Assembly: GCA_907165275.2 (NCBI GenBank)
Contig: OU015673.1
Coordinates: forward strand, 3,363,001-3,427,000
Origin: Zygaena filipendulae
Lineage: Eukaryota > Arthropoda > Insecta > Lepidoptera > Zygaenidae
Reading direction: 5' to 3'
Length of the DNA: 64,000 bases
Positions 1-64,000 of the stretch are shown here, piece after piece (the stretch's first letter is position 1; each line of letters begins with the position of its first letter). The position numbers and the translations under genes were made by a program. The notes under the pieces are model-generated. The model was given only the letters and a program-made list of their open reading frames with translations. It was not told the origin of the DNA and did no database searches.

Positions 1-589
1 TACAAAATTGCATTATTTTAATATGTTGGTTTCAAATACTAAAATAAATAAGGTTTCATTTGGTTCTTTTCAATATTTAAGATTTTTTTTTTCCTATTTT
101 ATCGTATTGACATAACGTTACCGGTGTTAAGCTAATGTCCATAGCTGTTATTTTAAAGGGTTAAGTACAGTTGAGTTCTCTATTATAATAAATAGCTTGT
201 TTAACTTAGATAAAACCATTGCACATTTTTATTTAGTGGGTGGTTCAGTTCAGTACTGATTAAACAAATATAATGTTGTATTGAGGGGTAATCCTATTAT
301 TATTATTTGATTATCTATTTGTGTCGTGCCTCATGCCTACATGTAGTACCTATATTGTCGATCACACCGCGTCTTTACGATTATTGTCATAATAAGTATT
401 TCTTCTTTCTTTAAACCGATTGCGATGTGCTTATACTTTGGAGACTACTTACTATAAAGGCAACTGTGAAGATCCTGATAATTTCAATTCATTAGTTTTT
501 ATGTGATAGGTAAGTAGGTACGCTGCCAAACATAAGGACACATGGATAACATAGGTGCATTCTGAAAATCATGATTTTCGGTTTTGATT
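1..589. other. AT-rich intergenic DNA, no gene seen
   Basis: I see no open frame of useful length, splice-flanked exon or recognisable repeat in this stretch. It is dominated by A/T runs and short direct repeats. Confidence 0.6.
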
Positions 590-594
590 AATTA

Positions 595-785
595 TTAACC
601 TATTGTTAGGAATCTTCGTATTAAAAACGAGTAAAACCGCGGGGTCGTGTTAATTTTCGGGATTCTCTCAGGAACCTCGTATCATCATAATTTTTTTGGG
701 AAACCGCATCAAAATCCGTAGCGCAGTTTTGGAAGAACTGCAGAGCGCACAAACCGACAAACGCGGATAGCGACTTTGTTTTATG
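595..785 (-). repeat. Degenerate dispersed repeat fragment
   Basis: The block holds GTAAAACCGCGGGG near 633, then AATTTTCGGGATTC, and later AAATCCGTAGCGCAGTTTT and GACAAACGCGGATAG. This order resembles an eroded reverse-oriented copy of the CCGCGG/CTAG repeat common in this window. The family assignment is an inference from a few words. Confidence 0.35.
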
Positions 786-1040
786 TTATTTAAGTTATAA
801 ACATATTTTCTATGAACAGAAGCGCTCTATAGTTATAGTTTTATCAAACACATAAAAAATAATATATGTATTTTTATACAAGTATGTAAAAAATATACTT
901 ATTATAATTTTTTTTTATTCAGAGAAAAGATTTGATTTCTTGTGTGTACGAGTAGGTATGTTTTGTAATGGATTTTAACTAAAATTAAATAAAAAATTCC
1001 AAAATTCTTTCATTTATAGGACAGTGTTTGTGAGTGTTTT

Positions 1041-1066
1041 CATTTCATTTCATTTCATTTCATTTT
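1041..1066. repeat. (CATTT)n microsatellite
   Basis: Five consecutive CATTT units are read directly. Confidence 0.9.
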
Positions 1067-1241
1067 GATATAGGGACTTCAATGCGAGGGAAAATCAATG
1101 CGAGTAAAACTGTGAGTGATGAAGTTATCAAACCGTACCTACCTACTAATGAAAGCGAAGCTGTTGGGAATAGTTTTTGACGGCAACATATCATAACCCC
1201 ATCATAACCCTTATGAAAGTTAAAAAAACATCCTTCAAACG

Positions 1242-1646
1242 ATGACATGTGCTGAGCAATTTGGTGGATCCTATCGCGTTCGCACACGACACAATGAAAT
1301 CTTCGAAGTGCCTTTGACTAAATGGGGCTCGTGCCATTTTTTTTTCACGGAAGACGAGACGCGGGCGAAAGCAAATACATTCGTCAGCCACAATAGACCG
1401 GCGCACTCCACGCTCAAGAACTATCGCGTTTCTTTCAAAGGGTATAAGAAAAAAAGACAGCACATGCCGAAATCTGATTACACACCGCCATGTTTGATCA
1501 AAGGGTTGTCATTTACCAAACATTGCATGGATCGAGCAAAAACTCCAAGAGCTGTACCTTTTTGCACCCGCGGATTTTTTTTTTCGATGGGAAAAAAATG
1601 CAAAATCAATTTCGACAGATGTCCATACATAGGGAAAGGGTTTTGA
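1242..1646 (+). CDS. Unrecognised 134-codon ORF, doubtful
   Basis: This open frame runs 134 codons from an ATG. It is the longest frame in the first 2.5 kb and is locally GC-richer than its flanks. The product is basic and cysteine-containing with no domain I recognise. Two overlapping minus-strand frames (1060-1287 and 1191-1463) are also open, so the region may be decayed coding or transposon-derived sequence instead. There is no splice evidence or clear upstream regulatory motif. I give no function. Confidence 0.2.
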   Translation: MTCAEQFGGSYRVRTRHNEIFEVPLTKWGSCHFFFTEDETRAKANTFVSHNRPAHSTLKNYRVSFKGYKKKRQHMPKSDYTPPCLIKGLSFTKHCMDRAKTPRAVPFCTRGFFFSMGKKCKINFDRCPYIGKGF

Positions 1647-1769
1647 AAGGCTTTTTAGCAATAAAAAAGCGGACACGCCGCGTGCAAACAATAGGTCTAA
1701 ACCGTTATGACTATCGGCAAACAAACACCGCTATTATCGGTGAAAGAGTTATTTTTGAGGATGATTAAT

Positions 1770-2680
1770 TAATTATTAAGTGTTAAATAGATATTTTTTT
1801 TAATCAAGATTGCCGGGATATGTGCCCAATTTTATATTAATATTTGCAGGCGGAAACGGATTTATGGTGTTTAAACTGTTTAGAATCTCTTTAATTACTT
1901 TTTGACTGTATCTATAGAGTTACCATAAATATCGTTGGAGCGTGGTAGGTACTTATTTATTTTATCCTAAACAACTTTATCGTTTTAAATGCAACTGTGA
2001 CATTATTATTATGGAAAAAAATTGAGACCTTTTCTTCGGAGATGCACCCAAAAATGGTCTGACGCCATGCAAATTGATTTTGGCAGCGTCGCAGAAGTAG
2101 ATAGACTGAAATCATGGACCAATAAAATGTTTGTTTGTTTGTTTGTTTAATTGGTCCATGACTGAAACAAAAAAAGTTGACAAATATTTACGGCAAAAGG
2201 TAGGTACCATTAATAATATTTTTATCCCAAGAAATATGTAACTAATTGATTCAAGCACGAGTACATTCGATAAGCATATACATCGATTTCATTAAAACTT
2301 TTATCGTTTTCGCTTAAGATATCGAGTTGTTCAAATCTTTTTAGTGGAATCCAGAACAAAGCCTTTTATAGGAAGACCTTACATGCATCTGAGACTGACG
2401 CGCTGGGAATGAAAGAATGGTCAGTCGGGACAAAAGGGTCGACAGGTTAACGCCTCTGCGGCATTCCGCAAACAATCTCCGCCCAGGACTAAACTCAAGG
2501 TATCTCTTTCTTGATTATGGAAAGGTAATTACACCTTTATTTAAAAATACTTATAATAGTAATGACTAACTATTATGAATTGTGAGCTATTTTGCGATAC
2601 AAAAACAAAAAAATATCATTGTGATATTAGGGATTGTTTTACTAATCTAAACTAACACTTCAAATAGGTACAAAATACAG
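1770..2680. other. Intergenic flank of the foldback element
   Basis: No gene is seen. The only structured item is the small hairpin at 2113-2160. Base composition is AT-rich up to the target duplication at 2681. Confidence 0.6.
2113..2160. repeat. Short inverted repeat around a (GTTT)n loop
   Basis: CATGGACCAAT (2113-2123) is repeated in inverted orientation as ATTGGTCCATG (2150-2160). The loop between them is mostly GTTT repeats. It may be a tiny fossil of an inverted-repeat element. Confidence 0.8.
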
Positions 2681-2689
2681 GAAAATACG
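2681..2689 (+). repeat. Left 9-bp target-site duplication
   Basis: GAAAATACG here is repeated exactly at 12205-12213, directly outside the inverted termini GGCGGTGTGAAG (2690) and CTTCACACCGCC (to 12204). Confidence 0.9.
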
Positions 2690-5600
2690 GGCGGTGTGAA
2701 GTTGGCCCCCCAATGTCAAAAAAAAAATAAAATAAAGTGAGTTCTAGTGGCCCCCCACATAGTTCCGGAGTTCTTTATACTTTTTGGAAATAGTTCTGTT
2801 GTTTACATAGACCAAAAATGGTTTTGAAATAATGGGGGGCCAACTTCCCGATTTTCATATTTTATGGCCTTATACCGCGAAAAGTATTAGTCAAATCGAA
2901 AAATGTTATAGAGATAATGTGTAGAACTCTTTGGGGGGCCAACGGAACTCTTACAAAAAAATCGATTTTTGAATATTTTATTTTTTTTCAAAATAATTAA
3001 TTATTTTCATCTGAACCTAGCGTCTTTCCTATCGGTTATATCGAAATAAGTTATAGAAAAAACTTATAGAACTCTTTAAGGGGCACCTAGAAATCTAAGA
3101 AAAAAATTCATTTTCCGGAAACTAGATGAAAATTGAGAAAAACTTTTTTTTTATACACAAGTTTTTAAAAAAATGGCATGAGTTCTAGTTGCCCCCCACA
3201 TAGTTCTGAACATCTATATACATTTTAGAAATAGTTCTGTTGTTTAAATAGACCAAAAATGGTTTTGAAATAATTTCCCGATTTTCATATTTTACGGCCT
3301 TATACCGCGAAAAGTATTAGTCAAATCGAAAAATGTTATAGGGATAATGTGTAGAACTCTTTGGGGGGCCAACGGAACTCTAACAAAAAAATCGATTTTT
3401 GAATATTTTATTTTTTTCCAAAATAACTAATTATTTTCATCTGAACCTAGCGTCTTTCTTATCGGTTATATCGAAATAAGTTAGAAGAAAAACTTGTAGA
3501 ACTCTTTGAGGGGCACCTAGAAATCTAAGAAAAAAATTCATTTTCCGGAAACTAGATGAAAATTGAGAAAAACTTTTTTTTTATACACAAGCTTTTAAAA
3601 AAATGGCATGAGTTCTAGTTGCCCCCCACATAGTTCTGAACATCTATATACATTTTGGAAATAGTTCTGTTGTTTACATAGCCCAAAAATGGTTATGAAA
3701 TAATTTCCCAATTTTTTTACGGCCTTGTACCGCGAAAAGTATTAGTCAAATCGAAAAATGTTATAGGGATAATGTGTAGAACTCTTTGGGGGGCCAACGG
3801 AACTCTAACAAAAAAATCGATTTTTGAATATTTATTTTTTTCCAAAATAACTAATTATTTTCATCTGAACCTAGCGTCTTTCTTATCGGTTATATCGAAA
3901 TAAGTTAAAAGAAAAACTTGTAGAACTCTTTGAGGGGCACCTAGAAATCTAAGAAAAAATTTCATTTTCCGGAAACTAGATGAAAATTGAGAAAAACTTT
4001 TTTTTTAAACACAAGTTTTTAAAAAAATGGCATGAGTTCTAGTTGCCCCCCACATAGTTCTGAACATCTATATACATTTTGGAAATAGTTCTGTTGTTTA
4101 CATAGCCCAAAAATGGTTTTGAAATAATTGCCCAATTTTTTTACGGCCTTGTACCGCGAAAACTATTAGTCAAATCGAAAAATGTTATAGGGATAATGTG
4201 TAGAACTCTTTGGGGGGCCAACGGAACTCTAACAAAAAAATCGATTTTTGAATATTTATTTTTTTCCAAAATAACTAATTATTTTCATCTGAACCTAGCG
4301 TCTTTCTTATCGGTTATATCGAAATAAGTTATAAAAAAAACTTGTAGAACTCTTTGAGGGGCACCTAGAAATCTAAGAAAAAAATTCATTTTCCGGAAAC
4401 TAGATGAAAATTGACAAAATCTTTTTTTTTAAACACAAGTTTTTAAAAAAATGGCATGAGTTCTAGTTGCCCCCCACATAGTTCTGAACATCTATATACA
4501 TTTTGGAAATAGTTCTGTTGTTTACATAGCCCAAAAATGGTTTTGAAATAATTGCCCAATTTTTTTACGGCCTTGTACCGCGAAAACTATTAGTCAAATC
4601 GAAAAATGTTATAGGGATAATGTGTAGAACTCTTTGGGGGGCCAACGGAACTCTGACAAAAAAATCGATTTTTGAATATTTATTTTTTTCCAAAATAACT
4701 AATTATTTTCATCTGAACCTAGCGTCTTTCTTATCGGTTATATCGAAATAAGTTATAAAAAAAACTTGTAGAACTCTTTGAGGGGCACCTAGAAATCTAA
4801 GAAAAAATTTCATTTTCCGGAAACTAGATGAAAATTGAGAAAAACTTTTTTTTTAAACACAAGTTTTTAAAAAAATGGCATGAGTTCTAGTTGCCCCCCA
4901 CATAGTTCTGAACATCTATATACATTTTGGAAATAGTTCTGTTGTTTACATAGCCCAAAAATGGTTTTGAAATAATTGCCCAATTTTTTTACGGCCTTGT
5001 ACCGCGAAAACTATTAGTCAAATCGAAAAATGTTATAGGGATAATGTGTAGAACTCTTTGGGGGGCCAACGGAACTCTAACAAAAAAATCGATTTTTGAA
5101 TATTTATTTTTTTCCAAAATAACTAATTATTTTCATCTGAACCTAGTGTCTTTCTTATCGGTTATATCGAAATAAGTTATAAAAAAAACTTGTAGAACTC
5201 TTTGAGAGGCACCTAGAAATCTAAGAAAAAAATTCATTTTCCGGAAACTAGATGAAAATTGAGAAAATCTTTTTTTTTAAACACAAGTTTTTAAAAAAAT
5301 GGCATGAGTTCTAGTTGCCCCCCACATAGTTCTGAACATCTATATACATTTTGGAAATAGTTCTGTTGTTTACATAGCCCAAAAATGGTTTTGAAATAAT
5401 TGCCCAATTTTTTTACGGCCTTGTACCGCGAAAACTATTAGTCAAATCGAAAAATGTTATAGGGATAATGTGTAGAACTCTTTGGGGGGCCAACGGAACT
5501 CTAACAAAAAAATCGATTTTTGAATATTTATTTTTTTCCAAAATAACTAATTATTTTCATCTGAACCTAGCGTCTTTCTTATCGGTTATATCGAAATAAG

Positions 5601-5905
5601 TTATAAAAAAAACCTGTAGAACTCTTTGAGGGGCACCTAGAAATCTAAAAAAAACCCATTTTCCGGAAACTCGATGAAAATTGAGAAAAACTTTTTTTAC
5701 ACACAAGTTTTTAAAAAAATGGCATGAGTTCTAGTTGCCCCCCACATAGTTCTGAACATCTATATACATTTTGGAAATAGTTCTGTTGTTTACATAGCCC
5801 AAAAATGGTTTTGAAATAATTGCCCAATTTTTTTACATCCTTGTACCGCGAAAAGTATTAGTCAAATCGAAAAATGTTATAGGGATAATGTGTAGAACTC
5901 TTTGG
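2690..5905 (+). repeat. Left inverted arm, ~424-bp tandem units
   Basis: The marker TTGGGGGGCC recurs at 2931, 3361, 3786, 4210, 4634, 5058 and 5482, with a final decayed form at 5902. Spacings are 430, 425, 424, 424, 424, 424 and 420. Each unit also contains TTGCCCCCCACATAGTTC, a GATGAAAATTGA segment and CGTCTTTC followed by TATCGGTTATATCG. The outermost unit is the most divergent and carries the terminus-specific GGCCCCCCAATG. Confidence 0.95.
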
Positions 5906-6162
5906 CGGGAAAACGTAGTGATTACCTTCTCTCTGACTGCGGGTTTACCTCCTAAGGTCTGATAAAATTATAAAATAAGGGATTAAGAGGGAGACGGTGA
6001 GGATTTGCTCGCGACGGCCGCAAGTGTGAAATAGATGCACGATGGGATTATCTCTGGAGTCCGGACCGACTCGTTATAAAAAATAACACCAAAAAAAGAA
6101 AATAATTAAAAAAAATCTACGTCAATCATAATAATATAATAAAAAATCAATTTTTCTTTTGA
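5906..6162. other. Loop sequence unrelated to the arms
   Basis: Homology to the left arm stops after CTCTTTGGC. The following sequence, which includes a locally GC-richer part (GGTGAGGATTTGCTCGCGAC), matches neither satellite. No coding frame is recognised. Confidence 0.6.
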
Positions 6163-6310
6163 AGTTTCGGTTGACCCCAAAGAGTTTTACTACAAATTAT
6201 AACATTTTTCGATTTTATTAATACTTTTGTCGGTACAAGACCGCAAAAAATTTAATTGGGAAGTTGGTCCCTCATTAGTTTAAAACCAATATTTCTTTTT
6301 AGTTTGGGAC
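6163..6310 (-). repeat. Diverged inverted arm unit inside the loop
   Basis: TTGACCCCAAAGAGTTTTAC, then AACATTTTTCGATTTTATTA, then TTGGGAAGTTGGTCCCTC read in the same order as a right-arm unit but with many substitutions. It lies in the orientation opposite to the adjacent left arm, so it marks an old, eroded inner copy of the arm repeat. Confidence 0.8.
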
Positions 6311-6365
6311 TATAGATGATAATGTGATAATGTTCAAGCAATATTAATATTAATTATTATTTCTC

Positions 6366-6452
6366 TACCATGATCTGCTGGACTTTAAACGGGAGTGCTG
6401 GATTCGTATCCAGTTCTTAATTGAAGACCTGTTACTGATCTGTAAGAAACAA
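6366..6452 (-). repeat. Single inverted 153-bp monomer at array edge
   Basis: CTACCATGATCTGCTGGA and GGATTCGTATCCAG are the reverse complement of the monomer words CCAGCAGATCATGGTAG and CTGGATACGAATCC found in the array that follows. The first monomer is therefore inverted relative to the rest. Confidence 0.8.
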
Positions 6453-8956
6453 GAGCTCTGACCGTCATGGTAGAGCAGTTAAAAAGGAAAAAAGTATTAT
6501 TTTAACAGTTCCACCAGCACGTGAAGGGCGGAACTCCTTCGTATCTCATAGACCAGTATCAGAACTTAGATACAGAACTAGATTAAAAACCAGAACTCCC
6601 ATTTAAAACCCATCTGATCATGGTAGAGCTGAGAAAAAGTTAAAAAATATTATTTTAACAGTTCCACTAGCACGCGAAGGCGGGAACTCCTTGGTTTCTC
6701 ACAGATCACTATGATATCTTCAATTTAGAACCGGACACAAATCTAGAACTCTGTTCCGAACTCCAGCAGATCTTGGTAGAGCAGTTAAAAAGTAAAAAAA
6801 TATTATTTTAACAGTTCCACTAGCACGTGAAGGACGGAAATCCTTCGTTTATCACAGGTAAGTATGACATCTTCAATTTAAAACTGGATACGAATCCAGA
6901 AATCCGGTTCAAATCCAGGAGATCATGGTAGAGCAGCATAAAAGTAAAAAAAATATTATTTTAACAGTTCTACTAGCACGTGAAGGGCGGAACTCCTTAG
7001 TATTTCATATACCAGTATCAGAACTTAGATACAGAACTAGATTAAAAACCAGAACTCCCGTTTAAAACCCATCTGATCATGGTAGAGCCGAGAAAAAGGT
7101 AAAGAATATTATTTTAACAGTTCCACTAGCACGTGAAGGCGGGAACTGCTTGGTTTCTCACAGATCACTATGATATCTTCAATTTAGAACCGGACACGAA
7201 TCTAGAACTCTGTTCCGAACTCCAGCAGATCTTGGTAGAGCAGTTAAAAAGTAAAAAAAATATTATTTTAACAGTTCCACTAGCACGTGAAGGACGGAAA
7301 TCCTTCGTTTCTCATAGGTAAGTATGACATCTTCAATTTAAAACTGGATACGAATCCAGAAATCCGGTTCAAATCCAGGAGATCATGGTAGAGCAGCATA
7401 AAAGTAAAAAAAATATTATTTTAACAGTTCCACTAGCACGTGAAGGGCGGAACTCCTTAGTATTTCATAGACCAGTATCAGAACTTAGATACAGAACTAG
7501 ATTAAAAACCAGAACTCCCGTTTAAAACCCATTTGATCATGGTAGAGCCGAGAAAAAGTTAAAAAATATTATTTTAACAGTTCCACTAGCACGTGAAGGC
7601 GGGAACTCCTTGGTTTCTCATAGATCACTATGATATCTTCAATTTAGAACTGGACACGAATCCAGAACTCTGTTTCGAACTCCAGCAGATCTTGGTAGAG
7701 CAGTTAAAAAGTAAAAAAAAAAATATTTTAACAGTTCCACTAGCACGTGAAGGACGGATATCCTTCGTTTCTCACAGGTAAGTATGACATCTTCAATTTA
7801 AAACTGGATACGAATCCAGAAATCTGGTTCAAAATCCAGCAGATCATGGTAGAGCAGCTAGAAAGTAAAAAAATATTATTTTAACAGTTCCACCAGCACG
7901 TGAAGGGCGGAACTCCTTCGTATCTCACAGACCAGTGTCAAAACTTAGATACAGAACTGGATTGAAAACCAGAACTCCCGTTTAAAACCCATCTGATCAT
8001 AGTAGAACCGAGACAAAGTAAAACAATATTATTTTGACAGTTCCACTAGCACGTGAAGGACGGAACTTCTGCGTTTCTCACAGATCAGTATGGAATCTTC
8101 AATTTAGAACTGGATACTAAACCAAAACTCCGATCCGAAATCCAGCAGATTATAGTAGAGCAGTTAGAAAGTAAAAAAATATATATTTTAACATTTCCAC
8201 TAGCACGTGAAGGCGCGAACTCCTTTGTTTCTCATAGATCAGTATAATATCTTCAATTAGGACCTGGATAAAAATCCAAAACTCCGTTTCAAAATCCAGC
8301 AGATCATGGTAGAGCAGTTAAAAAGTAAAAAAATATATTTTAACAGTTCCACTAGCATGTGAAGGCGGGATCTCCTTTGTTTCTCATAGATCAGTATAAC
8401 ATTTTCAATTAGGACCTGGATAAAAATCCAGAATTCCGTTTCAAAATCCAGCAGATCATGGTAGAGCAGTTAAAAAGTAAAAAGAAATATATTTTAACAG
8501 TTCCACTAGCACGTGAAGGCGGGAACTCCTTTGTTTCTCATAGATCAGTATAACATCTTCAATTAGGACCTAGATAAAAATCCAGAACTCCGTTTCAAAA
8601 TCCAGCAGATCATGGTAGAGCACTTAAAAAGTTTAAAAAAAAAAATTTTAACAGTTCCACCAGCACGTGAAGCTCGGAACTCCTTCGTATCTCACAGACG
8701 AATATCAGAACTTAGATACAGAACTGGATTGAAAACCAGAACTCCCGTTTAAAACCCATCTGATCATGGTAGAGCCGAGACAAAGTAAAACGATATTATT
8801 TTGACAGTTCCACTAGCACGTGAAGGACGGAACTTCTGCATTTGTCACAGATCAGTATGGTATCTTCAATTTTGAACTGGATACTAAACCAGAACTCCGA
8901 TCCGAAATCCAGCAGATGATGGTCGATCAGTAAGAAGTAAAAAAATATTATTTTCA
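6453..8956 (+). repeat. 153-bp satellite with 460-bp higher-order period
   Basis: The marker CACGTGAAG (with CACGCG and CATGTG variants) occurs 16 times: 6518, 6671, 6824, 6977, 7130, 7284, 7437, 7590, 7744, 7897, 8050, 8204, 8357, 8510, 8664 and 8817. Spacing is always 153 or 154. Three monomer types alternate (followed by GGCGGAACTCC, GCGGGAACTCC or GACGGAAATCC), giving a 460-bp higher-order repeat, clearest between 6518 and 7897. Because 153 is divisible by three, frames of about 62 codons recur at 7133, 7593 and 8053; these are by-products of the repeat and I do not call them genes. Confidence 0.95.
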
Positions 8957-9123
8957 CGTCTGTCTGTCTGTTATAATTTCACGCCTTAACGGTTAAACCG
9001 ATCATTACGAAATTTTGCATACACGTTGCCAGGAATACAGAGAAGGATAAAAGGTACTTGTTATCCCGAAATTTTCGCGGGATCTCAGAAATTAACGTGG
9101 GTGAAACTACGGGGAACAGCTAG
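8957..9123 (+). mobile_element. Helitron-like repeat inserted in the loop
   Basis: It runs from GTCTGTCTGTCTGTTA through TTCACGCCTTAACGG and GAAATTTTGCATACACGTTG to GGGGAACAGCTAG. The CTAG terminus lies at 9120-9123 and the host T follows. It interrupts the end of the 153-bp array and so is younger than it. Assignment to Helitrons rests on the CTAG end and preceding GC hairpin typical of lepidopteran copies. Confidence 0.75.
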
Positions 9124-9435
9124 TTACATAATGAAAATTTCATCTAAATCAGATAAGCCATTTCTGAGATAAGCGTGCACAAAAGCACATGAAAAAAGAT
9201 AAAAATTCTAACAATCATTGTTATGCAGTGCTATTGCGTTGATAAAGGTCCCAATAATATTTTTTGTCGTATATCTCCCATGTACAGACAGCGATCAATT
9301 ACATTTTTATTACATTATTTATAGATTAAAAAGTTACAATCTTTAAGGCATAGTGATCAAGGGTGCACAGAGGCAGCAAGAACGGCAAAACTAAAAAAAA
9401 TAAAAACTAAAAACCAGACGTTGATAACAGTAATT
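9124..9435. other. Loop sequence between insertion and right arm
   Basis: No match to either satellite and no gene recognised. It leads into a TAG microsatellite at the inner edge of the right arm. Confidence 0.55.

Positions 9436-9467
<32 letters not shown>
9436..9467. repeat. (TAG)n microsatellite
   Basis: Ten or so uninterrupted TAG units sit at the inner border of the right arm. Confidence 0.9.
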
Positions 9468-9470
9468 CAT

Positions 9471-12204
9471 GAAAATTGGCAAGTTGGTCCCCCATTATTT
9501 CAAAACCATTTTTGGTCCATGTAAATAACAGAACTATTTCTAAAATGTATATAGATGTTCAGAAATATATGGGGGGCAACTAGAACTCATGCCATTTTTT
9601 TAAAAACTTGTGTTTAAAAAAAAAGATTTTGTCAATTTTCATCTAGTTTCCGGAAAATGAATTTTTTTCTTAGATTTCTAGGTGCCCCTCAAAGAGTTCT
9701 ACAAGTTTTTTTTATAACTTATTTCGATATAACCGATAAGAAAGACGCTAGGTTCAGATGAAAATAATTAGTTATTTTGGAAAAAAATAAATATTCAAAA
9801 ATCGATTTTTTTGTTAGAGTTCCGTTGGCCCCCCAAAGAGTTCTACACATTATCCCTATAACATTTTTCGATTTGACTAATAGTTTTCGCGGTACAAGGC
9901 CGTAAAAAAATTGGGCAATTATTTCAAAACCATTTTTGGGCTATGTAAACAACAGAACTATTTCCAAAATGTATATAGATGTTCAGAACTATGTGGGGGG
10001 CAACTAGAACTCATGCCATTTTTTTTAAAACTTGTGTTTAAAAAAAAAGTTTTTCTCAATTTTCATCTAGTTTCCGGAAAATGAAATTTTTTCTTAGATT
10101 TCTAGGTGCCCCTCAAAGAGTTCTACAAGTTTTTCTTCTAACTTATTTCGATATAACCGATAAGAAAGACGCTAGGTTCAGATGAAAATAATTAGTTATT
10201 TTGGAAAAAAATAAATATTCAAAAATCGATTTTTTTGTTAGAGTTCCGTTGGCCCCCCAAAGAGTTCTACACATTATCCCTATAACATTTTTCGATTTGA
10301 CTAATACTTTTCGCGGTACAAGGCCGTAAAAAAATTGGGAAATTATTTCATAACCATTTTTGGGCTATGTAAACAACAGAACTATTTCCAAAATGTATAT
10401 AGATGTTCAGAACTATGTGGGGGGCAACTAGAACTCATGCCATTTTTTTAAAAGCTTGTGTATAAAAAAAAAGTTTTTCTCAATTTTCATCTAGTTTCCG
10501 GAAAATGAATTTTTTTCTTAGATTTCTAGGTGCCCCTCAAAGAGTTCTACAAGTTTTTCTTCTAACTTATTTCGATATAACCGATAAGAAAGACGCTAGG
10601 TTCAGATGAAAATAATTAGTTATTTTGGAAAAAAATAAAATATTCAAAAATCGATTTTTTTGTTAGAGTTCCGTTGGCCCCCCAAAGAGTTCTACACATT
10701 ATCCCTATAACATTTTTCGATTTGACTAATACTTTTCGCGGTACAAGGCCGTAAAAAAATTGGGAAATTATTTCAAAACCATTTCTGGGCTATGTAAACA
10801 ACAGAACTATTTCCAAAATGTATATACATGTTCAGAACTATGTGGGGGGCAACTAGAACTCATGCCATTTTTTTAAAAGCTTGTGTATAAAAAAAAAGTT
10901 TTTCTCAATTTTCATCTAGTTTCCGGAAAATGAATTTTTTTCTTAGATTTCTAGGTGCCCCTCAAAGAGTTCTACAAGTTTTTTTTATAACTTATTTTGA
11001 TATAACCGATAAGAAAGACGCTAGGTTCAGATGAAAATAATTAGTTATTTTGGAAAAAAATAAATATTCAAAAATCGATTTTTTTGTTAGAGTTCCGTTG
11101 GCCCCCTAAAGAGTTCTACACATTATCCCTATAACATTTTTCGATTTGACTAATACTTTTCGCGGTACAAGGCCGTAAAAAAATTGGGAAATTATTTCAA
11201 AACCATTTTTGGGCTATGTAAACAACAGAACTATTTCCAAAATGTATATAGATGTTCAGAACTATGTGGGGGGCAACTAGAACTCATGCCATTTTTTTAA
11301 ATACTTGTGTATAAAAAAAAAGTTTTTCTCAATTTTCATCTAGTTTCCGGAAAATGAATTTTTTTCTTAGATTTCTAGGTGCCCCTCAAAGAGTTCTACA
11401 AGTTTTTCTTCTAACTTATTTCGATATAACCGATAAGAAAGACGCTAGGTTCAGATGAAAATAATTAGTTATTTTGGAAAAAAATAAAATATTCAAAAAT
11501 CGATTTTTTGTTAGAGTTCCGTTGGCCCCCCAAAGAGTTCTACACATTATCCCTATAACATTTTTCGATTTGACTAATACTTTTCGCGGTATAAGGCCGT
11601 AAAATATGAAAATCGGGAAATTATTTCAAAACCATTTTTGGTCTATTTAAACAACAGAACTATTTCCAAAATGTATATAGATGTTCAGAACTATGTAGGG
11701 GGCAACTAGAACTCATGCCATTTTTTTAAAAACTTGTGTTTAAAAAATAAGTTTTTCTCAATTTTCATCTAGTTTCCGGAAAATGAATTTTTTTCTTAGA
11801 TTTCTAGGTGCCCCTTAAAGAGTTCTATAAGTTTTTCCTATAACTTATTTCGATATAACCGATAGGAAAGACGCTAGGTTCAGATGAAAATAATTAATTA
11901 TTTTGAAAAAAAATAAAATATTCAAAAATCGATTTTTTTGTAAGAGTTCCGTTGGCCCCCCAAAGAGTTCTACACATTATCTCTATAACATTTTTCGATT
12001 TGACTAATACTTTTCGCGGTATAAGGCCGTAAAATATGAAAATCGGGAAGTTGGCCCCCCATTATTTCAAAACCATTTTTGGTCTATGTAAACAACAGAA
12101 CTATTTCCAAAAAGTATAAAGAACTCCGGAACTATGTGGGGGGCCACTAGAACTCACTTTATTTTATTTTTTTTTTGACATTGGGGGGCCAACTTCACAC
12201 CGCC
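9471..12204 (-). repeat. Right inverted arm, ~424-bp tandem units
   Basis: The reverse marker GGCCCCCCAA recurs at 9827, 10251, 10676, 11100, 11524 and 11954, spaced 424, 425, 424, 424 and 430. The outermost spacing (430) mirrors the 430 seen at the outer end of the left arm, so equivalent units face each other. The copy at 11100 has GGCCCCCTAA. The arm has six marker copies against eight on the left. Confidence 0.95.
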
Positions 12205-12213
12205 GAAAATACG
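12205..12213 (+). repeat. Right 9-bp target-site duplication
   Basis: GAAAATACG exactly matches 2681-2689 and begins immediately after the inverted terminus CTTCACACCGCC. Confidence 0.9.
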
Positions 12214-12317
12214 ATATTTTAAAAATTTCAAGTTTTCTCTAAAGCTATTTGAAATTAAACAAAAAAGTACATAAACGTAGAAGTACAAAAATTTACATTC
12301 GAGCAAAAAATGGATCT

Positions 12318-12352
12318 GGTGGGGGGGGGGGTCATGTCCCCCTTGACCCCCC
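12318..12352. repeat. G-run / C-run hairpin
   Basis: Eleven G (12321-12331) are followed by TCATG, CCCCC, TTGA and CCCCCC, which can pair with the G-run. GGATCGCGCC follows. Probably part of an unrecognised transposon edge. Confidence 0.6.
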
Positions 12353-12359
12353 TTTCGGA

Positions 12360-12828
12360 TCGCGCCTGGCTTTGTGAACTCTCAAAGATATTTTGAGACT
12401 CGTCATAAGCGAAGGATTTATAGTTGTCGTTTTAAAAAGGAAAAAAAATGCTAGTTTATAATTTAGCACAACAGATAATACGATCATAAGAGTCCATCCT
12501 TTACTGCACATTGGAATTTCTGATTAAGAGATTTTTTTTTAAGTTGAATATAGCCAGTGTTTCATCTCTTTAGAGGACAAATGCTCACTAACCAATTGAA
12601 TGAAAATTACCCAGGTTTTTACGCTGAACAGTGTTTTTTATCAGACCGAATAAATAAGATTATATTTTAAGCATATCTACTATTTAAGTTTTTAAGTTAG
12701 TTTTTTTGGTTAAAACAATAAGGTTTTTTTATTACATAAAATTATGTAGGTACATATGATTAATTCGCACAGGTGATCAGATAGCCCTGGTAATATAGAT
12801 AAAAAGAAACTTAAAGAATAATAGATTT
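12360..12828. other. Intergenic DNA, no gene seen
   Basis: AT-rich sequence with no recognised repeat. It lies downstream of the minus-strand exon that follows and may contain its polyadenylation site at the upper end. Confidence 0.5.
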
Positions 12829-12987
12829 TTATTGCTTTTGGAAAATGTTCCTTATGGCGTGGTGATAGCAATGGTTTTGAATGTTGTAGAAAACTATGAC
12901 GCCGTGTGGGTTTACATAGCGAGCAGCTGATGCTGCAATTATGTTTAGCACATGTTCTTCTGGCACGAGTCGTTCATTTGTATCTGG
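12829..12987 (-). CDS. Terminal coding exon of an unidentified gene
   Basis: Reading the minus strand, a pyrimidine-rich CTCTTTTTATTTTTAG acceptor is followed by 52 sense codons without interruption and a TAA. The exon is exactly 159 nt, i.e. phase 0 from the acceptor. The stop overlaps AATAAA (AGCAATAAAAATC), so the 3' UTR would be very short. The product opens PDTNERLVPEEHVLN, continues IIAASAARYVNPHGVIVFYN and ends HHAIRNIFQKQ. It is of balanced composition with a hydrophobic middle and histidines near the end, unlike random translation of this AT-rich DNA. There is no ATG-initiated frame here, so a start-codon ORF search misses it. Upstream exons should lie at higher coordinates or beyond the window; I did not find them. 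I do not recognise the family. Confidence 0.6.
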   Translation of the reverse strand, partial: PDTNERLVPEEHVLNIIAASAARYVNPHGVIVFYNIQNHCYHHAIRNIFQKQ

Positions 12988-12989
12988 CT

Positions 12990-14184
12990 AAAAATAAAAA
13001 GAGAAGCAAATAGTAAATAATTTTTTGAAAAAAAAAATGAATTTAAATTAAATTATTTTCGAAATTTAAAATTTGATTTCAGATATTTTTAAAGGCATAG
13101 GTGATCTGAATTTTTTCTTTTTACTTTTTTTTTTTTTTATTTTTAAAAATTCTTTAAAACTTAAATACAATCTTTATAGCCTATACTTTTCTGGGACACT
13201 GGTTACAGCATAAAATTATTATTTTATTCTGCTCGCCTAGTCCAGCTAAATATTTCTCCTCGGTACGAGTGGGACAAATCCGCCTTCTAGAGCTTGCGCA
13301 TACAATTTCAGGAGTAAAGTTTATTTTTTATTTTTCGTAACTACGAATTGAAGATTTGCTCAGAGGTATTAGGGCAACATAGTGACATGGTGTTGAAAAT
13401 TACTTTGGAAGCAAATCAATTCCAACCTTAAGGGTATGAGCACTAAATAGGTTTTAAAAATAACGAAATTCAACAATTTATTTAACACTCACAAAACTTT
13501 ACTTCTTTACAATTTAACCTTTGTTTCCAATGTTATAAAGTTTACTATTGAACGTATTCAAGCTATCGTCGACTCTATCGACCTCAAGCGGTGTTTACGA
13601 ATACGGATTAAGACTAGACTTACGTAAGTCATGGGTACTAGGAGGACAGAGCAGTAGTGAAGTTACTCGTAGCTGTGCTCGTAGTTTGTGGCAGCTTGCT
13701 ATGACAATGACGTTTTGTAGTGAGCAAGCAAGGTAATTGTAGAGAATTTTTGTGAAATATTATTGCATTACTTAGTTAATTTTAATAAACAGACTTATAT
13801 ATTTTCGTAAATTTTAAGGTAAATCATATTCCTATTTATTTCACTCGTGCGATTTTCTGGAATCGACCAAGAAACTCTTCAATGCGTCGGGATAAAATGG
13901 TGTTGCCGTTCTTTCAGGATTCCCTCAGGATTTTTTAGTGTATCGTTATAAAAGGTGTCAGTATCCGGCGCTCTATCTTTGTGCAAAAAATCACATCGAT
14001 ACGTAGTTTCCTTGGGACGCGGCCGAAAATAACTTAAATCACTTTTATTATTAAGGGAGCTATTCTAGAGTTCTGGTTCTGTTTCAGCTCAATTCTGAGG
14101 TACGTACCTATCTAGTTTATTTGGTAATTTACTAATTTACCTCGTATATAATTAAAATTTCTGATTTTTCCATTTTTCATATTC
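12990..14184. other. Repeat-poor stretch, no firm gene
   Basis: A 62-codon frame at 13548-13736 starts without ATG and I do not support it. The segment 13255-13315 is GC-richer (CTCGGTACGAGTGGGAC) but shows no splice-flanked frame I trust. Upstream exons of the 12829-12987 gene could lie here. Confidence 0.4.
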
Positions 14185-14243
14185 TAATTTCCGCGGTAAT
14201 TCCGATATGAACGCGGGTGAAACCGCGGAGAACAGCTAGTTAC
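14185..14243 (+). mobile_element. Helitron-like 3' end fragment
   Basis: TTTCCGCGGTAATTCC leads to CGCGGGTGAAACCGCGG and AACAGCTAG. Only the 3' end is preserved. Confidence 0.7.
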
Positions 14244-14244
14244 A

Positions 14245-15208
14245 GTAATAAATTGAAAACAATAATTTGATTGAATGTACCCACGTAATTGGATTTTACG
14301 CAAAGAAGTATTAAAAAAAGTATTAATTTTAACTCATTTTACGATTTATTTATTTATTTTGCACTATTCGGAAAACTTACAGCTAGATAATATACAAAAG
14401 TAGAATACAGAGAATAGTTAAGAATAAGGCCAATTACCAGCTTCCACATATTACAAATTTGGTGGTTTAAGCCGTAATTAAACTTAACATATTTTTGTTG
14501 GCAGCCAGTGGTTAGCGGTGTTCTAAATTAAAACTATATTTCTATTTTAGAACATGTTTAGAACATCTAATAAAATGCAATTATTCCCAATTTAGGTTGG
14601 TGTGTTTTAAATTAAAAAAAAAATCATAACTCGTATCATTTAAAAGGTAGTTATATTATAACCTTTTTTTAAAATCATGACCATATGCTTGTTACACGTC
14701 GTTAATCATTGCGTTTCTAAACGCATCTTGTTTTGATAAGTATCTTTTTGTGCGTTAACGCGAAAAATTCACAAAAACGCCCTTCCCGCCACGACAGCAT
14801 CCGTTATACCAATGATTTATCGAGTAACAGTTAACTTGCCAGGGATAGACGAAGGTTAAGAATGAGGACGGTTGAGTTTCGAGTTTTATTTTTAATGTTC
14901 GCCCCCTCATTTGGTTAGCTTGATATCGGACCAAAATAAAATAATTTATGTACAAATGATGTAAACAGTGTGGCACGTGATGCTCCTAGAACTAGTGTGA
15001 GTGAGTACATCTTAATCATAATTATGTATTAAACTAAAGTATTAAATTCTATAGGCCTAAAATTGTTATAAATTCCATCATCATTTATCAGTCAACAGAG
15101 TTCAAATTTTGGACAAAAGTAATTAAATTCAATTTTTGAAAACTGCCACTTATCAACTGAAATTTGGGAACGCATCCAAAATGATAGTGATTTAAAGCTA
15201 TATTCCGT
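14245..15208. other. Intergenic DNA, no gene seen
   Basis: A minus-strand 73-codon frame at 14755-14976 has no family signature and is treated as chance. Confidence 0.5.
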
Positions 15209-15418
15209 ACCTACTAATAATAAATGTGAAAGTGAGTTTGTTTGTTTGTTTGTTAGGTACGCTGTCACGCCTTAACAGCTCAACCGATCATCACGAAATT
15301 TTGCATACCTACACGTTGTCACGGGTAGAGAAAAGGACATAGGGTACGTACTTTTTATCCCGGAATTCCCACGGGAACACCGAAATTAACGCGGGTGAAA
15401 CCGCGGGCAACAGCTAGT
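15209..15418 (+). mobile_element. Near-complete Helitron-like repeat
   Basis: It begins CCTACTAATAATAAATGTG, then has GTTTGTTTGTTTG, a CACGCCTTAACAGCTCAACC block, and ends CGCGGGTGAAACCGCGG, AACAGCTAG and T. The full-length form is about 210 bp. Confidence 0.8.
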
Positions 15419-15638
15419 AATAAATAATTTGATGTCAGTTATAGGTACCACCAGACCTATAGGTACCTAACTAAAATTTTACCAAATAATAACAAGATGC
15501 GACTGGTTTCTCACGACTCTTAACTGCTAGCAGCTCACGTGATAGGCCTAAAGGCGGTTTTACAAAACGAACTGGTCAGTCGGGATACTAGTAGTACTAG
15601 TATAGTATTATATTATGATCTGTGCTAGTAGGCAAAAT

Positions 15639-15662
15639 AGTAGATTAGATTAGATTAGATTC
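15639..15662. repeat. (GATTA)n microsatellite
   Basis: Four or so GATTA units, followed by an AT-rich stretch. Confidence 0.85.
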
Positions 15663-16309
15663 ATTTATTTCACATTATCAAATTCATAATTACATTTAAT
15701 TATAATATGTCAAAGGATAAAGTGATCGTAAAAAATTTAAATTCCAATAGGTATAGGTAAATGACACAATATAAAAGAATTACACAATTAGGTATACATA
15801 ATGTCATAAATGTCAAATAATGTCAATTAAAACAGAAAATAAAATAAAATTATGTCAAAATAAATGGAATATAAAACAAAAGAAAAGAAATAAAGCTACA
15901 TAATGTAGGACTCACAATGTCAGAAAATTAATAAATTCGTTTACCGAATAAAATTCATTTTCCAGTATTATATTATCTGTGGTCGGGATAAATATTATGG
16001 TATAGATAACTATGTATATGCGTGAACTCACGACTGTGTCCCAGAAGCATAACTAAATATTATGGATTAACACGTTCCTGGGAACCTCCTTTACCTAAAC
16101 AGCATCCGTCACATTTTATCTTAAGGGGCAATTCGCAAGTGTATTACCGTGATTTGATACAATTTTGCCGGTCCTAGAGAAAAAATTGTGCAAAACGTGT
16201 TTCACTATATCTAAATATTACGATTCAAGTTACTATTTTATTTTTCTTGTTGTTGAAATACATTAAAAAATATTGAAGCGGGCTCGAATCGGGTGCTATC
16301 GCTATTTAC

Positions 16310-16382
16310 ACACATATAATATTCCGGGATTCCCGCGGTAACTCTTAAATTGACGCGAATGAAACTGCGAGGAACAGTTAGT
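16310..16382 (+). mobile_element. Helitron-like 3' end fragment
   Basis: CCGGGATTCCCGCGG, then GACGCGAATGAAACTGCGAGG, then AACAGTTAG. The terminal CTAG has mutated to TTAG. Confidence 0.65.
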
Positions 16383-16813
16383 AACTTTATACGAATTAGT
16401 TCGTACCGAAAATAATGTTTTTGTATGGAAGCACCCTGAGAAATAAAGGGCCGGCAAAAACCAAAAGTCCCGCTATTTGCTATGATGGGACTGAGAGACT
16501 ATATACATACATAGTTGGACCGATGTGGTGCTTGTAACACGTTTCTTGCTTTTTTTCCATAGGTCAGAATATGCGTTCACGGTTCACCCACCAAATGGGC
16601 TGAACACATTTCACACCAGGAAATAGATATTTTAGAAGTTTTTGCGGTTTGACTTATGGTTCAGTTTTACAGTTTTGTATTCAAAATATTTACACAATTT
16701 TTATAATATTCATCGTATGTACGTACGAACGTAAAATTTCTTCCAAATATGTAGGTAGATAAGAAAGAAAAAAGAATTTAGTTATTTTTGTTCTGATTCC
16801 CATTTAAAATCTT

Positions 16814-16981
16814 CACTAATATAATAAACGCGAATGTTTGTATCTATGGATGTTCGTTACTCTTTCACGGAAAAACTAATGAATAGATTTTAAAACTTTA
16901 TAATAATATAGCTCAGAATAACACATAGGGTAGTTTTATTCCGGCATTCCCGCGGGAATTCTGAAATTAACGCGGGTGAAA
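16814..16981 (+). mobile_element. Helitron-like repeat, 3' hairpin truncated
   Basis: It starts CACTAATATAATAAACGCG, contains TTACTCTTTCACGG and GGCATTCCCGCGGG, and stops after CGCGGGTGAAAT, short of the CTAG end. A further fragment with GTCAGAGGTACAGAAAAGG follows at about 17009-17066. Confidence 0.7.
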
Positions 16982-17237
16982 TTGAATTAATTAATTATTA
17001 TTGCATATTACACTTTGTCAGAGGTACAGAAAAGGACATAGGGTACTTTTTATCCAGGAATTTTAAAATTATACTAATCTATGACAACGTGATAAATTTA
17101 AAAAAAATCGTATGTTACAGTACAAGATATTTGACAGGAGGTTTACATCTAACTTATTGTTAGTGGAAGAATTTTACTGATTATATATGCCGAGCTTACC
17201 GCCCGAGAGCTCGCATTTATATGGTAATATTAGAATA

Positions 17238-17409
17238 GCTGTTCTCCGCTGTTTCACCGCCATCAATTTCGGAATTCCCGCGGGAATTTCATGATAAAAA
17301 GTACCCTATATCCTTTTCTGTACTCCTGACAAATGACAATGATCGGTTTAGTATTTAAAGCGTGAAAGCTTTATAAACAAACACACATTCGCATTTATAA
17401 TTAAGGATA
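17238..17409 (-). mobile_element. Helitron-like repeat, reverse orientation
   Basis: The order AGCTGTTCTCCGC, CGGAATTCCCGCGGGAATT, GTACCCTATATCC, GCGTGAAAGC and CGCATTTATAATTAAGG is the reverse of a plus copy. Confidence 0.75.
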
Positions 17410-17465
17410 TGGATGTATTGAGTTTGAGTTTCATGAGTCATATGTAATTTCAGGCTAAAGGTTAG

Positions 17466-17499
17466 TAGTTTAACCTAGGCTTATGCCTAGGTTAAACTA
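17466..17499. repeat. Perfect 15-bp-arm palindrome
   Basis: TAGTTTAACCTAGGC and its exact reverse complement are separated by TTAT. It has no T-run of a terminator and no flanking gene. Confidence 0.9.
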
Positions 17500-17687
17500 A
17501 CTAGTTTCCACTGTCAAAAACATAAAAAAAGCTGTAAAATAAAAAAGTTAGACCTACGTTATTAGGTTTCACGAGCAGAAAATAATATAGTCACTTTATT
17601 AATTCTAGAGTTACAGTGTTAAAACATGTCTAAATGCAATCTAACCAAAACATTCCCTTCAACGTTATTACTCTTACTTCTTATCCT

Positions 17688-17945
17688 TACATATTATAAA
17701 AAAAAGTCCTTCGCTGCGTCTGTTTGTCTGTCTGTTCGCGATAAACTCAAAAACTACTCAACGGATTTTCAAGCGGTTTTGACCAATAGATAGCTGATGA
17801 TTCACAAGGAAAGTTTAGTATATAATTTGTCAAGGTTTTGTGTTAATATAACGATAATTAATTGTTAGAAGCGACGTCGAAAAAAGGGTAGAAAAGGAGA
17901 TAGGGTACTTTTTATCGTGGAATTCCCGTGATAACTCCGAAATGT
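17688..17945 (+). mobile_element. Dispersed repeat, second family
   Basis: CCTTACATATTATAAAAAAA, CTGCGTCTGTTTGTCTGTCTG, AAACTACTCAACGGATTTTC and TTTTGACCAATAGATAG read in the order also found at 57361-57500. It differs from the main Helitron-like family in its middle but shares the 5' form. Confidence 0.6.
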
Positions 17946-17949
17946 CTAA

Positions 17950-20200
17950 ATATCAGCACCCATTTATTATTACCTACTTTAGGTAGGTGTACATGTACAC
18001 ACGACTGGCAGCTAGTCAGAAGGTTTCGTCAAAAAAACAAATAAGTACAATGATAGCCCACTAACAATTTCAAAAGTAATGCAGCCAGCGTTGAAATGTT
18101 CATTCCGGAATAATTTTGAATGTGAGCCTATCACGCGCGGCGCGGTCCATTCGTCCGTGGTCGAGCCTGCGTGGGTACTTCCTTGGTGCATCGCAAGGAC
18201 CGTAGCTCGCTAGGTACTCACAGAGAGTACATACATACAAGTTGGTTAATTTGAACGCGGGAGTACTTATGAACTGCCCCGACTACTCCTCAGGTTTAGG
18301 GGAGCAATGACCTATATCCTAGCTGGACACACCACGCTCAACAACGAACCAACTACGCGTGCAATCGACATGTATTATAAACTCTATTTATTCACAAATA
18401 AAACACACTTCGAATCATAGGTGCCAATGATAATTTCCGAACGAATAACGTAGTAAATGTTGGTGCGTTCCGTTTTCAAAATAACTTCTCGTTCCGTTTG
18501 GCATTCGCTCGATAATCGAGCCAGTGGCGTATCGATAAAAGTCGTTTAGGAATTGTGTGGGTATGCACAGAGTATGAAGTTTATGTTTTTTAAGAATTTA
18601 TGCCTAGCCGAGCTCCGCGTGGTCTCGTGGTTATTTTTAACCAAATGTTTATTACTAACGCTTCCACAATTAAAAGCTGTTTTTATTGGACCGGCAAAGG
18701 ACTAGACGCGTATAATTGAACTAGGGCACGTTGTAGTTTGGGAATGCAGTTCGGCTGGGATGATTACGGTGGGTTACTGCTCTCAGTATAATTAAAGTGT
18801 AATAATAATATTATGTAAGCGATTTAAATTGTACCTACACTTAGCTGATAATGTCATAAGTATGTACGACATAATATTGCAATTCGACTTACAGGTGTAT
18901 CACTAAGTTATTTGTTGAATAATATATGTCTGTATTACAATCATAATACAATGTTGTACGTGTTAAGCGTGCTCTTATATGAGCAAAAGCCATATAAAAT
19001 GTAAATTTCGATGATGGGTACATATCGTATACGGATCACTGTAAAATTCCTCTATTTAATTTATTACTACTTATTCAACACTATTTTTATACGTTCAATA
19101 TAAATTAATGTGATGTTATGTAAAATAAAACACGATTTCATTTTTTGTAAAGTAGGTATGTACTTAATGGTCACTTTATGCCGGTACTTTAATTGCTTAA
19201 TTGTTTTTACATAAACATATTTTAACCATTAAATTATATGGATGCCATTATTAAATTACTTCGATGTAAAAAGTGTTAAAATCAACATTGCATTTAATCG
19301 AAGTTCGCATCGTGATCAGCGCACGCGCATCTTATTTATCACCAAAAGAAATAAATAACTTATACCAAATAGCTGTTCTACCCTCCCTCGGGAACTCTTC
19401 GGATCTGGATAAGAAGTAGGTATGTACCTACCTTGTTTAACCAAACAGCTGCATGCCGGCACCCAGTGAATATGACAGGCTGAGAACTTTTTTTAGGGAA
19501 AGAGTTTCCAGAATCGGCCCCGTAGTTCCGGAGATTACACCTTAAAAACAAACTGATGAACTTTTCCTTATTGTAATAATAAGTAGTATATAAATCGATT
19601 TATTAATATACATATTTATCTGTAACAAAATAGGTTCAATAGGCAATAGTCGATACTAATTTGTACTACTAGTGTTCAAAAGTGCGCCGGCGCAACTATC
19701 GTTTAGTACTTAGATACCAGAATCTACTTCGAATTTAATTTCTAATTACGAAAAATATTCTTTCGTGAACAATTTGCACTGAAAGAAAGCCTATGTTTAA
19801 CTAATTCAAATCTTGGTCTTTAGAAGATCCATTCAAACGTTGTTGCACGATGCGCGCACAAACATATTGACAAACAGACAGTAATTTTGTTGTTTTTTTT
19901 TGTTTTGTATTTTAAAGTCTTTATACCGAAGTGAGATACAGTTTTAGGTGTTTGTAGCCTTAAGTTCATGCAAAGTGGTTTAATATTAATAAATTGTAAA
20001 ATATACAACGTTGTCATTGATGCGAAGTAGCGTACCTATACTGTTGCCATATTAAACAACATTACACATTTTGAATGTCACCTTATAGTCTACAGGTAGG
20101 TATAGGTAATACGTAGCAACACTGCACTAGGACAATTAAATTTAGTATATGGCGACACTGGATGTACATACAATGGACTGGGAAAGTGCACGAATCCTAA
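17950..20200. other. Intergenic DNA, no firm gene
   Basis: A GC-richer patch around 18130-18230 and another at 18480-18560 could be untranslated or regulatory sequence, but I see no frame with splice support. The 65-codon minus frame at 19820-20017 is treated as chance. Confidence 0.45.
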
Positions 20201-20205
20201 CTTAA

Positions 20206-20403
20206 TCCTTACTAATATTATAAATGCGAAACTGAGTTTGTTTGTTTGTTTGTTACGCTTTCACGCCTTAACGGCCCAACCGATCATCACGAAATTTTGT
20301 ATACACATTGTCGGGGTACAGAGAATGACATTGGGTACTTTTATTCCGAAATAGCCGCGAGAACTCCGAAATTACTGCGGGTGAAACAGCGGGAAACAGC
20401 TAG
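20206..20403 (+). mobile_element. Complete Helitron-like repeat
   Basis: CCTTACTAATATTATAAATG at the start, CACGCCTTAACGGCCCAACC inside, and GTGAAACAGCGGG with AACAGCTAG at the end. Confidence 0.85.
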
Positions 20404-20528
20404 TATTTTATAAATGCGAATGTGAGTTTGTTAGCTTGTTACGCTTTCACGCCTTAAATACTCAACCGATCATCATGAAATTTTGCATACACGTTGAAAA
20501 GGAAATGTGTACCTACTTTTTATCGCGT
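20404..20528 (+). mobile_element. Second, 3'-truncated copy in tandem
   Basis: Directly after the CTAGT of the preceding copy, ATTTTATAAATGCGAATG starts another copy that runs to TACTTTTTATCGCG and stops. Head-to-tail arrays are known for Helitrons. Confidence 0.7.
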
Positions 20529-20631
20529 TAAGATAACGCGCAAAAAAAATAGATTTTTCCCCGTGCTCAAAGCAAATTCACTTCAAAATAATACATTTAC
20601 AATGTTTCTTATGGCATACAGAATATTTATC

Positions 20632-20819
20632 CCTACTAATATTATAAATGCGAAAGTAACCCTGTCTGTCTGTTACGATTTTACGGCTTAACGGCTCAAA
20701 CGATCATCATGAAATTTTGCATACATGTTGTCAGAGGTACAGAAAAGGACATAGGGTACTTTTTATCCCGGAATTCTCGTGGGAGCTTCAACGAGGGGGA
20801 AACCGCGGGGAACAGCTAG
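20632..20819 (+). mobile_element. Complete Helitron-like repeat
   Basis: CTACTAATATTATAAATGCG at the start and GGAAACCGCGGGG with AACAGCTAG at the end. Confidence 0.85.
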
Positions 20820-20839
20820 TTTCTAATATTTTGGCATCT

Positions 20840-20983
20840 GGGGCCGTATTTTTGAATTGCTCGAATTACTTTTCGCACAGGTAATCGCAAGATTCACATG
20901 TGAATGCTTCAAAAATGTATGGACATTCGCACGTGAATTCGCGATTCGCGAAAGTAATTCGAGCGATTCAAAAATACGGCCCC
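20840..20983. mobile_element. 144-bp MITE, GGGGCC termini, copy 1
   Basis: GGGGCCGTATTTTTGAAT at the left is inverted at the right as ATTCAAAAATACGGCCCC. Inner arms with GAATTACTTT / AAAGTAATTC also pair. A second copy lies at 42069-42216. Confidence 0.85.
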
Positions 20984-21436
20984 TGGGGCGTTTGGGATCT
21001 GGGGGCACGGTAGTGCCCCCGCCAAGACGAGCCAGCAAAGCGCAAGGGCACTACCTACCTTTTCTGGAAGCGTTTCGTCGTTTTTTTGAACCCTTGTAAC
21101 TTGGGTCTGGATTATACCAGATAAACAAAATTTTCGGAATATGTTGTCAATAGCAGACTTATTAAATGTATAAAGTTTTAATTGTATAGCTCCCATCCTT
21201 TAGATTTTATTGATATCTAAAAAACATCGATTTCGTCACTGACTCACTGATGATCATCAAAATTCTTAGGGTACTTCCTAATGTCCTAGAAAGCTGAAAT
21301 TTGGTATGTAAGCTAGTATTAGTAAACAAACAACAAAAAATTATAAAACTTGTAACTTTTATCTCCCAACCCCTTAAATTAGGGGATGGAAGTTTGTATG
21401 AGACTTCTGCAATTTTGACTTACAAAAAGAAATGAA

Positions 21437-21882
21437 ATCCCAACAAAAACATTTTCATGTAAAATGTTGCCAAGACGAGACCATATGCCAGCACTTTCAA
21501 AAAGTTATCAGATCTTATGTAGAGCCAAGCTTCTAACTCTACACGCCTTAACTCTACAAGGTCTAACATCACAAACTCTACACCTTAGCCAAAATATGTG
21601 GCTTGGCCGTTTCGTTACTACAAAGAACTATTATTATATAACAGAAAAGTAATGAAAAATGGACCAATTTTTCACCTTAGGGCCTAAGGGCCATGTGAAT
21701 GTAGCGAAATGGTCAAGCCACATATTTTGGCTAAGGTGTAGAGTTTGGGAAGTTAGACCTTGTAGAGTTAAGGCGTGTAGAGTTAGAAGCTTGGCTCTAC
21801 ATAAGATCTGATAACTTTTTGAAAGTGCTGGCATATGGTCTCGTCTTGGCAACATTTTACATGAAAATGTTTTTGTTGGGAT
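21437..21882. mobile_element. 446-bp foldback MITE with ~175-bp arms
   Basis: ATCCCAACAAAAACATTTTC at the left is inverted at 21863-21882. The arms stay paired for about 175 bp with few mismatches, through GTTGCCAAGACGAGACC and TAACTCTACACGCC. The two arms translate to the same 47-residue string on opposite strands, which is a result of the inversion and not a gene. Confidence 0.9.
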
Positions 21883-22193
21883 TATGTTTTTAGGACGCGC
21901 GTCATTGGCAAGGAATCTTGTTGGTCAAAGTGAATAAGGTTGTAGACGAAACAGCATAACAAAGCTTAAAGATCTTAAACTGTACCTATACTTATGTACA
22001 CATTTTCGTAGCTCGGTGTACAATAATTACAATAATGCATGATTCGAAAAATAATAATATTTTAACTGTATAATGGTTCGGGGTTAATGTATCAAAACAA
22101 GTTTTTTGTTTTTCTTTTACGTTATGCAAAATATGAAATCATAAATTTTGAAAGTGTGCACCAGTAGCAAAGGCAGGCGCGAAAAATGTTTAA

Positions 22194-22242
22194 ACTGAAG
22201 TTTTGAAGGGTAGTTTAAAACTATCTTGAAAACTTCAGTTAA
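22194..22242. repeat. Hairpin
   Basis: AACTGAAGTTTT and AAAACTTCAGTT pair across about 25 nt. Confidence 0.75.
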
Positions 22243-22790
22243 ATTTTCTCGCTCCTTTTTGGAACGAGTATTTTGGGTGCTCTCTTTTTTGTTCTTCGTA
22301 ATGTTTAGATGTGGTTATAAACTTTTTACAGAATTCTCAATTTTTTTAGTTACAGTTTTAAAAAGTAGGTATAGATGAAGCGCATATAGATGAAGAAAAA
22401 CAAATTTAATTGAAATGACATTCAAAGTTTACACTCTCTTGAAATAGTCGGTCCTAAATCAAAGAACTGGTTGATGAGTCTCCAATTTTCTTCTCGAATC
22501 ATTTAATAAGATCCTCAGTTATCCCATCGCAACAAACCAGTTCCCTATAATATGTGATCCATATATGTGTTATCTTCTACTTCAAAGAATTTAACTTACA
22601 TGGAATGTTTGACAAACAATTACACTTATTGTTATATTTATAAGTTTTTTTTAATGTTGATAAACTATGTTTCAAGATGCCATGGCTAGTTTTATACTAA
22701 ACGAGTTGGGACTTGATGTATTTATTTGATCTTTCGCTTAGTAATTAATCGCAAGTTTCAATACTACCTATTTTTGGTAAATTAGTAAAT

Positions 22791-23025
22791 GGACATAGAT
22801 AAGCAATAGTGTGTTAACCCACACTTGAGAAATTTTGAGTAAATTGAAGTTTTATAATTATAGCGCCATTTTGTTTCAACATTTTTATGTTCAATATTTA
22901 GTTACATATTTAAACAATGTAATAAGGTAAACACATAATTAAAAAACGTTCTCTAACTCTCAATAAATCGTTCTGAATCAATAACTTTGTTTTGTGGGTT
23001 AACATGTTATTGCTGATCTGCGTCC
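22791..23025 (+). mobile_element. ~235-bp MITE, copy 1
   Basis: It starts GGACATAGATAAGCAATA with GTGTTAACCCACAC and ends GTGGGTTAACATGTTATTG with GCGTCC. AAAT flanks both sides directly, consistent with a 4-bp target duplication. Other copies are at 34236, 56999 and 63608. Superfamily not assigned. Confidence 0.85.
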
Positions 23026-23029
23026 AAAT

Positions 23030-24060
23030 GTAGTTCTTCATCACGAAAAGGAGTGAAATGATATTTAAGTCAATAAAATTTTAATGTTAACGTTTTATGT
23101 AATTTATAAATATTAGAATCCACGTATTGTGCGAGGTTGATGAAAAGTAACCATACAAAAAAAACTTTTGAAATTTTCCGTCCATCTGTTCACACTAATC
23201 TCCAAAACTACTGAACGTATTTTCATATGGTTTTCACAAGCATGTTAATCTAAGCATGTTGCCGCAACAACATACGGTAGGTATAGACTTTGTCTTTGGT
23301 TCATTGAATACGGATATCAGCAAAAGTCGTTTTGAGGCATTTCACGCGGATAAAACCATAGGCACGGAATTCGATGCAAACTCAGAAGAATAAACGACAA
23401 TACACTAATCAGTTAGATTTCTAAGTTTCACATAAAATATTAGGAAATGGAATCGCCAGCGTCAACTTGGCGTGACCGATATAGCCCGGTAATATTTTAA
23501 GGGGCGGGCAAGCTGCGTTTTAAACTGTAAAGTAAAGCATAAAATCTTTATCTATATTAATAATACGTTTATTGTGTTTATTTATAGAGTTTGGTCGCTA
23601 AACGACTATATTATGTTAATCTGTAGCACAGATAATATAATACTATACTAGTATCTGTAGTAAACTTTGTCACTGATAGGAAGTTACATTATCACTGATT
23701 GTAAGATAGGATATACATATTTGTACAGGAACAAAGACTTCCGAGGAGGTTTCGATGTTCACGATTTGGTGTCCGGTTACAAGCCAGTATATTAAAATAC
23801 TAGTTACCTCTATGGTTCATAGAATGTAATTAACGCAAGTAAAAGCGCAGGGGGAACGGCTATACCTACTGGATATATTTTTTACATCTCTCATATTCGG
23901 TAAGTAGGTCCTTATTGTTAGGTCCCCAAATGGGGCTTGTAGGTGACCAATTAGCGCTCTAGAGTAATAATGTAACTAGAAAAGCCCTAGGGCGGTAAGT
24001 AATAAAAAAAACACTCTTCGCTCTTTCAAAAAGTTCGCGTACATCTCACCATCATACTGG
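23030..24060. other. Intergenic DNA, no gene seen
   Basis: No frame or splice-flanked block is supported. Fragments near 23140-23240 and 23830-23870 (AAAGCGCAGGGGGAACGGCTA) look like very eroded Helitron-like pieces. Confidence 0.45.
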
Positions 24061-24069
24061 CAATAGACA

Positions 24070-24150
24070 TTTTTTTTTTTCGTTTATTTATCCTATATAG
24101 GAAAGGCTAAGAGTACAGGGCCCATACTGCCAATTCTGATCTGTGGGCAA
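24070..24150 (-). mobile_element. Poly(A)-tailed retroposon 3' fragment
   Basis: On the minus strand, GCAGTATGGGCCCTGTACTC is followed by TTAGCCTTTCCTATATAGG, GATAAATAAACG and a run of A. This is a short 3' remnant of a retroposon. Confidence 0.6.
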
Positions 24151-24159
24151 TAGACATCA

Positions 24160-25985
24160 TGCATTCAGCCCTCATAAGAATAACATTGTTCTGAGATTCA
24201 GCCCAATGACAAAAGAGGTCGCTTCGCTATTCAGCCTTGTCTTGTATGAGTATAATAGTTATCAATTTTAAATAACGAACGGCGAAGTTCAATTTCATTA
24301 TTGAAAAAAATTGTTCCCATTTCATTATAAATTTTAACTAATAGAATGTTTTATTCTTGTAATGCTTGAATGTTTTATTGTTTTTTCTACTTACCTCACA
24401 ATCGAGATGTAAAGCAGAGTAGTTACCTCGGGTGTAAACATCCCTTGGCAAGCCCTTGGCTACTAATCTACTATTTAAATATTGCACTGACCAATGTTTA
24501 CAAGGTAGGAATCTGTCTTATATGTATTATGCTCCATTGTAGATAACATTATATTATTAACTTTCACAAAACACACTAGGTTTAAAAAGCGAATCTTTTG
24601 CGTCAGCCAACTAATTTATTAAAAAAAACACTTATTAACATAACATTAAAATAGTTAACCAAATATTCGGTATGTCATCAATTATTTCCACTGTATTTAT
24701 AATAAAGTGTTCTGATTATGAGACAACAATGCAGGCTAGCTGTAAGACGGATCCCGATAGCCTCGGATGACCCCATTCTACTTAAATAGGTCATTGTATC
24801 CTTTGCCTTCAGGGCGAGGGTAGTGACCCCGCTCACGTCAGTAACTGGACCTGATGGTTTTTTGGGCGATAGCGCAGTGAGATGCCCATTTTTCATCGGC
24901 TAGACACTGATTTTGGTTTATATAGTTACCGTTATACTATCGGTACAAGAGATTCAAGTGCGGGACGTATTTGAAGATATCTTAGAAAGGAAAATATGTA
25001 TACGCGGCGTTCCGTCTTTGATTTTGATATTATTAAAACAATCGACCTTTAGAAACAAGCTGTAGATTTAGAAAACGAAAATTAATAAAATGATCTATCC
25101 ACATTTTTGGTCTTCCACACGTGCAATCTTTTATGCTAAGTTTGATTTCAAATGCATATAGACATGTCAAGGATTTCTTATTTAAATAATATCCACTTGT
25201 TTTTTAGTAAATATTTTGATCTTTGTTTGGTGAAACTACTTAAATCTAAGTTGAAACTAGTTCACATAAGGTCAAGTAGGTTTTGTAATAATATATGTAT
25301 TACTATATTTAAGTTATCAACATTGAGTTTTAACGTATGTAATGATAATGAAGGAATATGTGGACAGATATCACAAAATTAGCATTGACTTTATTGGATT
25401 TTTATTGTTAGATATTTTTATTTTTTACTCGTTGTTTTTGCGGAATTTTTTGTAGGTACACGTGTAAAGTAAACGAATCCTATCTGTCAATCTAGAATAT
25501 ATTCTGTGTGAGTGCAAAATTTTAGCGGTTTTTTTCAGGCGAATTTAAACGTGTCATATACCTTGCTTCTTTTCCATGCGGTCCTACATCCCAAGTACGT
25601 AGTATGTTCTTTGTTTCATCTAAATCAAATTTAATTTTTCTTGGGCGTCGGCGTTATTGTTTTGTTTCTTCCGATTCTTTGACGCTGCATAAAACACCAA
25701 TCTGATTATATCTATCTATCTATATATCTACTACCTTTAAACGAGTAATAAATTCTCAGAACAGCTCCAACAATTTCAATGAAATTTAGTATGCAGGGGG
25801 TATCAGGGGCGATTAATTGATCTAGCTAGGTTTCATTTTTAGAAAACGTTGTTTTCCGTGTTTTCAGGCAATGAAAAATTTGTGTTTAGTACTGCTTTTC
25901 TACTTAAAAACAGATGGCGCTACGAGCGAAGATCGGTCGCACGTATATTACTACTTTATATCAATGAAATATACTGATTACACTT
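24160..25985. other. Intergenic DNA, no firm gene
   Basis: A minus-strand 72-codon frame at 24678-24896 lies in a locally GC-richer block, but I recognise no domain or splice frame. The 76-codon plus frame at 25152-25382 is AT-driven and rejected. Confidence 0.45.
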
Positions 25986-25993
25986 CATAAATT

Positions 25994-26170
25994 GCTAGCT
26001 GTTCCAGATTTCACACGCTTTTATTTCGGATTTCCCGCCAGAATCCCAAGATGAATGTACCCTATGTCTGTCTTTACTTTATACAAAATTTCATGATGAT
26101 CGCTTCAGGCGTTAAGGTATAAAAGTGTAACAAATAAATAAACTCACTTTCGCATTTATAATCATACCTA
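25994..26170 (-). mobile_element. Helitron-like repeat, reverse
   Basis: CTAGCTGTTCCAGATTTCAC at its 3' end, GTACCCTATGTC inside, and CACTTTCGCATTTATAATC at its 5' end. Confidence 0.75.
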
Positions 26171-26324
26171 TGTAGTAAGGATCAATTGAGTTTTACTCAC
26201 CGCCCGTTTCAGTTGTAATTTGAAAATCAAACCACATTGTTGTATATGTCAAGTATAATTTGTATCCAGACTTTCTGAATCAGGATGTTATCTCGAGATA
26301 GGTTCTACGTATCGTGCGGTGTTG

Positions 26325-26440
26325 TGTGGTGTGCGCAGGACGCTTAACCTTCCGCATTCCAACCGGCCGCCGACCCACTGCGCCACTGGCCGCCTATTCC
26401 TGATCCTGCCGCGGGCTTAGCGATGCTGCACTACTAAACA
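26325..26440 (-). mobile_element. Possible tRNA-derived SINE fragment
   Basis: On the minus strand, GGCCAGTGGCGCAGTGGGTC fits an A box and GGCCGGTTGGAATGC is a poor B-box match downstream. The surrounding sequence is much GC-richer than its flanks. Confidence 0.35.
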
Positions 26441-26602
26441 ATATTATCGATATCGACATTATGCTAGACCACCCAATCCATACTATTTTTAGATGGTCGC
26501 AGCGCTTCAACCTGCGTTATTTTGGATGAATTTTTGAATTTTTCCCGTGGGAATTTTGGCTTAAAACTATCCTTTTCTGTACTACAACAACTATTATGCA
26601 AT

Positions 26603-26825
26603 ACTAGTTGTGCCCCGTGGTTTCAACCGCGTTAATTTCAGAGTTCCCGCGGGAATTCCGCAATAAAAAGTACCCTATGTGTTAATCTGATGTATAAGCT
26701 ATATTATTGTAAAGTTTCATTTAAATCCATCCTGTAGTTTTTGCGTGAAAGAGTAACAAACATCCATCTATCCATCCATCCATCCATCCATATATTTCAC
26801 GTTTATAATATTAGTAGTAAGTAGG
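26603..26825 (-). mobile_element. Helitron-like repeat with (ATCC)n
   Basis: CTAGTTGTGCCCCGTGGTTTC starts it; TTTTTGCGTGAAAGAGTAAC precedes a CATC microsatellite (26760-26793) and TTTATAATATTAGTAG. The microsatellite replaces the usual GTTT run. Confidence 0.8.
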
Positions 26826-27377
26826 ATTAGATACTTTTTAGTCGGCAATTTCCTCGGAAACTCTGAAATAACTGCGCTCTGCGGGTATTTAGCCGCGGTA
26901 GCCACGAAGCGGGGTTTTCTGTATGGCAGATTTTTTGGTCAAAGGGAATTAAACATAGTACCTTCCCAGTTGACAGTAAGGAATTTATATCGAGTATCTA
27001 TAAAATTATAAATTTACATAGATAAAAAAAGTTGTTTTTGTGAATCACTGAAAACAAGTTAATAAAAAAGCGATAATTTATTTTTATTAACATCAAGATT
27101 CGCATTTATTTGAATTGTAAGTATTCATTTATTTGTTGGTATTTTAAGACTTTACATTGGCATCCGAATCGATAAAATTAATTCTAAACTTATTTTGGAT
27201 CGATAAACGATATAGGTCCTTTACGCTCTGCACGTCACTATAGATCGACGCCTAACGGGCCCCAGTCCTACTTACATAATCTCTAGCTCATTTATACATA
27301 CCCACATAGTTACCGCTAGCCGATACATCACTAGCTAGTGCTTCGGTAATAGCCTATTAAAGTAATACTAGCAAGTG

Positions 27378-27399
27378 GTCGCGACTCGCGAGTCGCGAC
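27378..27399. repeat. Perfect 22-bp GC-rich palindrome
   Basis: GTCGCGACTCG meets its exact reverse complement without a loop. It contains two NruI-type TCGCGA cores and stands out from AT-rich surroundings. Confidence 0.9.
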
Positions 27400-28046
27400 T
27401 AATACCATAATCATGTTCGTCGATGACGTGAAAAATCCTGTATAATTATGTATGTACCTATACTGATTTGTTTTGTTTACAGCTCTTAGCTAAGCTGGTA
27501 GCCTAGTACTTTTAATACAATAAATATTAATATCGTTGGAAATAATTATTGACTGCGTAGCATATTTAATTAAATTTCCTCAGGCAATTTAGTAAATTAA
27601 TATTAGTGTTTCGTGATGCCAATACTGAGTTAATATTAATAAAATGTAAATTCAAACTACGCTTAATAGCCTAAATTTGAAGCTTATTGCTTAATTATAA
27701 TATTTTTTAAACTTTGAAAAAGCATACTATAGGTAGATAGTGCATGTGCTAAAACTTATATTGAATGACAAAATAAATAAAAACGTGTTCTGATGTACTT
27801 CTTCTTCTTCTTTAATAATGGCGTCTATAATTATAATTTGACAATGACAACGTTTCTTAGTAATAAAAATTTCTTCATCTACTTCTTCAATTATGGCGAA
27901 ACGCCAATGACAATGTAAGATTGTTCCCCAAGTTAATACATGGCTCTCTTCAAAGCCTCCTGCTCGGCGTCCAAAATAGATGCTGAAAAGTGACTGAAAT
28001 AACGAAGACTTCACGTGACACGCGTGTGTTCGGTACGGCTTTCACC

Positions 28047-28080
28047 CTCAGACGAAATAAAAACTCTTATTTCGTCTGAG
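28047..28080. repeat. Hairpin with 14-bp arms
   Basis: CTCAGACGAAATAA pairs with TTATTTCGTCTGAG around AAACTC. Confidence 0.85.
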
Positions 28081-28356
28081 CTTTCACCCTTCAACAACCT
28101 TCTGATGTACATTATAATGCTATATACACATGTAAAAAATGACACTTCATTGACATGAATAAATTAATAAAATAGAAATTACACTATAATAAACTAGCCA
28201 ATCTGAAAAATGCAATCAATGCCTTTTTATATATGTAGGTCTTGTTTTTTTTCTTATACTAGATATTATGCTAAAATTTTATCTGAAAGTGTCCACATGT
28301 TGTATAATAGAACTTTTTGGCAGGTATGGTTTATTTGAACGCACTGCACTGATTAA

Positions 28357-28577
28357 CAAAAAAATTTAAGCCGACTTCCAAAAACACAAAACTAAAAAGC
28401 TAAAAATAACAAAATATCGATTTAATCCAAAAGACAAAAACACACGTAATATTTTTAAATGGTTTGTGCTACCACTGATCGGTATGAAGTCGGTGACAAG
28501 CCAAATATGGAGGGGGTAGATGGGCTATTTTTAGCTTTTTAGTTTTGTGTTTTTGGAAGTCGGATTTAATTTTTTTG
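28357..28577. mobile_element. 221-bp TTAA-flanked MITE
   Basis: TTAA at 28353-28356 and 28578-28581 bracket termini CAAAAAAATTTAAGCCGACT and its inverse. Arms of about 50 bp pair (TTCCAAAAACACAAAAC, AAAAAGCTAAAAATA). TTAA duplication suggests a piggyBac-type origin. Confidence 0.75.
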
Positions 28578-28798
28578 TTAAAATTTTGTTTATTCCTCAC
28601 TTTTTAGTTGGTTAGTTTGTAATTTATCTAAGTTATAATAGCCTAAAGTAAACTGCTCACCACCTTTTACAATATATTGCTTTTCTAGATGCAGGGACGT
28701 TAATTGTTGAGGAGTTCTCCTAGTACATCACCATCAGCTCCACTTCACCGTATATATTGTGACGAGCATAGATTGTTTAGCAACCATTTTGAAGTTAA

Positions 28799-29215
28799 TG
28801 AATCGGAACCCGTGAAATACCTATTATTGAGTAGTTCCGATGACCATCTGTGGTCTTCATCATCAGTTCCACTTCTTAAAATTTTGCTTTCCGAAAGCAA
28901 ATAAACGATTTACTATAAAAAATTCCCAAATCGCCATAGGTGTGCCTATAAATTATGAAGAATTCCCTCGATTTCTCCAAGATTACATCATCAGATCCTG
29001 ACATGGTGATAATGGGACCAATCCGGAAGTTTCCCCTTTCAAACTAAAAAAACAATTTTTCAAATCGCTCCAATCAGAACCCGTAAAATACTTTTTATTG
29101 TGGAGTAGTTTCGATGGCCATCTGTGGTCTTCATCAGCAGTTCCACTTCTTAAAATTTTGCTTTCCTAGAGCAAATGTACGATTTACTATAAAAAATACT
29201 GAATAGCTAGCCGGC
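28799..29215 (+). repeat. Tandem duplication, ~265-bp period
   Basis: GACCATCTGTGGTCTTCATC and AAATTTTGCTTTCC with ACGATTTACTATAAAAAA occur at about 28840-28920 and again, slightly diverged (GGCCATCTGTGG), at about 29113-29190. The 66-codon frame at 28704-28904 lies in the first copy and I do not call it a gene. Confidence 0.65.
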
Positions 29216-29259
29216 CAAAGAAAAAGAAATAGGTGGGAAAGTGTCAAGCGACTATCCGA

Positions 29260-29450
29260 TCTTCACTCATTTTTTCTTTAGCTAATTCCTATTTTTATTT
29301 TGACTTTCCTTGCATTCGTAATGAAAAGCACAGTGTTACCCTCGGGAGAAAGACTTATTTAGTCCCTCGATCTATTAGCGCCCTCGCTACGCTCGGGCGC
29401 CAAACCCCGTCTCGGGACTAAATAAGTTACTTTCACCCCTAGGATAACAA
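29260..29450 (-). repeat. Dispersed repeat with CTCGGG hairpin
   Basis: TAGCTAATTCCTATTTTTAT, GCATTCGTAATGAAAAGCAC, AGTCCCTCGATCTATT and CCTAGGATAACAATGTAC form an inverted copy of 43248-43430. The interior CTCGCTACGCTCGGGCGCC can fold. Confidence 0.75.
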
Positions 29451-29518
29451 TGTACTATTACTGCACACACAGTAGAAGACATGATATTTACAATGGTTTC
29501 AAGCAACATATTTATTTA

Positions 29519-29650
29519 CTAGCTGTTCGCCGCGGTTTCACCCGCAATTATTTCGGAGTTCCCGCGCGAATTCCGGAATAAAAAGTACAATATATCCTTG
29601 TCTGTACCCCGGACAACGTGTGAGGCGACGTTCGAGGCGTGAAAGCGTAA
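29519..29650 (-). mobile_element. Helitron-like repeat, 5' part missing
   Basis: CTAGCTGTTCGCCGCGG, then CCGGAATAAAAAGTAC, breaking off after GGCGTGAAAGCGTAAC. Confidence 0.75.
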
Positions 29651-29654
29651 CCAC

Positions 29655-32020
29655 AGATAATATAATATACTATAGGCATAACCACCAAACAATTATACTT
29701 TTTTATAAAACAATCTTTTATTCAAATGCGCTAAAAAGAATAGGTAAACTATGCATTGTCATCCAAACTAAACGTGTAAAATTTCTGCTCCATCAGTTGA
29801 AGATATCTGCTTCAAAATTGAGTTGCAAGATTCCACCGGTACAAACATATTTACATACATACATACATTGTAAGTTAAAAAAAACTTTTAAAATATCTTC
29901 ATGTGCACATTTAAAATTGCCATTGCAAAACTGGTCGACTATAAAATTTTTATCGACACAATAATTTAAATGATTGAACCGCCATTTTCGCTTCCCGCTA
30001 AAAACTCTCCAGTGTGATGATAAGGAGTCCCATTGGTAATAAGAGCACAGCCCCTGTTCGAACTTATCGTGAAATATAAACTATTTTGGGCGTGGGCGCC
30101 TGGCTAAGTGTTATAAAGCACTCCTCAAGTTTATATCGTGCTGGTTCCAGATTGAAGCAATAGAATGGTCCATTGCCCGTAATCTGATTCATATACATCT
30201 GTTTATTTCCTGGGAAGATGATCGTAATTCAGACGAACGCAGAGGTAATAAAGATGTAATGTGCCCAAGTACTACAGCAATTGTATGATACATTGTAGAC
30301 CACTCTGCTAGAACACGACGTAATCAGTTTTTCACGTGGTTATAGGTAGATATTTAATTCTGTTCTTTGTAATAGTAACTATAGTAATATGATATCAATA
30401 GGTATGATAAAAAAAAAACGTTCATATGTTATACGGTCTACCTAATATTTTTGAAAAAGTTTTTGATTATATTAAAAATAAACATTCGCTAATTCGTCGT
30501 TCTGCATGCTACTTACCTACATATTGTGAATTCATTATAAATAATCTCTATTTTGAAGTCGGTTAAAAACTATTATATTTCTGTCACTATAAACATCACA
30601 ATGCGGACATTGTGATTTTTATTGACCTTCTATTGCCTTTTTCTTACTATATTTTTTTTAGGTAGGTATTATAATGATAGACTCAAGTAATTACTGATTA
30701 ACCAAAAATGAGTGTGTTGTCAACAGCAGTTCGCCAATACAACTACTTCAAGGATCAAGTTGCAAAATAAAACAACAGTTTATATTTAAAAAACCATAAT
30801 TCAACATATTTATTCCCCATTTAATTACTCACAATATTATAAAATAATCAAAAAAGGAATACAAACTTTAAACTTAACACTAGGGTGGGATCCTTTCTGG
30901 GCCTTTTTGCGCGTTCAATTTTAATAACCAGAATATAATAATAATTAAACACCGATTTCTATTCTAATAAATCGAAATTATATAAAAAAATTATAAAAAA
31001 AAAAAATCATTCAGTCTTAATTGGCAACACTGATAATAAACAATATTCAATATATTTTAAGCAGTCTTATCTAAAACATATACGTAGGTTACACAGTATA
31101 CAACACAGTATACAGTAGGTATATAAGTACACGCTAAATATTTAATGAATATTTTTTGATAATAATCATTACATTAATTTTAATACCTATTCGAAGCTTT
31201 ACGAAAGGGGGACTTGTTTAAAACAGTAAAGAAACGATTTGAGTCAATAAGATATATTGTATTTTTAAGAATAGAAGTAGGATGTGGTAACTCGAATTAC
31301 ACTTGAGATTATACGTAAATATACAAAGAAAACGGACCACTAAAGCTTACAATATGTTATAAAATAGTATATCTAATACGAAATTCTGTATATACATTTT
31401 TCGGTTAAATTGAAGGTTTTCCATAAAAATATACAGATTGAACGAAGAAAACCACTCAAAATCGCCGTTGCCTCTGTGTGCTTGTCTCTAGTTCTATACT
31501 TCTATACTTCTAAATAAAAATTCAGTTTACCAGTTTTCATGGTTCGTTTACTGGGCAGCTATTGAGAGGGTTAACTGTGTTTAAAAAAGAGTAGGTAATG
31601 TTTATATCGAAATATTTAGACAAACTGATAAACTTTATAACACTCGTCCTCGAGCCGCGTCGTCGGAAATGCAAACGTACCATATATTATAAGCACAAAT
31701 CCAATAGACCGTACCTTTTTTTTGGAGACTTTACCAAATTACCGAATATGACAGATATAATTCAGTGTACACGTATATTGATAAATAAAATTAAACATTG
31801 GATCTCGATTAACAATATGAAATAATACAATAACTTAATATTAAGTATGTTTACAAAATGCATGATAAAACTAAAAGAATATTGTCAGTCAAAAATATCT
31901 TATTTCTAATGAGTATTGCTGATAAAAAATTAAATTATACAAAATAAAAAAAGAAATACTATTTTTACAGTAATAAATATTGTTTTTTATTATGAATATT
32001 ACTGCTAGGTGAAACATTTT
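29655..32020. other. Intergenic DNA, no firm gene
   Basis: The 114-codon plus frame at 29620-29964 begins inside the preceding repeat and is rejected. The rest is AT-rich without recognised repeats. Confidence 0.45.
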
Positions 32021-32022
32021 AT

Positions 32023-32080
32023 TTAAAACAACGATTTCTTGTGCAGACACGCAGACAGGCGTTCGATAGGCGGTTGTGAT
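32023..32080 (-). CDS. Possible terminal exon, weak
   Basis: A strong acceptor (pyrimidine tract then TTTATTTCAG) precedes a short block open in all three frames. One frame ends SACLHKKSLF and TAA, with AATAAA overlapping just beyond (TTTTAAATAAAATG). The GC content is higher than the flanks. All three frames being open leaves the reading frame uncertain. Confidence 0.2.
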
Positions 32081-32084
32081 CTGA

Positions 32085-34235
32085 AATAAAGAAAAAATAA
32101 TTAATTAAAATATAGACAAATAATACTCATTAATATGACGCAGTATCTCTACTTATTCTAAATTCCTACAACAGCTGAATCTTCAATTGGATAAAAGGTA
32201 AAATATCCTTTGCTTCAATAAATCGCTCAATAAACTTTATTTGACGTTACGAAATTTTTTGTTTAGTATTTTTTTCTTTGTTCAATTCAATAAATTGTAG
32301 TCGATCGAAGCATTAATTATCAGTTTTATTTGTCAGATAAATGGCAACTGTGGCACATACCATACTAGTATAAATACCTATAATAGAATCGACAATCGTT
32401 ATCTAAATAAAAATGTAACGAGTGATATAACTAGTCAACAATACGATCTATCTCTACATTACACATCTATCCACTACTTAATTACGAGTTCTTTTTTTCA
32501 TGTGCATATTACTTTAAATAATGCTTGATGTAAGATAATACACGTTTTAAACTTGATCGTCCTCCATTTTCCAACATTAGCTTGTTGTATGCACATGCTG
32601 TCAGGTGGTCGCCAACAGTTTGCATGTTTTTTGTTTTATTTTTAAACACACGCTGTCTTAAACATGCTCTAGTTATAATTTTAATAAAGCTACTGTCCGA
32701 GCGAAAAATTTGTAATGACTACATAACGGCCCTTGAACACTTCTGCACCTTTTTAGGTAGTTCGCTTTTTTATTTCAAGTGTACTTGTTATGTAATAAAT
32801 TAATATGTACCTAAGTAATATATGTACTATGTAATATGTACCTAAGTAAATATAAATTAATAGAAAGCCTCGGGAATGATATGAGAAAACTTGTGAATTT
32901 GAAATGTGGACGAGGCTCAGGAAATGTGTAAGGCGCATAGCGTGTGTGGGTCCAGTATTTCCAAATGACAAGTGTGATTTTATATTTACAAAGTTTTAGT
33001 TTCGATGTTTTTTGTATGACCTCAATTCGGTCATACATTAAAGTTCAACGAGCCAGGCATGTGTGTTCATAATGATTTTTTTGACTTACTTATTATGTTA
33101 TTTCAATAAATCGTCACTGATATATGTATTATACAACAAGAAACATAAATTGGTGCTACGATTGCAATAGTCCGTAAAATGTCAATTAATGTAAGTTTAA
33201 AAAATTTAATTCTGGTTAGTAAACTATTGGTACGATCAGTAGGTAGGTAAATAACTTCGTAAAAAAAAACAATCGTGAGACGATGTTTGTTTGAATAATA
33301 AAAAGAGAAGATCGATCACCAAGTATTGTAAAACTACAAAGAGGACAGCGCATCGCAATTGTTTTATTACCTAAACAGGACAATTGGATTTGGTGTTTTT
33401 TGCGAGTAGTACAGGTTTTTTAATACATTATTGCTTTGCAAAAAGAAAATAATGAATGCCCTTTGTCCGAGCCGGGGGTGCGTACGCGCCTAAACTTTAC
33501 GCAACATCAAAGCTTTAAAAAAAATGTTGAGAGATGTTTTAGTTTTGAAATATTCTCTCCAAATGTTTTATTTGGGACTGGATTTTTTTAAGACTACCAA
33601 CTAACTTGTGGTTATATTGAGTGTTAGTTGTTTCTTGCTTTGCGTTGCTTGTGTTTTAGGATCACCTGGGTAACTCTTTAGATGTAAAATTAGATAAAAG
33701 TATCCTAAAATCCTTATAATCGGTCCAATAGTTGCAGAAGTAACCTCCTATGAACAACCAAGCATTTCATCTTTATATTGTAAGTATAGATAAGAGATAA
33801 GCCATCTCGCAAGTCGCACTCAAGGCCAACCGAAGTGAAATGAGACATTTAAGTTGAAAAATATTTTGAATTTCGACGATTTTGAAATACATAGAAATAT
33901 AACGTCAAAATTGGCTCGGAATAATTCTTCTCACTTCCGATAGCATAGTGGCGTCAAACTGCGTGCGAGTTGAAATATATGTAGATAGATAAACAGGCAA
34001 AATATTATTATAAACGGTAATGCGATCATTTACTTGGTGGACAACTTTGTAAGTGAACCATTTTCAATCGATAGATACTTTATATAAAACCTTCTTATAT
34101 AATATAACTATGTGCAGAGTACTTCATTAAAAGCATCATCGATCGTGTATTCGTGTAGTAGGTATCTAAAAAAACCGCACACATCATTCGAAAACCATAT
34201 TTTTTTTATCGGTAGAAAAAGGGCGTTAAAACTTG
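32085..34235. other. Intergenic DNA, no gene seen
   Basis: AT-rich throughout; the short frames at 32582-33038 overlap each other on both strands and none has a motif. Confidence 0.5.
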
Positions 34236-34472
34236 GGCATAGATAAGCAATAGTGTGAGAAACACGCACTGGAGAAATTTTGAGTAAATCGTGTTTTAAA
34301 ATTATAGCGCCATTTTGTGTCAACTTTTTGTTATGTTGAACATTTTGTTGGTATTTAAACAATGTAAAAAGGTTTAAATAATAAAAAAAAACGGTCTATA
34401 ACTCTCAATAAAGCGTTTTGTACCAATTACCTAATTTTGTGGGTTAATATGTTATTGTTTATCGGCCTCTAA
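34236..34472 (+). mobile_element. ~235-bp MITE, copy 2 (diverged)
   Basis: GGGCATAGATAAGCAATAGT, TTATAGCGCCATTTTGTG, ATAACTCTCAATAAAGCG and GTGGGTTAATATGTTATTG follow the order of the copy at 22791. Its ends are mutated and no target duplication is clear. Confidence 0.8.
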
Positions 34473-34474
34473 TA

Positions 34475-36640
34475 ATTAGGGACGCGACGTAGACAAGACG
34501 TTTCGACAAGCTTTCACGAAACGTGAAAATACGTTTTTTCATGAACGCGATAAACTAAAATTTAACGGGTATTACCGATGTTCTGATAGCGATAGGTACT
34601 TATTAAAACAGAAACCTCAAGGATATCCGTTCGTAAAAAGTAGACAATTTCTAGTATGCCTGTCATCCTGGAAAAACGTGCACCGGGCAGTCTGCCTTGA
34701 CCAGAGCAAGCCTCCTTACACCTGTCCACTTACTTACGTAGGTAAGTCAAATTAAACAACGCTTTATAATTCTTTAAAAAGAAATAGCAATAAATTTGTC
34801 TACCGCCACCAACAGATGGCGCTAACGATTCGATTAATTATTTATTAGCTTATAGGTATGTCGGTGTAGAAAATTTAATTCTATCGATTCCATCAATTGA
34901 AATTAAATTAGCACTGGTCATCTTTCATCTTGTGATTGCTCGGATCGTCAACTAGAACACTTCGTACTAGGAGCGAATAAGCTGAAAAGAGCCAGCTCTT
35001 GGTCTGTTTGTATTCCTAATACACTATGAATGCCGAGTCAAACAATCGGCATTGGTACGCGTTTGCGCTTGAAATTTTACCTTGACCGCAACTGAAGTGT
35101 CTTTGTACTGTGGTTTTTGTCGTTTTTGTTTTGGAGAATCAAGAAAGGGATTCCAAATTGGAAAAAATCTTTAGAATAAGTCAAATCTGAGCAAGAAGAC
35201 AAATTCCGAAATTAAAACTTGCAGAATACATTTTTTTTTGTGATTCAGAAAAGACGGATAGTTAAATAGCGAAGCCTCGAAAGTGTTTATTTTAAATGTC
35301 GATCAAGAAACGCGAGATATCTTCAGCTTATTACGAAGAGACGGGGTACTAGGCTTGCAGAGATTGTGAGAGCTCGTGTTATGACGTAGCCTTCCAATTT
35401 CGATGTGTTATACCGTGGGTTGCCTACGAGCACGTAAGTATGTATGTGCGGTTGCTCAAGTGTGCGAGAGCGCGTATTACCGCGTCACTATAATAATATG
35501 ACTGATTCTAATGATGTCGGACGAAGTTCGCATACATACCTTTATAGGTACCATGAAATCTTGATCTCGTAATCGCAATCTTGGACTGGATATTATTCGA
35601 GGAAAGGTATGGGCCAAAAATGTTAACAAACGATTTAATGTCTTCTAACAAAATAAAAAACTAAACACTACTATGCGTGGTGCTGTGTGTGATGTTATTA
35701 ATTTGAAAACAAATTTCTTGAAAGATTTACAGAAAAACGTCTAAGCCTGCGGCAGAAAACTTCGTATTTCTATTTAGTAAGGTTGACGATCCCGGGCCCG
35801 TGTGAACGAATCACACGGAGACTTGCGCGCGTGTGGTGGCTTCAGTCGGTGCCTATGCGGAAACACAACTTGGCTATTAACACGCGTTCCCTTGCTATGA
35901 GATACTGCCACTTACGTATGTACATAAGCCTGTACGTATGAAGAAAGCCATTTTCTCCACACATAAGCTCTTACAGCCCAAATACAGACGTTCATTCCAA
36001 ATGGGAGCATGCGCGGTGTGTGTGGCGTATGGTGTAGAATGCAGTGTACACTGGGTTCCAATGTGTTTTCAGACTTTGTTCGTGAGCAGCTTCTATGTTT
36101 TGGGTACTAGAAGACCAGAAAGAAACAGGAGTTACATTCCAAGCGTTCATTTGTTTAGTTCTATGACGTGTGTACCTAAATCAGTTTTGCACGCAAGACC
36201 TAATAGGTCGTCGCCAAGGATAATATAAATAATAATATATATAAGCGATCTACTGTAGCTACTTTACTAATGTATGAAATTATATTAGTCCCCAAAACTT
36301 TGTATAAGTTCTCTGTTAAACAGAGTGTTATTTCCTCGGAGTTGAGTAGGAAGTAACTTTAGCTGAGCAGATAATGTCGGCATGCCGCATGGGTGAATAC
36401 TTTGATAAGGTAGATGCACTGAGCGGGTTGATTGAACGCTTGCGTTCTCATCACCTCCTAGTATATTGACGTTTAATGCAGTAGTGTCAATGACTTGATA
36501 GATGACGAATCCACAGTAGCTGCTCACACACGCAAATAACAATTATGCAAGTTCAACACATTTTTTTTGCTATTCTGACAAACATTGTATTTTAAAATAT
36601 GACTTTTTAAACTCTCCTAAAATATACTTTTATAGAATAT
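34475..36640. other. Intergenic DNA, no firm gene
   Basis: The stretch 35380-36220 is less AT-rich and contains a 96-codon plus frame at 35938-36228 (starting MKKAIFSTHK) with no recognised domain. It could be untranslated or regulatory sequence. Confidence 0.35.
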
Positions 36641-36644
36641 AGCT

Positions 36645-36862
36645 GTGCCCCGCGGTTTCACCCGCGGTAATTTCGGAGTTCCCGCGGGAATTCCGGGATA
36701 AAAAGTACCCTATGTCCTTCTCTGTACCCCTGACAACGTGCATGCCAAATTTCATCCAAATCCGTTCAGCCGTTTTTGCGTGATTGAGTAACAAACATCC
36801 AAACATCCAAAAATCCAAACATCCAAACATCCCCACTTTCAATGTGAAGTGATATTATATAG
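36645..36862 (-). mobile_element. Helitron-like repeat with CATCCAAA array
   Basis: GCTGTGCCCCGCGGTTTCAC, ACCCCTGACAACGTGCATGC, CAGCCGTTTTTGCGTGATTG, then repeated CATCCAAA units before ACTTTCAATGTG. Confidence 0.8.
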
Positions 36863-36996
36863 TATAGTAAAAAGTAAATTAGTAGGATTAAATAATAATT
36901 ACCTTTTTTATTTTGAAAAAAATAATAATTAATATTTCATATTAAATTATTATAAATTAATATTTAAAAAAGTAAGGCAAACTATATTATCACCAA

Positions 36997-37240
36997 CTGT
37001 GCCTCGCGGTTTTACCCGCGTGAGTTTCGGAATTCCAGCAAGAACTCCAAATTAAAAATTTGCCCAAAAAAATTAACTCTAAATTAAGGGTAGCTACCCT
37101 TATCACCTATAAAAAATAGACTAGGTACGATCTATTGTCAGACCAGATATATACACACAGAAAAGTTCATTAAAATCAATCAAGGCGTTTCGGACGAGGT
37201 CGATAACAAACATTGTGACACGAGATTTTTATATATTATT
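36997..37240 (-). mobile_element. Helitron-like repeat, diverged
   Basis: ACTGTGCCTCGCGGTTTTAC with CCGCGTGAGTTTCGG, and ACAAACATTGTGACACGAG at the far end. The interior is divergent. Confidence 0.6.
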
Positions 37241-37610
37241 AGATATTTACGAGCTACCTATTACCTACATCAAACGAGGACGGTGTAAAGAGCATTCAAT
37301 TAATTAAAATATGAGGAACACAAATCCCAATACTGCTGCAATGCACGAAGCAATAGTCACACGGATGTTGCGGTACGTGCAATATTACGCAAAGTTTTGG
37401 CTGATGCAAGTCTTTTTTAGAATTGACACAGACAAGGTTGTTGGATAAATATGTAATGAATAGATAGATGTCTGAGGTCGACGGTTGACCTACTAACTAA
37501 ATGCTTCTTGTACGTTCAAACTTTAAAACCTGACATTCACCGTTGATTGGATCTTTCCTCTTTTCATAGTTCTAGCAAGCGTGTTTGCGAAAATTTATGA
37601 CATACTAGCT

Positions 37611-37795
37611 GTTAACCCCGCGGTTACCCTCGTTAATTTCGGAGATCCCGCGAGAATTCCACGAAGAAGTACCCTATTATGTTTTTCTAATGTATGACAT
37701 ATAGTAGTTTTTGCGTGAAAGAGTAACAAACATCCGTCATCCATATACATACCTACAAACTTTCGCGTTTATAATATTTGTAAGGATAATTAAGG
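37611..37795 (-). mobile_element. Helitron-like repeat, reverse
   Basis: CTAGCTGTTAACCCCGCGG to CTTTCGCGTTTATAATATTTG and AAGGAT. Confidence 0.8.
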
Positions 37796-37799
37796 ATAA

Positions 37800-40700
37800 G
37801 TAAGCTGTAGTCTCAGACGAAAGTAGTGTGGTGATTTTATTCACTTTTTATACCCCACATCTAATATAAAATTTTGAATTTTATAAACTGGCTTCACTTT
37901 ATTTTAACGCTAGGCGCAAGGTTATAATATTTTTACTAAGTTTAAATGCGGACAATTCTATTACCGCTAAAATTAGATTCGACGTAATAATAAAAAATCA
38001 TAATCTACGTTAGGTACAATTCGAATCGTTTATTATGTTTATGTTGTTTTTTTTAACAGCATAAACATAATTATACTTAAACAACTGATTTCATTAACTA
38101 CTGATTTTCCTAAAATTTTTAGTGTTCATTTAGTTTAGACTTTAGAGAGTCACAGTCAGAATCAGAATATGTACCTACTCATAATTTTCGTTTTAAATTA
38201 CTTTTAGAGGTAATGTAAAGCTCCATGGACGGAACGGTTTTCAAAGAGAGGGGCGCGCCCTCCAAGAAGGCTTGACGGCGTTCAAGGTAGGGTCTTACGA
38301 TTAGCTTGTGAAAGGCATAGCTACTAACATGACAAAAAATCAGGTCACATAAAAATTCCGAATTGACATAAATGTCAGTCTACACAGGGACGCGTAATTT
38401 GCGCAAAAGCGGCTTGAAAAATATAAGATTTATAAATAAATGCTAATATGTTTTTGTTTTTTGTTAAATATTTGTTTAAAAAAAAAACTGACACTATTAA
38501 GAAATTGATTTTTTTTAACAAATCAGTCTGGTATTTCTATTGGTAATCGAACAAAAAGTCATTCCAGTTTATTAATAACAAATATATGCGCGTTTCTATA
38601 TTTTTTCGTCACAGGGAACATAAATACCTAAGCATTTGAAGTAGATAATAGTGCTCACAGTAGGTGCGTGATATGTTTTGTATGGTCAAATATGTAGTTG
38701 TAACCAAACAAAAAAGAACCAGTTCCCTGGCAAAGGTTTATTGACTCCTCTAGAATATTTCCGTAGAAGGATTCTCGATTATTTTTTTGTCAACATGTAA
38801 TTTTATAGTCCTTGATGATTAGCAGACATTATAAATATTAGGTTTGTGGTAATGCTGAGTATTTTTGGTCTAATAATCGTTTTCAAATGTAGCTTTTATT
38901 ATACACCTATTTTGTAACTTTAGACAAAATGTTTATAATTAAAAAGACAGACATAAGACATTGACTGATTTAATCGAGCTGTTTTATAAATACATAATAA
39001 CCTATTCAAATGACCTGTTCAGTAAACAAACCACAATCATGGTCTCTTTTAAAAGTAAAATTAATAGTTTGTATTAGGTAAACCAATGTCTAAATGCTTT
39101 GTTTCTTACATAGCATGAAAAAATATCAATTACTTTTTTGATAAAAAGTCGTCTTGCGAGTTGGCTATCAGTAGAGTAATTGGTAAACAATTTAATATTT
39201 TAAGTGTCGTGTCAGAAGGCAATAATACGATGTCGAGTGCGAATTGTAAATGTTCGTAATTTGGTACGTTCGTAAATAATGATTTTATTCTTTCTTGAAT
39301 AAATAACGCGGCACCTGCTAGTTGCACCGCACTATCCCGCTAGAGTGCTGCCTACTTAATTATTTGAACATAAAACCTTTAATTAGACCCACCAGCTGTC
39401 TTTCGACCTTGTATTGCACCTTTGTAATACGGCATCGAGTATTTTGCATCGCAAAAAGTGCACAGTTTAAACTTCATTTTGATCATGCTTTTTACATGTT
39501 ACTTGGATAATAATATGTCGTTTTATAATATAATACCTGCTGTTGTTGTCGCTTAATCTTACGTTTACGTTGAAATTATGAACATCTGAATAAGTCTTGT
39601 TTGCAACGTGTTTTTTTAACTATTGATCAGATATTTGTCCCTAATCCAAAAATGGCCGCTTTGGACGGTTTTTTGCATAAATTTTATTTTACTGCAAAAT
39701 TACCATAAAAATTAAGACCTATTCATTCACTTAGGTAAGGATAAAAAAAAAACAAATTCACATTACTAAACATTGGGTTACGAAAAAGCTCAGTCTTTAC
39801 CATATAGAGATACCGAAATAGCTTTTTTGGGTTTAAATGAACAGCCAAAGGAAGAAACTGACGTGCAAAGAATAAGTTTATGAGCAAAAAAATATGGTGT
39901 GCTAGAGTGGTAGTGACCTATGATGACGCAATACCCAAAAACAGGCCACACTGCATCGAGCAGACTTAGAGCGACGAAGCTCGGGGTCAAGGAAGTTCAA
40001 AGCAAAATATAATATTGCTCAACGCAGCACACGCCATGTGCGAAACGAAATATCACGTCTCTGTGATTCATCTGATAAATTACAACACGATCAAATGCCG
40101 AAAACAAAAACCAATTTCGTCTCGGACTAAACAAAGGTTGTGAAATTCCAAACGCCAAATGCAACGGAAGCGGTGGAGCGAGTTCAACTTCGAGCTGGAT
40201 TGCTATTTGAATTGAATTTTCATTTGTTCATCTAATATTGGAAAAAGCGAGGCTTCGATTGGGCAAGTGACAACAGTGTGATGGTGGGGATGTCGTCGAG
40301 AACCGTCGAGGAAACACAGCCGCGTCTATTTTGAACTCCCAATCGGGCGTTTGCCCGGTTGTTGAACTGGAATAATTCGGCAAACACAGGCACATTACCG
40401 CGCCTGTTAATCTTCACGACGTTGTTATGATACGAGCCTGTCCGTGTGCGGATTACTAAACGTCTACGATAGGAACAAAAAAAAAGTCAGCGTATTATGA
40501 CTTATTAACGAGTTTCAAATCCAATAAAACCAGAATTTTCCTATGTTAAGTTTTATCAATTTTACCATTAATTTATTCTCCGGCAAAATTGACACTATTC
40601 ATATTAGTGCCACTCAAAGATAAGGTGGTATGTTCATTTTTATTCAAATCCCATATTGAATTTTTGAGCAACAGGTATGTTTTTAATGAGTGTGGTAATA

Positions 40701-41340
40701 TTTACGCAATACTGAACGCAAACACGCGAAGATTCCTCGGATAGTGTGAGTGGCCTCACGTGTGTGTGTCGTGTCTGCTTGTGTGGGTGAACGTGGAAGC
40801 GCGCGATGAAATAAAATATGTCCGGTCATCGAACCCCCGGGCGTAACATTAAAATTGCAAGACTAGCCGAAATTCAGGCTGCAGTATCATATTTCTTTTT
40901 TCCATCTCTCGCACATATAAAATTAACAATTAATTATGCTCAAATTAAGAATTTACTATTTTCTGAAGGTAGGTAGTTCATATCTATTTTCATTAAAGAG
41001 GTTACTTACCTATTATGTTTTTTATAAGGTCGTATGCAGGACATGATTTGGTGGATAGGAGAGGTAAATTATTAGTACCAATCCAATATTTACCCCTAAC
41101 AAAAGAAATAGAACAAAGGTTTATGATTAAAGTAAGGGATTACTTACATTGGTAATCCAAATTTTGTTTTTCCTGTTGTTTGCGACAGTCCTTCCTCATA
41201 AATAGTTTTCCGGCAGTATTAAGTAGGTATGTACATATTAAGAATCGATTGTAACGCTGCGGCGAATCAGCTGATTACTTTCGAGTGTGGGCGAACCCTC
41301 TTCATTTTTAATCGTACTATTTACAGATTACTGTGCTATT
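37800..41340. other. Intergenic DNA downstream of mlpt unit 1
   Basis: No firm gene is seen. Minus-strand AATAAA motifs (plus TTTATT) near 40571 and 40638 could serve the unit 1 transcript. A GC-richer block at 38215-38290 has an AG-flanked short frame that I do not trust. Frames at 39130-39510, 39790-39990 and 40232-40417 lack motifs. Confidence 0.4.
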
Positions 41341-41343
41341 CTA

Positions 41344-41445
41344 TCAGGCATTCAAAGTTCTCGTTTTAATCCTTCTTTTTCTCCATGAAGAAGATCGTTT
41401 CTGTCCAGTCAATAACCCTTTCCCACTGCACATTTTTCTTATCAT
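41344..41445 (-). CDS. Basic 33-residue final ORF of unit 1
   Basis: It starts 16 nt after the last micropeptide stop and ends in TGA. The product opens MIRKMCSGKGLLTGQKR and continues through SSSWRKRRIKTRTLNA. It has no LDPTG motif and about one third Arg/Lys. Units 2 and 3 carry equivalent basic ORFs in the same relative place, also with an L-x-x-S/G...RK+RK core, so it is likely translated. It corresponds by position to the last, longer ORF of beetle and fly transcripts, whose function is less certain. Confidence 0.75.
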   Translation of the reverse strand: MIRKMCSGKGLLTGQKRSSSWRKRRIKTRTLNA

Positions 41446-41461
41446 ATTTAACTGTATTTAA

Positions 41462-41494
41462 TCAGTAAATTTCAGTCGGGTCCAGACCGACCAT
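41462..41494 (-). CDS. mlpt: Micropeptide MVGLDPTEIY (G to E variant)
   Basis: Fifth ORF, 10 residues plus TGA, with the best start context of the unit (ACCATGG). The usual glycine is glutamate, a change also found in unit 3. Confidence 0.88.
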   Translation of the reverse strand: MVGLDPTEIY

Positions 41495-41510
41495 GGTTCA
41501 TTCGTTTGTC

Positions 41511-41552
41511 TCAATATTTTCCTGTCGGATCGAGAGCACGTCCTTTGGGCAT
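41511..41552 (-). CDS. mlpt: Micropeptide MPKGRALDPTGKY
   Basis: Fourth ORF, 13 residues plus TGA. The N-terminal half is basic (K3, R5). The start context is weak (C at -3). Confidence 0.9.
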   Translation of the reverse strand: MPKGRALDPTGKY

Positions 41553-41587
41553 CCGTTTTCTATAGTGATAAGATTGAACGGGAATGT

Positions 41588-41629
41588 TTAATACACACCG
41601 GTAGGATCCAGAGTCTTCGCGGAAGTCAT
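41588..41629 (-). CDS. mlpt: Micropeptide MTSAKTLDPTGVY
   Basis: Third ORF, 13 residues plus TAA, only 4 nt after the second stop, so reinitiation rather than scanning past is required. A is at -3. Confidence 0.93.
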   Translation of the reverse strand: MTSAKTLDPTGVY

Positions 41630-41633
41630 CGTT

Positions 41634-41672
41634 TCAATATTGACCTGTGGGGTCTAGTGCGACGTCGGCCAT
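41634..41672 (-). CDS. mlpt: Micropeptide MADVALDPTGQY
   Basis: Second ORF, 12 residues plus TGA, 8 nt after the first stop. The LDPTGQY ending is the one found in fly peptides. G lies at -3 and +4. Confidence 0.93.
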   Translation of the reverse strand: MADVALDPTGQY

Positions 41673-41680
41673 TCCCGAGC

Positions 41681-41719
41681 TCAATAAAGCCCCGTGGGGT
41701 CTAGAGTGAGGATATCCAT
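41681..41719 (-). CDS. mlpt: Micropeptide MDILTLDPTGLY
   Basis: This is the first ORF of unit 1 in transcript order: 12 residues plus TGA. The ATG has G at -3 and G at +4. It carries the exact LDPTGLY heptapeptide at residues 6-12. Confidence 0.93.
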   Translation of the reverse strand: MDILTLDPTGLY

Positions 41720-41990
41720 GTCTGCTGACTGCTCGTAGTTGAACACAGAGAAGCACAAATGTTTAGAAAGTTCGTACACTGTCACGTAGCGAGGAGTGAA
41801 CGTTTTGCACTGTGTACACGCGTGTGCGCCGGGCTTGGCAATGCGAGTCGCGGCGCTTGCGCTCTGTTATATCATGAAAGGAGCGCGCCGCGTCGACGCC
41901 ATCTGGCGGCGAGCGGACGACCGCCCCGTCTCGCCGTCGAGTTTTCCGATGACCGGTCACTGATAGGGTTAGGTTTTGCGTCCTAGTTGT
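41720..41990 (-). promoter_or_regulatory. Probable promoter/5' UTR region of unit 1
   Basis: The 270 bp upstream of the first ORF are strikingly CpG-rich compared with the window. A TATA-like GATATAAC lies at 41866-41873 on the minus strand, about 150 nt before the first ATG. Plus and minus frames here (41759-41986, 41763-41960) are open because of the base composition. Confidence 0.4.
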
Positions 41991-42068
41991 TTTCCCGAAC
42001 GATATCGTTACGTTAACGCACAGAAAACTAAGAAACGGAATCTTATGTCACGTGGTTATGCGAACCTG

Positions 42069-42216
42069 GGGCCCTATTTTTGAATCGTTCGAATTACTTT
42101 CACGCACGGAATCGCGAATTCAGGTGCGAATCCTCATACATTTTTTAAGCATTCACGCGTGAATCTTGCAATTCCGTCTGCGAATAGTAATTCGAGCGAT
42201 TCAAAAATCGATCCCC
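42069..42216. mobile_element. ~148-bp MITE, GGGG termini, copy 2
   Basis: GGGGCCCTATTTTTGAAT at the left, inverted as GATTCAAAAATCGATCCCC at the right. Same inner layout as 20840-20983. It lies immediately upstream of the unit 1 promoter region. Confidence 0.85.
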
Positions 42217-42394
42217 TGGATTATTGATTGGTCGATTTTACGTGACCTCGTGAGTCGTGACATGACGTTCCTTCCTTTCGATTTCCTTTATGTCGATTTA
42301 TTTTGTTTTTACTCTGAGTCTGGGTGTTTAGTATGTACCCACCTATCTTAAGTATGTATTTCCAAAAAAAGTAGGTAGTTGTATAAGTATTATT

Positions 42395-42480
42395 TCATTT
42401 GTCTGGCACCCGTAGTACAAGCTCTGCTTAGGGACCAGGTGGCGCTTTGTGACGATGTCCAAATATTATTATTATTATTT
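42395..42480 (+). mobile_element. Retroposon tail ending in (ATT)n
   Basis: GGCACCCGTAGTACAAGC, GGGACCAGGTGGCGCTTTG and GATGTCCAAAT run into ATT repeats (42463-42479). No body is seen upstream. Confidence 0.6.
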
Positions 42481-42737
42481 AAGCGTTTAGATTGACATCT
42501 ATGTACTTTTTGTGTATCTCCCATGATCCTGACCGGGGTAGTTACTTTTGTACACCAATGATCTCGACCGAAAACCGATGCTGTGGTGCACAAATCCACA
42601 GCACGGTGATGAGATAGTGACCTTTTAGGTCATAGGGACACACTGAACAAATATTATTGTGTTTTTATTTCCGAATACCTGCATAAGAACCTACTTTATT
42701 CTTTTTTTCTTTCTAACAAAAATCGTAATCCTTAGGA

Positions 42738-42906
42738 AAGTTAGTTTGTTTGTTACGCTTTCACGCCTTAACGGCTTAACCGGTCATCATGAAATTTTGC
42801 ATTTACGTTGTCAAGGGTACAGAGAAGGACATAGGGTACTTTTTATCCCGGAATTCTTGCAGGAACTCCGAAATTAACGCGGGTGAAACAGTGGGGAACA
42901 GCTAGT
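42738..42906 (+). mobile_element. Helitron-like repeat, 5' end clipped
   Basis: GTTTGTTTGTTACGC, CACGCCTTAACGGCTTAACC and an end of GTGAAACAGTGGGG with AACAGCTAG. Confidence 0.8.
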
Positions 42907-42944
42907 CATAATAATAATTAATATTTAATACATATCAATATAAA

Positions 42945-43230
42945 TGCGAAAGTAATCCTGTTTGTCCGTCTGTTACCTTTTACGCCTTAACTGCTTAACC
43001 GATCGTCATGAAATTTTGTAAACACGTTGTCAGATACAACAAAACTAGCTCTTCCCCGCGATTTTATCCACGGTAATTTCGGAGTTCCCGTGGTAACATC
43101 CAAACATCCACACTTTCACATTTATAATATTAATAACTTTCCCGCGCGTTTTCACTCGCGATAATTTCGGAGTTCTCGCGGGAATTCCGGATTACAATAT
43201 AGCCTGTGTTACTCGGGGATAATGTACCTA
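42945..43230. mobile_element. Cluster of three Helitron-like fragments
   Basis: A plus fragment (42945-43035) runs from AATGCGAAAGTAATCC to ACACGTTGTCAG. It is followed by minus fragments at 43045-43132 (CTAGCTCTTCCCCGCG to TTTATAATATTAA) and 43138-43225 (CTTTCCCGCGCG to GCCTGTG). Confidence 0.65.
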
Positions 43231-43247
43231 GCATTCTAATGGTAATA

Positions 43248-43435
43248 GTACATTGTTATCCTAGGGGTGAAAGTAAAGACTCATTTAGTCCCTCGATCTA
43301 TTGGCGCCCGAGCGTAGCGACTAATTAAGTCCCGTCTCGGGACTAATTAAGTCTTTCTCCCGAGGATAACACTGAGTGTGCTTTTCATTACGAATGCAAG
43401 GAAAGTCAAAATAAAAATAGGAATTAGCTTAAGAA
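43248..43435 (+). repeat. Dispersed repeat, copy of 29260-29450
   Basis: GTACATTGTTATCCTAGGGG, AGTCCCTCGATCTATTGG, GTCTTTCTCCCGAGGATAAC and GCATTCGTAATG in inverse order on the other strand. A 3' partial copy recurs at 43648-43730 (TCTTTCTCCCGAGGATAAC, TACGAATGCAAGGAAAG). Confidence 0.75.
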
Positions 43436-43569
43436 AAAGTGAGTAAATTTTATTTTAATTAATACCTACTTAAACTTTACGTTATTTCAATTTTACATCG
43501 CGCTGGCTGTATAGAAAGTTGGAACATGGTTCAATAGAAATGTGAAAATAGACCTTGAATAGATATTTT

Positions 43570-43592
43570 GATTGATTGATTGATTGATTAAT
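43570..43592. repeat. (GATT)n microsatellite
   Basis: Five GATT units. CAGTTGTCAGTTGAAAGCG then recurs at 43601 and (as CAGCTGTCAGTTGAAAGCG) at 43831, each followed by TCTCCCTAGGGCTG. Confidence 0.85.
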
Positions 43593-43735
43593 AATTTGAC
43601 AGTTGTCAGTTGAAAGCGATTCTCCCTAGGGCTGAAAAGTGTTACTTGTCTTTCTCCCGAGGATAACACTGTGCTTTTCATTACGAATGCAAGGAAAGTC
43701 AAAATAAAAATAGGAATTAGCTAAAAAAAAATATG

Positions 43736-44835
43736 AGTGAATTTTATTTTACATAAATCAACCATTAGGTGTGCTGTGCCAGTAAGTATGCCCCCTATGA
43801 CATAAAAAAAACTTGAGTTTCTGCAGTATCCAGCTGTCAGTTGAAAGCGATTCTCCCTAGGGCTGAAAAGTGTTACTTTCAACCCGCTTCTCAGGCAACT
43901 TCAGACCTACTTTCCGAGTATGAGTAATGAAAAAATAATTTGCAATTACAGTAATGACATTAGATTTCTTCACTCGTTCTGCATGAGTCTCACTCTTTTA
44001 AAACGTATTGGCTACATACTCTTTAGTCTCAAAGAAAATATAATCGCATCTTCTGTGTCGCTTTAAAACTGTCACTTCGCGAAAAATCAATTCAAAAGAA
44101 AAAATGTATATCTCTAAAAAGGTTTTATCATGTTCGTTATGCAACATTGTATCGAAGCTTTCGACCATTGCATTGCGATGTTTGTGTTTGCTTTAATTGA
44201 TGGTAACTTTTTTCCCCTATGTCCTATTTCGATGAAACAAAGCCTATATGTTGCTCCAGACTTAGCTAAATCTACTACTGAAAACTGCATGACAACCCGT
44301 TCAGTAGATGCGGAGATTATTGCGAATAGACAGACAGACAGAAAAGAATTTAAAACCTTTTTTTTGGGCTTGGTTATTCTTTTTTTATCACCCCTCTCAA
44401 TTTTAGGTAAAAATATTCAATGTACAGAATCGCGGATTCTACTCATTTATTATAGTATAGATATTAGATAGCTAGACACTGGACAGTCCGCGACCAGCGC
44501 GAGTTAGGAGAATAGTTGGGATGCGACATCCATAGTATAGTTTAAAATGCATGTAGAACAGCGAAAAGTATGGAGTATTTATGAGTCATGCACATTTTTT
44601 TTTTATAAATATATTTCTTACCCAGTGCATTCAACTTTCTCTAATTACGTATACAATGATACTTTGAACGTCTCGTTAGCGACTACCTTTTGTTCTAAAT
44701 ATTGAAATTATTATGTACCTACTATAATCAATTGACGCTAAACTATGCTGTCCAGAATATCTTGAGGGATAACCGACACTTGAAGAGTTTCTTTCTATAT
44801 ATATTATATGTTGACATTATCGAGGTTAGTTTGTC
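43736..44835. other. Intergenic DNA, no firm gene
   Basis: The plus 113-codon frame at 44130-44471 contains a GACAGACAGACAG repeat stretch and no known domain; it is more likely transposon-derived or chance. Confidence 0.4.
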
Positions 44836-44842
44836 GGTTTAA

Positions 44843-45481
44843 TAGGGTACTTGCATGAATTTTTTTTTTTTCAGTCTATTTTAAAGATATATGGCCTAAT
44901 TAAACAAAGCAAGAAAAAGAAAAAAAATATATGCATAAATTAATGAAATAGAGCGTTTCAAAGTTCCTACTTTTAGACCTTACCGCCAAAACGCGGAATG
45001 ACGTCACTTGTTCAAAATTACGGCTTATTAATCTGTGATAGAAATGTCAATGTCGTATTGACAGGGTCATGTGACACTGACAGACAGATAACTTCAATAT
45101 CCAAAAGCGAAATTAAGGTTGAACAGTGTCGATTTACTTCTACAAGTTCCAGTAAAGAATCGAAATGCATAATATTACCGATGCATTTTAAACTAAAACA
45201 CTTCAGAAAATGGAAAATATGCGTCGACTGTATGCACTTAGTTTCTTTTGCCTTCTCTGAAATAGGCAAATGTTTCCTAAAAAAATAAAAGTGACGTCAT
45301 GTGTCAAGTTTGGCTGTGATTGGTGTTTCGTTGCAACGTTCCGTTTCACAAAATTAAAAGTTGCATATTTTGGAAACTATTGAAATTTTTTTAGTAAATC
45401 TTTCACGATAACGCTTTTCTAAGGCTCTATTTTTGAAATATTGACACAATTTCTAATTATAAATTCCATGCAAGTACCCTA
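44843..45481. mobile_element. 639-bp TTAA-flanked MITE
   Basis: TTAA at 44839-44842 and 45482-45485 flank TAGGGTACTTGCATG and its exact inverse CATGCAAGTACCCTA. TGACGTCACT and AGTGACGTCAT form an inner inverted pair. Frames of 96 and 83 codons inside overlap on opposite strands and are not called. The TTAA duplication points to a piggyBac-type source. Confidence 0.85.
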
Positions 45482-45967
45482 TTAAACAAATACATTTGAT
45501 TTGCCTTCATCAATCCCTCATCTTTACTGAAAAAAGAGCCATGTATAAGGCATAGACGACTGACTGACTACAATTTTATCTAAATAATAAGATAATTATT
45601 TGTGTTTCTTAACCGGCGCTAGTCTAACAATCTTATTCAACATTAAAATAATTTCCATTTGCAAAAGATAGCTTGAAAAAATTATTAATTGACGTTTAAT
45701 TAATTAGACTTAAAACGTTTACAATATCTTAACGAAAGGAAAACAAAACCTCCTCCTTTTTTTGAAGTCTGCAAAAAAAATACTTTTCAAATTTACTTCT
45801 AGCACTGAGGGCAATGACCACAAATATCACGATTAAGTGATATTTAATTAAAACCGGACGATACTTAAAATTAAACAATTATCAATTTTCATTGAATTTA
45901 AATAATATTTGGGATTGAAATACAAATTATTACATACATAAAATGCAAACGATTTATTATTAATTGT

Positions 45968-46142
45968 CTTAATATATATAAATCACGTGTCACGTTGTTT
46001 GTCCGCGATGGACTCCGAAACTACTGAAGGGATTTTGATAAAATTTTGTAACCATTTATAATATGGTCCAACTTAAAAGATAGGATAGTTTTTATCCCGG
46101 AATGCCCGCGGGAACTCCGGCACTAATGCGGGGAACAGCTAA
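45968..46142 (+). mobile_element. Helitron-like repeat, diverged
   Basis: TTAATATATATAAATCACG start, TGTCCGCGATGGACTCCG middle, GCCCGCGGGAACTCC and GGGGAACAGCTAA end. Confidence 0.65.
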
Positions 46143-46154
46143 TCACCGTAAACT

Positions 46155-46425
46155 ACTATAGGGGTACAAAGAAGGACATTGAGTACTTTTTTCCCGCAAC
46201 CTCCGAAATTACCGCGGATGAAATCGCGGGGGACAGCTAGTATTATATAAAAATTAATCCCTATTTCCCTTGGTCACGGTATCACGCGTGAACGGCTGAA
46301 CCAATTTCACTATTTTTTTTTTGTTGTGTTTGTTATTGTAAGGAAAACGAGAATATGAAAGAGATTTGGAGTTCCTGCGGAAATTCCGAAACTCACGTGG
46401 ATGAAACCGCGGGGCACAGCTAGTT
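46155..46425 (+). mobile_element. Two further Helitron-like copies in tandem
   Basis: The first (to 46239) ends GATGAAATCGCGGGGGACAG and CTAG. The second (46244-46424) begins AAAAATTAATCCCTATTTCC and ends GATGAAACCGCGGGGCACAG and CTAG. With the copy before them they form a head-to-tail run. Confidence 0.7.
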
Positions 46426-46899
46426 ATCTATACAAATATTAATACAAGATAACTAGAGTAAAAACAAAATACAATAATATAATTAGTTGTAGGTGCTACG
46501 CCACGCCATTGCTGTTCTGGCAAGTAGGTTAAGCGCAAGAAAGCGTCAGAGAGTTGCGAACTATCCATATGATGATGCGCCGAGTGCCGGTTGCTATTTG
46601 CAGGCTACTCTATACAGCCAATGTTTTAAAATAATTAATATTAATGGCTAGACGTTTCCGGTAGATTCCACCGGTGTAGATTTTTAACTGTCCATACAAA
46701 CTTAAAACTCCCATTTCAATCCTCTCGGGAGAGATTTTCAACTTAAACCGACAAAAACAGTCCTAAGTATCGACGATCTATGTTCTCTTTGGTTTGATGC
46801 ATTTTTTGTGAATATTCTGTTCCTATCAAATTTCCCTTGAAAAATAGCTTCTAGCATTGACCGCCACTTGCCAAGTATTTAATTTATATACCATGCTAG

Positions 46900-47095
46900 C
46901 TAGCTGTTCCCCGCGGTTTCGCCCGTGTGAGTTTCGGAATCCCCGCAGGATTTCCAAAGTAGCCTAATTTACTTTTTATATATAACATCAGCTAATTAGC
47001 AGTGAAAGTTCCGTCAAAATCGGTCCAGCCGTTCATGCGAGATAATGTGATCAAGGAAAATAGGGATCCATTTTTATAAATAGGTGTAGATTATA
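46900..47095 (-). mobile_element. Helitron-like repeat, reverse
   Basis: CTAGCTGTTCCCCGCGGTTTC, then CAAAATCGGTCCAGCCGTTC and ATTTTTATAAATAGGTGTAG. It resembles the 46244 subfamily in its 5' AAATAGGGATCC. Confidence 0.75.
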
Positions 47096-47251
47096 TTGTA
47101 ACCTACCACAATTTGAAAATACCTTCTTATCTCTATTAGAAAAACGACAAAGTGTTCCTTAAAAAAGTTCCTAAAGTGCGCATTTTAAGTCTTTGGGTGG
47201 GACAAAAGGTTTCATAAAGATACAAAGACCCCGATTGAGTTAGCTCTTCAT

Positions 47252-47427
47252 AATCCTACTAATATTATAAATGTGAAAGTGTGGATGTTTGGATGTTTGT
47301 TACTCAATCACGCAAGAACGGCTGAACGGATTTGGATGAAATTTGGCATTACATAGGGTACTTTTTATCCCGGAATTCCCACGGGAACTCTGAAATTACC
47401 GCGGGTGAAACCGCGGGGTACAGCTAG
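47252..47427 (+). mobile_element. Complete Helitron-like repeat
   Basis: TCCTACTAATATTATAAATG start and GTGAAACCGCGGGGTACAG with CTAG end. This is the best-preserved 5' end in the window, including the leading TC. Confidence 0.88.
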
Positions 47428-47429
47428 TA

Positions 47430-48236
47430 TTTTAATAATATTTAATATCACCAGCATACACAAACACAGCAGCACAGCATTGGGTCCAGTTGTCTACAAG
47501 AAAACTAATTCAATCGCAAACGAGACTGAAAATTTCTGTAATTGTAATTTTGAATTTCTGCGGCATAGTGACCCGATTTTGCTATAGAAGCCTACATAAA
47601 AAAATTAAAAAACGAAAAAAAAAATCCTTTTTGTTATCCATGGTTGATATTAGCTCCGGGATAATAAGTTACTCAGGGGTTCTTTAATTTTGTATCGGTG
47701 GAAGAAATTTTAGAATCGGCTCCAATATTTTCCGAGATTACTCACAGACCAGTTTTCCCTTTTTAAGTCTTTATAAGTATTTTATATGTAGTTATAAATT
47801 TATAATGTAACAGAATACCTACACATAAATATATTTTATGTGTAAGGTACTCTGTCGTTTCACAACCTATCTACCTACACTTACTTACCTCTATATTTAC
47901 AGTCTAAATTAGAAATGTCAAAGTCAACGAACTGCGAATGGAGGGGAACGTTTCTAGCGCTCGAGCGAGTGAAAGGTTTACGCGGAAAATGCATTTCCGG
48001 GCGGTGGAAATTGTTTTATCGATAATGAAATTATTCTAATGCTAGTGCATGACTGACATTATCATACAAAGCCAGTTGGTCCAAAACAACTACAAATACC
48101 AAATATACCTTAGATACATTAAAAAATTCATGTTGCTAATACTGTCGCTTTTCTAAACAAACCAGAATAAATAAATATTTATATACAATATACATATTTA
48201 CGTAAATTCAAATATTAATCACAAAAATTGTTATCG
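47430..48236. other. Intergenic DNA, no firm gene
   Basis: Frames at 47405-47687 begin in the preceding repeat and lack motifs. No exon seen. Confidence 0.5.
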
Positions 48237-48237
48237 T

Positions 48238-48312
48238 GATACGGGGATCCAACCCGTGACACCTGTGACCTGACGCAGTATTCAAGTTTGTTAATCACTA
48301 GGTCGCCAGTCA
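48238..48312 (-). mobile_element. tRNA-derived SINE head, eroded
   Basis: On the minus strand, ACTGGCGACCTAGTGATTA is A-box-like and GGGTTGGATCCCCG is B-box-like, at about tRNA spacing. No intact tRNA fold is supported. Confidence 0.5.
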
Positions 48313-48639
48313 GTCTATTGTAATTAAATCTGACTTAAGACTGACTTAAGTCTTTATAATGCATACGGTCGTTGGAAAGTTACTGACAGATCTAGTAACT
48401 TCTGAACGACTTGACCCATTGAGGTCATGTTTGCCCAAAATATTTGTTTCGTTATGACGACGAGGGTTCATTCATCTTTACATTAGGTATATATGTATTT
48501 TGATAACTAATCCACATACAACACATTAATCGTAGAATTTATTTAACATTGGGCAGAAAATTAAAGTCGTAAAACTGGTATTTTAATTTTAAATATTTAA
48601 TTAATAAAATTAATAAGAATTAATCATTAAAACTAAGAC

Positions 48640-49227
48640 AACTGAAAGTGTATTAATATAACAGTCTTCTAATTTGCGAGGAGTTTGATTGTATTTTTGA
48701 CCAAAGAATTTATTAACATTAAGTTTTAATTAAGTAGGTAACAAAAAGTTATCAAATTTTTATTTATCAAAATTATTTACGATTGAAGTCACAAGAATTA
48801 CAGTAAGTATAATTTATTAAATATTAACTAAAGTATTAAAGGTAATCCCAATCTAGTTGAATTTTCTCAAACCCTTCATAATCTTGTAAGATACTAGCAA
48901 TTCCCTCGCGGTTTCACCCACGGTAATTTCGGAGTTCCTGCGGGAATTTCAATTTTTGACAATTTTTTTTCCCTTTGACACTCCCGTTCTGTTGGTAAAA
49001 GAATTTTAAAGTAGTAGTTCAGTAGATCCAGAGATTACCCCTTACAACGTCACAAACTCACAAACTTTACCTCTTTATAATATTAGAAAAGATAATAAAA
49101 ATGAATTATTGATTAAAATCTTAGAAAACATTAATGAATACCCAGTAAACATTACAGTCTTTGGTTTCTAATTACACTATTACAATTAATAATATGAAAA
49201 TGATATAATTCAACAAGTATTATTAGA
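48640..49227 (-). other. Probable 3' UTR / downstream block of unit 2
   Basis: ACAGTCTTCTAA (48661) and ACAGTCTTTGG (49154) match sites downstream of unit 3 at 52119 and 52471, so the duplicated block extends past the coding part. A minus-strand AATAAA lies at 48709-48714. The block is interrupted by a reverse Helitron-like repeat. Confidence 0.6.
48891..49095 (-). mobile_element. Helitron-like repeat within unit 2 3' region
   Basis: CTAGCAATTCCCTCGCGGTTTC start, ATTACCCCTTACAACGTCAC, and CTTTACCTCTTTATAATATT end. Its interior matches the copy at 61320-61535. It is absent from the paralogous unit 3 region. Confidence 0.75.
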
Positions 49228-49335
49228 CTAATATTGTATTGGTTTTCTTTTCTTTCTGTTTGCTGGTATTTCACGACTAATAGTTAATCTACTGAGAAGG
49301 TAAATTCTATTGCAAAGAAAGACTGACGCAACCAT
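49228..49335 (-). CDS. Basic 35-residue final ORF of unit 2
   Basis: It begins MVASVFLCNRIYLLSRL and continues TISREIPANRKKRKPIQY before TAG. It lacks LDPTG and is strongly basic at the C-terminus. The paralogue at 52521-52631 shares ISRE[IV]PANRKKRK with mostly synonymous codon differences, which argues for translation and selection. It lies about 390 nt after the last intact micropeptide ORF. Confidence 0.78.
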   Translation of the reverse strand: MVASVFLCNRIYLLSRLTISREIPANRKKRKPIQY

Positions 49336-49593
49336 ATTTTAAACAATGAATATTGTAGAATAAATTGAAATGCAGAAATTGATCACATTAAACTGTCTTA
49401 CAAAATTTCATTAGATTAGAAATTTAATGACCATTTTTAAACACATTTCTATATCATATAATATTGTTATTATTGTATATGTATATTAATGTTATTTAAA
49501 TATTATTACTTATGTGGTAAGTAGCAAGAAATATTTATGTAAATTGTTATTTTATAAAAAAAATTTAGTCCTTCATTGAAATATCAACAAAAT

Positions 49594-49657
49594 ATCTCCT
49601 AAACGCTGTCAGATCAATTCGTCAATAATACACCCTCTTTAGGAATTAAGAACAATG
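49594..49657 (-). pseudogene. One or two eroded micropeptide copies
   Basis: TTCTTAATTCCTAAAGAGG and GTGTATTATTGA (49622-49657) align with a F-L-D-P-T-E-V-Y pattern if one inserted base is ignored, but the ATG is broken (ATTG). GATCTGACAGCGTTTA next to it may be a second remnant. Confidence 0.45.
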
Positions 49658-49727
49658 TTTTTTAAATTTTAAAATAAACCTAAACAATTAGTAGTAAACA
49701 ATCCATCAGGATGAATTGTTTTTATTT

Positions 49728-49763
49728 TTAATACAGACCCGTCAGATCTAAAACGATAAACAT
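49728..49763 (-). CDS. Micropeptide MFIVLDLTGLY (diverged)
   Basis: 11 residues plus TAA. It keeps the GLY end but has P to L inside the motif, as does the copy at 49826, so the change predates their separation or arose twice. Confidence 0.65.
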   Translation of the reverse strand: MFIVLDLTGLY

Positions 49764-49774
49764 CCTACTTGCTT

Positions 49775-49800
49775 TCAATAAAAAATCTGTAATCAGGTTT
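49775..49800 (-). pseudogene. Eroded micropeptide copy
   Basis: CCTGATTACAGATTTTTTA with TTGA aligns with the LDLTD-Y pattern after a 2-nt loss; the reading frame and start are gone. Confidence 0.4.
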
Positions 49801-49825
49801 AATCTGATGCAAAATACAAATGTCA

Positions 49826-49861
49826 TTAATAAATATCGGTAAGATCAAGGGCGAAAGTCAT
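49826..49861 (-). CDS. Micropeptide MTFALDLTDIY (diverged)
   Basis: 11 residues plus TAA. The motif has changed at two places (P to L, G to D), so signalling activity is uncertain. Frame, start and stop remain intact. Confidence 0.65.
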   Translation of the reverse strand: MTFALDLTDIY

Positions 49862-49943
49862 CGTGAAAAAAACAAATAAAACTATTTAAAAACTTAACCA
49901 ACAATAAAACACTTAGCAATAAATAGAAAGTTTACCTATATTT

Positions 49944-49976
49944 TCAGTAAATTCCAGTCGGATCCAACACGAACAT
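49944..49976 (-). CDS. Micropeptide MFVLDPTGIY
   Basis: Fourth ORF, 10 residues plus TGA, only 24 nt after the third stop. It differs from its neighbour by one conservative residue. Confidence 0.9.
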   Translation of the reverse strand: MFVLDPTGIY

Positions 49977-50000
49977 GATGCACCACAGATTGAAAACTTT

Positions 50001-50033
50001 TCAGTAAATACCAGTTGGGTCAAGAATGAACAT
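50001..50033 (-). CDS. Micropeptide MFILDPTGIY
   Basis: Third ORF, 10 residues plus TGA, start context CAAAATG with A at -3, the form most copies of units 2 and 3 share. Confidence 0.9.
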   Translation of the reverse strand: MFILDPTGIY

Positions 50034-50119
50034 TTTGACTTTTCAGGATTTTTCTTCTTCTTTTACTTTTAAATAAACGATTTTAGTTTATTTATATGCG
50101 CCGTCGAAAATCTTCCGGG

Positions 50120-50152
50120 TCAATAAATGCCAGTTGGATCCAATAGGAGCAT
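50120..50152 (-). CDS. Micropeptide MLLLDPTGIY
   Basis: Second ORF, 10 residues plus TGA, 81 nt after the first stop. Confidence 0.9.
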   Translation of the reverse strand: MLLLDPTGIY

Positions 50153-50233
50153 TTCGGTGTAAATATTTAGCCTTTGATTTTTCAAATTGGAGGAAAAATA
50201 TTCTTCCGTTTAAACTTCACAAGCGTTTCCTTC

Positions 50234-50266
50234 TTAATAAATACCAGTAGGATCTAAAGCATCCAT
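50234..50266 (-). CDS. Micropeptide MDALDPTGIY
   Basis: First ORF of unit 2, 10 residues plus TAA, start context ATCATGG with A at -3. Confidence 0.9.
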   Translation of the reverse strand: MDALDPTGIY

Positions 50267-50360
50267 GATTGTAATGAAATGTCAATGTACAATATCGATC
50301 TTGTTTACGTCAAATCGAGAGTGAGCCCGGTCAAAGCCGCCACCGACGAGTGCACTATGA

Positions 50361-50412
50361 AGCGTTTGTCGAATGACTGGATGCGTGCGGATCCACGTGC
50401 CATACATTTATA
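50361..50412 (-). promoter_or_regulatory. Core promoter of unit 2 (TATA, CACGTG)
   Basis: On the minus strand TATAAATG (50412-50405) is followed by CACGTG (50399-50394) and CATCCAGTC, then ATTCGACAAACGCT. The A of CCAGTC (50378), an initiator-like site, is 34 nt from the TATA start. The first ATG is 112 nt downstream. The same order and spacing are found at unit 3. CACGTG is a bHLH-type E-box, but it lies between TATA and start. Confidence 0.7.
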
Positions 50413-51720
50413 CAGCCCCATTTTTCGAGTAAATTTTTTGCCACTTTATAGTACCGGGAAGCCGGGAAGCTTTTTTACCCGGCCCCATCCTATAGCGATG
50501 TTGCAGCTAAAAAAGAAATAAGTTTTAATAGAAGCGAAAGATCACCGACTCACTGACTTAACACGAAATCTATAGAAAACTAGACCTATGAAGCTGAAAT
50601 ATGACAGGTTCATAAGTAGGAAACGTCAGCTTAGATAGGATTTCACGGAGTTCCCGCGGGAATCCCCAAATATAACGCGGGTTAAACCGCAGAGAACAGG
50701 CATCTAGCGCTTTTACGTTTATGATTGTAGTGGTTTTAGATTATTAAAATATTGTGGCTGTTTTATTTGTTCTGCGCTATAAATTTTAAGCTATCATTTA
50801 ATTAGAATTTATAGGTATAAAATTCTATCTAAAACGTAGGTATAGTTTTATTAACACGATATCAATTTCAAAAGAATTTGCTATTTGTTTTCTAAAATAC
50901 GTACGAAATAAACTTGAAGACGGCTATACGGATTTGAATTTAACTAATTTATTTATTTAAGCTAGGCTAGCTTAGGCGGACTTCAGGCCATAATGTCATT
51001 CTCTACCAGTCAACCTTCACGATGTTCAGATGTCTAGTGTCTCCCATATGTATTATGTTACGGTTAACGTGATAAATACGTGAATAATAAATAATAATTA
51101 CCGGGATTTATTAATAACTCACGCACAACTCGGTAAAAGTCATTAATTTATCTTATTCACTGGCGGTACATTCTTCCATACAAGCCCAAAAGCCCGGACT
51201 GCCTATAGCGGAAACACTTGCTACAGAATATCAAATATTTTAAAAATTATATCTTTTTAAAGTTTATAAGTATAAATACTTATTAAAATATTTGATACTT
51301 GGCTACTTGACTACTACGGCTTGGATGGAGGTACCGCCACTGATCTTATTAACTTTGCTATGTACATATCAATGTGGACTCCATAATAAGATGCAGAGCA
51401 AATCGAATTCTAGATTATTAGGTTAGGTTTGAACCTACTGAACCGACTTTTATCTTTTAAAAAGACCACGGAGTTTCGCAAAGCTGAGTTCCTATTTTAT
51501 GTGTGCACTATTTTATTTGTCTTTGACGCATCGCCAGCCGCTGCGCGCTCGCGCTGCCGCGACACGCTCGTTACGCTCGCTCGGCTCGCGGGTCGTGGTT
51601 AGCAGTACAAACTCAACCTTGCCTACCGTACGTCGTAGATCCGCACTAATTTTCAGGCTCCCTCGGCAACTCGTTGTGTCGGCATATAAAATATCAAATG
51701 TAATCTGCTATCGGTGAAGT
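50413..51720. other. Spacer between units 2 and 3
   Basis: It holds a Helitron-like 3' fragment (50640-50703, ending AACCGCAGAGAACAGGC) and a CpG-rich patch at 51525-51620 with GCTCGCGCTGCCGCG. No gene is supported; the plus frames at 50279-50521 and 51499-51717 are composition effects. Confidence 0.5.
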
Positions 51721-51724
51721 GATT

Positions 51725-51803
51725 TTTAATTCTGTTCCTAGGGATCGAACCTGCGACACGTGGCATGGCACTCAGAATCACTTACCACTACACCAACGAT
51801 GCT
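51725..51803 (-). mobile_element. tRNA-derived SINE head
   Basis: On the minus strand GTTGGTGTAGTGGTAAG is a good A box and GCAGGTTCGATCCC a near-perfect B box, about 35 nt apart. The cloverleaf stems do not close well, so a SINE is more likely than a tRNA gene. Confidence 0.65.
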
Positions 51804-52089
51804 GTCATTAGTGTACCTACTTATTTTTTTTAAGCATCACATTGTTAATCTAAGTCACCGTTTAATATAAAACTTATAATTTTTAAGTTTTCCTATAGAG
51901 CATAATAATATGTATTATGATCCTCTTCTAAAGATGAAAATGACAAACTAGCTGCAATGGATGCTCTAATACGGGGAAACTACGTGGTAAACTTCGTGCG
52001 CCTAGGTTCCTATATGAATTAGCGTTGTGGGTAAAAATTCAAAGACACAGGTATTAAATATTCAAAAGATTTAATCAACAAAAATAAGT

Positions 52090-52520
52090 GACATTTAGCC
52101 AAAAAGAGTATTAAACTAACAGTCTTCTAAAATTACAAGAGTATATTTTTATTTTGCTGAAAATTTTATATTAAAATTAAAAATGCATTTTACATTTAAA
52201 ATAAATTAAAGTTAAATAATTATACTTAATTACACCAAAAGTTCTGCGTTACCAGACAAGAAGTTAACGGATGTTTAGTTTAGAATTGAAGTCACATTAA
52301 ATAAATTATAGAGTTTCAATTAATATATTCAATAAATAAATATGTACCTAAATTAATAAAGGTAACTTCAACTAAGCTAAATTGAACATTGTCTAGAAAA
52401 CATTAAAGTCTTCAAAGTTGTAATATAACATCAGACTTAAAAAACATTAAAGAATGCGTAATAGACATTCACAGTCTTTGGCTCCTATTTACACTATTAC
52501 ATTACTTTTTACAAATTATA
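52090..52520 (-). other. Probable 3' UTR of unit 3
   Basis: ACAGTCTTTGG (52471) and ACAGTCTTCT (52119) match sites downstream of unit 2. A minus-strand AATAAA is at 52148-52153, roughly 370 nt past the basic ORF. Confidence 0.55.
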
Positions 52521-52631
52521 TTACATTAGAATAGGTATTAGTTTTCTTTTCTTTCTATTAGCTGGTACCTCCCGACTGATAGAAATTAATCTACGGCGAA
52601 GATAAATGCAACGGAAGCCTGTAGAAACCAT
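52521..52631 (-). CDS. Basic 36-residue final ORF of unit 3
   Basis: It opens MVSTGFRCIYLRRRL, has ISISREVPANRKKRKLIP and ends in TAA. Against the unit 2 copy the core differs by codons CGT/CGG, GAA/GAG, GCA/GCT and AAC/AAT, all silent. The C-terminal Arg/Lys cluster resembles a nuclear or nucleolar signal, but such a short basic peptide could act otherwise. Confidence 0.78.
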   Translation of the reverse strand: MVSTGFRCIYLRRRLISISREVPANRKKRKLIPILM

Positions 52632-52694
52632 GTCTAAAACAAATTACTTAGAACTAATAAATGCGTAAATTAATCTAAATAAACCATATATTAT

Positions 52695-52727
52695 TTACAC
52701 TTCATTAGGATCCAAAGACAATCACAT
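52695..52727 (-). pseudogene. Eroded micropeptide copy, nonsense codons
   Basis: It has an ATG directly followed by TGA, then TTGTCTTTGGATCCTAATGA (L-S-L-D-P-N-E), with the final tyrosine changed to a stop. The length in codons is still that of an intact copy. Confidence 0.7.
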
Positions 52728-52781
52728 TTATAATTTGACGATGCTGGATTAAAAAAATATAGATCTATAGTTTTCTCATTA

Positions 52782-52805
52782 CTAATAGACCTCTGTGTAC
52801 CACTT
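52782..52805 (-). pseudogene. Eroded micropeptide 3' half
   Basis: ACAGAGGTCTATTAG keeps T-E-V-Y-stop; the Leu-Asp-Pro part and start are gone. Confidence 0.5.
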
Positions 52806-52839
52806 TGATAAGTTGGTGAAAATCATAAAATTCCCAACC

Positions 52840-52875
52840 CTAATACACACCCGTGGGGTCTAAACTGAACAACAT
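52840..52875 (-). CDS. Micropeptide MLFSLDPTGVY
   Basis: Last intact micropeptide ORF of unit 3; 11 residues plus TAG. Confidence 0.9.
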   Translation of the reverse strand: MLFSLDPTGVY

Positions 52876-52894
52876 TTTTGTTTTTGAAATTAAT

Positions 52895-52913
52895 AAAAAA
52901 AAAAAAAAAAAAA
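52895..52913. repeat. 19-base homopolymer between two ORFs
   Basis: Nineteen A on the plus strand, i.e. a T/U run in the transcript, in the 38-nt gap between two micropeptide ORFs. It may be an artefact-prone or length-variable site. Confidence 0.85.
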
Positions 52914-52949
52914 TTAGTAAACTCCAGTGGGATCCAAAGTCAACAACAT
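52914..52949 (-). CDS. Micropeptide MLLTLDPTGVY
   Basis: 11 residues plus TAA, intact despite lying between eroded copies; start context AAAATGT. Confidence 0.9.
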   Translation of the reverse strand: MLLTLDPTGVY

Positions 52950-52969
52950 TTTGAACATAAAAACTTAAG

Positions 52970-52998
52970 CACCTAGTCGGATCTAAAGTGATAAATAT
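52970..52998 (-). pseudogene. Eroded micropeptide copy, start lost
   Basis: ATATTTATCACTTTAGATCC reads as I-F-I-T-L-D-P with ATG changed to ATA. After CCGACT the G-X-Y-stop part is replaced by AGGTGCTTAAG. Confidence 0.7.
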
Positions 52999-53033
52999 TT
53001 CGGTACACAATTTTTTTTAAACCAAAGATAATA

Positions 53034-53070
53034 TCAATAAACTTCCGTAGGACAAGTAAAAAAAAAACAT
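53034..53070 (-). pseudogene. Eroded micropeptide copy with frameshift
   Basis: The end CCTACGGAAGTTTATTGA still spells PTEVY, but the Leu-Asp codons are damaged and the ATG lies out of frame behind a run of T. Confidence 0.7.
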
Positions 53071-53087
53071 AAACTTAATTACCGTAA

Positions 53088-53123
53088 TTAGTACACTTCT
53101 GTAGGATCTAGAGTGATGAACAT
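53088..53123 (-). CDS. Micropeptide MFITLDPTEVY
   Basis: 11 residues plus TAA; glutamate form combined with the valine ending. Confidence 0.88.
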   Translation of the reverse strand: MFITLDPTEVY

Positions 53124-53166
53124 TTTGCAAATTTAAAAATACACAAAACAAAAATAGGAAAAATTC

Positions 53167-53202
53167 TCAGTAGATTTCAGTAGGGTCTAAAGTGAGCAAC
53201 AT
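53167..53202 (-). CDS. Micropeptide MLLTLDPTEIY
   Basis: 11 residues plus TGA, 34 nt after the preceding stop; second EIY form in this unit. Confidence 0.88.
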   Translation of the reverse strand: MLLTLDPTEIY

Positions 53203-53236
53203 ATTTTATAAAATCAAAAATAAACCAATAACGTAC

Positions 53237-53272
53237 CTAGTACACTCCAGTAGGATCTAGAGAGAAAACCAT
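53237..53272 (-). CDS. Micropeptide MVFSLDPTGVY
   Basis: 11 residues plus TAG, start context AAAATGG. Confidence 0.9.
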   Translation of the reverse strand: MVFSLDPTGVY

Positions 53273-53349
53273 TTTGCTAAATAGGAAAATTACAGTTCAG
53301 TATGTTTCATGTTATGTGTTCTGTGAAATTTCATGAAATGTCAAATAGT

Positions 53350-53385
53350 CTAATAAATTTCAGTAGGATCGAGAGTGAAAGCCAT
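53350..53385 (-). CDS. Micropeptide MAFTLDPTEIY
   Basis: 11 residues plus TAG. Glutamate replaces glycine, as in the last ORF of unit 1. Confidence 0.88.
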   Translation of the reverse strand: MAFTLDPTEIY

Positions 53386-53467
53386 ACTGATTCAATTATT
53401 AAAAAACACGAAAAAATAAATTGGATTTGATAAATCAATATTGACACTTTTCACTTGAAGTCTATCT

Positions 53468-53500
53468 TCAGTACACTCCTGTGGGGTCTAAAACGAACAT
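53468..53500 (-). CDS. Micropeptide MFVLDPTGVY, copy b
   Basis: 10 residues plus TGA; 166 nt after copy a, the widest gap in the unit. Confidence 0.93.
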   Translation of the reverse strand: MFVLDPTGVY

Positions 53501-53666
53501 TTTGATGCACTTTGCAAATTTTCTTCAATATATTCAAATCTCGTGGCCGAAGCACGTAACGATAGAAGCTGGAATACTTCAGTCGAAACCAATTTAATAA
53601 TTTGGATTAATTTCTTCTTTTTTTTCTGATTTAAAAAAAGAATTTCTTGGATAAAAATATCCTAAG

Positions 53667-53699
53667 TTAATAAACGCCAGTAGGGTCCAGCACAAACAT
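53667..53699 (-). CDS. Micropeptide MFVLDPTGVY, copy a
   Basis: 10 residues plus TAA. It encodes exactly the same peptide as 53468-53500 although eight of ten codons differ, all synonymously. Confidence 0.93.
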   Translation of the reverse strand: MFVLDPTGVY

Positions 53700-53788
53700 T
53701 TTGAAGCACTGACGAATTGAACTTGGTAATTTGAAGAAAAATATTCGTATCGTCTTATTGAGATATTTGCTTCACGACTTTTTCTTAT

Positions 53789-53821
53789 TCAATAAATGCC
53801 AGTTGGATCCAAAGTCTTCAT
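53789..53821 (-). CDS. Micropeptide MKTLDPTGIY
   Basis: First ORF of unit 3, 10 residues plus TGA, start context ACCATGA. The equivalent first ORF of unit 2 also ends LDPTGIY. Confidence 0.92.
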   Translation of the reverse strand: MKTLDPTGIY

Positions 53822-55130
53822 GGTTGCGATGGAATTTGTGCGGTTCAGAATAAAACACTATCGATCTTATTTACGATGGGGTCGAGTGTGCGCGTTCAGT
53901 GCCGCTTAGGCCGTGTATTCGTGAGAGCGTTTATCGAACGACTGGTGTTACTGAGGCCACGTGCGCCGCATTTATATCGGCTGACGGCTCGCGCGGGCCG
54001 ACGAATTTTTTACGCGATTCGATATTTGGAAGCTTTCAGCCGGGTGGTTTTCCGACTCGCCCCCGCTCCAACCATATTATATTTTTTTTTTTGCAATAAC
54101 TCTATTTCTCATAAAAAATATCGCAGCCTGTCTCCGGCCAAATGTTGTGGAATAAAAGTTTTGTACCTAATTATTATTGATTTTTTATTTAATTCATGAA
54201 TTGGCCAATCTTAGATGTGGCCACGTGATACCTGCGTCATACATACATACATTGTTTTATGCATCAAGCAAAAAAATAAAATAATACCTACGTTAAGCAG
54301 ATTGACCCTGATTTTTTAATAACGACAACAACGTTTCAAATCTTATTTGAAAAATAAGAATAAGATCAAAACATCCATGGTTTTAATTTTTACAAAATTA
54401 GTATTACAAAATTTTATAAACAAAATAGTCAAAAGTAAAGCTTGGGTGACATCAACAATCATTTCGTTCGGGACAGAAATGCGTTAAGACTTTTTACACT
54501 ATCTAAGCAAAAACAAAACTGACCCGTTTTGTTCACTTTGACTAAAAATAAGTTGATTCAATAAATCTGACGTGCTTAAATATCTTCGATGCCAGCTGCT
54601 GTACCTATAACTGCATAGTGCAATGTGGTATTTGTGTTTGTCAAAGAATTAGCGTTGTTCAAATTATCACACATTCAACAAAGTTTTCTTTGGTTAATGT
54701 TTTAAAAAAGTCTGTGATAATTGGGTTGATAAATAATTTATCTAAGCACACCTATATTTTTTCGAAATGGGTTTGAAATAGCATAGGTTATACAGGGTGT
54801 AAGGTTAAACAATTGACTTAACTGAAGGATTGCACTGAACGGGTGTTCAGTATCCGACTCTCGTAAATATAATGAAATAATAAATTAAAAAAAAAAACAA
54901 AAAATATTTTTTTCATGTAAAAATAAAATACATATTCAACAAAATTGATCGCGCATGTTGCCGATGCGCTGAAAAATCATACCCATCATCATCTTTCCTT
55001 TGTATTGTCAATGACGCACTGACAAAATATGTAATTTAAAGGTCATTCACCCGTGTAAATTCACTATTTCGTTTAAGGTTTCCTATGTTATATATTAGTG
55101 TTTTTAATGTATATTTTTATGTTACATGTA
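53822..55130. other. Upstream region of unit 3, then intergenic
   Basis: Includes the 5' leader and promoter; from about 54080 on it is AT-rich with no gene. The plus frames at 53876-54199 and 53899-54099 are GC-driven shadows over the promoter. Confidence 0.5.
53926..53976 (-). promoter_or_regulatory. Core promoter of unit 3 (TATA, CACGTG)
   Basis: TATAAATG (53976-53969), CACGTG (53963-53958), CCAGTC (A at 53943, 33 nt from the TATA start) and GTTCGATAAACGCT match unit 2 in order and spacing. The first ATG is 122 nt downstream. GATCGATA recurs in both 5' leaders. Confidence 0.7.
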
Positions 55131-55156
55131 AGCAGTAGCAGCAGCAGCAGTTATCG
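55131..55156. repeat. (CAG)n microsatellite
   Basis: AGCAGTAGCAGCAGCAGCAG, read directly. Confidence 0.85.
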
Positions 55157-55610
55157 CATAAGTTCCTCGTTCAACCATACAACATACAGATATATATTTT
55201 TTATAATATAGAAAACATTATTATAATACTGAATTATTACAAGCCAAAATACCTGTTACGATGGTCAGCGAGTGTCACACTGTTATATAAAATCCGAAAT
55301 GAGTAGGTAGGTACTTAAGAGTCAAGTTTCAAAATATATCTGATAGCCGAAAAGTAAAAAAAAAGATAATTACGGTAGTACGACTGTATAAAAAGCTGCT
55401 AAGGCCTCAGACGACCATAAAGTGAAGCTCACCTTGAAGTTTGGACCTGACGAACCAATCGAACCGAAGACGGGCCGCTTGACTGCTGATGACGATCGAG
55501 AAGGACCTTATAGCTGCTGAACTCAACAAAGACATGGTACAAAACTGCTAAATTTAAACGAAGATAAAATAGACCGACTCCAAGTAAATATGGGACGCCG
55601 TCAAGAGAAA

Positions 55611-56264
55611 AAAGCGGCCAAGTGCGAGTCGGACTCGCCCATGAAGAGTTCCGTAACAGCAAGTAACACAATATAAAAGTTCTTGTAGTTCGTTGTAACT
55701 TTGATCGATGTTTTAATAATAGTGTATTTTTTGCGGTTTACAATTTATGACGTATTAAAAAAACTACTTACTAGATCTCGTTCAAACCAATTTTCGGTGG
55801 AAATTTGCATGATAATGTGATGTAGGTACATTATATTTTTCAGTTCATATATTTTGTTAGTTTTATCATTCTCTTATTTAAGAAGTTACAGGCGGGGAGG
55901 GGACACTCATTTTACCACTTTGGAAGTGTCTCTCGTGCAAACAATTCAGTTTAAAAAAAATTAAAATAGAAAACTCAATATCATTTTTGAAGACCTATCC
56001 ATAGAAAACCCACGTATGGGTTTGATGAAAAAAAATCTTTGAGTTTCAGTTCTAAGTATGGGGAACCCCCAAATTTTATTGTTTTTTTTTTCTATTTTTA
56101 TGTGAAAATCTTAATGCAGTTCATAGAATAAATCTACTTCCAGTTCTTATAGTTTCAAAAAAAACTGACTGTGACATACGGACGGACAGACAGACAGACA
56201 GACAGTCTTGACAAATCCATAAGGGTTCCGTTTTTAGCCATTTGGCTGCGGAACCCTAAAAAGA
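55611..56264 (+). mobile_element. Dispersed element with GAGTCGGACTCGCCC head
   Basis: GCGGCCAAGTGCGAGTCGG, GAAGAGTTCCGTAAC, then GGACGGACAGACAGACAG and GGGTTCCGTTTTTAGCC with GCGGAACCCTAAAAAG at the end. This head and tail are familiar from lepidopteran genomes as an interspersed repeat; I do not assign a class. The minus frame at 55429-55671 overlaps its head and is not called. Confidence 0.65.
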
Positions 56265-56340
56265 GAGATTACAAACGAATATCGATTTTTCACTTGAAAA
56301 CTGATTGCCTTATCTATGGCTCTAAAATCCAAGGCAAACC

Positions 56341-56765
56341 AAATAATAATAATAATAATAATCCACATCACAACACACAGATCCACTTGATCCCACAGTA
56401 AGCTATTATTAGCTTGTGTCGTGGAAACCAAGCAAACGTGGTATATACTACATAGAATTACTTATATATTATACTATAGATATATAATAATAATAATAAT
56501 AATAATAATCCACATCACAACACACAGATCTACTTGATCCCACAGTAAGCTATTATTAGCTTGTGTCGTGGAAACCAAGCAAACGTGGTATATACTACAT
56601 AGAATTACTTATATATTATACTATAGATATATAAACACACCCAGACTGGAAAATGGAACCCTGTGTTCATCACACAAAGTCCACCCCCGCCGGGAATCGA
56701 ACCCGGAACCCCTTGATTAGCGGGTAGGCATGGTGACCTCTGCGCCAATCGGGTCGTCGTGTCGG
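56341..56765 (-). mobile_element. tRNA-derived SINE with duplicated tail
   Basis: On the minus strand GATTGGCGCAGAGGTC gives an A box and GGGTTCGATTCCCGG a perfect B box, followed by a body ending in (ATT)n. The 147-bp tail, including (ATT)n, occurs twice in tandem (CCACATCACAACACACAG at 56363 and 56510), nearly identical. Confidence 0.85.
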
Positions 56766-56998
56766 GTCGGGTGGTCGGTAGGAAATATTATCGTGTTTAG
56801 CTTCAGTAGTTTCCGCTGTACGAGTCAGCAAGGAAACTTCTTTCAATGCAATAAAATATAATAGATAAATAAAGGATATTTCAAAATTTTACTAGTTTGT
56901 GATTTAATGTTTTACCAGTTTTTACGAATACTTATTATTACCAGTATTTATTATTATTATTTCAACAAATTTTTCATGCGTCCTTGTCTCTCTTCATA

Positions 56999-57370
56999 TT
57001 TGGACGCAGATAAGCAATAACATGTTAACCCACAAAATTAAGTTATTGATTCAGAACGATTTATTGAGAGTTAGGGAACGTTTTTAATTATGTGTTTAAA
57101 TAAGTTTAAATAAGTTTATTCAATAGGTAACTTTAAAGTAAACTAGAACATGACTGGGGTCTCCTTTTAAGTATAACAATACCTGTGTTAGGAGACCCCG
57201 CTCTTCTATAGCTAATTACAATATTATATACATATTTTACCTTATTACATTGCTTAAATATGTAACTAAATATTGAATATAAAAAATGTTGATAAAAATG
57301 GCGCTCCTACTCTTAAAACACGATTTACTCAAAATTTCTCCTGTGTGGATTAACACACTATTGCTTATCT
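56999..57370 (-). mobile_element. ~235-bp MITE, copy 3, with internal insert
   Basis: GGACGCAGATAAGCAATAAC to ATTGCTTATCTATGTCC in reverse orientation. Between TTAATTATGTGTTT and ACCTTATTACATTG about 135 bp are inserted (roughly 57105-57238), containing GGGGTCTCCTTTTAAG and its imperfect inverse TTAGGAGACCCC. The flanking words ATTT/ACTT are a degenerate 4-bp duplication. Confidence 0.8.
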
Positions 57371-57375
57371 ATGTC

Positions 57376-57720
57376 CACTTATCCTTACATAAAGCCCTCC
57401 GCCACGTCTGTCTGTCTGTCTGTCTGTCAAAAACGATTGAACGAATTTTCATGTGGTTTTCACCAATAGAGTGATTTATGAAGAAGTCAAAGATATTTTT
57501 ACGGTTCACGATCTTTTGACAACAGTGTCGTGAGATAAATTATAATCAAACGGTATTTACAATTTTGCAGTGACATTTATACAATTTATTTTTAGACATA
57601 AATTGTAGATCATATAAAAAGGTTTTTGAATCGGCGTACACATCACGTAACAAAAAAAAAGTTAGGAAACATTTTGGGGTTAGCGGACGATTTATTATTC
57701 GACCGTTTAGTGGACGACTA
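57376..57720 (+). mobile_element. Dispersed repeat, second family
   Basis: CCTTACATAAAGCCC with CACGTCTGTCTGTCTG resembles 17688. AATCGGCGTACACATCACG and AACGGTATTTACAATTTTG recur at 59719-59830. Confidence 0.6.
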
Positions 57721-58139
57721 AGCAACAGTCTTTATAAACACCCATAATATAATTTGTCGAGATTTTGTGTAAATTGGTTGAAATATAACGATAAATAATT
57801 GGGTATTCTCCAAGGTATGAAAATCTTAATTCTAATGAGTCCGTCAGTTAGAAAATAAAAAAAAATTTGCTTTTTCAAATTAATGAAAATAAACATAGAT
57901 AAAGCGCATTAAAGTTTAGGGTGGGGGACTCGTGACGTCAATATTCAGTATAAGCCCCATATAAACTGCACCTGATTGTGACGTCACGCGAAATTTCCAC
58001 TCAATGTATCGCTGTTATTTTTTGATTACGTTTAAAAAGAAAAAATATGTGTCCAATATTTTTTACTAAACTACACGACGTACTAAAAAAAATTTTTGGC
58101 AAGTAGCCAATTGTGGAAGTGTCGAAAAAAGTCAAACCG

Positions 58140-58250
58140 CCTATACGTTGTCAGCGGTAAAGAAAAGGGCATAGGGTAAGTGCTTTTTATCTCCAAATTC
58201 ACGCGACAAAATTAACGCGGGTGAAACCGCGGGGGTGTAACAGCCAGTAA
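58140..58250 (+). mobile_element. Helitron-like 3' half
   Basis: CCTATACGTTGTCAGCGG to CGCGGGTGAAACCGCGGG; the end is mutated to AACAGCCAG. Confidence 0.65.
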
Positions 58251-58254
58251 CTTA

Positions 58255-59690
58255 TAAGTACTACAGCGGTTATACCTCTTCTAAATAGCGATTATTCTAA
58301 AAACCATTCCAATATTAATGCTCCAACAAGCGGTTAGCAACATTAGGTATTTCTGATAGTACGTAAGTACATATAAAATAAATTCTATGTACAATAGTAG
58401 GTATAATTGTAATGTCTTCAAATAATATAATTATATAAAGGTTTAAGGTCGGTTTTCATTCGTAGAATTAATTTAAATATATTATTAATAAACTATATTT
58501 GAGTCTACGTGACTGATAAGGCCTAATTAATAAGGATAAAATTAATATTTAGTTAAATGTTGGTACGTTACAAAATTCCTTTTAAGTATTTCCACGGATA
58601 AACACAAATCAAATAATTAAACTAAAATACTTGTACTTGCGTAATTACCGTTATAGGTATACGATAAAGAGTCATCGGTAATTTTTCCAAAAATTTACCT
58701 CTTAAATTAGATTAATATCTATTGTACTTGTATGGATTATAACTTGCTTTAATTGACCGCATGTAGCAGTAAGAGTAGATAAAGCAAACTCTCCTCTTGA
58801 ACACGAGCACGTAAGTTGGTCAAACGCCTAGTCTATAGCCTACAATAAAATATGTAAAAAAAGTAATACTTACCGCGGTTCTAGTTCAGTTTGATTTATC
58901 GCGATGAGCAGTCATTATGCCGCTGGATGAAAACAACGTGAAATAGTGAAACATTTTTGAAAAGGCGATCAGAGAGAAAAAGAAACAGTCCGATTTTTAC
59001 GAACAAAAAATCAATGGTTCACTGAAAAGATTATTTTGATCATAGTTTCTTATGGAAAGTAAATGTTGGCTTTGGGGAAATAAATGGTTGACCTATCTTT
59101 ATCTATAATTGCTTATTTTCTACGACAAGGAGCTGTGACCTTCCTTTAACACCTATGATATAATTGGCTGGGGCCGTGTTACACATCTTCGAGTGCTGTA
59201 GCGACAGGAGCGCTGCAGTGGCATTGCGCGGCAGTCGCTCGTTCATTTCCCGAGTGGCCAGACCGGCACCGCCACCGGTGACAAGAAGACATTCGCTAAA
59301 AAATTATGTACCTAGAAACTAAAAAAAATTGTAAGGCTACTTTTATAAACAGAAGTGTCTACTGTCTAGTCGTCCACTGAGCGGATTATTACTAGTCGTC
59401 CACTAAACTACATAAATTCACAAAAGAGGTTGCCAATATATTACAAATATATCACAGTAAAATTGTAAATACCGTTAGATTTTAATCTATGCTGCGAGAC
59501 TGTAAACTGTCAAGAGAGATTGTAAACTGTAACATACTGCTTACAATTTTTTTGTTAATTTACCAAATTTATAACAAAAATAATTTAAGGTTGACATAAA
59601 ATAGCACAAGAAACCACAGAGGTTTGTACAATTAGTGCATCTTATTTATTACACTATAGTATATGTAAACAATCTATAATATGTTTTACA
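58255..59690. other. Intergenic DNA, no firm gene
   Basis: A GC-rich patch at 59160-59285 (GGAGCGCTGCAGTGGC) stands out but shows no spliced frame. GTCGTCCACTAAAC near 59395 recurs from 57700. Confidence 0.45.
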
Positions 59691-59696
59691 ATTATT

Positions 59697-59850
59697 TATC
59701 GCGAGATAGATTATAATCTAACGGTATTTACAATTTTACAGTGACATATACCATTTGTTTTAGATAAAAGTTGTATAATATCATATACTTAAAAAAGTTT
59801 TTTAATCGGCGTAGGTACACATCACGTAACAAAAAAGGAACGTTAGGAAA
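59697..59850 (+). repeat. Direct repeat of 57530-57660
   Basis: ATAATCTAACGGTATTTAC, ACAGTGACAT and CACATCACGTAACAAAAAA in the same order and orientation as the earlier copy. Confidence 0.7.
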
Positions 59851-59879
59851 GATCAATACATTTTGCGACTAGCCTTTAT

Positions 59880-61315
59880 ACCCGTAATGTACGTAAGTGA
59901 TTTTCAGGTGTTGTTATCGTCAACGTACATAGTATGTACCCAACAAATAAACAAAGGCTCCTAGAACAATCGCCTAAATTGGCTTACATTATTTTTGGGT
60001 AACAAATAAAAATTATTAGTAGTCGCTTTGTGCTGTAAACCAAAACAAAATTAAATCATAAAACTATATCGGTACAAAATAAAACAAGGCATTGTGGACT
60101 GTGGTTAAAAGAAGAAGCTAGTTAGTTGTGTACGCTAACACAATTAGTTTGCGGCGCACAATTTTTTTTTTACTAACTTACTTTCTTTCAAAGAAAGTCT
60201 TTCCGATATTGTGTGCGGTCAAATAAATAGGAAACAGGTAGTTAAACCCTTTAAAAGGATTATGTGTATTTTACGACACGCTCCTAGTTTGATGTTCGTT
60301 GTACAGTCTGTTAGTATTCGACGGGATAAGGACTATTGCACACCGGGCGTATTTTCGTAATTCGTCTCTCAAATGATACGCTCTTACAAGTGCATGTTGT
60401 TGATTTGGACATAATACATGGACATTATCACTTCTCAAACTAAGCAGAATTTCTGCTATAGGCCACCACCAGACAATGAATATTATAATATTTATAGGTA
60501 TTATTTGGTTTCCTGAAGCAACTTCGGAATCCGAGGATCGATCCTGGAACACAATATTATGGCGTAGTAGTCATGTATGTTTAGTAATAGATTATATTGT
60601 CCTTTAATCCAGCACATTCAAGAGATCCAGTTTGGTTCAGTCACTAATAATAAAATACATCAAGTGATTCGAGCGGATACGAACACGGATAGGAGCAGAT
60701 AGACGCGCTGAAAATTACGCCCAGTGTGTAAACGCCCTTAGACTTAAAATTTATATTTCTCGTCTTCTCAATATTGCAAAAACTTTTTTATTGCTTATAT
60801 TATTGCGGCAGCTTTGATATTTTGCGCCAGTACTCAATAATGTTCTCACATTTTTTGCATGGTGAAGGGTTGAGAAAAACCATAAAGCCACCAATAGATT
60901 GAATACTTTGAGTAATATTGTTAGACAAAGTTTGATTATTATGCTTGTTGGTTGTTTTGTTGTTTTTTAATTTGATGCTTTTATTTAATAATATATAATA
61001 ATATGTCTGGTAGACAGGAAATCTGTACAGATTCGGTTACCTACATTAAAGGTATACTATAGTCTAGAAAACTTTTGCCTTAAGTTATAACTATATAGCA
61101 ATAAGTTTAGTAACAGCATACTAACCGTAAACGTGAGCGTCCACCAAGTGGAGAAGTATCTGCCTATGTTTCTACTTGAAAACTTTTATTCTGCTTATTC
61201 ATAAACTTATGCTTAAGGCGCCACGCCTTTGAAAATAAATTAATCTCATAATATCTGCTCAGAATCAGCGATAGAATCGATCCTAACAGTTTTTGAATAT
61301 GTTACATTTTTATTC
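59880..61315. other. Intergenic DNA, no firm gene
   Basis: The 93-codon minus frame at 60271-60552 (with QQHALVRAYHLRDELRKYAR) is the least random-looking frame here, but its N-terminal part is low complexity and I cannot name a family. It may be transposon-derived. Confidence 0.35.
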
Positions 61316-61319
61316 AAAG

Positions 61320-61535
61320 ACTAGCTGTCCTCCTCGGTTTCACCCGCGGTAATTTCGGAAACCTTGTGCGAATTTCGGGATAAAAGGTAGGTACCCTATG
61401 TCACTTAAAGGTCAACCGTAGCTTGCGATAAGTGAAAGAATTTTCAAAATCGGTTCAAGATCCAGATATTACCCCCTACAACGTCACGAATTCCGAATTC
61501 ACACAAACTTTACCTCTTTATAATATTAGTATTGA
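61320..61535 (-). mobile_element. Helitron-like repeat, subfamily of 48891
   Basis: CTAGCTGTCCTCCTCGG start, AGATATTACCCCCTACAACG inside, CTTTACCTCTTTATAATATT end. Confidence 0.75.
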
Positions 61536-61539
61536 ATAT

Positions 61540-63170
61540 AGATAGTTTAAAAATCTTCCATGTTGGACTTAACGGCCGCCATCAATCTTGAGTTTAATAT
61601 TTTTTATTATTTAACAAACATATTTTTGTTACAAATTTTAAAGATTCAATTACATTTCTTTTTTGTGTACATTTTTTTTGTGTGCTTTGTTAATGAATTA
61701 AAAATATCCTGTTTATGTTTTGTATTTATGTGAATTATGTTGTTTATGTAAATTAGGCAATTTTATAAAAAAATTAAACAATGCAGTTTATCTGTAATTT
61801 ACGACCTTAAGTACATAATATACAACATATAGGTCGGACGAATGTAGTCGTGCCAATATGTACCTACGTACTTATATGGAAAACACGCAAAAGTTTTAAT
61901 TGAAAAAAATACCTACCTGCCTATTTATACCTACGGTATATTTTTGCGTTTAACGGTGTAATCCCCTTAATCAAATACTATAATAACTTGACTAATTACA
62001 AATTTTTTTTAAGTCATAGTTTTTGTAAGTAAGTAATATGAAAAAGCAAATAAATAAGTGTCTGTTGTTTTTTTTTATTTTTTAACTGATGGACTAATTT
62101 AAAGTCGTCAATATCCCTATTATACGGTGCAAGAACACTTTCGTTGTCTCGTCTATATCTTTGTTTTCCACAGGGAAACCACTGCCTTGTCACAAGTGAT
62201 TTGACCTTGAACTATGCTGGCAAACTTATACCGCAACCTCGTACATACGTCATCCGATCAAATTAGATCATCTTTATAGTTAATAATGAAATAATGATAT
62301 AAAAATCGTAATAGCCAAAATGTAGCCAGTCTCGTGACACTTTCACTCTTAAAAAGTTTAGAGACTTTAGAATATGACTTTTTTCTTCTACGAACTCGTA
62401 AACTTTCATTCTTAAATCATTCGTAAAAAGTTGCAAAAGTATTAGAGAAAAAATCGATTTCTTAATGATTTTTTGAGTTCCTTACGGAAGTATTCGATTT
62501 AGAAACCGATAGGTCGATCGATATCGTATACGATTTTTTTTTTTTAAAGAAATCGTTCGTAGGATATGTCAAACTTATTATGATAATTTTACGACATTAA
62601 GGTAAACTTGGTAGAGACGGTAAGACGTATACAAAAAAAATGACCACTTATAGCGGTTTTAAATGTTTTTTATAGGTAAAGTTGGAACATTGCAGAATTA
62701 TAATAAAAAATTAGCATTCACGAAGCTTTGAAATAGAAGATATTTTAACTAAAGCGAGACGTCCCAATGAGTAGCACAGAGCACTAGATTGTCGTCTAAG
62801 ACGACACCTGTTTACAGCTAAACTGTGGTTTGAGTCAAACTCAAACTACAGAATAACGCCTATTGCGTAAAGTAACGTAACGAATTTATCTTCCTGTTGT
62901 GCCCAAAAAGAATAACAATAATAATCGTTATTGCTACAAGAAAAGTGATGATACTCTTTTAATATTGCTGCTCCCATTAACTGTGTCATGTCCGTTACTG
63001 GGTGTCGATCATATTTGCACATAATGGTGCCAATATATTGAGAGGAGAGTCGCCAGTAAAAAGCTCAAATACTTGTAAATAGACTCTAGACCGACATCGA
63101 ATCCATTCGTATATATATTATTATTTAGTCACTAACGTCTGTGCAATAAAAAACATCAGAATTTATTATG
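61540..63170. other. Intergenic DNA, no gene seen
   Basis: AT-rich, with no recognised repeat or open frame of note. Confidence 0.5.
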
Positions 63171-63172
63171 TA

Positions 63173-63386
63173 CTAGCTGTGCCTCGCGGTTTCACCCGTG
63201 ATAATTTCGTAGTTACCGCGGGAACTCCGGGATAAAAAGTACCCTATGTCCTTCTCTGTACCCCTGACAACGTGCATGCCAAATTTCATTCAAATCCGTT
63301 CAGCCGTTTTTGCGTGATTGAGTAACAAACATCCAAACATTTAAACATCCAAACATCCACACTTTCACATTTATAATATTAGTTGG
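63173..63386 (-). mobile_element. Helitron-like repeat, first of a tandem pair
   Basis: CTAGCTGTGCCTCGCGGTTTC to CACATTTATAATATTAG. It matches the 36645 copy closely, including ACCCCTGACAACGTGCATGC. Confidence 0.82.
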
Positions 63387-63390
63387 ATTA

Positions 63391-63866
63391 GCTGTGCTCC
63401 GCGGTTTCACCCGTGGTAATTTCGGAGTTCCCCAGGGAATTCCGGAATAAAAAGTACCCTATGTCCTTAACTGTCCCCCTGACAACGTGCATGTCAAATT
63501 TCATCCAAATCCGTTCAGCCGTTTTTGCGTGATTGAGTAACAAACATCCAAACATCCAAACATCCAAATATCCAAACACCCAAACATCCAAACATCCACA
63601 CTTTCACATTTGGACGTAGATAATCAATAGTGTGTTAACCCACACTGGAGAAATTTTGATTAAATTAAAGTTTTAAAATTATAGCGCCATTTTGTGTTCA
63701 ATTTTTTTATGTTCAATATTTAGTTACATATTTAAACAATGTAATGAGGTAAACACATAATTAAGAAACGTTCTGTAACTCTCAATAAATCGTTCCGAAT
63801 CTATAAATTCATTTTGTGGGTTAACATGTTATTGCTTATCAGCGTCCATTTATAATATTAGTAGGA
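63391..63866 (-). mobile_element. Second Helitron-like copy, split by a MITE
   Basis: GCTGTGCTCCGCGGTTTCAC runs to ACACTTTCACATTT (63608); TTTATAATATTAGTAGGAT resumes at 63847. Between them sits a MITE. Its CATCCAAA array has about seven units, more than its neighbour. Confidence 0.85.
63612..63845 (+). mobile_element. ~235-bp MITE, copy 4, nested
   Basis: GGACGTAGATAATCAATAG to ATTGCTTATCAGCGTCC, inserted in the 5' end of the preceding repeat with ATTT on both sides as the target duplication. Confidence 0.87.
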
Positions 63867-63939
63867 TAATCTGTTAATTATGTGCTAGTACTGCGTATAA
63901 AAACTACGGGGAATAATATTATATACGTGAGTACTTAGT

Positions 63940-64000
63940 TTTTAGCTGGTCCCTGTGGTTTTACCCGCGTACCGCGATAAAAGTACTAACTACCCTATAT
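63940..64000 (-). mobile_element. Helitron-like fragment cut by window end
   Basis: TTAGCTGGTCCCTGTGGTTTTAC, then CGCGATAAAAGTAC and ACCCTATAT at the last base. Confidence 0.65.

Follow-up and report, generated by a model that had tools for sequence, protein, structure and literature searches.

The stretch analysed here, a 64,000-nt window of the Zygaena filipendulae genome, probably contains three separately transcribed lepidopteran pri/tal/mlpt genes, a reading to which we assign a probability of roughly 0.8 from its sequence. Gene A would be the ordinary gene, with five type-A ORFs and a type-B ORF, and genes B and C would be extra genes with type-A ORFs only. pri/tal/mlpt is among the founding cases of micropeptide research; in segmentation, legs and epidermis it acts as the switch for Shavenbaby.

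Three clusters of micro-ORFs on the minus strand

An initial annotation had counted 18 LDPT[GE]xY and two LDLT micro-ORFs of 10-13 aa in three minus-strand clusters, and had suggested a minus-strand search for LDPT ORFs. That search recovered 18 LDPT[GE]xY codon runs, all 18 directly followed by a stop, with none on the plus strand; together with the two LDLT variants (B5 and B6), this gives 20 intact micro-ORFs, in agreement with the earlier count (Table 1). When the minus strand was dinucleotide-shuffled 200 times, no LDPT[GE]xY-stop ORF appeared. The further claim, that every frame is shorter than 40 codons, is correct for sense ORFs that start with an ATG inside the predicted transcripts (longest, 33 aa) but not for the stop-to-stop frames of the region, 28 of which are at least 85 aa long. 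An ordinary protein gene was rejected, as Pfam searches with the type-B ORF and 9 of these 28 frames returned no match at the curated cut-off. Rfam gave no matches at the gathering threshold and no tRNAs were found. Satellite arrays occur elsewhere in the window, and a neighbouring LRR gene has 26 named sequences among its best 46 homologues, all from genera that we take to be Lepidoptera, which places the genome in that order. Of two repeat motifs tried as taxon markers, one had no match and the other had 2 imperfect matches, and a literature search for a repeat of the window yielded no paper containing it.

Table 1. Features of the three clusters, with the evidence or content recorded for each
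Feature	Peptide	Position	Strand	Basis or content
Cluster A		41719-41462	minus	5 type-A ORFs
A core promoter (candidate)		41840..41871	minus	partial TATA (TATAAC) at 41871, read by eye
A1	MDILTLDPTGLY	41681..41719	minus	motif scan
A2	MADVALDPTGQY	41634..41672	minus	motif scan
A3	MTSAKTLDPTGVY	41588..41629	minus	motif scan
A4	MPKGRALDPTGKY	41511..41552	minus	motif scan
A5	MVGLDPTEIY	41462..41494	minus	motif scan
A type-B ORF (33 aa)	MIRKMCSGKGLLTGQKRSSSWRKRRIKTRTLNA	41344..41445	minus	match to GREETSSCRRRR and translation
Cluster B		50266-49728	minus	4 LDPT and 2 LDLT
B promoter and leader (predicted)		50267..50412	minus	similarity to C
B1	MDALDPTGIY	50234..50266	minus	motif scan
B2	MLLLDPTGIY	50120..50152	minus	motif scan
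B3	MFILDPTGIY	50001..50033	minus	motif scan
B4	MFVLDPTGIY	49944..49976	minus	motif scan
B5 (LDLT variant)	MTFALDLTDIY	49826..49861	minus	
B6 (LDLT variant)	MFIVLDLTGLY	49728..49763	minus	
Cluster C		53821-52840	minus	9 ORFs
C promoter and leader (predicted)		53822..53976	minus	similarity to B
C1	MKTLDPTGIY	53789..53821	minus	motif scan
C2	MFVLDPTGVY	53667..53699	minus	motif scan
C3	MFVLDPTGVY	53468..53500	minus	motif scan
C4	MAFTLDPTEIY	53350..53385	minus	motif scan
C5	MVFSLDPTGVY	53237..53272	minus	motif scan
C6	MLLTLDPTEIY	53167..53202	minus	motif scan
C7	MFITLDPTEVY	53088..53123	minus	motif scan
C8	MLLTLDPTGVY	52914..52949	minus	second in-frame ATG at 52958
C9	MLFSLDPTGVY	52840..52875	minus	motif scan
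Decayed type-A copy in C		53033..53052	minus	nhmmer 11.2 bits, E 0.024
Decayed type-A copy in C		52975..52995	minus	nhmmer 10.8 bits, E 0.034
Possible decayed type-A copy in C		52696..52719	minus	nhmmer 6.8 bits, E 0.65, alone not significant

Signs of coding and specificity

Every one of the 20 ORFs has an in-frame ATG 3-6 codons upstream of the motif, against a background of 4.5-4.8%, and this nearby ATG played no part in ORF detection. The copies between them use all 6 Leu codons, 4 Pro, 4 Thr and all 3 stops, with pS of 0.74-0.87, near saturation; pN/pS is 0.15, a value that is biased because the copies were detected by motif. An A occupies position -3 of the start in 16 of 20 ORFs (36% in the background). 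Additionally, the leaders and spacers hold 5 sense versus 19 antisense ATGs. This depletion of stray sense ATGs is significant in B (0 versus 6.8 expected) and in C; the deficit in A is not (1 versus 3.1 expected; P 0.19). A scan of the window for ecdysone control gave no match to the IR1 element and one TGACCGGTCA, at 41950-41959.

The 366-Mb genome contains at least 25 LDPTG..Y-type matches, 14 of them within the clusters, in a scan with an exact pattern for LDPTG only, whose counts are lower bounds. Among 11 such sites found outside the clusters, none forms an ORF that begins with ATG and terminates in Y-stop. Flanking sequence totalling 200 kb contained no LDPT[GE]xY run, and the best profile match there was no better than E 3.3. 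Viral sequences, scanned for [LF]DPTG plus a hydrophobic residue, Y and a stop, serve as a specificity control: six viral contigs had one match each (five FDPTGLY, one LDPTGIY), with no cluster and no ATG in the preceding open stretch, and viral origin or mimicry was rejected.

Gene A resembles the known silkworm gene

Gene A contains several short ORFs of the tal/pri/mlpt kind (four LDPTGxY and one LDPTEIY), and 16 nt after A5 begins a type-B ORF, the window's best match to GREETSSCRRRR, the consensus of the C-terminal ORF of these genes. The similarity is partial, at 32/63 (next best, 27). A shuffled consensus reached 32 in 0/300 trials in the 500 nt after A5 and in 21/300 anywhere in the window. 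The position from which the initial annotation began the locus, 41344, is the stop of this type-B ORF, which it had left unmentioned.

According to the available text of PMC6503385, the Bombyx mori tal-like gene (NM_001099847) has type-A ORFs of 12, 11, 11 and 10 aa followed by a 32-aa type-B ORF, all within nt 80-368 of the cDNA. The layout of gene A is similar, with ORFs of 12, 12, 13, 13, 10 and then 33 aa in 376 nt, but with one extra type-A ORF; two predicted genes lie upstream here, and none is mentioned in that text. Since the type-B ORF is present and the layout is that of the Bombyx gene, gene A is likely the ordinary tal/pri/mlpt gene of this insect. Its candidate core promoter was not recovered by a TATAWAW scan, and our best guess for its start, at about 41842 (gcATTg), with a predicted ATG-free leader of 123 nt, is the weakest of the three predicted starts.

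Genes B and C as a predicted sister pair

Upstream of both B and C lies a predicted promoter composed of TATAAATG (at 50412 in B and 53976 in C), CACGTG and an initiator-like CCAGTC, with probable starts at 50378 and 53943 and ATG-free predicted leaders of 112 and 122 nt, respectively. Promoter and leader are far more alike between B and C than expected by chance (z = 17.9; 0/500 shuffles as similar), as is spacer 1 (32 versus 18.8; 3/500 shuffles equally high). Identity in the alignment is 30/43 for the core promoter, 71/112 for the leader and 45/76 for spacer 1, such that the core promoter barely exceeds the other two. Similarity of the A promoter was not detectable with that of B (z -1.0) or of C (z 0.0). 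We therefore regard B and C as a sister pair apart from A. The composite TATAAATG-N4-GCACGTGG, allowing at most 3 mismatches, gave at least 2 matches in 8/100 shuffles, and both real sites are exact; in the stretches scanned, TATAWAW also occurs at 54418, 53210, 52732, 50813, 50096 and 49556, and TATA boxes are thus common here.

Both B and C contain several short LDPTGxY ORFs, those of C comprising six LDPTGxY and three LDPTExY. The best matches to GREETSSCRRRR in the 500 nt past each cluster score 16 and 17, against a mean of 15.6 for shuffled consensus sequences in the region following A, and a type-B-like ORF thus follows A only. The earlier description of three tandem mlpt units is supported as to identity, given the short LDPTGxY ORFs in all three clusters and the type-B ORF and Bombyx layout of A; the units are unequal, since these last two features are found in A only. 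Linker residues are more often hydrophobic in B and C (25/38) than in A (4/20; Fisher P 0.002), an excess that base composition partly explains (binomial P 0.02 for B, 0.08 for C). In B6, an in-frame ATG at 49826 that overlaps the B5 stop would lengthen the ORF to 32 aa. Taken as predicted from the sequence, B and C are extra, separately promoted pri genes with type-A ORFs only.

Alternative explanations

Alternatively, a single long transcript might begin at the C promoter (53.9 kb), continue through B and possibly take in A as well, making one 21-ORF gene with alternative promoters. All clusters share a strand, and the nearest AATAAA past C9, at 52153, is ~690 nt downstream, as would suit such a transcript; but a TATA/initiator-like site (partial in A) stands ~110-125 nt before the first ORF of each cluster, and the 2.4-kb and 7.9-kb gaps contain no further copy save the possible decayed one at 52719-52696. 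We consider this unlikely. It is also rather improbable that B and C are old, decaying duplicates, pseudogenes with trivial or no expression, and that A alone is functional. The two or three copies in C that have decayed, the LDLT variants in B, the lack of a type-B ORF in both, the AT-rich spacers, and the AATAAA hexamers at 50092, within B, and at 49726, where B ends, are what such decay might leave. Against these stand 15 intact B/C ORFs, a close ATG retained in 15/15 despite near-saturated synonymous sites, and the significant depletion of sense-strand ATGs in both genes. Finally, an assembly artefact or mobile repeat, which the satellite arrays and a 24-nt motif identical in B2 and C1 might suggest, is very improbable because the copies are too diverged (pS 0.74-0.87), their flanks are unlike, B2 and C1 diverge immediately ahead of the shared 24 nt, and no other such LDPTG ORFs were found in the genome or in the 200-kb flanks.

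Comparison with other insects and a proposed mechanism

Three separately transcribed genes thus remain our preferred reading, and the number of ORFs, 20 intact, is supported as above that described, as the initial annotation, which compared it with the three or four of fly and beetle genes, had indicated. Like Drosophila pri/tal, as presented in the available text of PMC11475943 and PMC8435736, the locus has LDPTGxY-type peptides, a predicted polycistronic layout and a large regulatory region; in Drosophila, though, a single 1.5-kb unit encodes four peptides and its enhancers reach as far as 20 kb upstream, whereas here two additional ORF clusters lie ~8.5 and 12 kb upstream. In Clogmia albipunctata, tal similarly repeats LDPTGXY peptides N-terminally and has one C-terminal peptide of the GREETSSCRRRR consensus, but with four type-A ORFs in a single transcript, spaced by 111-334 nt (PMC6124123, available text). 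The hemipteran mlpt genes with the smHemiptera ORF likewise have an ORF set altered in an order-specific way; they gained a new ORF of ~80 aa (PMC7606980, available text), whereas here whole type-A-only gene copies are found. Extra lepidopteran tal/pri genes were not reported among the matches listed for the gene and motif literature, which is no proof of absence, and the words 'lepidoptera' and 'bombyx' do not occur in the available main text of PMC6428570. As predicted from the DNA, then, B and C are an expansion for which no description was found in the literature searched.

We suggest that B and C arose when the promoter, leader and first ORFs of one ancestor were duplicated, and that ORF number diverged afterwards, with 6 in B against 9 intact and a further two or three decayed in C. 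Each predicted mRNA would begin ~110-125 nt before its first ORF. The ATG-free leaders and the few stray ATGs between ORFs lead us to propose that ribosomes read the ORFs serially, by leaky scanning and re-initiation, which would yield many near-identical peptides. In other insects, peptides of the pri family act via the ubiquitin ligase Ubr3 on Shavenbaby/Ovo (PMC11475943, PMC10857433, available text). By analogy, those encoded here may bind Ubr3 and cause partial proteasome processing of Shavenbaby/Ovo, such that the repressor becomes an activator; genes B and C might then raise the dose of this switch or add times or tissues to it. In BmN cells, an OVO reporter was still visible with full-length tal cDNA, but not with two shorter type-A constructs (PMC6503385, available text). 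This observation counts against our preferred reading.

Peptide copies here would exceed those of the silkworm's known gene several-fold. Tentatively, and at somewhat less than even odds, two extra type-A-only pri genes with their own duplicated promoters may have evolved in Lepidoptera, turning one steroid-triggered switch into a three-gene dosage system. Its 20 LD[PL]T peptides, most of those from B and C with a new Met-hydrophobic N-terminus, might serve separate tissues or times, e.g. wing scale and trichome epidermis.

When a gene made only of 10-codon ORFs is duplicated in tandem, annotation with a length cut-off can readily overlook it; as this locus illustrates, such duplications can be exposed by motif, stop and stray-ATG depletion. 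If true, a natural case of three genes and 20 type-A ORFs asks whether the system is read as dose and whether type-B is dispensable, and the nine-ORF cluster C asks how ribosomes traverse nine consecutive ORFs.

A search of the whole window found 18 LDPT[GE]xY codon runs on the minus strand and none on the plus strand, and in 18 of 18 a stop codon follows immediately. Together with two micro-ORFs carrying LDLT instead of LDPT, they lie in three clusters that we treat as predicted genes A, B and C (see table), and all 20 products are 10-13 residues long. This inventory is the one that the initial annotation had proposed. No LDPT[GE]xY micro-ORF appeared in 200 dinucleotide shuffles.

Predicted micro-ORF clusters and the type-B-like ORF
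Feature	Position	Strand	Content
Cluster A	41719-41462	minus	5 ORFs
Type-B-like ORF of A	41445-41344	minus	33 aa; holds GQKRSSSWRKRR; starts 16 nt past last type-A ORF
Cluster B	50266-49728	minus	6 ORFs, including two LDLT
Cluster C	53821-52840	minus	9 ORFs

Signs of coding

Three signs of coding are independent of the search motif: an upstream ATG, the ATG context and the number of stray ATGs. An in-frame ATG lies 3-6 codons ahead of the motif, with no intervening stop, in all 20 ORFs, compared with a background of 4.5-4.8%; the formal P of 1e-27 is overstated, because the copies are related and it exaggerates their independence. The start codons have A at -3 in 16/20 cases (36% of 994 minus-strand ATGs) and the context CAAAATG in 6/20 (23/994). 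Within the predicted leaders and inter-ORF spacers (1438 nt in total), the sense strand carries 5 ATGs and the opposite strand 19. Stray sense ATGs were depleted in B (0 versus 6.8 expected, P 0.001) and C (4 versus 12.1, P 0.007), and not significantly so in A (1 versus 3.1, P 0.19). In gene B, an ATG at 49826 overlaps the stop of the fifth ORF (TAATG) and would extend the sixth to 32 aa.

Every one of the six Leu, four Pro and four Thr codons is used within the motif, and each of the three stops occurs. Among copies, pN/pS was 0.16 in A, 0.17 in B and 0.11 in C (0.15 for the whole set), values that are biased since the copies were picked out by that motif. At synonymous sites the copies differ almost to saturation (pS 0.74-0.87), so they are of old origin and a recent duplication in the assembly is excluded, contradicting the artefact that had been raised as a possible refutation.

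Gene A and its type-B-like ORF

PMC6124123 gives GREETSSCRRRR as the consensus for the family's C-terminal (type-B) peptide. When all six reading frames of the window were scored against it, the top match was GQKRSSSWRKRR (32 of 63; runner-up 27), which falls just after A. Shuffled consensus sequences scored as high in 0/300 cases in the 500 nt after A, and in 21/300 anywhere in the window. The best scores in the 500 nt after B and C were 16 and 17, close to the average of 15.6 that shuffled consensus sequences reach in the region after A. Of the proposed three tandem mlpt units, type-A ORFs (10-13 codons ending in the motif) stand in all three, and a type-B-like ORF follows A only.

Gene A, whose ORFs span 376 nt (12, 12, 13, 13, 10 and 33 aa), is laid out like the Bombyx tal-like cDNA, for which PMC6503385 reports, within nt 80-368, ORFs of 12, 11, 11, 10 and 32 aa; A has one type-A ORF more. 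By this layout and the type-B-like ORF, A is likely the ordinary lepidopteran tal gene, a plain member of the family. A palindrome, TGACCGGTCA, comprising two back-to-back nuclear-receptor half-sites, lies at 41950-41959, about 110 nt ahead of its guessed start.

B and C as a pair

The similarity of B and C covers the leader and the first ORFs as well as TATAAATG-N4-GCACGTGG and a CCAGTC that resembles an initiator. Their promoter and leader gave a local alignment score of 78 versus 19.6 in shuffles (z 17.9; 0/500 as high), while the A-B and A-C alignments were at chance level. Identity is 30/43 in the core promoter, 71/112 in the leader, 26/33 in ORF1, 45/76 in spacer 1 and 24/33 in ORF2. TATA-like sites are generally common in the region, and that of A is only partial. 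This comparison makes B and C sisters, duplicated together with their predicted promoter, ORF number diverging afterwards. Since they have type-A ORFs and lack a type-B ORF, we call them putative type-A-only pri/tal-like paralogues, new within the family. The literature covered, which did not extend to a dedicated Bombyx paper, contained no report of extra lepidopteran tal/pri genes like these. Many B/C peptides have a Met-hydrophobic start: F or L occupies position 2 in 10/15 of them versus 0/5 in A (Fisher P 0.03, partly reflecting base composition). A different mature N-terminus is possible.

Copies outside the intact ORFs and the neighbourhood

A similarity profile built from the 20 copies was run on the window and 100 kb on each side. 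Within C it detected two decayed type-A copies, with E 0.024 and 0.034, and a doubtful third (E 0.65); the three remaining matches in the window are on the plus strand (E 1.7-2.1). The flanks held no LDPT[GE]xY run and four profile matches, all of E 3.3 or worse. Across the 366-Mb assembly, in which the window occupies C24:3363001-3427000, the LDPTG..Y pattern, the only one counted, occurs in at least 25 places (counts are lower bounds), 14 of them the ORFs of A, B and C; none of the 11 found elsewhere is an ATG-started ORF ending after Tyr. A 147-bp unit, present in two plus-strand copies at 56342-56634, encodes LDPTVSYY, and since similar LDPTGSYY stretches are present on other contigs, it seems to be a dispersed repeat mimicking the motif.

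A neighbouring gene, 13.6 kb left of the window (C24:3349355, same contig), encodes an LRR protein with 46 homologues at E <=4e-81 among the best 120 of 1106 matches (next match 5e-35); the 26 named ones among the 46 all come from lepidopteran genera. Further left are a DUF1676 protein of the Osiris family and a ZAD zinc-finger protein. In a satellite block (2860-12156), tandem arrays of a 424-bp unit (7.2 copies, 97%; 6.2 copies, 96%) flank a 153/460-bp array (6465-8954) with 14 CACGTG sites. A 215-bp element that ends in a (CAAACATC)n tail and looks like a lepidopteran SINE/LINE 3' end is present in about two copies at 63174-63598, and a fragment resembling it is found upstream of the promoter of gene B (about 50600-50710).

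Proposed working

The predicted transcripts start 123 (A), 112 (B) and 122 nt (C) before the first ORF, and the first ATG of each is that of its first micro-ORF. Between ORFs, A has spacers of 4-35 nt, B of 24-86 nt and C of 34-166 nt. The micro-ORFs would be translated serially by re-initiation or leaky scanning. In Drosophila, Pri peptides, on binding Ubr3, direct it to Svb, which becomes an activator by partial degradation (PMC11475943); Pri peptides and Ubr3 also act on Ken (PMC10857433), and ecdysone drives pri by way of several enhancers lying as far as 20 kb upstream (PMC8435736). In silkworm cells, a reporter fused to the first 28 residues of BmOVO-1 was lost with two tal-like constructs containing type-A ORFs, but not with the full-length tal-like cDNA or a type-B construct (PMC6503385). 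B and C would supply extra peptide to the same Ubr3/Svb switch, or do so at other places and times.
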